Of a stretch of 64,000 nucleotides of DNA, positions 1 through 64,000 are shown in pieces. The DNA comes from Chondrosia reniformis (lineage: Eukaryota > Porifera > Demospongiae > Chondrillida > Chondrillidae). Numbering within the stretch: position 1 is the stretch's first letter; the number at the start of each line of letters is the position of its first letter. Under the pieces are notes generated by a model. It did not search any database. It was not told where the DNA came from and saw nothing but the letters and a program-made list of their open reading frames with translations. The translations under genes and the position numbers were made by a program. Where the stretch lies: positions 3,385,501 to 3,449,500 of the forward strand of contig OX359195.1 of the NCBI GenBank assembly GCA_947172415.1, given 5' to 3'.

Positions 1-1756
1 GTTTTATGTACTAGTTGTATGTACTAGTTGTTGGTACTAGTTGTATCTACTAGCAACTAGAAGCACGCACTAGTTGTTCGTACTAGTTTTATGTACCTAA
101 AACTAGTTGTATATAATGGAACTAGTTGTATATACTAGTTGTATATATGTACTAGTAACTAGGCATATGTACTAGTTATATGGACTTTTTGTATGTACTA
201 CTTGTATGTACTAGTTTTATGTACTAGTAACCATCTGCATGTCTTAGTTGTATTTACTAGTAGTTAGTGCTAGTTGTATGCAGTTATTTTTACTAGTCTT
301 ATGTTCTAATAACTAGTTTTATGTACTAGTTGTATGTACTAGTTGTGGATAATTTTTGTATGTACTAGTTGTAAGTACTAGTTGTATCTACTAGCAACTA
401 GAAGCATGCACTAGTTGTACGTACTAATTGTACGAACTAATAACTAGTTGTATATAATGGAACTAGTCGTATATACTGGTTGTATATATGTACTAGTAAC
501 TAGTCATATGTACTAGTTATATGGACTTTTTGTATGTACTACTTGTATGTACTAGTTTTATGTACTAGTAACCATCTGCATGTCTTAGTTGTATTTACTA
601 GTAGTTAGTGCTAGTTGTATGCAGTTATTTTTACTAGTCTTATGTTCTAATAACTAGTTTTATGTACTAGTTGTATGTACTAGTTGTTGGTACTAGTTGT
701 ATCTACTAGCAACTAGAAGCACGCACTAGTTGTACGTACTAGTTTTATGTACCTAAAACTAGTTGTATATAATGGAACTAGTTGTATATACTAGTTGTAT
801 ATATGTACTAGTAACTAGGCATATGTACTAGTTATATGGACTTGTTGTATGGAATACTTGTATGTACTAGTTTTATGTACTAGTAACCATCTGCATGTCT
901 TAGTTGTATTTACTAGTAGTTAGTGCTAGTTGTATGCAGTTATTTTTACTAGTCTTATGTTCTAATAACTAGTTTTATGTACTAGTTGTATGTACTAGTT
1001 TTTGGTACTAGTTGTATCTACTAGCAACTAGAAGCACGCACTAGTTGTACGTACTAGTTTTATGTACCTAAAACTAGTTGTATATAATGGAACTAGTTGT
1101 ATATACTAGTTGTATATATGTACTAGTAACTAGGCATATGTACTAGTTATATGGACTTGTTGTATGGAATACTTGTATGTACTAGTTTTATGTACTAGTA
1201 ACTATCTGCATGTCTTAGGTGTATGTACTAGTTGTTAGTGCTAGTTTAATGCAGTTAATGTTACTTGTTTTATGTAGTAATAACTAGTTTTATGTACTAG
1301 TTGTGTGTACTAGTTGTTTGTACTAGTTGTATGAACTTGTTGTATTTACTAGTTGTATGTACAAGTTGTATGTACTAGTTAGTAGTTGATGTACTAGCTA
1401 TATGTACTAGTTGTATGTACTAGCTGTATGTAATAGTTGTATGTACTAGTTGTATGTGCTAATTGTATTTACTAGTTGTATGTACTAGTAAGTTGTTGTA
1501 TGTACTAGTTATATGTACTTGTTGTTAGTACTAGTTGTATATACTAGGTGTATGTCCTAGTAACAATCTGTATTTACCAGTTGTATGTACTAGTTGTATG
1601 TAGTTATATGTACTAGTTTTATGTACTATTTGTGAGAAATGGTTGTACGTACTAGTTATATTTACTTGTTGTAGTTACTAGTTGTATGTACTAGTTTTAT
1701 GTACTATGTGTATATACTATTAACTAGTTGTAGGTCTTTTATAGTTGTATGTACTA
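1..1756 (+). repeat. 13-bp minisatellite (GTACTAGTTGTAT), with ~315-341 bp higher-order repeat
   Basis: Degenerate tandem repeat of GTACTAGTTGTAT, each unit carrying ACTAGT. A longer period sits on top: the marker CAGTTATTTTTACTAGTC starts at about 281, 622 and 937, with a diverged version at 1252, giving spacings of 341, 315 and 315 bp. No gene is visible here. Confidence 0.95.
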
Positions 1757-1767
1757 ATGTGTCGTGG

Positions 1768-1883
1768 GAATTGGAGGCTGTGGTTCCGAGCTGACAAGAG
1801 GATGGGTATTGTCCAGTTCAACCCCCCGGACGGAGCAGGGTGCTTAGCCCCTCATGTGGCATCCTGTGGCTAAATCAGCCTCC
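1768..1883 (+). ncRNA. candidate HDV-like self-cleaving ribozyme at the R2-like 5' end
   Basis: Pairings occur in the nested order of an HDV-type double pseudoknot. P1 is GAATTGG (1768-1774) with CCAGTTC (1813-1819). P2 is AGGCTG (1775-1780) with CAGCCT (1876-1881). P4 is CAGGGTGC (1836-1843) with GCATCCTG (1859-1866). The joiner TGGCTAAAT (1867-1875) between P4 and P2' resembles the HDV joiner holding the catalytic cytosine, which here would be C1870. Known R2 elements use such a ribozyme to process their 5' end. The weak points are P3, for which only a 3-bp TCC/GGA candidate is visible, and a few bases upstream of P1 that also belong to the element. In the inverted copy near 39.2 kb, P2 and P4 persist but the joiner is mutated (GTC for GGC). 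Confidence 0.45.
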
Positions 1884-1930
1884 CTGTCAGCATGGGCTAA
1901 CCCCCCGTCTGGCAGCTTCACTGGGTTACG

Positions 1931-4900
1931 TTGCGCCATGAGAATGACAATTTTCAAGACAGGCTGTGGCCTAGGTGCACCAGTGGTGAAGAAAACCCTG
2001 GGTCAACCAGAATAGGTGATTCCACTGGTGCCTCACAGGTAGATGTACCTGAATGTAATGGCCTTTCTTCGGTACCCATGAGGGGCCAACCAGCCCTATG
2101 GACCGAGGAAATGGTTAGGGCACTAATTGATTGCTACGAGCGATCTGAACCCAAAAGAGGTGGCTATCAGAAGCGTTTAGAGCGGGAATGGCTGAGCAAG
2201 TACCCTCTTTGCCTCAGACAGGTCGAACCCTTGCCTTCCAAGCCAAAAGGACCTTGGTGGGAGACGGAGTACTGCAAGTAACTGGTAGCCGAGATTTAGA
2301 TTTGGTTAATAATGCACCGCAAGGTGCCTCTAGAAGGAGAAGGATCCAAGGGGTGATCTGGAACCTTCAGAGGGATAATATCCTCATGGAGCTCTACCGA
2401 GAAAGTAAGCCCATGGAAAAGGGGTATGCCGAGTGATTGTACCAGGCTTGGAATGCTAAAATGCCAAACCATAAAACCACAAAGGTAGCGCTAACTACGA
2501 GAATTAGTAGAATCCGAAGAGGTCAAGGTCTCTCGAGACTAAACCTTGTGGAACATGACTCTTGTGGTTTAGCCACCCTAACTGAGACTGTGGAGGAAGG
2601 TGTGGGAGCCCAGGGGCAGGGGGAGCTTCACCAAGTTCAGGCTGTGACTGAACAAAATGGTGAGCTGCCTGCATCCCCTTTTGAAACTCCTACAAATGAT
2701 CATCCTAGTCCCAGGACAAGTGGCAATGATCAACTGATGCAACTTTTAGGCAAAGCAAAAGATGCCTGTCTCCGAAAGAAACCTGGAGATTTCTCTGGTA
2801 GAAAACCCTGGGGGGCGGTGCGGTTCAACCATGTTGATACGGCACTGCCACTGCCAATGATTGGGTGGAGAAAGAGTGGCAGGAAGGCCCTAGGTCGGCC
2901 TGGCACCTGAACTGCCTAGTCTACTCTGTTGCTATGGCTGTGAGGGGAAAAACAACCTACGAATCGCAGCCATGCAACCAGGGAAGGAAATCAGATAATC
3001 AGAAGGGAAGTAAGAGACAGCGAGGTCACATAAGTGACAGGGAGGCCAAAGGCCTTAGGTTTAGAAGACTGCTTGCCTGGTTGGATGTGGAAATAGCGCG
3101 TCAACAGAATAATAATCCTATGACCAAACGCCAGAAAGTACTTTGAAGAAGGCTTATGAGGGAGTTCCATTCATTAAACCTGAATGTGCTGATCAGAGCT
3201 CGGGAACAGACACTGGGGAAACTCAGGGTCTGGACCCTACAAGAGTGAAGATCGGCTGAACGCAATAAATTCCAGGAACAAAACCACCTTTGGAATACCC
3301 AAAGGAAGTTCCGGATGAATGGCAATGTTCCAACCTCCAATGAAGCTCCCTCAATTGAGGTAGTAAGAGACTTTTGGACAAAGATTGTAGGTACTGTTGG
3401 TAAGGTCAACAAAGACGACCCAGGGGTGAAAGAATGGCTAAAGGAAACCAAAAAGAGGGTGGGTAGAACCTCCTCTGAAAGTCCGTATAGCATTGATGAG
3501 ACCAAACTGAGGAAAGCCTTGAAAAAGGCAAAAAGCTGGTCAGCCCCTGGGCCGGATGGCATCCACACTTTTTGGTGGAAAGCACTCCCCTCTGCACAGT
3601 CTGCCTTGGCAGATGTACTACGGAGGGTGGTGAGCAGAGATCTGTCAGTCCCAGACTGGCTTACAAGGGGTCACACTCTACTCATCCCCAAAAAGGGTGA
3701 CCCGAAAAGTGCGGCCAACTACTGACCTATTGCGTGTCTCAACACAATGTACAAGGCTGTCACAGCATACATTGCATCAGAATTACTCACTTACACCTAC
3801 ACTAATGATCTTTTACCTATGGCTCAACGAGCCATGAGAAAAGGGAGGTGGGGCTGTGTGGACTGTCTACTGCTGGATCAATCAATCGGTCTAGATGCCA
3901 AAATTATGGGCAAGCCACTTAGTGTGGCATGGATCGATTATGAGAAGGCATATGACAGAGTCCCTCACAAGTGGGTGATGAAGGTGCTAAAAACCATCAA
4001 GTGCCCAGGTTGGATCCGGAGTTCTATAGAGCTCTTCTCCAAACACTGAACTACTGTGCTTGAGTTGAGGACTGCGGGGAAGGTGGTAAGGAGCACCCCT
4101 GTTAAATATAACAGGGGACTCTTCCAAGGAGACCCCCTATCGCCACTCCTCTTTTGTCTGGCCATAGATCCCCTATCCCAAGTTCTTAACAGAACCAAGG
4201 GATATACCCTCTGGCATGATGGGGAAAGGAACACCATGTCACACTTGTTGTACATGGATGACCTTAAGATATATGCTGGAGGGCCTGATAAACTCAGGGA
4301 AGCCATGGAATGTGTGGAGAAAACCTCAAATGCCATTGGCATGAGGTTTGGAGTGAGAAAGTGTGGAACAGCTCACATGCAAAAGGGTAAAGTTCTGGCT
4401 GGCCCAGACAACCCTGAACGCAGTGAAGAATCCATAAGGAGCCTTGAAAAAGGTACTAACTATAAGTACCTAGGGCTAGAACAACTGTTTGAGGTAGATG
4501 ACAGCAAGGTCAAAGCTTGCTTGATCAATGAATTGTGGAGGAGACTCCACAAAGTGTGGGGCTCTCACCTCGATGGTAAGAATGCTGCAGAAGCCTCTAA
4601 CATGTTGTGTGCCTCTCTATTGAGATACTCTTACCCAGTTTTGAAGTGGACTCAAAGTGAGCTTCCAAAACTGGACCGAATGGTGAGAAAGATCATGAGA
4701 AAGTACCAGTGTCATCACTATAACTCTGCCATTGAAAGAGTGAATTTGCCTCGCTCTCAAGGTGGTAGAGGGCTCTGTAGTTTTCCTTTGGATCACGACA
4801 GGGCTGTTGTGAATCTGGCAAGATACCTCCATACTGCCAATGATCCACTCATAACTGTTGTGGTTAAACACCAAAAGTGACTGGAGTGCTCAAAGCAGTG

Positions 4901-5849
4901 GAGGACTGTCTTGAAAGAAGCCAGATTGATACTGAGAAGCCACGGAATAGAACTAGAACCGGAAATGTGGCTGAAGACAGATCCCTCACAAAATAGTGTA
5001 AGAGAACGGAGGAGAATGGCACGTGAGCTCCGGGAGGCTCAGACTGAAAGGTTAAAAAGTAACCTAGCCGAAAAGTCTCACCAGGGCTCATACCACAGAC
5101 AAGTCACAAATAGGGAGTCTTATGTGTGGCTTTCTGAGGGGAGACTCAGACCTCAAACTGAGGCTCTGATTCTCGCAGTCCAAGATGATGTGCTGCACAC
5201 TAGGTGGTACCAAAATAGGATTCTGAAGAATTCTAGCCTCCTGATGTGCAGAGAATGTGGCAAGGCTATGGAAACGGTCAAACACATACTAAACATGTGT
5301 GAGCCCGAGGGATTTTCTCTCTACAAAGAGAGACATGACCAGGCAATACTGATAGTGTTGTGGAGACTGTTGAAAGAATATGGATTCAAGCAGGAAGAGC
5401 CCTGGTACAAACTAGAAGCAAAACCAGTCTATGAGAATAGGGCTGTCAAAATCTTGTGGGATCCTAGTATCCCTACAGATGATGAAATGACAAAAAGAAG
5501 GCCAGACTTAGTGGTTGAGGATCGGCTATGTAAGTCCATCTTCATTATTGAGATGTCAGTTCCTACTGACAGTAATATTAATGGAAGATGGCAAGAGAAG
5601 TTCCAAAAGTACCAGAAGCTGGCGGCTGATATGAGGAAACAATTTAAGGGCTACTGAATTAAGGTAGTCCCGATGATAATTGGTGCTTTGGGGACAGTGG
5701 ACACACTCCTGGAAGACCTAAGTGGTATTCCAAAGCTGTCAAAAAGGGGAGTAGAAGTGATGAGAGCGATGCAGAGAACTGTTCTCTGCTCGGCTGTAAG
5801 GATATTGAGGCGACATCTATCTGTTGAGGGATTGGGGCCTGGACGATAA
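1931..5849 (+). pseudogene. decayed R2-like ORF: Myb-like motifs, RT, CCHC, restriction-like endonuclease
   Basis: Coding sequence of the element, broken by in-frame stops and at least two frameshifts. The N-terminus has two similar motifs with the pattern W..., L...Y.RS.P...GY.(R)L...W..., at about 2100-2200 and 2360-2450. They resemble the Myb/SANT-type DNA-binding repeats of this element class. From about 2850 the frame is constant to the end. RT landmarks are APGPDGIH (~3547), IDYEKAYDRV (motif A, ~3930), GLFQGDPLSPLLF (motif B, ~4115) and YMDD (motif C, ~4250). The C-terminus has C-x2-C-x7-H-x4-C (CRECGKAMETVKHILNMC, ~5250), then RRPDLVV and FIIEMSVPTD, typical of the RLE nuclease. The last conserved part, around VPMIIGALG, runs to TAA at 5847. 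In-frame TGAs at 2434, 3144, 3246, 3723, 4047, 4878 and 5655 break it. There is no convincing start codon: the frame before 1938 lacks an ATG. Confidence 0.88.
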
Positions 5850-6056
5850 GTAGTCCTGTCCCAGTCCTTGCCTGTCGACCTCTGGAAAGTAGTGGTGGAT
5901 TTGTGTATGGAGGTACTCCCTCCTATTATGACGGTCAACTTTGGCCCGACGTGCACCTGTCTGCTGCTGCCGGAAGGAGGCAAAGCCGAGGCTTCTAGCT
6001 AAAAACCCAAAGAAAGGAAAACATAACTGACTGAGGGTTGTCCAAGCCGGATACTC

Positions 6057-6080
6057 CTTGCCTTAGTAAACTAAGGCAAG
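6057..6080 (+). other. perfect 3' UTR hairpin of the R2-like element
   Basis: CTTGCCTTAG (6057-6066), loop TAAA, CTAAGGCAAG (6071-6080): a 10-bp perfect stem about 37 bp from the element's 3' end. Structured 3' UTRs are what the RT of RLE elements binds to start target-primed reverse transcription. That role here is an inference from position and stability. Confidence 0.6.
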
Positions 6081-6117
6081 AAGTAACAAGGTTCTCCATT
6101 AAGGCTTGTTTCTAAAG

Positions 6118-6476
6118 TTTGTACTAATTGTATGTACTAGTTTTATGTTGTTCTATGGACTAGTTGTATGTACTAGTTGTGTGAAATTGTTGTACATACT
6201 AGTTATATTTACTAGTTGTAATTACTAGTTGTATGTACTAATTTTATGTACTAGTTGTGTGTACTAGTAACTAGTTGTATGTATTAGTTCTTTGTAATAG
6301 TTGTATGTACTAGTAGTACGTAGAAGTTGTATGTTCGAGTTGTATGTACTAATAACTATATGTATGTTCTAGTTGTATATACTAGTTGTTTGAACTAGTT
6401 GTATTTAGTTATATTTAGTACTTGTATGTACTAGTTGTGGGTACTTTTTGTATGTACTAGTTATATTTACTAGTTG
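6118..6476 (+). repeat. 13-bp minisatellite segment
   Basis: Continuation of the GTACTAGTTGTAT array between two mobile elements. No other structure is visible. Confidence 0.93.
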
Positions 6477-9124
6477 GGGTGCCAGAGACGCCCCTATATT
6501 TTCTTCAGAAATTATTTTAACGTATAGCTTCCTGTTTGTACATACATACATTAGTTCAGTTAAATCTGGGAGAAGTATCTCCAGCAGTCCTTGTCATGCA
6601 TTGCCTTCCATAAGTCTTATTGATCCTCTCTCCTCATGCCACAGTCTCTTAGGATGGGGTCAGAGTAAGTTTGCTTAGCCCCCTTGCCACGTCTAGTCTT
6701 TGCTTTTGGCTCCCACATGACCAGCTGACATACTGGTTGTGGAGCATAGCTGTTCATGCGAGTGCAGTGGCCAGCAAACTTGAGTCTCTTAGCTCGAAGC
6801 CTCTCTGTCACTGGTTGGATGCTTCGATACACTTGGGCATTGGTCTGGTGGTTTTGCTATTTGATCCCTAGTGCATATCTTAGCAACCGAGTGTAGGTGC
6901 CATCCAGTGCTCTCTCTAGCCTCTTAGTCAGTGTCCATGCTTCTGCTCCATAGAGCAGAACAGTCCCTACGGTGGCTTGAAAAAGACGTACCTTCATTTT
7001 GCGGGACACTCTTGACTGCCAGACCCTGTACATTCGCTTGCATGCCTGCCAAGCTTGAGCTCGTCGTACCTCGATATCTTTGCGCGAAGACACTACCCAG
7101 CTGCCTAGGTATTTGAAGTCATCCACACGGGCAATGGGACCTTCAATCACGGTTAGCCCTGGGTCACACTTGAAGCCACCCACTAGCATGTACTCTGTCT
7201 TCTTCCGATTGATCTTCAGACCAGCAGGCAGAGCCTCCTGTTCCACAGCAGTGAGTAGAGATTGAGGGTCCACATGATTGTGTGAGAGCTAAGCATTGTC
7301 ATCCGCAAAGTCCAGGTCTGATACTGCATATGCGGGGAAAGTTGTACGTGATCGAGTACCCACACGTGGACTGATGGTAAAGCCGCGAGTGTTGTCTGGT
7401 ATGGCACATCTCAAAATGTAGTCCACCACCAGTACAAACAAGTATGGTGCCAGAGTGTCTCCTTGCAGTACCCCAGCAGATAGTTCAAATGGGTGTGCCT
7501 CTCAATCTTTGGTGGTCTCTACTGCCTTAGCTCTGTAACAGAGTGCCATTATCGCATTGTTCAGCTCCTGTGGGATACCGTATGCAGCCAGTATGCTGTT
7601 CAGGGCTGGCCATCTGATGGAGTCAAACGCCTTTCTGAAGTCAATGAAAGTGATAACAAGGTTCACCTGCTTGGTCTGACAACCCTCTATCAGCCGTCGC
7701 AGTGCGAGCACATGCTGTGTAGTGGATCTGTGTGGTCGAAAAAAATTCTGGTTGGGTCTGAGGTGGGTGTTCAGGACACTGCAGATTCTACTTAGAAGGA
7801 TGGGATTGTACAGTTTTGCAGGGATGGACATCAGGGCTATGTCTCTGTAGTTGGTTTGCATAGATAAATCACTTTTCTTGGGAATGGGGATCAAAGCACT
7901 CAAGTGCCATTCTTCAGACACTGTGCCAGACGCATAAACAGCATTGAGTACTTCGAGGAGCTCTTCACGTAGCTCAGGCAACTTCAATGACTCAGCTGTG
8001 ACTTGGTCCAAGCCAGGCGCACGACCAGTCCTGAGTGCTTTCACTGCTGAATCCAGTTCCTCAATGGTGATTGGATCTTGCTCAAATTGAGGGGATACTT
8101 CAAACACTGGCTCCCAGGAGAAGGATATTGTGGTAGCATTAGAATCAGGAGGTGACAAGAGAGTTTCAAAATGATTCCGCCACCCATGAAGTCGTTCAGT
8201 AGGGGAATCAGCAGGAAGGATGCCCCAAGCTCTCGCCTTCCTTCCAGCGAGAGTATTGATCAAGTTCCAGGCAGCCTTGTGCCGAAGTGCCTCATCACAG
8301 CACTCAACTTCACTCAACATTGATTGATAGGACTCTTTATGCTTTTCAGTGTGAAGATCAGATAGAGATCGAGCTGTAACTTCAACCTTCTTCCTGGCTG
8401 TTGCACTATTCCTGTTTTCTTGCAAGGCTCTGCGGGCATCCACTAGTTGTTGACGGGATGCTTGGATGTCTTGGTCCTCAGCCAAAAGTGTTGCTCTTTG
8501 CCTGGCTGTTAGAGCTGGAATAGCTGTGTTAGCGCTTCTGATGGCTTTCGTAAACAGCGAATAGTTTACCTCTCTGTTGGCTCCACGACAGGAACCCTTG
8601 ACATGACTAATAAATTTAGCATGGTGTTCTTGGCTTTAACTTTGGTCTTCTTTGATACTAAGCGCCAGTGGCACTTGACAATCAGGGCTGTGTGATCAGA
8701 CTTAACATTGTGCACTTGCTTACTCTCACAGTCAAGGAAAGATGAGCACCACTTTCGCCGTACAAAAATGTGATCTAGATATGCCTGTCTGCCTCTAAAT
8801 CCATGGACAATGCCTTGAACCAGCGCTGGTTCCTGTTCGTAGTCTTGTATATATCTGTCAAAAACTGTAGGACGTTCGGCTAGCTTTCGTTTTCTATCTT
8901 AAAAGTAGCTTTCTCTTCCTTAGAGTAGAACATTGAATGAATAAAATGGACTTAAAAAGAACCCTTACTAATACTATGTAACATAAAGTTTGCCCAAAAC
9001 CGTTTTCTCTGAGATATGGCCTTGAAAAATTGACGGCCAACAAGAGTCGATTGAAATCGGTTACAGGATATCCATGAGAACCAGCCAAGTAGTTGGAATT
9101 TACTTAGGGGCGCCTGGCTCCCCA
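6477..9124. mobile_element. possible TIR DNA transposon, split by a LINE insertion
   Basis: The left end GGGGTGCCAGAGACGCCCCT (6477-6496) and the reverse complement of the right end, GGGGAGCCAGGCGCCCCT (9124 downward), match apart from one substitution and a small gap. They therefore look like imperfect terminal inverted repeats enclosing about 60 bp on the left (6477-6537) and about 240 bp on the right (8882-9124). The LINE lies between these parts. A similar 12-bp word (AGCTTCCTGTTT at 6526-6537, AGCTTTCGTTTT at 8882-8893) flanks the LINE and could be its target duplication. The sequence just right of 9124 is not clean satellite, so the outer boundary is uncertain. No transposase is present. 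Confidence 0.4.
6561..8880 (-). pseudogene. APE-type LINE (RTE/L2-like) pol, 5'-truncated and with in-frame stops
   Basis: Read on the minus strand, the fragment opens near 8880 within the C-terminal part of an apurinic-type endonuclease (YLDHIFVRRKW, then SDHTALIVKC, the SDH motif, ~8700). A linker follows, then the RT: RAPGLDQVTAESL (~8010), NYRDIALMSIPAKL (~7840), IDFRKAFDSIRW (motif A, ~7630), AGVLQGDTLAPYLF (motif B, ~7470), DFADD (motif C, ~7300). After that come KINRKKTEYM, YLGSWV, LLYGAEAWTLT and RLKFAGHCTR, and TAA at 6561-6563. In-frame stops lie near 7502, 7289, 6857 and 6615. The 3' UTR ends in an ATGTATGTATGT tail near 6541-6552, the kind of short tandem tail found on RTE-type LINEs. 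RTE versus L2/CR1 is unresolved. Confidence 0.85.
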
Positions 9125-12100
9125 CGACTTTTTAAACTCAAAATACTTGTTTTAGTTACTAGTTTTATGGACTAGCTGTAGGTACTAGTTGTGTGTACTA
9201 GTAACAAGATGTATGTACTAGTTGTATGTACTAATTGTATGTACTAGTTGTATGTACTAGTTGTATGTACTAGTTGTATGTACTAGTTGTATGTACTAAT
9301 TGCATGTACTAGTTGTATGTAATAGTTGTATGTACTAGTTGCATGTACTAGTTTTAGGTACTCTTTGAATGTACTAGTTGTATGTACTAGTTGTATATAT
9401 GTTCTAGTAAGTAGTTGTATGTACTGGATATATGCACTAGTTGTATGTACTAGTTGTATGTACTAGTTGTATGTACTAGTTGTATGTACTAGCTGTATGT
9501 ACTAGTAAGTGGTTGTATGTACTAGTTATATGTACTAGTTGTATGAACTAGTAACAATCTGTATTTACTAGTTGTATGTACTAGTTATATTTACTAGTTT
9601 TAGTTACTAGTTTTATGTCTTAGTTGTAAGTACTAGTTGTATGTAGTAGTAACTAGATGTATGAGCTAGTTGCAAGCACTAATTGTATGTACTAGTTGGA
9701 TGTACTCAGTGTATGTACTAGTTGTATGTACTAGTTGTAGGTACTTGTTGTATGTACTAGTTGTATGTACTAGATGTATGTACTAGTTGTATGTACTAGT
9801 AACAATCTGTATTTACTAGTTGTTTGAACTAGTTGTATGTAGTAGTAACTAGATTTATGAACTAGTTGCAAGCACTAATTGTATGTACTAGTTGGATGTA
9901 CTCAGTGTATGTACTAGTTGTATGTACTAGTTGTAGGTACTTGTTGTATGTATTAGTTGTATATATGTTCTAGTAAGTAGTTGTATGTACTGGATATATG
10001 CACTAGTTGTATGTACTAGTTGTATGTACTAGTTGTATGTACTAGCTGTATGTACTAGCTGTATGTACTAGTAAGTGGTTGTATGTACTAGTTATATGTA
10101 CTAGTTGTATGAACTAGTAACAATCTGTATTTACTAGTTGTATGTACTAGTTATATTTACTAGTTTTAGTTACTAGTTTTATGTCTTAGTTGTAAGTACT
10201 AGTTGTATGTAGTAGTAACTAGATGTATGAGCTAGTTGCAAGCACTAATTGTATGTACTAGTTGGATGTACTCAGTGTATGTACTAGTTTTATGTACTAG
10301 TTGTATGTACTAGTTGTAGGTACTTGTTGTATGTATTAGTTGTATGTACTAGATGTATGTACTAGTTGTATGTACTAATAGTATATACTAGTTGTATGTA
10401 CTAGTTTTATGTACTTTTTGAATGTATTAGTTGTATGTACTAGATGTATATACTAAGTGTATGTACTAGTAACAATCTGTATTTACTAGTTGTTTGAACT
10501 AGTTGTATGTAGTATTAACTAGATGTATGAACTAGTTGCAAGCACTAATTGTATGTACTAGTTGGATGTACTCAGTGTATGTACTAGTTGTATGTACTAG
10601 TTGTAGGTACTTGTTGTATGTATTAGTTGTATGTACTAGATGTATGTACTAGTTGTATGTACTAATAGTATATACTAGTTGTATGTACTAGTTTTATGTA
10701 CTTTTTGAATGTATTAGTTGTATGTACTAGATGTATATACTAACAATCTGTATTTACTAGTTGTTTGAACTAGTTGTATGTAGTTATATGTACTAGTTGT
10801 ATGTACTAGTTTTGTGTAATGGTTGTACGTACTAGTATATTTACTAGTTGTAGTTACTAGTGGTATGTATTAGTTCTATGTACTAGTTGTATGTACTAGT
10901 TGTACGTAGAAGTTGTATGTACTACTTGTATGTACTAGTAACTATCTGTATGGACTCGTTGTATATACTAGTTGTTTGACTTAGTTGAATGTAGTTATAT
11001 GTAGTACTTGTAGGTACTAGTTGTGTATAATGTTTCTATGTACTAGTTTATTTACTAGTTTTAGTTACTATTTTTATGTACTAGTTGTGCAGACTAGTTC
11101 TATGTACTAGTAACTAGATGTATGTACTAGTTGCATGTTTTAATTGTATGTACTAGTTGAATGGACTAGTTGTATGTACTCTAGTCGTATGTACTAGTTA
11201 AATGTACTAGTTGTATGTACTAGTTGTATGTACTAGTTGTTTGTACTAGTAACAAGTTGTATGTATTAATTATATGAACTAGTTGTATGTACTAGTTCTA
11301 TGGACTAGTTCTATTTACTAGTTGTAAGTACTAGTTGTTTGTACTAATTGTATGTATTAGTAACTAGTTGTATTTATTAATTATATGAACTAGTTGCATG
11401 TACTAATAATTATCCCTATGTACTAATTGGATTTACTAGTTGTATGTACTATTTGTATGCAGTTATATGTACTTCTTCAATGTACTAGTTATATTTACTA
11501 GTTGTAAGTACTAGTTGTATGTTCTAATTGTATGTACTAATTGTATATACTAGTGACTAGTTGTAAGTACTAGTTATATTTACTAATTGTATGTTTAAGT
11601 TGTATGAACTAGTTGTATATAGTAATATGTACTAGTTGTAAGGACTAGTTGTGTGCAATTGCTGAATGTACTAATTATATTTACTAGTTGCAGTTGCTAG
11701 TTGTATATACTGGTTATATGTGCTAGGTTTATGTACTAGTCATATATCCTAGTTGTATGTATTAATTGTATGTACTATTTTAATGTATTAGTTGTATGTA
11801 CCAGATGTAAATACTCATTACTAGTTGTATGTTCTTGTTGTATGTACTAGGACTAGTTATAGTCACTAGTTGGAGGTTCTAGTTGTATGTACTCATTCTA
11901 AGTAGTAGTTTATGTACTAGCTGTGTGTACTAGTTGTGGGTATGTTCAAGTAAGTTGTTGTATGTACTAATTGTATGTACTAGTTGTATGTACTAGTTGT
12001 ATGTACTAGTTGTATGTACTTGTGGTATGTACTAGTTGTATATACTGGTTGTATATATGTTCTAGTAGGTAGTTGTATGTACTAGTTGTATGTACTAGAT

Positions 12101-15100
12101 ATATACTAGTTGTATGTACTAGTTGTATGTACTAATAGTATATACTAGTTGTATGTACGAGTAAGTGGTGTATGTACTAGTTATATGTACTAGTTATATG
12201 TACTAGTTTAATGTACTAGTTGTGTTTACTAGTTGTATGAACTAGATGTATGTACTAGTAGTGTGGACTAGTTACTTATTGTATGTACTAGTTGTATGTA
12301 CTAGTTTCATGTTTTATGTAGTCTATATAGGTGTATGAACCAGTTATATGTACTAGTTATATGTGTATGTACTGGTTATGTATACTAGTTATTTGTGTAG
12401 GTACTGGTTTTACGTACAAGTTGTAAGTACTAGTTTTATGTACTAGTTTTAGTACTAGTTGTAGTACTAGTAGTATGTCCTAGTTTTATGTACTATTTAT
12501 ATGAACTAGTTAAATGTGTGTACTGGGTAAATGTAATAGTTGTATGTACTAGTTATATATCCTGGTTATATGTACTAGTTGTAGTACTAGTTGTATGTTC
12601 TAGTTATATGTACTAATTGAATGTACTAGTTGAATGTACTATATAGTTGTATGCACTAGTTGTAAGTTCACGTTACTAGTTGTATGTTCTAGTTGTATGT
12701 ACAAGCTCTTGTTATATTTACTAGTTGGAGCTTCAAATTGTATTCACTCAATTGTAAGTAGTAGTTGCATATTCTAATTGTTTGTACTAAATGTATGTAC
12801 TAGTTTTGTGCTAGTTGTATGTTCCAGTTGTATGTACTAATTGTTTTTACTAGTTATGTACTGGTTGTTTTGTACTAGTTGTATATAATAGCTTTATGTA
12901 CTTGTTATATATACTAGTTCTATGTATAAACTAGTTGTATGTACTAGTAGTGTGTTCTAGTTTTATGTACTATATATCTTTACTAGTTATATGTGTATGT
13001 ACCGGTTATATGTACTAGTTATATGTACTAGTTATATGTGTATGTACCGGTTATATATACTAGTTGTATAGACTAGATTTATGTACTAGTTATATGTACT
13101 GGTTATATGTACTAGTTCTATGACCTAGTTGTAGTACTAGTTGTATATACTTTATAGTTGTAGGTACTGGTTGTATGTACTTGCTACATGTACTAGTTTT
13201 ATGTACTTGTTGTATTTACTAGTTTTATGTATTAGTTGTAGGTACTAGTGGTATGTACTAGCTTTATGTAATAGTTGTAAGTTATAGTTGTATGTACTAG
13301 TTGTATGTGCTAGTTGTATGTACCAGGTGTATGTACTAGTAACAATCTGTATTTACCAGCTGTATGCACTAGTTTTATGTACTAATTGTATGTAGTTATA
13401 TGTACTAGTTTTATGTACTAATTGTGGGTAATTTTTGCACGAACTAGTTCTATTTACTAGTTGTATGATCTAGTTTTATGTACTAGTTGTATGTACTAGT
13501 TCTATGAACTAGTTGACGACTTGTATGTAGAAGTTGTATGGACTAGTTGTATACACTAGTAATTATCTGTATGTACTAGTTGTATGTACTACATGTTTGA
13601 ACTAGTTATATGTACTTATATGTAATAGTTGTATGTACTAGCTGTATGTACTAGTAGTATGTACTAGTTGTGTGTACTAGTTGTATGTACTAATTGTGGG
13701 TAATTTTTGTATGTACTAGTTATATTTACTAGTTGTAGTTACCAGTTTTAAGTACTAGTTGTATGTACTAGTTGTATGCACTAGTAACTGGATGTCTGTA
13801 CTATATAGTTGGATGTACTAGTTGTATGCACTAGTTGTATGTTCTAGTAACTGGTTGTATGTACTAATTGTATGTACTAGCTGTATATATGTACTAGTAA
13901 CTAGTCGTATGTACTAGTTATATGTACTAGTTGTATGTTCTAGTTTTATGTACTAATTATATCTACTAGTTTAGTGTACTAGTGGTGTGTACTAGTTGTA
14001 TGAACTAGATGTATATACTAGTAAGTAGTTGTATGTACTAATTGTATGTACTAGTAAGTAGTTTTATGTTCTATATATATGTACTAGTTATATGTGTATG
14101 TAACGGTTATATGTACTAGTTGTATGGACTAGTTATATGTACTAGTTATATGTACTAGTTATATGTACTAGTTATATGTGTATGTACCGGTTATATGTAC
14201 TAGTTGTATGGACTAGTCATATGTACTAGTTATATGTACTAGTTAAATGTATTGGTTATATGTACTAGTTCTATGACCTAGTTGTAGTACTAGTTTAATA
14301 TACTTTATAGATGTATGTACTGGTTGTATGTACTGGTTTTATGTACTGGTTTTATGTACTTGCTGCAAGTACTAGTTTTATGTACTTATTGTATTTACTA
14401 GTTTTATGTATTAGTTGTATGTACTAGTGGTATGTACTAGCTTTATGTAATAGTTGTAAGTTGTAGTTGTATGTACTAATTGTATGTACCAGGTGTATGT
14501 ACTAGTAACAATCTGTTTTTGCCAGTTGTAAGTACTGGTTGTATGTACTAATTGGATGTCGTTATATGGACCAGTTATATCTACTAGTTGTGTGTATTTT
14601 TGCATGAACTAGGTCTATTTACTAGTTGTAGTTACTAGTTCTATGTACTAGGTGTATGTAATAGTGAAAATCTGTATTAAATAGTTGTATGTACTAGTTG
14701 AATGTATTAGTTTTATGTACTAGTTGTATGTAGTTATATGTATTAGTTGTATGTACTAGTTGTATTTAGTTATATGTATTAGTTGTATGTAGTAGTTGTA
14801 TGTACTGATTGTGGGTAATTTTTGTATGTACTAGTTATATTTACTAGTTGTAGTTACCAGTTTTATGTACTAGTTGTATGTACAAGTTGTATGCACTAGT
14901 AACTGGATGTATGTACTAGTTGGATGTACTAGTTGTATGCACTAGTTGTATGTTCTAGTAACTAGTCGTATATATAGGAATTAGTTGTATGTACTAATTG
15001 TATGTACTAGTTGTATGAAGTTATATGTATTAGTTGTATGTACTAGTTGTGTGTACTAATTGTGGTTAATTTTTTATGTACTAGTTATATTTACTAGTTG

Positions 15101-18100
15101 TAGTTACCAGTTTTATGTACTAAATGGATGTACTAGTTGTATGCACTAGTTGTATGTTCTAGTAACTAGTCGTATATATTGGAACTAGTTGCATGTACTA
15201 ATTGTATGTACTAGTTGTATATATGTACTAGTAACTAGTCCTATGTACTAGTTATATGTACTAGTAACTAGTCCTATGTACTAGTTATATGTACTAGTAA
15301 CTAACTGTATGTACATGCACTAGTTGTATGTAATACTTCTCTGTACTAGTTCTATGTACAAGTTGTATGTACTAGTAAAAAGTTGTATTTATTAATTATA
15401 TGAACTAATTGCATGTACTAATAATTATCCCTATGTACTAATTGGATATACTAGTTGTATGTACTAGTTGTGTGTAGTTATATGTACTTCTTCAATGTAC
15501 TAGTTATATTTACTAGTTGATGTTAGTAGTTGTATGTACTAATTGTACGCACTAGTTGTATCCTCTAGGAACTAGTTGTATATATAGGTACCAGTTGTAA
15601 GTACTAGTTGTATGTTCTAATTTTATGTACTAATTGTATATACTAGTGACTAGTTGTAAGTCCTAGTTATATTTACTAATTGTATTTATACGTTGTATGA
15701 ACTAGTCGTATGTAGTTATATGTACTAGTTTAAGGACTAGTTGCGTGCAATTGCTGAATGTACTAGTTATATTTACTAGTTGTAGTTGCTAGTTGTATGT
15801 ACTGGTAATATGTGCTAGTTTTATGTACTAGTCATATGTCCTAGTTGTATGTACTAATTGTACGTACTATTTTAATGTACTAGTTGTATGTACCAGATGT
15901 AAATACTCATTACTAGTTGTATGTTCTATTTGTATGTACTAGGACTAGTTATAGTCACTAGTTGGAGGTTCTAGTTGTATGTACTTATTTCTAAGTAGTA
16001 GTTTATGTACTAGCTGTGTGTACTAGTTGTGGGTATGTTCAAGTAAGTTGTTGTATCTACTAATTTTATGTACTAGTTGTATGTACTAGCTGTATGTACT
16101 AGTTGTATGTACTAATTGTATATACTAGTTGTATACATGAGTAAATAGTTGTAAATACTATATAGTTATATGTACTTGTTGTATCTACTTGTTTTATGTA
16201 ATTTTTATATGTATGTACTAGTTATATATGTATAAACGGGTTATATGTATTTGTTGTATGTACTAGTTTTATGTACTAATTATATCTACTAGTTTAATGT
16301 ACTAGTTGTGTTTACTAGTTGTATGAACTAGATGTATGTACTAATACTTTGTACTAGTTACTAGTTGTATGTACTAGTTGTATGTACTAGTTTCATGTTT
16401 TATGTAGTCTAGGTGTATGTACCAGTTATATTTACCAGTTATATGTGTATGTACTGGGTATATATACTAGTTATTTGTGTATGTACCGGTTGGACGTACT
16501 AGTTGTAAGTACTAGTTTCATGTCCTAGTTGTAGTACTAGTTGTATGTACTATTGGTATGTACTAGTAGTTTATTCTTGTTTTATGTAATCTTTATATGA
16601 CTAGTTAAATGTGTATGTACTGGGTAAATGCACTAGTTGTATGTACTAGTTGGGTTTACTAGATGTAAGTACTCTTTACTAGGTGTATGTTCTAGTTGTA
16701 TGTACTAGCACTAATTATATTTACTAGTTGGGGGTTCCAGTTGTATATACTCAATTCTAAGTAGTAGGTTATGAACTAGCTGTATGTACTTGTTGTATGT
16801 ACTAGTTGTTTGAACTAGGTGTATTTAGTTATATGCAGTACTTGTATGTACTAGTTGTGTGTAATTTTTGTATGTACTATTTATATTTGCATGTACTAGT
16901 AACTAGATGTATGTACTAGTTGTATAAACTAGTCGTTTGTACCAATTGTATGTACCAGTTGTGTGTACAAGTGGTAGGTCATAGTTGTATATACTAGTTG
17001 TGTGTACTTGTTGTATGTATGGTTGTATGTACTAGTTGTATATATTTTCTACTAAGTAATTGTATATAATAGGTCTTTGTACTAGTTGCATGTACTAGTC
17101 GTCTGTAATAATTGTATGTACTAAGTTTATGTACTACTAAGTAGTTGTATGTACTAGTTATATGTTCTTGTTGTATGTACTAGTTTTATGTACTGTTTAT
17201 ATGTACTAGTTATATGTGTATGTACTGGTTATATGTACTAGTTGTATGTACTAGTTATATGTACTAATTTTATGTACCCGTTTTATGTACTAATTATACT
17301 TACCAGTTTTATGTACTAGTTGTGTGGACTAGTTGTATGAACTAGTTGTATGTAATAGTGGTATGTACTAGTTTCAAGTTGTATGTAGTCTAGGTGTATG
17401 TACCAGTAATAAGTATTAGTTATATGTGTGTGCACTGGTTATATGCACTAGTTGTATGTACGCGTTTTATGTTCTAGTTATAGTACTAGTTGTATGAACT
17501 AGTTGTATGTACTAGATGTAAGTCCTCGTTACTAGTTGTATGTTGTAGTTGTATATACTAGGACTAGTTATATTTACTAGTTGGAAGTTCTAGTTGTATG
17601 TACTCAATTCTAAGTAGTAGTTTATGTACTAGCTGTATCTACTAGTTGTATGTATTAGTTGTTTGAACTAGGCGTATTTTGTTATATGTAGTACTTGTAT
17701 GGACTAGTTGTGTGTAATTTTTGTATGTACTATATATTTTTACTAGTTTTAGTTACTAGTTTTATGCACTAGTTGTATGTACTAGTTGTATGTACTAGTA
17801 CTTAGATGTATGTACTAGTTGTATATACTAGTTGTATGTTCTTGTTGTATGTACCAGTTGTATGTACCAGTTTTATGTACTAGTTTAATGTCCTAGTTGT
17901 AGTACCGGTTGTATGTACTTTATAGTTGTATGTACTGGTTGTATGTACTAGTTATATATACTAGTTATTTACTATTGTATGTCCTACTTGTAGGTAATAG
18001 TTTTATGTACTTGTTATATATAGTAGTTGTATGTTTATACTAGTTGTATGTACTAGTTGTGTGTATTAGTTTTATGTACTTGTTGTATTTACTAGTTGTA

Positions 18101-18599
18101 TGTACTAGTTGTATGTACTATTAGGTAGTTGTGTGTTTTATTTATATGTACTAGTACTGGTTTTATGTACTAGTTGTAATTACTAGTTATGTGTACTAGT
18201 TGTATGAACTAATTGTATGTACTAATTGTACGTACTATTAAGTAGTTGGATGTCTTAGTTATATGTACTAGTTTTAAGTACTAGTTTTATGTACTTAATG
18301 TATGTACTAGTTGTATGTACTAGTTGTTTTAACTAGTTGTATGTAGTTATTTGTACTACTTGAATGTACAAGTTGTGTAATTTTTGTATGTATATACTAG
18401 TTATAGTTTGAACTAGTTGAATGTACTAGTTCTAGGTAATAGTTGTATGTACTAATTACTATCTGTATATATAAGAACCAGTTGTATAGACTAGTTTTAT
18501 TTACCTATTATATGTACTAGTCGTATGTACTAATAGTGTGTTCTAGTTTTATGTATAATTTCAATGTATCTGTATGTACTAGTTATATGTACTAGTTGT
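9125..18599 (+). repeat. long 13-bp minisatellite array with local higher-order repeats
   Basis: About 9.5 kb of degenerate GTACTAGTTGTAT repeats. Blocks recur as higher-order units. One block, with AGTTGCAAGCACTAATTG followed by GTTGGATGTACTCAG, appears near 9670, 9860, 10230 and 10520. Another, with GTATGTACCGGTTATA, appears near 12990, 13045 and 14190. The shortest, purest runs are at 9230-9300. No genes are visible; ORFs here are read through the repeat. Confidence 0.93.
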
Positions 18600-18603
18600 A
18601 TAT

Positions 18604-19343
18604 GTGGCAGTCGAGATTAGAAACTCGACGTTATGTCGCAATACTAGTTTTGAGAACGGCGCGTTCAAAGTTTTCGTTAGTATTCGACTGTCTGCGTTCT
18701 CAGCAGTCGTGTTTGACTACTTGCAGCGTGTTGTCCAGTCAAAGGGCTGTCTTTTGGTCTTGTTCCTGGACCACGATATGCTCGCTCAAAGATGTGACAT
18801 TAGCTATATGGTTTGTCAGATGTAGCTACATGTTGTTTATGCTGCTTGTATTAGCTACCTAGTGGAGTATGATTTTCTGCATGCATTTTGGTACACGTCA
18901 CTTTGCGTTCATCAGTAAGACTATTTAAGGATGAGGTAGCTAGTGAATGCTAGCTAGCTAGCTAACTAAAAACAATAATAGCTATTGTTTTCCTACTTGT
19001 CAATCTTTTGCTCTAGAATAAAATGCTGCTTATAATACTGTGTGGTGTAAATTGCTAAGGAACTTACCAATTACGATGCAGGATCGGGCTGTTTTGGAAC
19101 GAAATCCGATAGTCCGTGAATGTGGTGGCGGCCATTTTATAGCTTATTAATATTCAAATTATATGGAAGGAGACGGCTGGAGTCCAATCGCAGGTACTTC
19201 TGATACTCTAGCTCTGCCGTAAATGAAGGTATTGCTTTGAAACTTTCAGTGAAGATAGTCCAATAGTTCTTCTTTCCAAAAATGCAAAAAACTTAAAATG
19301 CGACCCCCTGATATAAAGTCGAGTTTCTAACCTCGACTGCCAC
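18604..19343. mobile_element. 740-bp TIR element (MITE-like), TSD ATAT
   Basis: Terminal inverted repeats of 26 bp with one mismatch begin GTGGCAGTCGAG at 18604 and end CTCGACTGCCAC at 19343. They are flanked by ATAT at 18600-18603 and 19344-19347, which could be a 4-bp TSD or satellite sequence. The interior has ordinary, non-satellite composition and no recognisable transposase. ORFs of 73 and 88 codons overlap its left end and resemble nothing I know. The ends (GTGRC...GYCAC next to ATAT) match the style of the element at 37070. Confidence 0.8.
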
Positions 19344-19347
19344 ATAT

Positions 19348-20524
19348 ACTAGTTATATGTACTACTTTAATATACTAGTTGTGTGTAATGTTTGTTTGTG
19401 CTAGTTATATTTACTAGTTGTAGTTTTCTGTTTTATGTACTAGTTGTATGTACTAGTTGTATGTACTAGTAACTAGTTTTGTCTATAGTGACTACTTGTA
19501 TGTACTAGTTGTATGTACTAGTAACTAGTTTTGTCTATAGTGACTACTTGTATGTACTAGGTGTATGTACTAGTTGTATAAATATACTAGTAACTAATTG
19601 TATGTTCTAGCTATATGTACTAGCTGTATGTACTAGTTGTACGTACTAGTTGCATATCCTAGTAACTAAATGTATGTATAAGTTGTATGTACTAGTTGTA
19701 TTTACTAGTTGTATGTACTAGTTTTATGTACTAGATGTAAGTCCTCGTTACTAGTTGTATGTTGTAGTTGTATATACTAGGACTAGTTATATTTACTAGT
19801 TGGAAGTTCTAGTTGTATGTACTCAATTCTAAGTAGTAGTTTATGTACTAGCTGTATCTACTAGTTGTATGTATTAGTTGTTTGAACTAGGCGTATTTTG
19901 TTATATGTAGTACTTGTATGGACTAGTTGTGTGTAATTTTTGTATGTACTATATATTTTTACTAGTTTTAGTTACTAGTTTTATGCACTAGTTGTATGTA
20001 CTAGTTGTATGTACTAGTACTTAGATGTATGTACTAGTTGTATATACTAGTTGTATGTTCTTGTTGTATGTACCAGTTGTATGTACCAGTTTTATGTACT
20101 AGTTTAATGTCCTAGTTGTAGTACCGGTTGTATGTACTTTATAGTTGTATGTACTGGTTGTATGTACTAGTTATATATACTAGTTATTTACTATTGTATG
20201 TCCTACTTGTAGGTAATAGTTTTATGTACTTGTTATATATAGTAGTTGTATGTTTATACTAGTTGTATGTACTAGTTGTGTGTATTAGTTTTATGTACTT
20301 GTTGTATTTACTAGTTGTATGTACTAGTTGTATGTACTATTAGGTAGTTGTGTGTTTTATTTATATGTACTAGTACTGGTTTTATGTACTAGTTGTAATT
20401 ACTAGTTATGTGTACTAGTTGTATGAACTAATTGTATGTACTAATTGTACGTACTATTAAGTAGTTGGATGTCTTAGTTATATGTACTAGTTTTAAGTAC
20501 TAGTTTTATGTACTTAATGTATGA
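19348..20524 (+). repeat. 13-bp minisatellite, part of the 2.2-kb duplication
   Basis: GTACTAGTTGTAT-type satellite. 19730-20523 duplicates 17511-18304. Confidence 0.92.
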
Positions 20525-20673
20525 TACTTCTGATACTCTAGCTCTGCCGTAAATGAAGGTATTGCTTTGAAACTTTCAGTGAAGATAGTCCAATAGTTCT
20601 TCTTTCCAAAAATGCAAAAAACTTAAAATGCGACCCCCTGATATAAAGTCGAGTTTCTAACCTCGACTGCCAC
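20525..20673. mobile_element. right-end fragment of the 740-bp TIR element
   Basis: Copy of 19195-19343, ending in the same CTCGACTGCCAC terminus at 20673. It arose by the tandem duplication and internal deletion described for 17511-21066, not by a separate insertion. Confidence 0.85.
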
Positions 20674-22072
20674 ATATACTAGTTATATGTACTACTTTAA
20701 TATACTAGTTGTGTGTAATGTTTGTTTGTGCTAGTTATATTTACTAGTTGTAGTTTTCTGTTTTATGTACTAGTTGTATGTACTAGTTGTATGTACTAGT
20801 AACTAGTTTTGTCTATAGTGACTACTTGTATGTACTAGTTGTATGTACTAGTAACTAGTTTTGTCTATAGTGACTACTTGTATGTACTAGGTGTATGTAC
20901 TAGTTGTATAAATATACTAGTAACTAATTGTATGTTCTAGCTATATGTACTAGCTGTATGTACTAGTTGTACGTACTAGTTGCATATCCTAGTAACTAAA
21001 TGTATGTATAAGTTGTATGTACTAGTTGTATTTACTAGTTGTATGTACTAGTTTTATGTACTAGATACTAGTTGAATATAGTAGTTGTATGTACTGGTTA
21101 TATGTATGTACTATAGTTGTGTGTAATATTTGTATGTCCTAGCTATATTTACTAGTTGTAGTTTCTAGTTGTATGTACTAGTTTTATCTACCAGTTGTAT
21201 ATATAGGTACCAGTTGTATGAACTAGTTGTATGTACTAGTTGTATATACTAGTTGTATGTACTAGTTGTATGTACAATTTGTATGCACTAGTTGTTTGTA
21301 GTTATTAGTTCTAATTGTATGTATTAGGTGTGTGTAATTGTACGTACTGGTTATATCTACTAGTTGTATATACTAGTTGCATATTCTGGTTGTAGTACTT
21401 TTTGTATGTATTAGTTCCATGTACTAGTTGTATGTACTAGTTTTGGGTAATATTTACTAGTTGAATATACTAGTTGTATGTACCAGTTATATGTGTACTA
21501 ATTGTATTTACTAATTGTGTGAAATTGTTGTATGTACTAGATATATTTACTAGTTGTTTGTACTAGTTATATCTACTAGTTGTATAAACTAGTAACTAAT
21601 TGTATATAAAGGTATTAGTTTTATGTATTAGTTATATACTAGTTGTATTACTAGTTGTATGTGCTACTTGAATGTACTAGTCGTATGTACTAGTTGTTCG
21701 TACTCGTTACTAGTTGTATGTTCCAGTTGCATGTACTAGGACTAGGTTACTAGTTGGAGTTTCTAGTTGAATGTACTCAATTCTAAGTAGTAGTTGCATG
21801 TTCCAATTGGATGTACTAATTGTTTGTACTAGTTATGTGCTAATTGTATGTTCTAGTTTTATGGACTAATTGGATGTACTAGTAACATACTAGTTGTAGG
21901 TTCTTGTTGTATGTAGTAGTTTTATGTACTTGTTATATGTACTAGTTGTATTTACTAGTTGTATGTACTGGTAGTACGTTCTAGTTTTTGTAATGTGTGT
22001 ATGTACTAGTTATATGTGTATGTACTTTTTTATGTACTAGTTATATGTGTATGTACTGGTTATATGAAAAAT
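20674..22072 (+). repeat. 13-bp minisatellite
   Basis: Degenerate GTACTAGTTGTAT array up to the PLE at 22073. No gene seen. Confidence 0.92.
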
Positions 22073-22212
22073 CTAAGATACCATTTTCCTACATGCTATA
22101 TGCCTATTCTGTAAAAAGAGCCTATAGGGGAACTAAACCTAAAGAGAGCTTTAGATGAAGATACAGTAGTCTTTTCTTCCTTCTTTTCCCTTCTTTCATC
22201 TTCTTCTCCACT

Positions 22213-22258
22213 GGGTCAGACAGCCGTTTCTGGGAATTCCACCCTTCATCAGTGATCC
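22213..22258 (-). ncRNA. hammerhead ribozyme motif in PLE (minus copy)
   Basis: On the minus strand: GGATCA, CTGATGA (22252-22246), a stem-loop with GGG/CCC, GAAAC, GGCTGTC, then TGACCC. This is the same motif as at 61848-61893; the cleavage triplet would be GTC. Stem I pairs 5 of 6 positions (one A-C mismatch). Stem III is very short, as in type I hammerheads of PLEs. Confidence 0.65.
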
Positions 22259-22513
22259 TGGGAGTCTTTGTCTTTTTCTTTATCTCGATCTTCTGTGAAT
22301 CCTTGGCTCACTATGCTAAATCTAGGGGCCTTATATACACTATTTTGGCGCCAAAAGTTAAATAAGGTGTTAACTAAGACACATGATGAAATTTAATTTT
22401 ATGAAAGGAATGTAGGTCCAATTAACTTTTATGAATTAATTATAAATCTATTAGTAATCTTGCTTGTACAGGTAAAACAGACTCAGCATAACTATAGACA
22501 CAAGTAGGACATA

Positions 22514-23446
22514 TTACGTAAGTCTACCCTTAGGTCTTCTAGTAGTAACATTTCTTTGGAGGTGGGGTAACACAATATGGGGTAACACAAGACAGTCCTT
22601 AAGCATACTAGCTACTTTTTGCTTATACTTGATTCTAACTAGAGGCTGCCGGGATAGGAAGGTTTTAAAGGTTGACTTTAGCTTAAAGTATTTGTAACCC
22701 TGCTTAATAAGCCTACTGCATAACTGCAAACTTTTAGCCTGAAAACTGGAGAAGTCACTACATATTCTAGAATACCTAATTAGTTGTGAAATAAAGACAC
22801 CATAGGCTGGGGTATTAGGAATATTACTATCTAAATGGGGGAAATTTACTATATCAAAGTTAAAGTCCTCTCGGTTATCATATACTTTAGTGATAAATTG
22901 ATTGTTAGTAATGGTTATATCTAAGTCTAAAAAGGGTGATTTTTTAGGGCTGGTATTTGTCTTTTTAAGAATAAGTTCTTTGGGGTAAATATCACTAATT
23001 GACAGTTCAAAATCCTTGTTGTTAATACATAAAAGGTCATCAATATACCTATAAGTATTGGAAAATTTAATAGCTAGGGTGATGTTATCCTTAAGTAGTC
23101 CTTTCATAAACTCATACTCATAGGCAAACAGAAAAAGATTAGCAACTACAGGGGCACAGTCAGTACCCATAGGGATACCTACACATTGCTTAAATACAGA
23201 ACCGTCTACACATACATAAATGTTGTCAATAAGGTAATTAAAGAGCTCTACTAAATGAACAGCTGTGACTGCTTTATTGGAGACATGTTTAGACCAAAAG
23301 GCTTTATCCTGACAGACTTCTATATATTGGGACTTTTTACAGGTATAGGCACTATGAATTAGGTTAGTAATCTTATCTTTTAGTAGATTATGGGGGATCG
23401 CTGTATATAATGTAGAAAAATCAAAACTAGCTAGCTGGGCTTTTCT
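22514..23446 (-). CDS. partial PLE reverse transcriptase
   Basis: Frame open from the truncation point to the stop at 22514. It starts in RT motif A (FDFSTLYTAIPHNLL, ~23425), which is degenerate PLE style with D then TLYT. It continues with GIPMGTDCAPVVANLF (motif B), YIDDLLCIN (motif C) and FLDLDI, then NFPHLDSNIPNTPAYGV and SQLIRYSRIC, the conserved tail of this RT group. No in-frame stop. The N-terminal GIY-YIG domain and RT finger regions present in the 62172 ORF are missing, so this product cannot be complete. The first in-frame ATG is at 23170, inside motif B, and is unlikely to be used. Confidence 0.85.
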   Translation of the reverse strand, partial: RKAQLASFDFSTLYTAIPHNLLKDKITNLIHSAYTCKKSQYIEVCQDKAFWSKHVSNKAVTAVHLVELFNYLIDNIYVCVDGSVFKQCVGIPMGTDCAPVVANLFLFAYEYEFMKGLLKDNITLAIKFSNTYRYIDDLLCINNKDFELSISDIYPKELILKKTNTSPKKSPFLDLDITITNNQFITKVYDNREDFNFDIVNFPHLDSNIPNTPAYGVFISQLIRYSRICSDFSSFQAKSLQLCSRLIKQGYKYFKLKSTFKTFLSRQPLVRIKYKQKVASMLKDCLVLPHIVLPHLQRNVTTRRPKGRLT

Positions 23447-23447
23447 A

Positions 23448-23849
23448 GTGGGTATATGTACTACTTGTATGTACTAGTTATATGTACTAATTGTATGTAC
23501 TAGTTTTATGTTCTAGTTATATGTACTAGTCTAATGCACTAGTTGTATGTACTAGTATTATGTACTAGTTACTAATTGTATGTACTAGTTTCTAGTTGTA
23601 TGTAGTCTAGTTGTATGTCTAGTTGTATGTAATAGTTTTATGTACTGGTTATATGTACTAGTTTCATGTACTAGTTGTAGTACTAGTTGCATGGACTTTG
23701 ATATACTAGTTGTAGTACTAGTTGCATGGACTTTGATGTACTAGTTGTAGTACTAGTTGCATGGACGTTTATTTACTAGTTGTATGTACTAGTTGTATGT
23801 AGTAGTAGTATGTACTAGTTGTATATACTAGTTGTATGTACTATTTGAA
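23448..23849 (+). repeat. 13-bp minisatellite with a ~37-bp triplet
   Basis: Satellite in which GTAGTACTAGTTGCATGGAC is repeated three times between about 23670 and 23770. Confidence 0.88.
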
Positions 23850-23851
23850 TA

Positions 23852-24226
23852 CAGTGAATCCTCGGTTATCCGAACGCCATTGGTCAAATGGCACAAAAAT
23901 TTTGTTTGGATAAGTGAAAAGTTCGGATAAGTGAAATACAATCAAATATGTAGAACAGTAGAACGATTTCTTTGGACAATCAAGCACGCCAACAAAACAC
24001 GTATACATTCAATACTTAAAACTGTTCTCTTCCGCTTAGGCTTCGCAGCGCTAGTAGACTCCGCCATCCTCGATCGAGCAAAAAACATTAGCGCGACTGA
24101 AACGTGTCACATTCGCATACGTTGGTATCATAACTGCGTAATCCACGTGTCACGTGCAAGGTAATTTTGTGATCCGGATAATCGAGGATCCAGATAATCG
24201 AAGTTCGGATAATCGAGGATTCACTG
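23852..24226. mobile_element. 375-bp pogo/Tigger-like MITE, TSD TA
   Basis: Ends CAGTGAATCCTCGGTTATCC (23852) and GGATAATCGAGGATTCACTG (24226) form inverted repeats, with a TA dinucleotide on each side (23850-23851, 24227-24228). CAGT(G)-type termini with CTCGGTTATCCGAAC-like sub-terminal words and a TA target are characteristic of pogo/Tigger elements of the Tc1/mariner superfamily. The interior encodes no transposase (a 77-codon ORF there has no known motif), so it is non-autonomous. Confidence 0.85.
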
Positions 24227-24228
24227 TA

Positions 24229-27200
24229 TACTATTTGAATGTACTATATAGATAATATGCATATAAGATATGTACAATATATATTACATATCAGATATAA
24301 TACATATATAAGATGTATACTTTTTTCTTTTTTCAAATGACCCAGCCTGGTATTGAACCAGGGCACCCTCGTACCTTGCATCCAGACGATGCCATTCGTA
24401 ACACCATCGGTCACGTGGGTCACCCAATATATGTTGTAAATGAAGTCCTTTATATATAACACACACTTTTGACTCTACATATATATGTAATATGAAAGAT
24501 ATATAATATGCATATAAGATAAAAACCATATATATAATACGTATATAAGATGTATACTTTTTCTTTTTTAAAGTGACCCAGCCTGATATTGAACCAGGGC
24601 ATCCTCGCACCTTGTATCCAGACGATGTCATCCGTAACACCATCGGTCACGTGGTTCACCCATTTTATGTTGTAAATGAAGTCCTATTTATATATCACTC
24701 ACCTTTGACTCTATATATATTTGTTATATTTAAGACATATAATATGCATATAAGATATATACAATATATATTATATATAAAATATATAATACATATATTA
24801 GATGTATACTTTTATCTTTTTTCAGGTGACCCAGCCTGGTATTGAACCAGGGCATCCTCGTACCTTGTATCCAGACGATGTCATCCGTAACACCATCGGT
24901 CACATGGGTCACCCAATATATGTTTAAATGAAGTCCTATTTATATACCACTCACTTTTGACTCTACATATATAAGTAATATATAAGATATATAATATGCA
25001 TATAAGATATACACAATATATATTACATATCAGATATTTAATACATATATAAAATGTATACTTTTTTCTTTTTTCATGTGACCCAGCCTGGTAATGAACC
25101 AGGGCATCTTCGTACCCAGAAGATGTCATCCGTAACACCATCGGCCACGTGGGTCACCCAATATATGTTGTAAATGAAGTCCTATTTATATAACACACAC
25201 TTTGGACCCTACATATATATGTAATATAAAAGATATATAATATACATATAAGATAAATACTATATTGATAATATATAAATATATGATATATAATACGTAT
25301 ATAAGTTGTATACTTTTTTTTCAGGTGACCCAGCCTGATATTGAACCAGGGCACCCTCGTCTCTTGTATCCAGACGATGTCATCCGTAACACCATCGGTC
25401 ACGTGGGTCACCCAATATATGTTGTAAATGAAGTCCTATTTATATAACACACTTTTAACACTACATATATATGTAATATAAAAGATATCTAATATGCATA
25501 TAAGATATATACTATATAAATGTTTTATATATATGATATATAATACGTATATAAGATGTATACTTTTTTCTTTTTCAGGTGACCCAGACTGGTATTGAAC
25601 CAGGGCATCCTCGTACCTTGTATCCAGACCATGTCATCCGTAACACCATCGGTCACATGGGTCGCCCAATATATGTTTAAATGAAGTCCTATTTATATAC
25701 CACTCACTTTTGACTCTACATATATAAGTAATATATAAGATATATAATATGCATATAAGATATATACAATATATATTACATATCAGATATTTAATACAAA
25801 TATAAAATGTATACTTTTTTCTTTTTTCAGGTGACCCAGCCTGGTAATTAACCAGGGCATCCTCGTACCCAGAAGATGTCATCCGTAACACAATCGGTCA
25901 CGTGGGTCACCAAATATATGTTGTAAATGAAGGCCTATTTATATAATACACACTTTTGACACTACATATATATGTAATATAAAAGATATATAATATACAT
26001 ATAAGATAAATACTATATTGATAATATATAAATATATGATATATAATACGTATATAAGTTGTATACTTTTTTTTCTGGTGACCCAGCCTGGTATTGAACC
26101 AGGGCACCCTCGTCTCTTGTATCCAGACGATGTCATCCGTAACACCATCGGTCACGTGGGTCACCCAATATATGTTGTAAATGAAGTCCTATTTATATAA
26201 CACACTTTTAACACTACATATATATGTAATATAAAAGATATATAATATGCATATAAGATATATACCAAATAAATGATATATATATATGATATATAATACG
26301 TATATAAGATGTATACTTTTTTCTTTTTCAGGTGACCCAGACTGGTATTGAACCAGGGCATCCTCGTACCTTGTATCCAGACCATGTCATCCGTAACACC
26401 ATCGGTCACGTGGGTCACCCAATATATGTTGTAAATGAAGTCCTATTTATATATCACTCACCTTTGACTCTACATATATTTGTTATATATAAGACATATA
26501 ATATGTATATAAGATATATACAATATATATTACATATCAGATATTTAATACAAATATAAAATGTATACTTTTTTCTTTTTTCAGGTGACCCAGCCTGGTA
26601 ATTAACCAGGGCATCCTCGTACCCAGAAGATGTCATCTGTAACACAATCGGTCACGTGGGTCACCAAATATATGTTGTAAATGAAGGCCTATTTATATAA
26701 TACACACTTTTGACACTACATATATATGTACTATAAAAGATATATAATATACATATAAGATAAATACCATATATATAATATATATATATTATATGTAATA
26801 CGTATATAAGTTGTATACTATTTTCTTTTTTCAGGTGACCCAGCCTGATATTGAACAAGGGCACACTCATCCCTTGCATCCAGACGATGTCATCCGTAAC
26901 ACCATCGGTCACGTGGGTCACACAATATATGTTGTAAATGAAGTCCTATTTATATATCACCCAATTTGACTCTACATATATATGTAATATATAAGATATA
27001 TATTATGCATATAAGATATATACAATATATATTACATATAAGATATATAATACATATATAAGATGTATCCTTTTTTTCTTTTTTCAGGTGACCCAACGCA
27101 GTATTGAACCAGGGCATCCTTGTACCTTGTATCCAGACGATGTCATCCGTAACACCATCGGTCACGTGGGTCACCCAATATATATTGTAAATGAAGTCCT

Positions 27201-28780
27201 ATTTATATATCACTCACTTTTGACTTCTCATATATTTGTTAAATATAAGTTATATAATATGCATATAAGAAATATGAAATATATATATATTATATATAAG
27301 ATTTATAATTTTTTTCTTTTTTCAAGTGACCCAGCCTGGTATTGAACCAGGGCATCCTCGTACCTTGTATCCAGACCATGTCATCCGTAACACCATCGGT
27401 CAGGTGGGTCACCAACTATATGTTGTAAATGAAGTCCTATTTATATAATACACACTTTTGACACTACATATATATATGTAATATAAAAGATATATAATAT
27501 GCATATAAAATAAATACCATATATAGGATATATATATGATATATAATACATATATAAAATGTATACTTTTTTCTTTTTCAGGTGACCCAACCTGGTATAA
27601 AACCAGGGCATCCTCCTACTTTGTATCCACACGATGTCATCGGTAACAACATCGGTCACGTGGGTCACCCTATATATGTTGTAAATGAAGTCCTATTTAT
27701 AGAACACACACTTTTGACACTACATATATATGTAATATATAAGATATATAATATGCATATAAGATATATACAATATATTTTATGTGTAAGATATATAATA
27801 CATATATAAGATGTATACTTTTTTCTTTTTTTTGTGACCCAGCCTGGTATTGAACCAGGGCATCCTCGTACCTTGTATCCAGACGATGGCATCCGTAACA
27901 TCAATGGTCATGTGGGTCACCCAAAATAGATGTTGTAAATCAAGTCCTATTTATATACCACTCACTTTTGACTCTACATATACATGTAATATATAAGATA
28001 TATAATATACATATAACATATATACAATATATATTACATATCAGATATAATACATATATAAGATTTATACTTTTTTCTTTTTTCAGGTGACCTAGCCTGG
28101 TATTGAACCAGGGCATCCTCGTACCTTGTATCCAGACGATGTCATCCGTAACAAAATCGGTCACGTGGGTCACCCAATATATGTTGTAAATGAATTCCTT
28201 TTTATATAACACACACTTTTGACACTACATATATATGTAGTATAAAAGATATATAATATGCATATCAGATAAATACAATATATATGATATAAATATATTA
28301 TATATAAGATGTATATAAGATGTATACCTTTTTCTTTTTTCAGGTGACCCAGCCTGGTTTTGAATCAGGGCACCCTCCTACCTTGTATCCAGACCATGTC
28401 ATCCGTAACGCCATCGGTCACGTGTGTCACCCAATATATGTTGTAAATGAAGTCCTATTTATATACCACTCACTTTTGACACTACATATATTTGTTATAT
28501 ATAAGATATACAATATGCATAAAAGATATATACAATATATATTATATATAAGATATATAATACATATATAAGATGTATAATTTTTTCTTTTTTAACATGA
28601 CCCAGCCTGGTATTGAACCACAGCATCCTCGTACCTTGTATCCAGAGAATGTCATCCGTAACACCATCGGTCACGTGGGTCACCAAATATATGTTGTAAA
28701 TGAAGTCCTATTTATATAACACACACTTTTGACACTACATATATATGTAATATAAAAGATATAATATGCATATCAGATAA
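24229..28780. repeat. ~251-bp AT-rich satellite, first block (about 18 monomers)
   Basis: Monomers are marked by GTGACCCAGCCTGGTATTG at about 24335, 24573, 24827, 25079, 25326, 25580, 25833, 26080, 26332, 26585, 26836, 27088, 27327, 27582, 27832, 28087, 28344 and 28597, with a mean spacing near 251 bp. Each has a conserved GC-richer core of about 110 bp and an AT-rich TATA/ATAT body. Three-monomer units repeat (25265-25830 resembles 26018-26585, offset ~753). Open frames on both strands come from the repeat and do not show a gene. Confidence 0.93.
24827..24911 (-). other. tRNA-like core of the 251-bp monomer (representative)
   Basis: On the minus strand the core begins TGACCCA and ends TGGGTCA, a 7-bp acceptor-like stem. 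It has a T-arm-like hairpin CCTGG-TTCAATA-CCAGG containing GGTTCAATACC, which matches the pol III B-box consensus. It also has a D-arm-like stem TGAC/GTTA around a GG-containing loop. The 85-nt length fits a class II tRNA, but the anticodon arm does not fold and one extra base separates the T arm from the acceptor, so it is not a working tRNA. A SINE-like or tRNA-derived origin is my inference. The same core occurs in nearly every monomer. Confidence 0.5.
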
Positions 28781-31756
28781 TATCATGTAAAAAATGGAGT
28801 CGGTTGATTCAGACACGAGCAGCGACATGAGTAGCGAGTTGATTCCCGACTGTGATCCTCAATCGCAAGTTCCTAACTTCTCCAAGAGCCAAGATACCCT
28901 ACGTGGTCTTTGCACTGTTTGCTGCTGGTCAATGCCTGTGAGAAGGGACGGTTTTGTTCGTGTGCACGGGCCTGTAGGGCACCGCTGCCAGGGCTCTGCG
29001 GAACTACCTCAAAGGGCACCGCACACTCTTCCATCTGATGGTGATTGTACCCAACAAGCTATCAGTCGACCCATCGACATGGACATCGGGTCACTCTCTC
29101 CCGATACTATATCTTTCCCGCGAGTTAAACTCTTGAGAAGACTTCCCCGTGCTTCCAGAGCTCTCGCCGCTAAGACGCTGAGCAACATACTCAACCAAAT
29201 AACTCGTTTAAACAGCCATGAGTCTTGGAAACGTCTTTTGTTATTCCCCAGTCGTTGTTTCCAGATTCCTAGAAGAGGGGGTCGCCGATGGAATCTAGCT
29301 AAGTTGGTTAAACAGCAACTTCTTGAGGAATCTGATCCACCTTCTGGGTCAGCTATTCCCAACCGCTCCACGTACCTCTCCCATTCTGCAGGTTTAGCCA
29401 ATTATTCTCTGTTTTGAAGGATAAGCACCCTCCCCCTCACCCAGACACTAAGTTTCAAGCCCCTCCACCTGCAGGGGAACATATAACTGATGCCTTATCA
29501 GTTTCTGAGGCAGACGTAGTCAAAGCCATCAAGTCCTTCCCAAATGACTCTGCAGGGGGCCCTGATGGCCTCCGCCCACAACATCTCAAAGACATGATTT
29601 CTACTATAGCTGGCCCTGAAGGTGAGAACTTGTTGTCTTCCCTAACATCTCTTGCTAACCTTGCTCTCTCTGGTGATATTCCTTCATCTGTACGCCCAAT
29701 TTTTTTTGGTGCCTCACTTACCATCCTTAATAAAAAAGGCGGAGGGGTTAGGCCTATTGCCATTGGCTGCACCCTTCGGCGTTTGGTGGCTAAACTAGCA
29801 AGCCATTCAGCCGTGGAGTCAGTTGGCACTTATCTTTCCCCTTTTCAGCTCGGCTCTGGAGTTCCATTTGGGGCAGAGGCTGCTGCCCATTCGGCACGAT
29901 CATATCTGAATGACTTACCTTCTTCACATATTTTGCTTAAGCTGGACTTTGAGAATGCCTTTAACACCATCAGACGTGACAAAGTCCTTGAAGCAGTGGC
30001 TGCCATTACACCCCAACTCCTCCCCTATGTATTTTCTTGCTATTCTTCTCCATCAACTCTTTACCTTCAGAATACTACTACTTTAGAATCTAGAGAAGGA
30101 ATTCAACAAGGGGACCCTCTAGGTCCTCTCCTCTTCTGTTTATCGATCCAACCCGTCATCCTCCAACTCAGCTCAGAGTTTCGTGTATTTTACTTGGATG
30201 ATGGAACATTGGGGGGCCTTGAGAAGGATGTTTTACATGACTTTTTTTCCATCAAACAGGAGTGCAGTTCTCTCGGTCTCAAACTTAATATTTCTAAATC
30301 AGAGCTCATTAGTTATGGCCCAGCTGGTGCCCAGCTGCTCAAGGTAGCACCCAATCTTCGCCAGATACACCCTAATGAAGCCACTCTATTGGGATCCCCT
30401 ATTGGCCAGCTGCCTTCCATCAATACTGCCCTATCCAATAAGATCCAAGCACTGAGAACCATGGGCTCCAGATTATCTCTCCTTTCCAAGCATGATGCCT
30501 TGCTTTTACTTGGGCACTGTTTTGCCCTTCCAAAGATTCTATATGTTCTGAGGACAGCACCCTGCTTCTTGTCACCCATTCTAACTTCCTTCGACCAGGA
30601 ACTACGCTCTTCTCTGAGTTTGATCCTTAATATTAACTTTGACTCGGACCCAATATGGTCCCAGGCTTCTTTGCCAGTGTCCTTTGGTGGTATTGGTGTT
30701 CGTAGTGCTATCCAGCTTGCTCCATCTGCCTACCTTGCTTCAGCTGCTGGAAGCACTATACTCTACTGAAACAGATCCTACCATGCAGGTTTCACAACAA
30801 CCTTTTCCCTGCTGTAACTGATGCAATTGAAACCTGGAAAGTTGGCCATAACTGCCCCCTACCCTCCTCCCCAGCAGATTGCCATCAAAAGGCTTGGGAC
30901 ATCCCAAGGGTTCAGAGTACTTTTGAAGCCATTCTATCTAATGCTCTGGATCCCAGATCTAGAGCTAGACTTCTTGCCACCTCAACAAAGGAATCGGGGG
31001 CGTGGCTTAATACCCTACCAGTATCTTCATTGGGTCTGCGACTGGATGATAATTCCATCGGGATTGCTGTGGGTCTCCGCCTTGGTGCCCCTTTATGCAG
31101 AGTACACACTTGCCAGCTTTGCGGTGGTGAGGTGGATGAGCTAGCCCTGCATGGCCTTAGTTGTAATAGGAGTGCTGGCCGTCATCCTCGCCATTCAGCG
31201 ATTAACGACATCCTCAAGAGAGGCCTTGCTCCCGCAGGAATCCCTTCGATTCTGGAGCCCCCAGGCCTTTCTAGGTGTGATGAAAAAGACCAGACGGTGT
31301 TACTGTAACACCCTGGAAGACAGGCCTAAACCTCATCTGGGATGCAACATGTGTGGATACCTTTGCCGCCTCCCACATCATACATGCTACAAGGGAGGCT
31401 AGAGCAGTTGCCAACCAAGCTGAGCTCAGGAAAAAGGCCAAATATAGCCTCCTCTCCAGATCAAACATCTTCCTCCCATTCGCAGTTGAGACATCTGGAG
31501 CCTTTGGACAAGAGGCTCTTCTATTTTGCTCCGACTTAGCCAGAAGAATACGATCCAGAAACCAAGAAAACAATTCTTATATATTCCTGATACAACAACT
31601 ATCTATTGCTATTCAAAGAGGCAACACTGCTGCAATCATGGGATCAGCCCAATGCAGCCTCTCTGAACTATTGGACAATGACTCTATTTATTGACATAAA
31701 ATTATGTTAGTGGTTTATTGTTATTCAATGTATGTTACAAAGATATACATGTATTG
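28781..31756 (+). mobile_element. full-length RLE-type non-LTR retrotransposon in the 251-bp satellite
   Basis: Bounded by an 8-bp direct repeat TCAGATAA (28773-28780 and 31757-31764), a target-site duplication that splits one satellite monomer. The element is about 2.98 kb, with a 13-nt leader before ATG at 28794 and about 60 bp of 3' UTR after the stop at 31692. It differs from the R2-like element at 1757 in N-terminus, RT and nuclease. The TSD and intact ends show the satellite blocks on either side were once one array. Confidence 0.9.
28794..31694 (+). pseudogene. single-ORF RLE retrotransposon protein with three frameshifts
   Basis: The N-terminus has a CCHC-like finger (CTVCCWSM...VHGPVGHRC, ~28910-28990). 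RT motifs are DSAGGPDGLRPQHL (~29550), LDFENAFNTI (motif A, ~29945), GIQQGDPLGPLLF (motif B, ~30100) and YLDD (motif C, ~30190). C-terminal C-x2-C...H...C (CQLCGGEVDELALHGLSC, ~31115) precedes RPDG...PW...WDATCVDTFAASH (~31290-31375), the restriction-like nuclease, and the frame ends at TGA 31692. The reading frame shifts near 29395, 30760 and 31288. Each shift equals loss of one base (frames 0, 2, 1, 0), and the last lies in an A5 run. There are otherwise no stops within the coding frame. Only these three single-base lesions separate it from an intact ORF, so it may be young, or the lesions may be sequencing errors. Confidence 0.87.
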
Positions 31757-34700
31757 TCAGATAAATACAATATATATGATATAAATATATTATATATAAT
31801 ATGTATATAAGATGTATACCTTTTTCTTTTTTCAGGTGACCCAGCCTGGTATTGAACCAGGGCACCCTCCTACCTTGTATCCAGACCATGTCATCCGTAA
31901 CACCATCGGTCACGTGTGTCACTCAATATATGTTGTAAATGAAGTCCTATTTATATATCACTCACTTTTGACTCTGCATATATTTGTTATATATCAGATA
32001 TATAATATGCATATAAGATAAATACCATATATATGATATATATAGATGATATATAAGATGTATATAAGATGTATACTTTTTCTTTTTTCAGGTGACCCAA
32101 CCTGTTATAAAACCAGGGCATCCTCGTACCTTCTATCCAGACGACGTCATCCGTAACACCATCGGTCACGTGGGTCACCCAATATATGCTGTAAATGAAG
32201 TCCTATTTATATATCACTCACTTTTGACACTACATATGTATGTAATATATAAGATATATAATATACATATAAGATATATACAATATATATTACATATAAG
32301 ATATATAATACATATTTAAGATTTGTGCTTTTTTTTCTTTTTTCAGGTGACCCAACCTGGTATAAAACCAGGGCATCCTCATACCTTGTATCCAGACGAT
32401 GTCATCCGTAACACCATCGGTCATGGGGGTCACCCAATATATGTTGTAAATGAAGTCCTATTTATATATCACTCACTTTTGACTCTACATATATATGTAA
32501 TATATAAGATATATAAGATATATAATATACATATAAGATATATACAATACATATTATATATACATATATATATATATACATATAAAAGATGTATACTTTT
32601 TTCTTTTTTCTTGTCACCCAGACCGGTATTGAATCAGGGCATCCTCGTACCTTGTATCCCGACGATGTCATCCGTAACACCATTGGTCACGTGGGTCACA
32701 CAATATATATTGTATGTGAAGTCCTATTTATATACCACTCACTTTTGACTCTACATATATATGTAATATATAAGATATATAATATACATATAAGATATAT
32801 ACCATATGTATTACATATAAGATATATAATACATATATAAGATGTATCCTTTTTTCTTTTTTCAGGTGACCCAACATAGTATTGAACTAGGGCATCCTCG
32901 TACCTTGTATCCAGACGATGGCATCCGTAACACCATCGGTCACGTGGGTCACGCAATATATGTTGTAAATGAAGTCCTATTTATATACCACTCACTTTTG
33001 ACTCTACATATATATGTAATATATAAGATATATAATATACATATAAGATATATACAATATATATTACATATATGATATATAATACGTATATAAGGAGTAT
33101 AATTTTTCCTTTCTTCAGAGGACCCAGCCTGGTATTGAACAAGGGCACCCTCGTACCTTGTATCCAGACGATGTTATCCGTAACATCATTGGTCACGTGG
33201 GTCACCCAATATATATTGTAAATGAAGTCCTATTTATATACCACTCACTTTTGACTCTACATATGTATGCAATATATAAGATATATTATATGCATATAAG
33301 ATATATACAATATATAGTACATATAAGATATATAATACATATATAAGACGTGCGCTTTTTTCTTTTTTCAGGTGACCAAACCTGGTAATGAACCAGGGCA
33401 TCCTCGTACCCTGTATCCAGACGATGTCATCTGTAACACCATTGGTCACCTGGGTCAACCAACATATGTTGTAAATGGAGTCCTTTTCATATACACACTT
33501 TTGACACTACATATATATGTAATATAAAAGATATATAATATGCATATAAGATAAATACCATATATGTAATATATATATAAGAAATATAATTCATATATAA
33601 GATGTAAACTTTTTCTTTTTTCAGGTGACCCAGCCTGGTATTGAACCAGGACACCCTCGTACCTTGTATCATGACGATGTCATCCGTAACACATATATAA
33701 GATGAATACTTTTTTCTTTTTTTCAGGTAACCCAGACTGGTATTGAAACAGGGCATCCTCATAATTTGTATCCGGAAAATGTCATCCGTAACACCATCGG
33801 TCACGTTGGTCACCCAATGTATGTTGTAAATGAAGTCCTATTTATATACCACTCACTTTTTACTCTGCATATATTTGTTATATATCAGATATATAATATG
33901 CATATAAGATAAATACCATATATATGATATATATAGATGATATATAATATGTATATAAGATGTATACTCTTTCTTTTTTCAGGTGACCCAACCTGTTATA
34001 AAACCAGGGCATCCTCGTACCTTCTATCCAGACGACGTCATCCGTAACACCATCGGTCACGTGGGTCACCCAATATATGCTGGGTATGAAGTCCTGTTTA
34101 TATATCACTCACTTTTGATACTACATATGTATGTAACATATAAGATATATAATATATATATTAGATATATACAATATATATTACATATAAGATATATAAT
34201 ACATATTTAAGATTTGTGCTTTTTTTTCTTTTTTCAGGTGACCCAACCTGGTATAAAACCAGGGCATCCTCATACCTTGTATCCAGACGATGTCATCCGT
34301 AACACCATCGGTCATGGGGGTCACCCAATATATGTTGTAAATGAAGTCCTATTTATATATCACTCACTTTTGACTCTACATATATATGTAATATATAAGA
34401 TATATAAGATATATAATATACATATAAGATATATACAATACATATTATGTATACATATATATATATATACATATAAAAGATGTATACTTTTTTCTTTTTC
34501 TTGTCACCCAGACCGGTATTGAATCAGGGCATCCTCGTACCTTGTATCCCGACGATGTCATCCGTAACACCATTGGTCACGTGGGTCACACAATATATAT
34601 TGTATGTGAAGTCCTATTTATATACCACTCACTTTTGACTCTACATATATACGTAATATATAAGATATATAATATATATATAAGATATATACCATATGTA

Positions 34701-36013
34701 TTACATATAAGATATATAATACATATATAAGATGTATCCTTTTTTCTTTTTTCAGGTGACCCAACATAGTATTGAACTAGGGCATCCTCGTACCTTGTAT
34801 CCAGACGATGGCATCCGTAACACCATCGGTCACGTGGGTCACGCAATATATGTTGTAAATGAAGTCCTATTTATATACCACTCACTTTTGACTCTACATA
34901 TATATGTAATATATAAGATATATAATATACATATAAGATATATACAATATATATTACATATATGATATATAATACGTATATAAGGAGTATAATTTTTCCT
35001 TTCTTCAGGGGACCCAGCCTGGTATTGAACAAGGGCACCCTCGTACCTTGTATCCAGACGATGTTATCCGTAACATCATTGGTCACGTGGGTCACCCAAT
35101 ATATATTGTAAATGAAGTCCTATTTATATACCACTCACTTTTGACTCTACATATGTATGCAATATATAAGATATATTATATGCATATAAGATATATACAA
35201 TATATAGTACATATAAGATATATAATACATATATAAGACGTGCGCTTTTTTCTTTTTTCAGGTGACCAAACCTGGTATTGAACCAGGGCATCCTCGTACC
35301 TTGTATCCTGACGATGTCATCCGAACACCATCGGTCATGTGGGTCACCCAATATATGTTGTAAATGAAGTCCTATTTATATATCACTCACTTTTGACTCT
35401 ACATATATATGTAATATAGAAGATATATAATATACATATAAGATAGATAATACATATATAACATTTATAAAAAAAAAAAAATTTTCAGGTGACTCAGCCT
35501 TGTAATGAACCAGGGCATCCTCGTACCCTGTATCCAGACGATGTCATCTGTAACACCATTGGTCACCTGGGTCAACCAACATATGTTGTAAATGGAGTCC
35601 TTTTCATATACACACTTTTGACACTACATATATATGTAATATAAAAGATATATAATATGCATATAAGATAAATACCATATATGTAATATATATATAAGAA
35701 ATATAATTCATATATAAGATGTAAACTTTTTCTTTTTTCAGGTGACCCAGCCTGGTATTGAACCAGGACACCCTCGTACCTTGTATCATGACGATGTCAT
35801 CCGTAACACATATATAAGATGAATACTTTTTTCTTTTTTTCAGGTAACCCAGACTGGTATTGAACCAGGGCATCCTCATAATTTGTATCCGGAAAATGTC
35901 ATCCGTAACACCATCGGTCACGTTGGTCACCCAATGTATGTTGTAAATGAAGTCCTATTTATATACCACTCACTTTTTACTCTACATTTGTATGCAATAT
36001 ATAAGATATACAA
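31757..36013. repeat. ~251-bp satellite, second block (about 18 monomers) with a ~2-kb duplication
   Basis: Same monomer as at 24229-28780. A large unit is duplicated: about 31940-33480 matches about 33830-35370 (offset 1890-1891), and 33480-33870 matches 35600-35985 (offset 2117). The first copy therefore lacks roughly one monomer (~226 bp) present in the second. Short monomers lacking the AT body occur at 33729 and 35845 (also duplicated). Confidence 0.92.
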
Positions 36014-36785
36014 GAGAACAATTAAATTTTATACAAAAATTGTGAAGATGTAGGGATGGCACAAAAAGCAGAGAAACAAGAAAGGGATGTTACACAGTGA
36101 AGCATTAGCTATATATGCATGAATCACACAACACCCTTGCTTGTAGGATTCATGCATAGCTAATGCTTCACTGTGTAACATCCTTTCTTGTTTCTCTGCT
36201 TTTTGTGCCATCCCTACATCTTCACAATTTTTGTAGAAAATTTTTATTGTTCTCTAGTTTCTGTACTTTTTATGGAGCATAAGCTAGGAATTTGTTGTAT
36301 TTTAAACCACTTTGGTTTTGCAATTTAGGATTGAATATGACATCATTAAAATGGCGAATTTATTGAGGTCTTGACTCTGGGGCCATGAAAACTGTCATAC
36401 TCAATAATAGCGTTATTGCTCTCGCTTCTACAAAAGAATACAGCTCGGAAAATTTAGAGTATTTTCGCTTATGAAGTAGTCCGAAGGCTTATTTCGTTTT
36501 TTAGTTACAGCGGGCGAAGAAGATGAAGAAGATGATGAAGAAGATGAAGAAGAAGATGAAGAAGAAGAAAACAAGAATGGAAGATTTCAAAGTTCGTTCA
36601 TTTGCCAACGATACACGGTCACTTGCCTTCAAGGTCAATTTATAGCATGGCTGTTCTATATTTAACTCTACATAGTCTCGTATCGGCGATTTTCAGCCTA
36701 ATTCGGAATTTCGCTCCTATACCAATGTATGGGGAAAACGAAACAACCAGTACCATCCCTACATAGAGAGTACTACCGTACTCTC
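36014..36785. mobile_element. foldback element 1 with ~110-bp hairpin
   Basis: The left arm (36014-36125) and right arm (36147-36254) are near-perfect inverted repeats with a ~21-nt loop. The unique body has TGACATCATTAAAATGGCG (~36338), a GAAGAT microsatellite, and the terminal word CCATCCCTACATAGAGAG, which echoes the ATGTAGGGATGG of the left arm. It interrupts the 251-bp satellite. No transposase. The second copy is at 37991. Exact ends are uncertain by about 5 bp. Confidence 0.8.
36516..36571 (+). repeat. GAAGAT/GAAGAA microsatellite
   Basis: Purine tract of GAAGAT and GAAGAA units inside foldback element 1. Foldback element 2 has a shorter version near 38489-38520, so the tract length varies between copies. 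Confidence 0.9.
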
Positions 36786-37065
36786 TGATAATATGCACAT
36801 AAGATATATACAATTTATATTACATATAAGATATATAATACATATATAAGATGTGTTTTTTTTCTTTTTTCAGGTGACCCAACCTGGCATTGAACCAGGG
36901 CACCCTCGTGCCTTGTATCCAGACGATGTCAACTGTGACACCATCGGTCACGTGGGTCACCCAATATATATTGTATATGAAGTCCTATTTATATATCACT
37001 CACTTTTGACTCTACGTATATATGTATTATATGAGATATATAATATACATATAAGAAAAAACAAT
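36786..37065. repeat. 251-bp satellite, single monomer
   Basis: One monomer (core at 36874) between the foldback element and the MITE at 37070. Confidence 0.9.
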
Positions 37066-37069
37066 ATAT

Positions 37070-37582
37070 GTGACCGTCCATGCGAAAAGGGGCATATTCG
37101 TGCTGTAGCAATATGTTCAATAAGGGCGTTTTAAAACGTCATGGCCAAATAGTCAAAAGTGCGATTTTCTTTTTATATCATTAAATATTCGTTACTCTAA
37201 CCTCTCCCAATGTCGCCGTCGTTATTTCGGTCTTCTTTGTGCAATAAATCCGATCTTATTAAATAGAAGCTACCGGAAATAAACCATTTTGTACTATATA
37301 CGGAACAGTGAATATCATTATCGTTCGTGAGTTTTTATTTGATTTGCTTGAGATTGCGCAATCAATGATGTCATCATTTTATTAACTAAACAGAAGTAAA
37401 GCTGTTTTACATATTGCGTTTGGCAATGGTTCTGTTTCAAAGTGTCGTAGCTTCGGATCCGTAACAGCTATGACACTTCCGATTACACCATTCGCTAGTA
37501 CTACGGAAGCCCTTTCAAATGATATCAAAAACGCAATTTCCGTTGCATACGCAAAAATTCCCCTTTTCGCATGGACGGTCAC
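37070..37582. mobile_element. 513-bp MITE with 23-bp perfect TIRs, TSD ATAT
   Basis: Begins GTGACCGTCCATGCGAAAAG and ends with its inverted copy at 37582. The TIRs match over 23 bp without mismatch. ATAT flanks both sides (37066-37069, 37583-37586), though the surrounding satellite is itself ATAT-rich. An internal hairpin AGTGTCGTAGCT/AGCTATGACACT lies near 37440-37475. No transposase. The ends resemble those of the element at 18604. Confidence 0.82.
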
Positions 37583-37586
37583 ATAT

Positions 37587-37990
37587 ATTATATATAGGAT
37601 ATATAATACATATATAAGACGTATACTTTTTCTTTTTCAGGTGACTCAGCCTGGTATTGAACCAGGGCATCTTCGTACCTTGTATCCAGACAATGTCATC
37701 CGTAACACCATCGGTCACGTGGGTCACCCAATATATGTTGTAAATGAAGTCCTATTAATATACCACTCACTTTGACTCCACATATGTATGCAATATATAA
37801 GATATATAATATGCACATAAGATATATACAATATATATTACATATAAGATATATAATACATATATAAGATGTGTGCTTTTTTTCTTTTTTCAGATGACCC
37901 ATCCTAGTATTGAACCAAGGCATCCTCGTACCTTGTATCCTGACGATGTCATCCGTAACACCATTGGTCACGTGGGTCACCCAATATATA
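37587..37990. repeat. 251-bp satellite, about 1.5 monomers
   Basis: Monomer cores at 37642 and 37894. The second is interrupted within CCCAATATATATTG by foldback element 2. Confidence 0.9.
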
Positions 37991-38729
37991 GAGAATAATA
38001 AACATTTTCTACAAAAATAGTAGAAGATGTAGGGATGGCACAAAAAGCATAGAAACAAGAAAGGGATGTTACACAGTGAAGAATTATTTATGCATGAATC
38101 ATACAACACCTTTGCTTGTAGGATTCGTGCATAAATAATTCTTCACTGTGAAACATCCCTTTCTTGTTTCTATGCTTTTTGTGCCATCCCTACATCTTCT
38201 ACTATTTTTGTAGAAAATTTTTATTAGTCTCTAGTTTCTGTACTTTTTATGGAGCATAAGCTAGGAATTATATAATAGACCATTTTGGTTTCACAATCTT
38301 CGAATGATTATGACGTCATTAAAATGGCGAATTTATTGAATTTATTGACTCTTGGGCCACGAAAACCGTCATGCTCAATAATAGCGTTATCGCTCTCGCT
38401 TCTACAAAAGAATACAGCGCGGAAAATTTGGAATATTTTCGCTTCAGAAGTAGCCCGAAAACTTACTTCCTTGTTTAGTTACAGCAGGCGAAGAAGATGA
38501 AGAAGATGAAGAAGAAAAAAACGAAAATGGGATATTTCAAAGTTCGCTTATTTGCTAGCGAAACATGGTCGCTTGCCTTTAAGGCCAGTTTATAGCATGG
38601 CTGGTGTATTTTTAACTATACATAGCTTTTTTTCGGCGATTTTCAGCCTATTTCGGATTTTCGCTCCTATACCAATGTATAGGGAAAACGAAACAACCCG
38701 TACCATCCCTACATAGAGAGTCTCTCTGA
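37991..38729. mobile_element. foldback element 2 with ~110-bp hairpin
   Basis: Homologous to 36014-36785. The left arm (37991-38099) and right arm (38122-38231) again pair almost perfectly, although the stem sequence differs from copy 1. The body carries a perfect cAMP-response-element-like TGACGTCA followed by AAAATGGCG (~38310). The monomer sequence on either side (CCCAATATA and TATTGTATATG) indicates a TA-type target. A 71-codon ORF from 38285 has no recognisable motif. Confidence 0.8.
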
Positions 38730-39021
38730 TATTGTATATGAAGTCCTATTTATATATCACTCACTTTTGACTCTACATATATATTTAATATATGAGATAT
38801 ATAATATGCATATAAGGTATATACAATATATATTATATATAAGATATATAATACATATATAAGATGTATACTTTTTTCTTTTTTCAGGTGACCCAGCCTG
38901 GTATTGAACCAGGGCATCTTCATACCTTGTATCCAGACGATGTAGTCCGTAACACCATCGGTCACTTGGGTCACCCAATATATGTTGTAAATGAAGTCCT
39001 ATTTATATACCACTCACTTTT
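38730..39021. repeat. 251-bp satellite, last monomer
   Basis: Core at 38888. The array ends at CCACTCACTTTTG, where the inverted R2-like fragment begins. Confidence 0.9.
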
Positions 39022-39298
39022 GCCAGGGTTTTCTTCACCACTGGTGCACCTAGGCCACAGCCTGTCTTGAAAAGTTTCATTCTCGTGATGTAACGTAACC
39101 CAATGAAGCTGCCAGACAGGGGGTTAGCCCATTCTGGCAGGGAGGCTGATTTAGACACAGGATGCCACATGAAGGGCTAAGCACCCTGCTCCGTCGGGGG
39201 GGTTGAACTGGACAATAACCATCCTCTTGTCAGCTCGGAACCACAGCCTCCAACTCCCACGACACAGCCTCCAATTCCCATGCCTCCAATTCTCACGA
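39022..39298 (-). mobile_element. 5'-end fragment of the R2-like element, inverted
   Basis: Reverse complement of about 1757-1997, with roughly 10% differences. The element's 5' terminus (TGTCGTG...) abuts 13-bp satellite at 39298. The other side stops inside the coding region at a join with the 251-bp satellite. Non-LTR elements normally lose their 5' end, so a fragment with only the 5' end points to rearrangement or deletion. The 5' tip contains extra GGAATTGGAGGC repeats. Confidence 0.85.
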
Positions 39299-40563
39299 CA
39301 CAACTAGTACATAAAACTTCTAAAAACAACTAGTATATTGAACTAGCACATAGATTTAGTACATACAACTAGTATATACAACTAGGACATCAAACAAGTG
39401 CATACAATTAGTGCGTATAACCAGTACATACACATGTGTACTAGTACATATACCTAGAATATAAACAACTAGATACTAGCACATACAACTGGTACATACA
39501 ACTAGTAACTAGTACATACTACTAGTTCGAACAAGTAGAACATTTAACTAGTACATACAATTAGTACACAGAACGAGTACATACAACTAGTACATAAAAC
39601 CAGTAAATACAAATATAACTAGTACATTTAAACGGCACATAAAACTAGAACATACTACTAGTACATACAACTAGTACATACAACTAGTACATACAGCTAG
39701 TACATTCAACTAGTAATAAAACTAGTACATACAACTAGTACATACCTCTAGTTACTAGTACAAAAACTAGTACATACAGATAGTTACTAGTAAATACAAG
39801 TAGTAGATACAACTTCTACAAACAACTAGTACATAAAAACAGTATATACACATATAACTAGAACATATGAACGGTACATAAAACTAGAACATACTAATTG
39901 TACATACAACTAGTACATAAAACTAGTAGTACAAATAGGACATAAAACTAGTACAAACAACTAGTATGTATAACAACTACATACACATATAACTAGTACA
40001 TATAAACGGTATATAAAACTAGAACAAACTACTAGTACATAAAACTACAACATGCTACTATTACATAAAACTAGTACATACAACTAGTATTTCAACTAGG
40101 ACATACAACTAGTACATACAACTACTACGTATAACCAGTACATACACATATAACTAGTACATGTAATTAGTATATACACCTAGACTACATACAATCAGAA
40201 ACTAGTACATATAACTAGTACATATAACTAGTAAATACAACTAGTACACACAACTAGTATATCCAACTAGTTACTTGTCCATTCAACTAGGACGTATAAC
40301 CGCTACATAAACATATAATTAGTACATATAGACGGTATATAAAACTAGAACATACTACTAGTACATAAAACTAGAACATACTACTATTACGTACAACTAG
40401 TACATACAACTAGTACTTCAACTAGGACATAAAACTAGTACATACAAATAGTGTGTATAACCAGTACATACACATATAACTATAACATAAAATTAGTACA
40501 TACACCTAGACTACAAACACCCAGCCACTAGTACATACAACTAGTACATACAACTAGTTACGA
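39299..40563 (-). repeat. 13-bp minisatellite, inverted orientation
   Basis: The same satellite, now reading ATACAACTAGTAC on the + strand. The orientation is opposite to everything before 24 kb. Confidence 0.93.
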
Positions 40564-40926
40564 GTTTAATGATGATGACATCGATGCTTTAAGATCGGCT
40601 TTTGATCTTAAAGTTCCCCTATTTTTTCCATATTAGTGGTCAGCCACACTCTTAGCTGTACCCCTTATCTGCTGATAAGGAAACCACAAGCTTTTTTGCT
40701 TCTGGGAGTACTTATTAGCAGACTAGCCACTCAAACTTCCATCGTATGCCATACTGATGAGTCCTAATAAGGACGAAACAGCTGTCTATGGCTCGACTAT
40801 CTTTTTGAGTGGCTAGGGGGAGACTCTGGTTCCCATCAAGCGAACTTCGGTTCCGCCCATGAGCTCATTGCGCTCCTCAGGGGACATGAGTGGGCAGGGG
40901 TAATACCCTGTGTTTAATGATGATGA
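40564..40926 (+). mobile_element. ~348-bp hammerhead-ribozyme element (retrozyme-like)
   Basis: Non-satellite insertion delimited by the 15-bp direct repeat GTTTAATGATGATGA (40564-40578 and 40912-40926), 348 bp apart. No coding potential. It is full of short hairpins: CTTTAAGATC/GATCTTAAAG (40587-40613), GTGG/CCAC (40636-40647), CCTTATC/GATAAGG (40663-40680), then a full type I hammerhead (40723-40817). Size, structure and ribozyme match animal retrozymes, small non-coding retroelements that spread through self-cleaved circular RNA. The ATGATGATGA at the ends may be a terminal repeat, a simple tail or a target duplication. A single ribozyme copy means that excision of a circular RNA would need a multimeric source. 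Confidence 0.75.
40723..40817 (+). ncRNA. type I hammerhead ribozyme
   Basis: Every core element is present. Stem I is bipartite: outer CTAGCCACTCAAA (40723-40735) with TTTGAGTGGCTAG (40805-40817), an internal loop, and inner GCCATA (40748-40753) with TATGGC (40787-40792). Then come CTGATGA (40754-40760), stem II GTCC/GGAC with loop TAATAA (40761-40774), and GAAA (40775-40778). Stem III is the self-complementary ACAGCTGT (40778-40785), followed by cleavage site GTC (40784-40786). Cleavage is expected after C40786. Stem III can form only 2 bp with an AGCT loop in one molecule, but pairs fully between two molecules, as in retrozyme and PLE hammerheads that work as dimers. The internal loop of stem I facing loop II is where natural hammerheads make tertiary contacts. 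Confidence 0.92.
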
Positions 40927-43900
40927 TACATACAACTAGTCTATACAACTAGTACATGAAACTAGTATCTAAAACTAGTACATATAACTATTACATTCAA
41001 CAATTACACAACTAGTACCTAGAACTAGTACGTATAACTACATAATACTTGTACAAACAACTAGTAAATACAGATTGTTACTAGTACATAGACGTGGTAC
41101 CTACAACTAGTACCTGGAACTAGTACATATAACAAGTTCATGCACCTACTTACTGGTACATACAACGAGTACATAGAATTAGTACATACAACCAGTACAC
41201 ACACCTAGTACATGCAACTAGTGCATTTAACAAGTACTTACACATATAACTAGTTAATATATATAGTACATAAAACCAGGACCTACGCCTAGACTACATA
41301 CAACTAGAAACTAGTAGATAAAACTAGTACATACAACTAGTACTTAAAACTAGTAAATGCAATAGTGAATATAACTAGAATACAAAAATACACACAGCTG
41401 GTATATACAAGTACTACATATAACTACATAGAACTAAAACATTCAACTACTACATTCATCTAGTTAGTAGTACATACAACTAGTACATACAACTAGTACA
41501 TAAAAGAAGTACATACTACATAAAAGTAGTACATAAAACTAGAACATACTACTAGTGAATACAGATTGTTACTAGTACATACACCTATAATATAGAAGTA
41601 CTACATAAAACTTGCACATATAACTAGTACATACAACTACCTACTAGTACATACAACTAGTACATACAAAAACGACATATAACTAGTTCATACACCTACT
41701 TTGTAGGACATACAACTAGTACAAAACATTAGTACATACAACTAGCCCATAAAACTAGTACACACAGCTTGTACATACAACTAGTACATATAACTTATAC
41801 ATACAATTAATTATTAGAACAAGTATACAACTAGTACATACAACTAGGACCTACACCTAGTAATAGAACTAGTACATACAACTAATACATACATCTAGTT
41901 ACTAGTACATTAAACTAGTACATACAACTAGTACATAGAACTAGTAACTAAAACTAGTAAATATAACTAGTACATACGAAAATTACACACAATTAGTACA
42001 CACAAGTAGTACATATAACTAACTATATACACTAGTTCAAATAACTAGTACATACAACTAGCACATACAGATAGTTACTAGAACATACAACCTAGTACAT
42101 ACAACTTCTACAAACAACTTGTATATATAACCAGTATATATACATATAACTAGTAAATATAAACAGGATATAAAAATAGAACATACTACTAGTACATAAC
42201 ACTAGACCATACTACTATTACACACAACTAGTATATACAACTAGTAGTTCAACTAGGACACAAAACCAGGACATAAAACTAGTATGTGTAACGAGTACAT
42301 ACACAAATAACTAGTACATATAATCAGTACATACACCTAGTCTACATACAACCAGAAACTGGTACACACAACACGTATATACAACTAGTTCATACAACTA
42401 GTACACACAACTAGTACATTAAATTAGTACATATAACTAGTACATTTAACAAATACCTACAATTAGTACATATAACTAGTACATAAAACTAGTATATACA
42501 ACCAGTACATTAAACTAGTACATACAACTAGTACATAAAACTAGTAACTACAACTAATAAATATATCTAGTATATACAAAATATTCACCCAACTAGTACA
42601 TACAAGTAGTACAAACAACCAGTACATACAACTATATAGACCATACAACTAGTACATACAGATTGTTACTAGTACATACAAATGGTACATACAACTTCTA
42701 CATACAACTAGTAAATACAACTGGTAACTATAACTGGCATACAAAAAATACACACAATTATTACGTACAAGTACTACATATAACTACATACAACTAGTAC
42801 ATACAGGTAGTATATAAAACAAGTAAATAGAAGTAGTACATACAACTAGTACATACAACTAGTAAATACAGATTGTTACTAGTACATACACCTAGTGCAT
42901 ACCACTAGTACATGCAACTTGTACATATAACTAGTACATGCAACTACTTACTAGTACATACAACTAGAACATACAATTAGTACATACAACTAGTACAAAT
43001 AACTAGTACATTCAACAATTACACACAATTAGTACATATAACTACATAAAACGTGTACATACAACTGGAAAATACAGATTGTTACTAGTACATACACCTA
43101 GTACATACAACTAGTACATACAACTAGTACATACAACTAGAACATATAACTAGTTCATGCAACTACTTATATACCCATACATACAACTAGTACATACAAC
43201 TAGTACAAAACATTAGTACATACAACTAGCCCATAAAACTAGTACACACAGCTTGTACATACAACTAGTACATATAACTTATACATACAATTAATTATTA
43301 GAACAAGTATACAACTAGTACATACAACTAGGACCTACACCTAGTAATAGAACTAGTACATACAACTAATACATACATCTAGTTACTAGTACATTAAACT
43401 AGTACATACAACTAGTACATAGAACTAGTAACTAAAACTAGTAAATATAACTAGTACATACGAAAATTACACACAATTAGTACACACAAGTAGTACATAT
43501 AACTAACTATATACACTAGTTCAAATAACTAGTACATACAACTAGCACATACAGATAGTTACTAGAACATACAACCTAGTACATACAACTTCTACAAACA
43601 ACTTGTATATATAACCAGTATATATACATATAACTAGTAAATATAAACAGGATATAAAAATAGAACATACTACTAGTACATAACACTAGACCATACTACT
43701 ATTACACACAACTAGTATATACAACTAGTAGTTCAACTAGGACACAAAACCAGGACATAAAACTAGTATGTGTAACGAGTACATACACAAATAACTAGTA
43801 CATATAATCAGTACATACACCTAGTCTACATACAACCAGAAACTGGTACACACAACACGTATATACAACTAGTTCATACAACTAGTACACACAACTAGTA

Positions 43901-45001
43901 CATTAAATTAGTACATATAACTAGTACATTTAACAAATACCTACAATTAGTACATATAACTAGTACATAAAACTAGTATATACAACCAGTACATTAAACT
44001 AGTACATACAACTAGTACATAAAACTAGTAACTACAACTAATAAATATATCTAGTATATACAAAATATTCACCCAACTAGTACATACAAGTAGTACAAAC
44101 AACCAGTACATACAACTATATAGACCATACAACTAGTACATACAGATTGTTACTAGTACATACAAATGGTACATACAACTTCTACATACAACTAGTAAAT
44201 ACAACTGGTAACTATAACTGGCATACAAAAAATACACACAATTATTACGTACAAATACTACATATAACTACATACAACTAGTACATACAGGTAGTATATA
44301 AAACAAGTAAATAGAAGTAGTACATACAACTAGTACATACAACTAGTAAATACAGATTGTTACTAGTACATACACCTAGTGCATACCACTAGTACATGCA
44401 ACTTGTACATATAACTAGTACATGCAACTACTTACTAGTACATACAACTAGAACATACAATTAGTACATACAACTAGTACAAATAACTAGTACATTCAAC
44501 AATTACACACAATTAGTACATATAACTACATAAAACGTGTACATACAACTGGAAAATACAGATTGTTACTAGTACATACACCTAGTACATACAACTAGTA
44601 CATACAACTAGTACATACAACTAGAACATATAACTAGTTCATGCAACTACTTATATACCCATACATACAACTAGTACATACAACTAGTACTTGCAACTAG
44701 TACATGTTACTATTACGAAAAACTGGTACATACAACTAGTACATATCACTACATACAATTAATTCATACAATTAGGACATACAACTAGTACCTACAACTG
44801 GTACATACAACTACTACATACAAGTATTAAATACAACAAGTACAAACAACTAGTACTACAACTTGGACATAGAACAAGTACATATAACCAATTCATGAAA
44901 CTAGTACATATAACTAGTACATATAACTAGTGCCTACAGCTAGTTCATACAACTAGTACATATAACCACTTACAACCAGTACATGCAACTAGTACACACA
45001 A
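40927..45001 (-). repeat. 13-bp minisatellite, inverted orientation
   Basis: ATACAACTAGTAC-type satellite. It contains a precise 1,484-bp tandem duplication, listed separately. No gene. Confidence 0.93.
41715..44682. repeat. tandem duplication of a 1,484-bp satellite block
   Basis: About 41715-43198 is repeated at about 43199-44682. For example, ACAAAACATTAGTACATACA is at 41721 and 43205. Only isolated differences were seen (such as GTACAAGTACTACA versus GTACAAATACTACA), so the event is recent compared with the divergence among single 13-bp units. Confidence 0.88.
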
Positions 45002-46230
45002 CTACGCATGTGGAACATGTTTACGAATTTCCGATTTTTGTAAACGTTATATTAGCGCCTACAGAGGTGTCACATTCCAGGTGGAAGTGTCTCTAGCATG
45101 TGACCTGTGCGTGAAGTGGAGCAACAGCCACTGCAACGTCACGAGGCATCACTACTCGTTATCGTTGTTAAATTATCATTTGTGAAAACTTATGATAGTA
45201 TAGCGGAGGAAGGCCAATAAAGGCCTTCGTGACCGAAACGTTCTATTTCTCTTTTGATTATACTACGCTAATAATCAAAAGAAGAATAGAACATTTCGGT
45301 CACGTAAGCCTTAATTCCTCAGCTATTATTAACGTCGTATAATAGCTGAGGAAGTAAGGCCTATACGTGACCGAAACGTTCTATTTTCTTTTGATTATAC
45401 TTCGTAAATTGTTCATACATTCTCGCCTTTGATAATTACATAGATATTAGTAGACATGCAATATGCTTACTGTTTTCACTTACCTCTTACGACAACAAAA
45501 AACTTCGATCAAGGGGCGCTACCGAGAAGCCATACTTGACATATCAACTTCGGAAGTCTAATGTTTGTATAACGTGTTACCAAATATTTGGGTGCATATG
45601 CAACGTCATAAGACGTCATTGTATGACGGCTTGGCAATACTACCAGTATTAGGCTGACTGTCACGTGACAATACCGTTATTCGAAGGAGAAGAGACAAAT
45701 GGAAAACGAACCAATTACCAGACAGTGGAGGATTGTATATAAAACCATTTTTTGACATCAATCTCTTCAGTAAGTAACAGCCTAAAAGTTGTATGTATAC
45801 TCCTGGAATATTCCCTTGTTTAACTGAGATATGAAGTACTAGAGGCGCCCGATTAAGGTAAGAAAACACGTTTTCGATTATAATTCAAAAACTAAAGGGA
45901 ATTTAAAAGGAGTATACATACAATCGTTAGATATCATTATCCTTCATAGATTGGTGTCACCATTTATTCTATTTTCGTATTTTCCACTGTCTGGAAAAAC
46001 GTTTTTGCCGATTTGGCACCTCTCACTTACGGCCGCTTCCCTTCTCCTTTAAGCCTGCAATCGTGACGCTGTTGCAGCCAAAATATTAAGAAAGAATAGC
46101 GCTTCAATTCTATATAACTTGTTTAACGATACGATGTTTCTAAAGTAAAATAGAATAAATTAAAAAAGAGTCTTAGTTAGCGAGTTTTTTTGAAAATTTG
46201 CGGAAGTGTTGACATGTTCCACTAGCGTAG
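45002..46230. mobile_element. 1.2-kb TIR transposon (non-autonomous), ends CTACGC..GTGGAACATGT
   Basis: The left end CTACGCATGTGGAACATGTT (45002) and the reverse complement of the right end, CTACGCTAGTGGAACATGTC (46230), form an imperfect TIR of about 38 bp that continues through TTCCG. The flanks allow a TA target. The inside has no recognised transposase. The 87-codon minus-strand ORF at 45606-45869 matches nothing I know. A fragment of the same element lies at 47542-47912. Confidence 0.78.
45197..45412. repeat. three alternately inverted copies of a ~60-bp GAGGAAGGCC..GACCGAAACGTT motif
   Basis: Copy a (+, 45197-45265), copy b (-, about 45268-45330) and copy c (+, about 45336-45408) share GTGACCGAAAYGTTCTAT and TTTTGATTAT. 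Adjacent copies can form long hairpins. Copy a also contains the perfect hairpin GAAGGCC-AATAAA-GGCCTTC. It sits inside the 1.2-kb TIR transposon. Confidence 0.75.
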
Positions 46231-47313
46231 TATATATAACGAGTACATGCAATTACTTACCACTGCATACAACTAGTACATGCAATTACTTACAACTACA
46301 TACAACTAGTACAAACAATTAGTACATACAACTAGTACATATAACTTGTACATTCAACAATTACATACAACTAGTACCTACAACTAGAACATATAACTAC
46401 ATACAACTAGTGCATACAACTAGTATATAGAGATAGTTACTAGTACATACAACTAGTACATACAATTTCTAAAAACAACTAGTATATTAAACTAGTGCAT
46501 AGATTTAGTACATACAACTACTATATACAACATAGGACATCAAACAGGTACATACAATTAGTGCGTATAACCAGTACATACACATATAACTAGTACACAT
46601 AACTAGTACATACATCTAGACTATAGACAACTAGATACTACACCATATAACTAGTACATACAACTAGTAACTGGTACATACTGCTAGTTCACACAAGTAG
46701 AACATTTAACTAGTACATACAATTAGTATATATAACAAGTACATATAACTAGTTTATATAATCAGTAAATACAAATATAATTGGTACATATAAACGGTAC
46801 ATAAAACTAGAACATACTACTAGTACATACAACTAGTACATACAACTGGTACATACAAAAGTACATACAACTAGTACATACAACTAGTCCACACAGCTAG
46901 TACATACAACTAGTAATAAAACTAGTACATACAACCAGTACATACCTCTATTTACTTGTACATACAACTAGTACATAAAACTAGCACATACAGATAGTTA
47001 CTAGTACATACAAGTAGTACATACAACTTCTACAAACAACTAGTACATATAACAAGTACATACACATATAACTAGTACATATGAACGGTACATAAAACAA
47101 GAACATACTAATTGTACATACAACTAGTACATACAACTAGTAGTACAATGAGGACATAAAACTAGTACATACAACTAGTATGTATAACCACTACATACAC
47201 ATATAACTAGTACATATAAACGGTATATAAAACTAGAACATACAACTAGTACATAAACCTAGAACATACTACTATTATATACAACTAGTACATACAACTT
47301 GTAGTTCAACTAG
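46231..47313 (-). repeat. 13-bp minisatellite
   Basis: ATACAACTAGTAC-type array between the TIR transposon and the LTR. Confidence 0.92.
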
Positions 47314-47503
47314 TGTAATGTTATATAACTATGTGAAGTCATATCTATTAAGTCACTAGTCAGTTACAGATAATCACTTAAGTGTACTTTATATGTGTGT
47401 GTATTTATTGTAAGAGGAGTTGATTGATTGAGTTACTGCTGTGCACAAGTGATTTCTACGCTGCAGGTTTGCCACGGCATTATAGTGAACCCACGATATT
47501 ACA
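47314..47503 (+). mobile_element. LTR of a Ty3/Gypsy-like retrotransposon
   Basis: 190 bp starting TGTAAT and ending ATTACA (perfect 6-bp inverted ends with TG...CA), followed directly by a primer-binding-site-like GTTGGCGACGGGGATGG at 47504-47520. A TGGCGAC-type PBS after an LTR ending in ACA is common in animal Ty3/Gypsy elements. Only about 38 bp of leader remain before a transposon fragment takes over at 47542. No gag or pol and no second LTR are present. The orientation is + because the PBS lies on the right. Confidence 0.7.
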
Positions 47504-47541
47504 GTTGGCGACGGGGATGGCTACCATTGGAAGCTAGCAGG

Positions 47542-47912
47542 CGCTAGTGGAACATGTAAACACTTCCGCATTTTTTCAAAAAAACTCGCTAACTAAGACT
47601 CTTTTTTAATTTATTCTATTTTACTTTAGAAACATCGTATCGTTAAACAAATTATATAGAATTGAAGGGCTATTCTTTCTTAATATTTTGGCTACAACAG
47701 CGTCACGATTGCAGGCTTAAAGGAGAAGGGAAGCGGCCATAAGTGATAGGTGCCCAATCGGCAAAAACGTTTTATCAGACAGTGGAAAATACGAAAATAG
47801 AATAAATGGTGACACCAATCTATGAAGGATAATGATATCTAATGATTGTATGTATACTCTTTTTAAATTCCCTTTAGTTTTTGAATTATAATCGAAAACG
47901 TGTTTTCTTAGT
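47542..47912 (-). mobile_element. right-end fragment of the 1.2-kb TIR transposon
   Basis: Reverse complement of about 45858-46228, starting with its terminus CGCTAGTGGAACATGT. The other three-quarters of the element are missing. The terminus sits exactly at the end of the LTR leader. Confidence 0.85.
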
Positions 47913-49177
47913 AAGTATAACTAGTAAATACAACAGTTACACCCTTCTACTACATACAACTAGTACATATACCTACATACAATAGTACATAAAACAAGTA
48001 CATACAACTAGTACATATAACCAGTACATACAACTACTTATTAGTACATACAACTAGAACCTTCAACTAGTAAATATACCTAGTACATTAAAATTAGACA
48101 AAACTAGTACATACAAGTAGTACATATAACTACATACAACTAGTTCAAACAACTAGTACATACAACTACTAGTAAATCAAACTAGTACCTAAAACTAGTA
48201 CATACAACTAGTACATATAACTACATACAACTAGTACATTCAACTAGTAAATACAGATTGTTACTAGTCCATACACCTAGTATATACAACTAGTACATGC
48301 AACTTGTACATACAAACTAGCACATACAACTAGGACATACTACTAGGACATACTACCAGTACATACAACTATATAGCACATACAACTAGTACTACAACTA
48401 GGATATAGAACTAGTACATATAACTAGTACATATAACTAGTCCATACAACTAATACATATAACCAGTACATACACTTAAAACTAGTACATATATATGGTA
48501 CATAAAACTAGAACATACTACTAGTATATACATACAACTAGTATATAAATACAACTAGTATATATAAAGAGTACATAAAACTATTACAAACAACTATTGC
48601 TAACAACTAGTAAATAACTAGTTCATACAATTAGAACATACAACTGGAACATACAACTGGCACACAAATACTACAAACAAGTAGTAAATATGACTACATA
48701 CAACTAGTTCAAACAACTAGTACATACAACTAGTTCATACAACTTCTTCATAGAACTAGTGCATAAAACTAGTTACTAGTGCATCAAAAAAGTACATAAA
48801 AGTAGTACATACAACTAGTAAGTACAACTAGTAAATATAACTAGTACATACAACAATTACATACAACTAGTTCATACAACTAGTAGGTACAACCAGTAAA
48901 TACAGATAGTTACTAGTACATACACCTAGTACATACAAGTGGTACATACAACTTGTACATATAACTAGTACATACAACTACTTTCTAGTAGATACGACTA
49001 GTACATACAACTAGTTCATACAACAAGTACATACTACTATATAGTACATAAAACTAGTACTACAACTAGGACCTAGAACTAGTACATATGACTAGTACAT
49101 ATAACTAGTACATATAACTTGTACATATAACTAGTTCATACAACTAGTACATATAACCAGTGCATACATTTATAACT
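47913..49177 (-). repeat. 13-bp minisatellite
   Basis: ATACAACTAGTAC-type array up to the PLE insertion. It ends in the duplicated target CATTTATAACT (49167-49177). Confidence 0.92.
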
Positions 49178-49867
49178 CACTACATAATAATAATTCACTA
49201 CAATTCTAATCAGCATCCGTCCACCAAGATTGGCACCATCTTATGCCTCAAAAAAAGGGCTGAACACCTATGCAAAGGACAATCATTACAAAGAGAACTC
49301 GAACACATCAGAACCACCTTCATTGCCAATGGCTACCAAGAAGGACTTGTAAGAAGAACACTAAAGAAGAAGAAAAGAAGGAATGATGATCTGATTAAAG
49401 AAGGAGAACGTGTCCTCTGCTTACCTTACATCAAAGGTTTAAGTGAAACCCTACAAAGAGTTTGCAGACCACTGGAAGTGAGAATCAGAAACAAGGCAAC
49501 TAACACTCTTCGCTCCTTATTGACCAGGATAAAGAAACCACTACCAGAGACTCAGAATACAGGAGTCATTTATGAAATACCTTGCAGATGCGGACAAGTG
49601 TACATTGGTGAAACATGGAAAACCCTCATTGACAGGATGAAGGAACATAAAAGGTCAGAACAAAGAATTGACACCAACAACTCTCTAGCTGTACATGTTA
49701 AAGAAACCTTGCATGACATCTCATGGGAGAATGCTAAAGTATTACAGGAAGAACAACACAAAATCAGCAGAAAGATCAAGGAGGCTATACTAATACAGAA
49801 AACACCTTGTATGAACATGGACTTAGGAATGAATGTGGATCCTATTTGGAAGGACATACTTAATTAA
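49178..49867 (+). CDS. PLE C-terminal region with GIY-YIG endonuclease, partial
   Basis: Open frame covering the linker (IGTILCLKKRAEHLC) and VLCLPYIKGLSETLQRVC, the conserved stretch before the nuclease in conventional PLEs. The GIY-YIG domain follows: GVIYEIPCRCGQVYIGET, DRMKEHKR, NSLAVHV, then RKIKEAILI with the catalytic-type Glu. TAA is at 49865. The RT is absent because of 5' truncation, and the remaining frame has no stop. GIY-YIG nicks target DNA to prime reverse transcription. The start is not native. Confidence 0.9.
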   Translation, partial: HYIIIIHYNSNQHPSTKIGTILCLKKRAEHLCKGQSLQRELEHIRTTFIANGYQEGLVRRTLKKKKRRNDDLIKEGERVLCLPYIKGLSETLQRVCRPLEVRIRNKATNTLRSLLTRIKKPLPETQNTGVIYEIPCRCGQVYIGETWKTLIDRMKEHKRSEQRIDTNNSLAVHVKETLHDISWENAKVLQEEQHKISRKIKEAILIQKTPCMNMDLGMNVDPIWKDILN

Positions 49868-50109
49868 TTAACACTACCACCCTATTTAATTCTTTTCATC
49901 CTAATTAATATTTGGCGCAATTCACTATTACATCATCACTCACCACCTGCCACCCAACATCTATTTAAACACACTTGTGCTTCTCTTTTCATTATTGCTG
50001 GTGAAGACCTTAGGGTCGAAACGTTCAATTCTAAAGAATATTCCTGTTGCTGTAGCTCAATAATCATCAATTAACTAATTATGATCGCAACAACTACTCC
50101 ATATCACTT
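49178..50109 (+). mobile_element. 5'-truncated canonical Penelope-like element with 11-bp TSD
   Basis: Flanked by CATTTATAACT at 49167-49177 and 50110-50120. It contains the end of the pol ORF (GIY-YIG domain) and a ~240-bp 3' UTR. The 3' UTR holds CTGGTGAAGACCTTAGGGTC followed by GAAACGTT (~50000-50030), a motif that recurs in the PLE fragment at 53719. Here the nuclease is C-terminal, the conventional PLE order, so this is a different PLE lineage from the one at 60663-64000. Confidence 0.87.
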
Positions 50110-53100
50110 CATTTATAACTAGTACATATATATAGTACATAAAACTAGAACATACTACTAGTACATACAAATAGTTAATTCATACAACTGGTATACATAA
50201 CTGGCACAAAACTAGTCCATACAATTAGTACATACAATTAGAAAATGCAACTACTACTTACTATTGAGTACATACAACTAGAATCTCCAATTATTAAATA
50301 TAACAAGAGCTAGTACATGCAACTAGAACATAGAACTAGTAACGTATCCTTACAACTAGTACACACAACTATATAGTACATCCAACTGGTATATTCAATT
50401 AGCACATACAATTAGTACATACAACTAGTAGTACAACTAGAGTATAAAACTAGTACATACAACTAGTACGTATAACCAGTACATACACATATAACTAGTT
50501 CATAAAACTAGTACATACACCTAGACGTCATACAACTAGAAAGTAGTACATAAAACTAGTAGATACAACTAATAACTAGTACGTAATACTAGTACATACA
50601 ACTAATTCATACAACTAGTACACACAACTAGTACATGAAATTAGTACATACAATTAGTACATGTAACAAGTACATAAAATTAGTACATACAACCAGTACA
50701 TACACATATAACTAGTACATATAAAGTATACATAAAACTTGAACATACTACTAATACATACACCTGGTACATACAACTGGGCCATATAACAAGTACATAA
50801 AACTAGTACATACAACAAGAACATATAACTAGTACATACCACCACTTACTAGTATATACAACTAGTACATACAATTAGTACATAAAACTAGTACATACAA
50901 CTAGTACATACAGCTAGGACAAACAACTAGTACATATAACTAATACATACAACTACTTACTAGAACATGTATACAACTAGTACATACAACTAGTACATAC
51001 AAGAAGTACTAACAGCTTGTAGATACAACTAGTCCATACAACTAGACATACAACTAGTACATACAACTAATACATAAAACTAGCACTAAAACAAGTACAT
51101 ACAACTAGTTCATACATCTAGTTACTAGTAGATACAACTAGTACATACAACTAGTAGATACAACTAATACATACAACTAGTAAATATAACTAGTACATAC
51201 AAACATTTCGCACAACTAGTACACACAAATAGTACATATAACTACATATATACAACCAGTTTAAATAACTAGTACATACAACTAGCACATACAGATAGTT
51301 ACCAGTACATACAACTAGTACATACAACTTCTACAAACAACTAGTACAAATAACCAGTACATACACATATAACTAGTACATATAAATGGTATATAAAATT
51401 AGAACATACTACTAGTACATAAAACTAGTAGTACAACTAGGATATTAAACTAGTACATACAACTAGTACATATATATAACCACTACATACATATATAACT
51501 AGTACATAAAAACGATATATATAACTAGAGTATACTACTAGTACATAAAACTATAACATACTACTATTACATACAACTAGTACATTTAACTAGTAGTTTA
51601 ACTAGGACATAAAACTGGTACATACAACTAGTACGTATAACCAGTACATACACTTATAACTAGCACAAAAAATTAGTACATACACCTTGACTACATACAA
51701 CTAGAAACTAGTACATACACATAGTACATACAACTAGTGCATAAACCTAGTAACTACAACTAGTAAATATAATTAGTACATACTTAATTACACAAAACTA
51801 GTACATACAACTAGTACATATAACTACATACACATAATTCAAAAAACTTCTATATACAACCCGTATATACAAATAGTCACTAGTACATACAACTAATACA
51901 TACAACTTCTACATGCAACTAGTACCTAACAATAGTACATAGGGCTACTACATACAGCTAGTACATACAACTAGTTACTAGTGCATACAATTAGTACATA
52001 AAACCAGTACATACAACTAGTAACTACAACTAGTAAATATAATTAGTACATACTTAATTACACAAACCTAGTTCATACAACTAGTACGTACAGCTAGTAC
52101 TACAACAATTACATAGAACTTGTACATATAAAAGGTACATATAACTAGTACATACAACTAATACATTTATTCAGTACATATACATAAAACTAGTTCATAT
52201 AAATAGTACATAAAACTAGAAAATAGTACTAGTAAATACAACTAGTACCTTCAGCTAGTAGTACATTTAGGACATAATACTAGTACATACACCTAGACTG
52301 CATACAACTAGAAACTAGTACACACAATTAGTACGTACAACTAGTACATACAACTACTAACTAGTACACACTACTAGTACATTCAACTAGTTCATACAGC
52401 TAGTACACACAACTAGTTCAATAAACTAGTACATATAACTAGTACATAAAACTAGTACATACAATTAGTACATATAACTGGAACATACAACTAGCACATA
52501 ACTAGTACATACAATGAGTACATACAAATCGCACTTGCAACTACTACCTAGAATTGAGTACATACACCTAGAGCCTCCAACTAGTCAATTAGTCCTACTA
52601 CATACAACTAGTACACACAACTAGTAACTAGTACACACTACTAGTACATATAACTAGTGTATACAGATAGTAAATACAACAAGTGAATACAACTGATACA
52701 CATAACCAATACATACAACCAGTACTTAAAACTAGTACATACAACTAGTATTACATCGAGGGCAAAGAACAAGTACATATAACCAGTACATATAACTAGT
52801 ACATCCAACTAGTTCTTATAACCAGTACACATATCGTACATAAAACTAGTACATACTACTAGTACATAAAACTAGTATATACATACAACTAGTTTATATA
52901 ACAAGTACATCCAATTAGTACATCGAATTGGAACATACAACTACTATTTTGAATTGAGTACATACAACTTGAACTTCCAACTAGTACACTAGTCCTAGTA
53001 CATACAACTAGAACATACAACTAGTAACGAGTACAAACAACTATATAGTACATACGACTAGTAAATTCAACTAGTACATACAACTAGTACTAAAACTAGT

Positions 53101-53718
53101 ATATATAACTAGTACATACAACTAATACATAAAACCAGTATATGCAGGTAGTAACTACAAATATAACTAGTCAATACAATTACACACAACTAGTACACAC
53201 CACTAGTACATATAACTACATACAACTAGTGCATACAACTAGTACATACAACTAGTACATATAACTATTGCTTACGCTAGTTAATAGTAATACAACTAGT
53301 ACATACAACTAATACCTATATATACAATTAGTTACTAGAACATACAACTAGTACATATAACTAGTACATACAACTAGTACATACAACTAGTACATATAAA
53401 CGGTATATAAGACTAGAACATACAACTAGTACATTAAACTAGAGCATACTACTTTTACATACAACTAGTACATACAACTAGTAGTTAAATTAGGATATTA
53501 AATTAGTTCATACAACTAGTACGATTAACCAGTACATACACATATAACTAATACATAAAATTAGTACATACACCTAGGCTACATTCTACAAGAAGCTAGT
53601 ACATACAACTAGTACATACAGCTACTACATAAAACAAGTACATAGAATTAGTACAAACAACTAATTCATTCATCTACTTAGTAGTACATACAACTAGTAA
53701 CTACAACTAGTAAATTTA
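50110..53718 (-). repeat. 13-bp minisatellite
   Basis: ATACAACTAGTAC-type array, about 3.6 kb. No gene seen. Confidence 0.92.
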
Positions 53719-54120
53719 ACTATCTTTGGGATGGTACATCCTTCAACTTTTGAGCGTTTAAAAACGCAGTTGGTTTTTCGATTCCTGGTCAAACGTTTCG
53801 ACCCTGGGGGTCTTCCTCAGTGACTGATGGTTGAGTGGAAGAATTGCCTCCATTTATAGAGGATGTTTCCCGCCATTTCCACTTCCTGTCATGTGACCCT
53901 CAGCAGGATGAGAAAAACAGGAAGTATTAATATTAAATCGTCTCCAGGCTTGATGTAACACAATTCCTTGATCTAAATTCATTCTCACCTGACACTTCTG
54001 GATCCTGATGGCTTCTTTGACCCTTCTCCTTTACCAGTGGGTTTCCCTGTCTGTAATCTCGGCCTTGTCCCAAGCAATTGAGTGGCCAGTCTTGAGGGAG
54101 TGAACAGCTATACCGTTGTA
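53719..54120 (-). mobile_element. 3'-end fragment of another conventional PLE (pseudogenic)
   Basis: On the minus strand it begins in the last part of a GIY-YIG domain (AVHSLKTGHSIAWDKAEI, then REAIRI-like RRVKEAIRIQ), with an in-frame TAA after THW near 54035. The 3' UTR follows, carrying CTGAGGAAGACCCCCAGGGTC and GAAACGTTTGACC (~53815-53780). Only about 70 codons of protein remain. The 3' UTR motif matches that of 49178-50109, although the coding parts differ, so it is a related but distinct family. Confidence 0.78.
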
Positions 54121-57100
54121 TATACAACTAGTATACACAAAGAGTACATACAACTAGACCACACAATTACTAACATATAACTAGTACACACACATATGAC
54201 TAGTACATATAAATAGTACATATATCTAGTATATACCACTAGTCAATACAACTAGTACATACAACTAGTTCTAAAACTAGTACATAGAATTAGTTCATAG
54301 ACGAGTACTTCATAACTAGTACATACAACTAGTACTTACAATTAGAACATATGTCTAGAACATACACATATTACTAGTATATAAATTGTATATACAACTA
54401 GTACATGCAATTAGATCATTAAACTAGAACTACAACTAGTACATAGAACTATTACATACAGCTAGTACATTCAACTAAAACCTAAAACTAGTACATACAA
54501 GTAGTCCATACAACTTGTACATACAACTATATAGTACTATAACTAGGACATAAAACTAGTACAAATAACTAGTAAATATAACTAGTACATATACCTAGAC
54601 TACATACAACTAGAAATTAGTACATACAACTAGTACACACAACTAGTAACTAGTACATACTACTAGTACATACAATTAGTACAAATAACTAGTACATACA
54701 ACTAGTACATACAACTAGTAACTAGTACATACTACTAGTACATACAATTAGTACAAATAACTAGTACATACAACTAGTACATACAACTAGTAACTAGAAC
54801 AAACTACTAGTACAAACAACTAGTACGTACAACGACCACCTACAACTACTACATTACTAGAACATCCAATTAGTCCATACAACTGGAACATACAACGAGA
54901 TATAACTTGTACATACAATTAGTACAGAGAATTAGAACATGCAACTACTACTTAGAATTGAGTACATACAACTAGAACCTATAATTAGTAAACTAGTCCT
55001 AGTACATACAACTACAACATAAAACTAGTAACGAGTACGAACAACTAGTATATATAACCAGTACATACAACTTGTAACTACAACTAGTACATATAACTAC
55101 AAAAACTAGTATTTAAAACTAGTAAATACAGATTGTTACTAGTACATACACCTAGTAAATACAACTAGTCCAGTACATATAACTATTACATGAGCTAGTA
55201 CATGAAACTAGTACATATAACAAGTACATACAACTAGTACATACAACTAGTACATAAAACTAGTAAATACAACTAGTAAATATAACTAGCATCCAACAAC
55301 ACACACAACTAGTGAATACAAGTACTACATATAACTACATACAACTAGTACATACAGCTAGTACATAAAACTAGTACATACAACTACCATATATATCTAG
55401 TTTCTAGTACATACAACTAGTACATAACCCTAGTACATATAACTAGTACCTACAACTAGAACATACAACAATTACACACAACTAGTACATAAAACTAGGA
55501 TTTAAAACTACATACCAGTAGTACATAAAACTAGTACAAGGAACTAGTAAATACGGATTGTTACTAGTACATACACCTAGTACATACAAGTAGTACATAC
55601 AACTAATACATATAACTAGAACATACAAATAGTATCTACAACAAGAACATACAACAATTATACACAACTAGTACATACAACTAGGATTAAAAACTACATA
55701 CAAGTAGTACATATAACTAGTACATATAACTAATCCCTACAACTAGTACAAATAACCAGTAAATGCAAATATAATTAGTACATATATATAGTACATAAAA
55801 CTAGAACATATTACTAGTACATACATATAGTATATACATACAAGTAGTACATACAATCTCTACATACATTTATATAGTACATATAACTAGTAGATACAAG
55901 TTTTTACTAGAATATATATACAACTAGCCCTTACAACTAGAACATACAACAAGTACATACAACTAGTAAATACAGATTGTTACCAGTGCTTACACCTAGT
56001 ACATACAACTAGTACATACAGCTAATACATATGCCTTGTACAAACAAATAGTACATACAACAATTACAGACAGCTAGTATATACAACTAGTATATATAGC
56101 TACATACAACTAGTACATACAACTAGTAAATACAGATTGTTACCAGTGCATACACCTAGTACATAAAACTAGTTCATAAAACTAATACATATGACTAGTA
56201 CACACAACCAGTACATACAACTAGTGCATACAACAATTACACAAAACTAGTATATACAACTAGTACATATAACTACATACAAGTAGTACATCCAACTAGC
56301 ACTAACAACTAATAAATACACATTGTTACTAGTACATACACCTAGTACATACAAGTAGTACATACAACTTATACATTTAACTAGTACATACAACTACCTA
56401 CTAGTATATACAACTAGAACACACAATTAGTACATACAACTAGTACATACAACAATTACTCACAACTAGTACATACAACTAGTACATATAGCTACAAAGA
56501 ACTTGTACATACAACTAGTACATACAACTACTACATAAAACTAGTAAATACAGATTGTTACCAGTTGATACACATAGTACATACAACTAAACCATACAAC
56601 TAGTACATACAACTAGTAAATATAACTACATACAAGTGGTACATACAACTAGTACTTGCAACTAGCAAATACAGATTGTTACTAGTACATCCACATTGTA
56701 CATACAACTAGTACATACAACTTGTACATATAACTAATACATACAACCACCTACTAGTATATATATACAACTAGAAAATACAATTAGTACATACAACTAG
56801 TACATACAACTAATACCTACAACTAGTAAATACAACAAGTACATACAACTAGTACACACAACTATTACATAAAACCAATACGTACAAATGTATAGTACAT
56901 ACAACTAGTACTTCAACTAGGACATAGAACTAGTACATATAAATAATCCAAACAAAACCGGTACTTACACATATAACTAGTACATAGATATAGTACATAA
57001 AACTAGAACATATTACTAGTATAAACAGCTAGTATAAACATAAAAGTTATACATACAACCTCTACATAAAACTAGATACAAGTACTTACTAGAATATATA

Positions 57101-60100
57101 TACAACTAGTATTTACAACTAGAACATACAACAAGTACATACAACTAGGACACACAGTTAGTCCATACAACTAGTACAATCAACTAGTACATACAACTAG
57201 TACATACAACTAGTACATACAAATACTACATTATACTAGTACGTACAACTAGTATATACAGCCAGTACTTACAACTAATACATACAGCTAGTATATACAA
57301 CTAGTAAATATAACTAGTACAAATAGCTATATACAACTGGTACATACAACTAGTACATACAACTAGTATAGACAACTAGTAAATACTGATTGTTACCAGT
57401 GCATACAGCAAGTACATGCAACTAGTACATACAACTAATACATATGACTAGTACATACAACTAGTATATACAACTAGTACATACAAAATTATACACAACT
57501 AGTACATAACAACAATTACATACAATTAGTACATACAACTAGTACATACAACTAATACATATGACTAGTACATACAACTGGTATATACAACTAATACATA
57601 CAAGTAGTACATACAACTAGTACATACAACTAGGAAATACAGAAATTTTCAAGTAAATACGTCTAGAACATACAACTAGTATATGCAACTAGTACATATA
57701 ATAGTACATGCGACAACTTACTATTACATACAACTAGTACATACAATTAGTACATACAACTAGTTCATACAGCTAGCACGTACAACTAGTACATGATACT
57801 AGTACGGACAACTAGTATACAGAGCTAATACATATGACTAGTACATACAACAATTATATACACACAACTAGTACATTCAAAAAGTACGTATACCTACATA
57901 CAACTAGTACATACAACTGGTACATAAAACTAGTACATACAACTAGTAAATACAGATTGTTACCAGTACATAGACCTAGTACATACAATTAGTACATACA
58001 ACTGCAACAATTATACACAACTAGTAAATTCAACTAGTACATATAACTACCTACAAGTAGTACATCCAACTAGTCCATACAACTAGTAAGTACACATTGT
58101 TACTAGTACATACACCTTGTACATACAACTAGTACTTGCAATAAGTACATAAAACTAGTACATTCAACTACTTACTAGTACATAAAACTAGTACATACAA
58201 TTAGTACATACAACTAGTTCATACAGCTAGTACATACAACTAGTACATGATACTAGTACTTACAACTAGTTCATACGGATAGTACATGCAACTAGTAGAT
58301 ACAACAATTACACACAACTAGTACATACAACTAGTACATATAGCTATATACAACTAGTACGTACAAGTAGTACATACAACTAGTACATACAACTAGTAAA
58401 TACAGATTGTTACCAGTACATACACCTAGTGCAAACAACTTATACATAAGAATAGTCCATACAACTAGTACATACAATTAGTACATAAAACTAGTTCATA
58501 CAGATAGTACATACAACTAATACATGATACTAGTGCATAAAACTAGTACCTACAGCCAGTACACACAACTATTACATTCAACAATTAAACATAACTAGTC
58601 CATACAATTAATACATACAACTAGTTCATACAGCTATTACACACACCTAATACATGATACTAGTACGTGCAACTAGTATATACAGCTAGTACATATAACT
58701 AGTACAGACAACAATTACACAAAACTAGTACATACAACTAGTACATATAGCTAAATACAACTAGTGCATACAACTGGTACATATAGCTAAATACAACTAG
58801 TGCATACAACTAGGACATACCACTAGTATATACAACTAGTAAATACAGATTGTTACCAGTACATACACCTAGTACACACAACTAGTACATACAGCTAGTT
58901 CATACAACAGCTACATATAACTAATAAAAACAACTACTTACTAGAACATGTATACAACTAGTACATACAACAACTCCATGCAACTAGTACAAACAACTAT
59001 TAAATACAACTAGTACATAAAACTAGTAACTACAACTAGTAAATATAAGTAGTACATACAACAACATATATACAACTAGTTCAAATAACTAGCACAACAA
59101 CTAGCACATACAGATAGTTACTAGTACATATAACCAGTAAATACACATATAACTAGTACATATAAACGGTTCAAAAAACTAGAGCATACTACTAGTACAT
59201 ACAACTAGTACATACAACTAGTAGTACAACTAGGACATAAAACTAGTACATACAACTACTACATATAACCACTACATACACATATAACTAGTACATATAA
59301 ACTTTATATAAAACTAGAACATACTAGTAGTACATAAAACTAGAACATACTACTATTACATACAACTAGTAGTTCAACTAGAACATAAAACTAGTACATA
59401 CAACTAGTACGTATAACCACTAAATACACATATAACTAGTACATATAATTAGTACCTACACATAGACTAAATATCTCAGAAACCAATGCATACAACTAGT
59501 ACATACAACTAGTTCATACAACTAGCACACACAACTAGTACATTAAATTAGTACATATAATTAGTACATAAAATTAATACATACACTTAGTACATATAAC
59601 TAGTACATACAACTAGTGCATTCAACTAGTACATAGAACTAGTACATACAACTAGTACATCCATCTAGTTACTAGTACGTACAACTTGTACATATAAACA
59701 CTACATACACATATAACTAATACATATAAACGGTATATAAAACTAGAACATGCTACTAGTCCATAAAACTAGAACATACTACTATTACATACAACTAGTA
59801 CGTACAACTAGTAGTTCAACTAGGACATAAAACTAGTACATACAACTAGTGCGTTTAACCAGTAAATACACATATAACTAGTACATAAAATAAGTAAATA
59901 CACCTAGGCTACATACAACCAGAAACTAGTACATACATCTAGTTCATACAACTAGTGCACTCAGCTAGAACATACAACTAGTACATACAACTAGTAGTTC
60001 ATCTAGGACATAAAACTAGTACATACAACTAGTACGTATAACCAGTACATACACAAATAACTAGTACCATATAATTAGTACATACACCTAGACTACCTAC

Positions 60101-60662
60101 AACCAGAAACTACTACATACAACTCATATATACAACTAGTTCATACAACCAGTACACACAACATAGTACATTAAACTTGTACATATAACTAGTACATAAA
60201 ACTAATACATACAATTAGTACATATAACTAGAACATACTACTTTTACATACAACTAGTCCATACAACTAATAGTTAAATTAGGACATAAAATTAGTTCAT
60301 GCAACTAGTACGATGAACCGGTTCATACACATATAACTAGTACATAAAAATAGTACATTCACCTAGACTACATTCTACCAGAAGCTAGTGCAAACAACTA
60401 ATTCATACATCTAGTTAGTAGTACATACAATTAGTACATACAAGAAGTACATATAAGTAGTGCATACAGCTAGTAAATACAATTAGTACATACAACAATT
60501 ACACACAACTAGTATATAGAACTAGTCCATATAACTACATAAAGGAAGTACATACAACTAGTACAAACAACTAGTAAATACAGATTGTAACTAGTACATA
60601 CACCTAGTACATAGAACTAGTACATGCAACTAGTACATATAACATCTACAAACAACTAGTAC
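54121..60662 (-). repeat. 13-bp minisatellite, 6.5-kb block
   Basis: ATACAACTAGTAC-type array. Recurrent markers such as GTAAATACAGATTGTTACCAG (for example near 55970, 56130, 56550, 57950, 58390 and 58840) show higher-order repeats of variable spacing. A short exact repeat occurs at 54650-54790. No gene. Confidence 0.92.
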
Positions 60663-61592
60663 AAAGCCCAGCTAGCTAGTTTTGATTTTTCTACATTATA
60701 TACAGCGATCCCCCATAATCTACTAAAAGATAAGATTACTAACCTAATTCATAGTGCCTATACCTGTAGAAAGTCCCAATATATAGAAGTCTGTCAGGAT
60801 AAAGCCTTTTGGTCTAACAATGTCTCCAATAAAGCAGTCACAGCTGTTCATTTAGTAGAGCTCTTTAATTACCTTATTGACAACATTTATGTATGTGTAG
60901 ACGGTTCTGTATTTAAGCAATGTGTAGGTATCCCTATGGGTACTGACTGTGCCCCTGTAGTTGCTAATCTTTTTCTGTTTGCCTATGAGTATGAGTTTAT
61001 GAAAGGACTACTTAAGGATAACATCACCCTAGCTATTAAATTTTCCAATACTTATAGGTATATTGATGACCTTTTATGTATTAACAACAAGGATTTTGAA
61101 CTGTCAATTAGTGATATTTACCCCAAAGAACTTATTCTTAAAAAGACAAATACCAGCCCTAAAAAATCCCCCTTTTTAGACTTAGATATAACCATTACTA
61201 ACAATCAATTTATCACTAAAGTATATGATAAGCGAGAGGACTTTAACTTTGATATAGTAAATTTCCCCCATTTAGATAGTAATATTCCTAATACCCCAGC
61301 CTATGGTGTCTTTATTTCACAACTAATTAGGTATTCTAGAATATGTAGTGACTTCTCCAGTTTTCAGGCTAAAAGTTTGCAGTTATGCAGTAGGCTTATT
61401 AAGCAGGGTTACAAATACTTTAAGCTAAAATCAACCTTTAAAACCTTCCTATCCCGGCAGCCTCTAGTTAGAATCAAGTATAAGCAAAAAGTAGCTAGTA
61501 TGCTTAAGGACTGTCTTGTGTTACCCCATATTGTGTTACCCCACCTCCAAAGAAATGTTACTACTAGAAGACCTAAGGGTAGACTTACGTAA
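60663..61592 (+). CDS. partial PLE reverse transcriptase
   Basis: Open frame from the satellite junction to TAA at 61590. Motif A FDFSTLYTAIPH (~60684), then VDGSVFKQCVGIPMGTDCAP (motif B, ~60897-60956), YIDDLLCIN (motif C, ~61062), FLDLDI and NFPHLDSNIPNTPAYGV. It lacks the GIY-YIG domain and RT fingers, so it is not functional alone. It is the same protein as at 22514-23446 apart from one residue, and it presumably represents the missing C-terminal half of the ORF that leaves the window at 64000. Confidence 0.87.
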   Translation, partial: KAQLASFDFSTLYTAIPHNLLKDKITNLIHSAYTCRKSQYIEVCQDKAFWSNNVSNKAVTAVHLVELFNYLIDNIYVCVDGSVFKQCVGIPMGTDCAPVVANLFLFAYEYEFMKGLLKDNITLAIKFSNTYRYIDDLLCINNKDFELSISDIYPKELILKKTNTSPKKSPFLDLDITITNNQFITKVYDKREDFNFDIVNFPHLDSNIPNTPAYGVFISQLIRYSRICSDFSSFQAKSLQLCSRLIKQGYKYFKLKSTFKTFLSRQPLVRIKYKQKVASMLKDCLVLPHIVLPHLQRNVTTRRPKGRLT

Positions 61593-61847
61593 TATGTCCT
61601 ACTTGTGTCTATAGTTATGCTGAGTCTGTTTTACCTGTACAAGCAAGATTACTAATAGATTTATAATTAATTCATAAAAGTTAATTGGACCTACATTCCT
61701 TTCATAAAATTAAATTTCATCATGTGTCTTAGTTAACACCTTATTTAACTTTTGGCGCCAAAATAGTGTATATAAGGCCCCTAGATTTAGCATAGTGAGC
61801 CAAGGATTCACAGAAGATCAAGATAAAGAAAAAGACAAAGACTCCCA

Positions 61848-61893
61848 GGATCACTGATGAAGGGTGGAATTCCCAGAAACGGCTGTCTGACCC
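61848..61893 (+). ncRNA. hammerhead ribozyme motif in PLE pseudo-LTR
   Basis: GGATCA (61848-61853), CTGATGA (61854-61860), stem II GGG/CCC closed by an A-A mismatch (61861-61875), GAAAC (61876-61880), a minimal stem III ACGG/CTGT, GTC with cleavage after C61887, then TGACCC (61888-61893) pairing with GGATCA (5 of 6). Type I hammerheads with tiny stem III are an established feature of PLEs. The weaker points are stem II closure and the A-C mismatch in stem I. An identical motif is in the minus copy (22213-22258). Confidence 0.68.
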
Positions 61894-62040
61894 AGTGGAG
61901 AAGAAGATGAAAGAAGGGAAAAGAAGGAAGAAAAGACTACTGTATCTTCATCTAAAGCTCTCTTTAGGTTTAGTTCCCCTATAGGCTCTTTTTACAGAAT
62001 AGGCATATAGCATGTAGGAAAATGGTATCTTAGATTTTTC

Positions 62041-64000
62041 ATGTGTTTACTTAGCCTCATGTTAGTCCTTGGTGGCTGTTGAGCCATTGTTGCCTTTAAA
62101 TAGTCCCGGCTACATGTAATAGGTTAAGTCTTTGTGGACTAGCTTGTCTAGTCCTTGACCCATTTCCAATCATGACAAGTACAAAGTATAGAGATAGGAT
62201 ACCGGCTGGGAGGTCGCCCGGGTTAACAAGCTCCCCGTCATTAGGTAAAGGTAGGGTGCCTGGTGATGAAAAGTTAGCTAACTCTCCCCCATCTGTAGGT
62301 AGAGGGGTGCCTACTGGTGGGCAAGCTAGCCCCTCACTAGTTAAGAAGTGTAGTAATAAGCGGTGTAAAACATGTCCCTCTTTAGTTACTGGCCCTACTT
62401 TTAAGAGTTCAGTTACTGGCAGGACCTATCAAGTCCGTAGCCCTTGTGGTCCCCTAGGATGCCAGAGTAGGAATGTTGTGTATCTTATTACTTGTAAACA
62501 ATGTGATGTACAGTATGTAGGAGAAACCTCTCAGATGCTTAGGAGTAGAATGAACAACCATAGGACTAGTACCAAAGGTTTTAAGCCACTGTATCTTTAC
62601 AATCACTTTAATTCTGATAACCATAGTTTTGATGATGCCTTGATTATGCCCATAGAACAGATACCTGAGACACCTAATTCTACTAGCCTCAGACTACTGA
62701 GAGAAGCGTTCTGGTACAAGGAACTCTGCTCTATTTACCCATATGGACTTAACGATAACATTAAAGGCGTTGGCAATATTTCGAAACTTAAAAAAGAAAT
62801 CATCGTATGGAACCTTTTTAATCGCTTATCTCATAAAAGACGGCATCGGCGCTCCAATCTAAAATCGACAGGCAGTAGTAATAACGCTGCCTACGACCCT
62901 AAATGGCTCAAAGAACGACTACCACTTTACAAGAACGTTGGCTTTCTAGCCAAACTTAAACGCGATACTTTTGCATTACCAGCTCGACACCTTCATCGTT
63001 TGTTAAACTCGGTACAATGTCTCATCGATACCCCAGAAACACCTTTTCCGCTTAGACTTATGCTAATGATTAAAGACGTTATTAAAGCACGCGCTTCAGC
63101 CAGCCTTCCCAAACACCCAACGAAAACGACAAGTCCAGAAGGGTTTCTTAAAATCGTGTTTCGTAATAAAGGTGTAGAAAAAATAGGCCTCTCAGGTATC
63201 TTAAACCAAAAGTTAGTGTTAGAAACTGTCCCACCCTTTATACAAAACAAAGAGCCCCCATGTGTAGTATATAAGTATACCCAACCAATAGGACCTCAAA
63301 TCTTTAACTTTTCACAAGCCTCCAAGTCAGATGTTTTTAGAAAACCAGAACCATGTGAGTGTCACAAGTCCCCCTTCATTTACAAGCCCCTAGGCCATGT
63401 TTTAACAGGTGATCTACGTATTGTTAGTAACCCAAAACTTAGAAAACTTCTTAAGAAAGGACCAAAATTTAGAGAACCTAATAACTTTAATTGGGTAACT
63501 GCTTTAAAAATGTGTAAGGAAGGTCTTAGAAAATATAAGATTACCTGGGCCCGTAGAGAAAATGTATCTACTTCTGTATTTAGTGAGTGGGAAAATGCTG
63601 TACTTAAGAAAATTAATGATAGGATCTCTAAGCTGTCTAAATCGTATACCAAATCCTCAGTAGCCAAGAAGACCCTTACTTGCCCTAAAATTAAGAAATT
63701 CTTAGCAGACCTACATGATAAGTATGTTATAGCCCCTGCCGATAAGGCCTCTAATAATATAATTTTTATATGTAAGTCCTACTATAGACAAATTATTAAT
63801 GAAGAACTAGGCAGTACCTCCACTTATGCTAAATGTGCAGTAGAACCCCAACAGTTAATTAGGAAACACATAGATTTCTTAAAACTAGAGAACTTAGAAC
63901 CTAAACCAGACTGGTGTAACCTTCCCTCTTTTTACTGGATGCCTAAGCTACATAAGAACCCTTACAGCTACAGATTCATAGCCGCCTCTCACAAATGTAC
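62041..64000 (+). mobile_element. Naiad-type Penelope-like element, apparently intact, running out of the window
   Basis: It begins immediately after the 3' end of the upstream copy with a 131-bp leader, then the ORF at 62172. The 609 codons visible have no stop or frameshift, unlike every other autonomous element here except the short PLE remnants. It is the best candidate for an active element in the window. Confidence 0.85.
62172..64000 (+). CDS. PLE polyprotein: N-terminal GIY-YIG nuclease then reverse transcriptase (partial)
   Basis: The first ATG after the junction opens a frame still running at the window end (at least 609 aa). Residues ~60-111 hold a Cys-rich region (KKCSNKRCKTC, then C92, C97, C108, C111). 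The GIY-YIG core is VYL (103-105) and YVG (115-117), with Arg in RSRMNNHR (~124-131) and catalytic-type Glu178 in LREAFW. A basic linker follows (KRRHRRS), then a long middle region with FRNKGVEKIGL and TGDLRIVSNPKLR. The start of the RT comes next: DKYVIAPADKASNNIIFI, then FYWMPKLHKNPYSYRFIAAS. The nuclease precedes the RT, the reverse of conventional PLEs, and the finger Cys residues and overall plan fit the permuted Naiad clade. Expected role: DNA nicking and target-primed reverse transcription. CpG use shifts sharply within the ORF (see findings). Confidence 0.9.
   Translation, partial: MTSTKYRDRIPAGRSPGLTSSPSLGKGRVPGDEKLANSPPSVGRGVPTGGQASPSLVKKCSNKRCKTCPSLVTGPTFKSSVTGRTYQVRSPCGPLGCQSRNVVYLITCKQCDVQYVGETSQMLRSRMNNHRTSTKGFKPLYLYNHFNSDNHSFDDALIMPIEQIPETPNSTSLRLLREAFWYKELCSIYPYGLNDNIKGVGNISKLKKEIIVWNLFNRLSHKRRHRRSNLKSTGSSNNAAYDPKWLKERLPLYKNVGFLAKLKRDTFALPARHLHRLLNSVQCLIDTPETPFPLRLMLMIKDVIKARASASLPKHPTKTTSPEGFLKIVFRNKGVEKIGLSGILNQKLVLETVPPFIQNKEPPCVVYKYTQPIGPQIFNFSQASKSDVFRKPEPCECHKSPFIYKPLGHVLTGDLRIVSNPKLRKLLKKGPKFREPNNFNWVTALKMCKEGLRKYKITWARRENVSTSVFSEWENAVLKKINDRISKLSKSYTKSSVAKKTLTCPKIKKFLADLHDKYVIAPADKASNNIIFICKSYYRQIINEELGSTSTYAKCAVEPQQLIRKHIDFLKLENLEPKPDWCNLPSFYWMPKLHKNPYSYRFIAASHKC

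What the first reader, a model, noticed from the sequence alone, without database searches (positions are those of the whole stretch)
40564..40926. 348-bp retrozyme-like element carrying a textbook type I hammerhead, embedded in satellite
Seen directly: complete hammerhead core (CTGATGA, GAAA, GTC), stem I with 13 bp outer and 6 bp inner helices around an internal loop, a stem II/loop II, and a self-complementary stem III (ACAGCTGT), all inside a hairpin-rich non-coding insert bounded by GTTTAATGATGATGA repeats. Known: animal retrozymes and PLEs carry such hammerheads, and retrozymes are thought to move through circular RNA copied by PLE enzymes. Inference: this is an active or recently active retrozyme family whose helper may be the PLE at 62041. 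The repeat bounding the unit is unusual and may show how the monomer length (348) is set.
Basis: partly seen in the sequence, partly recalled or inferred. Interest (0 to 1): 0.88.

Follow-up and report, generated by a model that had tools for sequence, protein, structure and literature searches.

The report
Sponge retrozyme with Penelope-style insertion ends
This is a copy of a small non-coding mobile element with a self-cutting RNA motif, found many times in what looks like a sponge genome, and the way its copies are inserted points to Penelope-type enzymes as the machinery that moves it.

Summary
A type I hammerhead (RF00163, 37.1 bits) lies at 40748-40792 in a 348-nt non-coding unit inside an AT-rich satellite. 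The genome (117.38 Mb, 15 contigs; lengths match the sponge Chondrosia reniformis) holds 447 places with the ribozyme core (up to 2 mismatches). It is an animal-type (non-LTR) retrozyme.

In 42 scored loci (41 fetched plus the window) the copies show an anatomy I did not find described for retrozymes. In 25 of 25 two-armed loci the retrozyme arms lie head to head, up to 2.3 monomers each. 59 of 67 outer 3' ends fall at two places about 50 nt apart (A, near m14-19; B/C, m44-74), on either side of or inside a hairpin. 18 of 20 two-armed loci (32 of 35 with hand-read and coordinate-only cases) use A at one end and B/C at the other. Short target duplications flank the compounds (23 of 37). No 5' end (0 of 56) lies at the ribozyme cut.

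This is the published Penelope signature: two internal start sites (the 'tail') and extension of both DNA strands. Best reading: circular or multimeric retrozyme RNA is copied by a Penelope-type RT from both target ends. The 15-bp 'boundary repeat' is one lap plus 15 nt. Which element helps is unproven.

The parts
40564..40926 (+). Retrozyme copy: one 348-nt monomer (m1 = 40564) plus 15 nt of a second lap
40748..40792 (+). Type I hammerhead ribozyme; expected cleavage after GTC, 40786/40787
   Evidence: RF00163, 37.1 bits, E 1.1e-5
40723..40816 (+). Hammerhead with its extended outer stem I (13 bp, m160-172 with m241-253)
   Evidence: circular and linear fold
40577..40582 (+). Site A (m14-19): one RT start place, on the 3' side of a small hairpin GATG-ATGA-CATC; the 3' end of this copy is the same site in the next lap (40926)
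   Evidence: 29 of 67 outer 3' ends in m10-30; local structure
40586..40614 (+). Stable hairpin between sites A and B
   Evidence: folds and alignment of 21 monomers
40625..40637 (+). Site B (m62-74): second RT start place, in an unpaired loop after AGTTCCCCTAT
   Evidence: 30 of 67 outer 3' ends in m36-76; P(unpaired) 0.87-0.99 for m57-71
60660..63998 (+). Candidate helper: young element read as Penelope-like, GIY-YIG before the RT (two tandem pieces, cut by the window end)
   Evidence: GIY-YIG PF01541 just at its cut-off; RT piece RVT_1 18.5 bits, below its 29.6 cut-off, no relevant PDB relative; otherwise by eye; copies identical over 581 nt
61970..62046 (+). 3' region of that element: AGTTCCCCTAT shared with site B; 3' ends near 61991 and at 62042-62046
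   Evidence: 16 of 41 matches end at 62043-62046; two small copies end near 61991; motif
22064..23440 (-). 5'-truncated copy of the same element, 3' end at the downstream site (5' limit by eye)

Best explanation
The feature is a copy of a non-autonomous animal retrozyme moved by Penelope-type RT/endonuclease. Transcripts are cut by the hammerhead and closed into 348-nt circles (inferred), or stay multimeric. A Penelope-type enzyme cuts both target strands about 7-13 bp apart and primes reverse transcription from both 3' ends, inside the RNA, at start places on either side of a hairpin (A, m14-19; B, m62-74; a few at m44-57). One target end starts at A, the other at B/C. Each cDNA runs for a part of a lap up to 2.3 laps, and the two are joined at their 5' sides, leaving a head-to-head compound with outward 3' ends and a target duplication. 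The window copy is the simple case: one arm, one lap plus 15 nt. It was probably then carried along by duplication of its satellite. Shown here: copies, orientation, fixed outer ends, A/B pairing, duplications, read-through of the cleavage site, multi-lap arms. Inferred: circles, RT identity, one RNA or two per insertion.
For: Hammerhead and copies. Head-to-head arms: 25 of 25 two-armed loci are minus-then-plus, 0 the other way. Outer 3' ends: 29 of 67 in m10-30, 30 of 67 in m36-76, 8 elsewhere (the window and L057, probably one event, are both counted). A/B pairing: BLAST-only 18 of 20, permutation P 0.0005; with hand-read ends 24 of 27, P 1e-4; with 8 coordinate-only loci 32 of 35, P 5e-6. 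Target duplications: 23 of 37 flank pairs share 7 nt or more, against 2.2 (maximum 8) when flanks are swapped between loci. Template: 0 of 56 5' ends within 10 nt of the cleavage site, 3.4 expected; 25 arms in 23 loci exceed 360 nt, longest 804; laps of one arm 98.0% alike against 92.3% between loci. Precedent: an Anolis Penelope-like protein cuts and extends both strands and starts RT at two adjacent internal RNA sites that match the genomic tail (PMC11167929, parts 1-2 of 4); bdelloid Penelopes show head-to-head inverted pLTRs, a 31-bp tail optionally on one of them, and 8-10 bp duplications (PMC3846280, passages).
Against: 3 of 35 classified insertions break the A/B rule (L047 B/B, L029 two non-A ends, L016 A/A); L016 abuts an inverted Penelope-like fragment. 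One of the 32 followers (C3:5191102, m39) is weak. 8 of 67 outer ends lie elsewhere, 5 of them in copies whose main arm is only 81-85% identical. 14 of 37 flank pairs share fewer than 7 nt; some of the 12 hand-corrected ends were set with the duplication in view. The Anolis study saw no difference in start site between the two strands in vitro. No RNA data. Laps exceed the closest other locus in only 4 of 7 loci and arms in 3 of 13, so one circle per insertion is not shown. The window element that I read as Penelope-like has weak family support (GIY-YIG just at its cut-off, RT below its cut-off), and the motif it shares is short (23 of 5000 shuffles for the tails, 54 of 1000 for the whole regions). 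No control with other repeats of this genome was run.
Confidence: 0.8

Rival explanations
1. A retrozyme moved by a LINE-type RT; inverted arms come from ordinary twin priming.
For: Two RT pieces over the PF00078 cut-off are in the window (29414-30769, 4056-4880); twin priming also gives head-to-head inversions (recalled); PMC4918200 compared the 15-bp duplications of Nematostella repeats with LINEs (passages).
Against: Twin priming joins parts of one linear RNA at scattered internal sites (recalled). Here arms often overlap, run over more than one lap, and outer ends sit at fixed sites in 59 of 67 cases.
Confidence: 0.12
2. The compounds arise by self-priming: one cDNA folds back and is copied, giving an inverted second arm.
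For: PMC3846280 interprets the palindromes of bdelloid Penelopes by self-priming on an antisense template (passages).
Against: Fold-back would give arms with the same outer end. Outer ends differ in 18 of 20, and the inner ends of the two arms mostly lie at unrelated monomer positions.
Confidence: 0.05
3. Satellite DNA only: the unit spreads by unequal exchange and duplication, and the hammerhead is a relic.
For: The window and C14 copies share their 5' junction and left flank; a set of places on C8 and C12 looks like one duplicated insertion.
Against: Only 8 of 46 sequences have satellite flanks; flanks of the others differ from each other (read), many with their own target duplications.
Confidence: 0.02

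Closest known systems
Metazoan non-LTR retrozymes with type I hammerheads (Cervera and de la Pena 2020, PMC7229834; parts 1-4 of 6 read)
   Same: Canonical type I hammerhead, 170-400 nt unit, no ORF, head-to-tail units, strongly self-paired RNA, co-existing Penelope-like elements; that paper already names PLEs a strong candidate helper
   Different: That text describes tandem arrays ('inverted' and 'sponge' occur 0 times in the main text; its supplement was not seen). Here arms are head to head with fixed start sites and at most about 2.3 units
Penelope-like elements: Poseidon of Anolis (PMC11167929, parts 1-2 of 4 read) and Penelope of Adineta vaga (PMC3846280, passages)
   Same: Two adjacent internal RT starts giving an optional tail, extension of both strands, head-to-head inverted ends, tail on one end, short target duplications, hammerhead in the Anolis element
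   Different: The retrozyme has no RT or endonuclease; tail about 50 nt instead of 30-40; canonical rather than minimal hammerhead; the template is a 348-nt ring or multimer
Plant LTR retrozymes (PMC4918200, passages; PMC7761336, passages)
   Same: Hammerhead-bearing non-autonomous elements with circular RNA
   Different: Type III hammerheads, LTRs, PBS/PPT, 4-bp duplications; PBS and PPT were not searched for here
LINE-1 5' inversions by twin priming (recalled)
   Same: Head-to-head geometry from priming on both target strands
   Different: Second site fixed here; arms overlap and often exceed one template length

Membership tests
Metazoan non-LTR retrozyme | Canonical type I hammerhead | tested here: met
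   RF00163 37.1 bits over the gathering score; loop-loop contacts not tested
Metazoan non-LTR retrozyme | Monomer about 150-450 nt, GC under 50%, no ORF | tested here: met
   348 nt, GC 46.0%; no ORF of 150 aa or more there
Metazoan non-LTR retrozyme | Many dispersed copies with head-to-tail units | tested here: met
   the window copy itself is 1.04 units
Metazoan non-LTR retrozyme | Target-site duplication (when present) | tested here: met
   23 of 37 against 2.2 by swapping
Metazoan non-LTR retrozyme | Self-cleavage and abundant circular RNA | not testable with these tools
   needs RNA-seq or in vitro transcription
Penelope-like element | RT with GIY-YIG endonuclease encoded in the element | tested here: not met
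   no ORF of 150 aa or more in the unit; so it is not itself a PLE
Penelope-type mobilisation | Two adjacent internal RT start sites (tail) | tested here: met
   59 of 67 outer 3' ends at places about 50 nt apart
Penelope-type mobilisation | Head-to-head inverted ends, tail on one of them | tested here: met
   25 of 25 head to head; 18 of 20 one end of each kind
Penelope-type mobilisation | Helper present and RT start motif shared | tested here: inconclusive
   young candidate element with weak family matches; AGTTCCCCTAT shared, 23 of 5000 and 54 of 1000 shuffles
LINE-dependent SINE | Single 3' end at a poly(A) or simple-repeat tail, variable 5' truncation (recalled) | tested here: not met
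   fixed internal 3' ends on both sides of one insertion

The most novel reading that the evidence does not exclude
Each insertion is made by a paired enzyme on one small RNA ring: one RT subunit extends one target strand from site A while its partner extends the other strand from site B, 50 nt away, so each site is used once. This programmed two-site priming would explain the A/B rule, the optional 'tail' of Penelope elements, and why retrozymes and Penelopes share the same head-to-head ends.
Probability: 0.35. Interest if true: 0.8.

Novelty: new variant of a known kind. Interest (0 to 1): 0.62.

Why it matters
Who moves animal retrozymes is open in the papers read: PMC7229834 names PLEs only as a strong candidate. 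Here the insertions carry a Penelope fingerprint that can be read from assembled genomes, so the question can be tested in any animal genome with retrozymes. The A/B rule adds a constraint on the little-understood Penelope mechanism: the two target strands seem to use different start sites.

Tried and rejected
(1) Tunicate origin (14 chromosomes, 117 Mb): a search for GH6 cellulase found nothing, but the control rang nowhere, so this shows nothing. (2) GTTTAATGATGATGA as a boundary or target repeat: rejected, since it recurs inside multi-unit arms and is start site A. (3) A linear monomer cut by the ribozyme as template: disfavoured, 0 of 56 5' ends near the cut. (4) One circle per insertion from lap and arm identities: not decided. 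(5) Stacked 5' ends near m1-9: 8 in one 10-nt window, P 0.03 against uniform; too weak to use. (6) Second 3' end of the Penelope-like element downstream of 62046: 40 of 41 matches run to or within 1 nt of the query end, but the tool scores long matches first, so this says nothing about short copies. (7) Exact hammerhead core in viral contigs: 0 matches. (8) Papers holding both 'retrozyme' and 'head-to-head': 0. Searches listed no paper whose title or abstract start reports this anatomy in retrozymes or a sponge retrozyme; apart from the papers named as read in part, only the listings were seen. (9) RT family of the window element: no NCBIfam match, no relevant PDB relative, RVT_1 below its cut-off. 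(10) A control set of non-Penelope elements in this genome was not run.

Full report
What is there. The window lies on contig 7 of a 117,379,552-base genome in 15 contigs. The total and the contig lengths (C1 10.41, C2 10.29, C3 9.42, C4 8.95, C6 8.73 and C7 8.46 Mb) fit the kidney sponge Chondrosia reniformis, odChoReni1.1: 117.37 Mb, 14 chromosomes plus a mitochondrial genome, N50 8.46 Mb (PMC12181767, passages). This is an inference from lengths, not a sequence test. At 40564-40926 a 348-nt unit with 46% GC sits in a period-13 satellite with 29% GC on its left side. It holds a complete type I hammerhead (RF00163, 37.1 bits, E 1.1e-5), no ORF of 150 aa or more, and folds much better than shuffles (z -5.87). 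The first 15 nt recur exactly after the unit.

Copies. A DNA search gave 108 matches in the 40 candidates that the tool scored, out of 1051 first-look candidates. The core CTGATGAGTCC-N6-GGACGAAAC with up to 2 mismatches occurs 447 times (237 plus, 210 minus), 91 of them exact (my count of the list), and 0 times in the reversed control. These are cores, not insertions: one insertion can hold several. RF00163 itself gives 72 matches, 51 over its cut-off, with 73 of 11921 candidates scored. I fetched 20 loci and 38. Many of these overlap in place; L050 repeats the event of L049, and L057 probably that of the window copy. They were picked by best score or exact core, so young copies are over-represented.

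Anatomy of an insertion. 46 sequences (45 loci plus the window; repeated places left out) were aligned to the repeated monomer, and 42 were scored automatically. Four were left out: L050 as a duplicate, L022 and L030 as another family, and L058, where only one short arm was found. Of the 42, 25 have two arms. In all 25 the left arm is minus and the right arm plus, so the arms lie head to head with 3' ends outward. 67 outer 3' ends were counted: 29 in m10-30, 30 in m36-76, and 8 elsewhere (m190, 269, 283, 339, 340, 340, 347, 348); 5 of these 8 are in copies whose main arm is 81-85% identical, where the alignment may stop early. Thus 59 of 67 ends fall into 62 of 348 positions. Most hand values are tighter: A at m14-19, B at m62-74, and four at m44-57 (typed list).

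The A/B rule. By BLAST ends alone, 20 two-armed loci have both ends in these ranges, and 18 of the 20 have one A and one B/C (permutation P 0.0005). Adding ends and short arms read by eye (L016, L026, L033, L036, L044, L048, L058) gives 24 of 27. Adding 8 loci known only by match coordinates gives 32 of 35, P 5e-6; one of these 8 (C3:5191102, end at m39) is weak. L032, L012 and C14:2872254 could not be classified and were dropped, as were places on C8 and C12 whose arm ends repeat those of L049/L050 and which I took as duplicates of one event (on C8 by coordinates only). The exceptions are L047 (B/B), L029 (two non-A ends) and L016 (A/A); L016 ends against an inverted fragment of the Penelope-like element. 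A mini insertion of about 80 nt in L044, itself inside a fragment of that element, obeys the rule.

Target duplications. For 37 sequences (9 of 46 dropped for unclear ends, duplication or another family; 12 ends corrected by hand, some with the duplication in view), 23 flank pairs share a run of at least 7 nt within 24 nt, against 2.2 on average and 8 at most in 500 swaps of right flanks between loci. Clean examples around two-armed compounds are AAACTATAAG (L046), AACCTTA (L031), AGAATTA (L025) and CAAAAGAAGA (L040, seen but missed because my hand-set end overshot). 8 of the 46 sequences have satellite flanks, where such matches can be accidental; the window copy is one of these. Because the duplications enclose both arms, the compound was most likely inserted in one event.

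The template. 25 arms in 23 loci exceed 360 nt; the longest has 804 nt or 2.3 monomers. None of 56 5' ends (typed) lies within 10 nt of the cleavage site m223/224, where 3.4 would be expected. A linear monomer ending at the cut is therefore not the usual template; a ring or an uncut multimer is. Laps within one arm are 98.0% alike (22 pairs), arms of one locus 96.9% (36 pairs, a few of them other copies or pieces in the same locus), different loci 92.3% (3759 pairs; medians). But lap identity beats the closest other locus in only 4 of 7 loci, and arm identity in 3 of 13, so one ring per insertion is not shown. In the circular fold, B lies in an unpaired loop (m57-71) and A on the 3' side of a small hairpin; a stable hairpin (m23-51) stands between them.

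Comparison with Penelope. The purified Poseidon protein of Anolis cuts and extends both strands of its target and starts RT at two adjacent internal RNA sites; the stretch between them is the genomic tail. That paper saw no difference in start site between the two strands in vitro, which does not speak for a strand-coupled A/B rule (PMC11167929, parts 1-2 of 4). Adineta Penelopes have head-to-head inverted pLTRs, a 31-bp tail optionally on one of them, and 8-10 bp duplications (PMC3846280, passages). The retrozymes here match these points. PMC7229834 (parts 1-4 of 6) proposes PLEs as a strong candidate for mobilising animal retrozymes but describes tandem repeats, not head-to-head compounds ('inverted' occurs 0 times in its main text; its supplement was not seen).

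Candidate helper. The window holds an element that I read as Penelope-like: GIY-YIG (PF01541, 22.6 bits, just at the cut-off) before an RT piece that reaches RVT_1 only below its cut-off (18.5 of 29.6 bits) and has no relevant PDB relative. I recall this domain order for the Naiad group (Craig et al. 2021, not read). It has copies identical over 581 nt elsewhere, so it was active very recently. 16 of 41 matches end at 62043-62046, and two small copies end near 61991: again two 3' ends about 50 nt apart. The upstream one follows AGTTCCCCTAT, which also precedes site B of the retrozyme. That 11-mer is shared by chance in 23 of 5000 shuffles for the tails, and in 54 of 1000 for the whole non-coding regions. 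A second Penelope-type piece, by eye only, lies at 49160-49867 (no Pfam hit over a cut-off); its 3' region shares only 7 nt with the retrozyme tail. Which element serves the retrozyme is open.

The window copy. It is a single-armed insertion: start at A, one lap, 15 nt more. Its sister on C14 shares the 5' junction and the left flank (94% over 300 nt; control satellite segments 69% on average, 82% at most); the right flank (82%) equals the best control. The satellite therefore probably carried one insertion to a second chromosome. A set of places on C8 and C12 with the same arm ends looks like another such case.

Verdict. The new part is the insertion anatomy, which points to Penelope-type machinery, and the A/B rule, which I did not find for retrozymes in the papers searched. 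For Penelopes, a tail on one of the inverted ends is already in print.

Noticed in passing
L022:2999-3240 and L030:2966-3200 (C1:1460499, C2:2590466): A second, divergent retrozyme family (83% alike to each other over 246 nt): type I hammerhead over the cut-off, 3' end after a CTCCCC-TTTT motif resembling site B (by eye).
   Followed up: partly
L044:734-910: A mini retrozyme insertion of about 80 nt (two arms of about 33 and 48 nt) inside a fragment of the Penelope-like element.
   Followed up: partly
L006, L044, L045, L056, L058: Short pieces of the 3' region of the Penelope-like element (about 50-220 nt) are scattered in the fetched loci and several end at two sites about 50 nt apart.
   Followed up: partly
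window 49160-49867 and 49998-50022: Piece read by eye as the C-terminal part of another Penelope-type element, with a minimal CTGGTGA...GAAA hammerhead-like motif downstream.
   Followed up: partly
G000 C7:3589013-3589713: By coordinates, a copy of the Penelope-like element ends 232 nt before a retrozyme hammerhead core; possibly a chimera or a nested insertion. The DNA could not be fetched.
   Followed up: no
window 24530-28779 and 31759-33692: Tandem arrays of an about 252-bp unit with a tRNA-like stretch (GGTATTGAACCAGGGCATCC, by eye); ARAGORN calls no tRNA.
   Followed up: no
window 38033-38189: Long foldback (matches MIR5020 below its cut-off), perhaps a small inverted-repeat transposon.
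   Followed up: no
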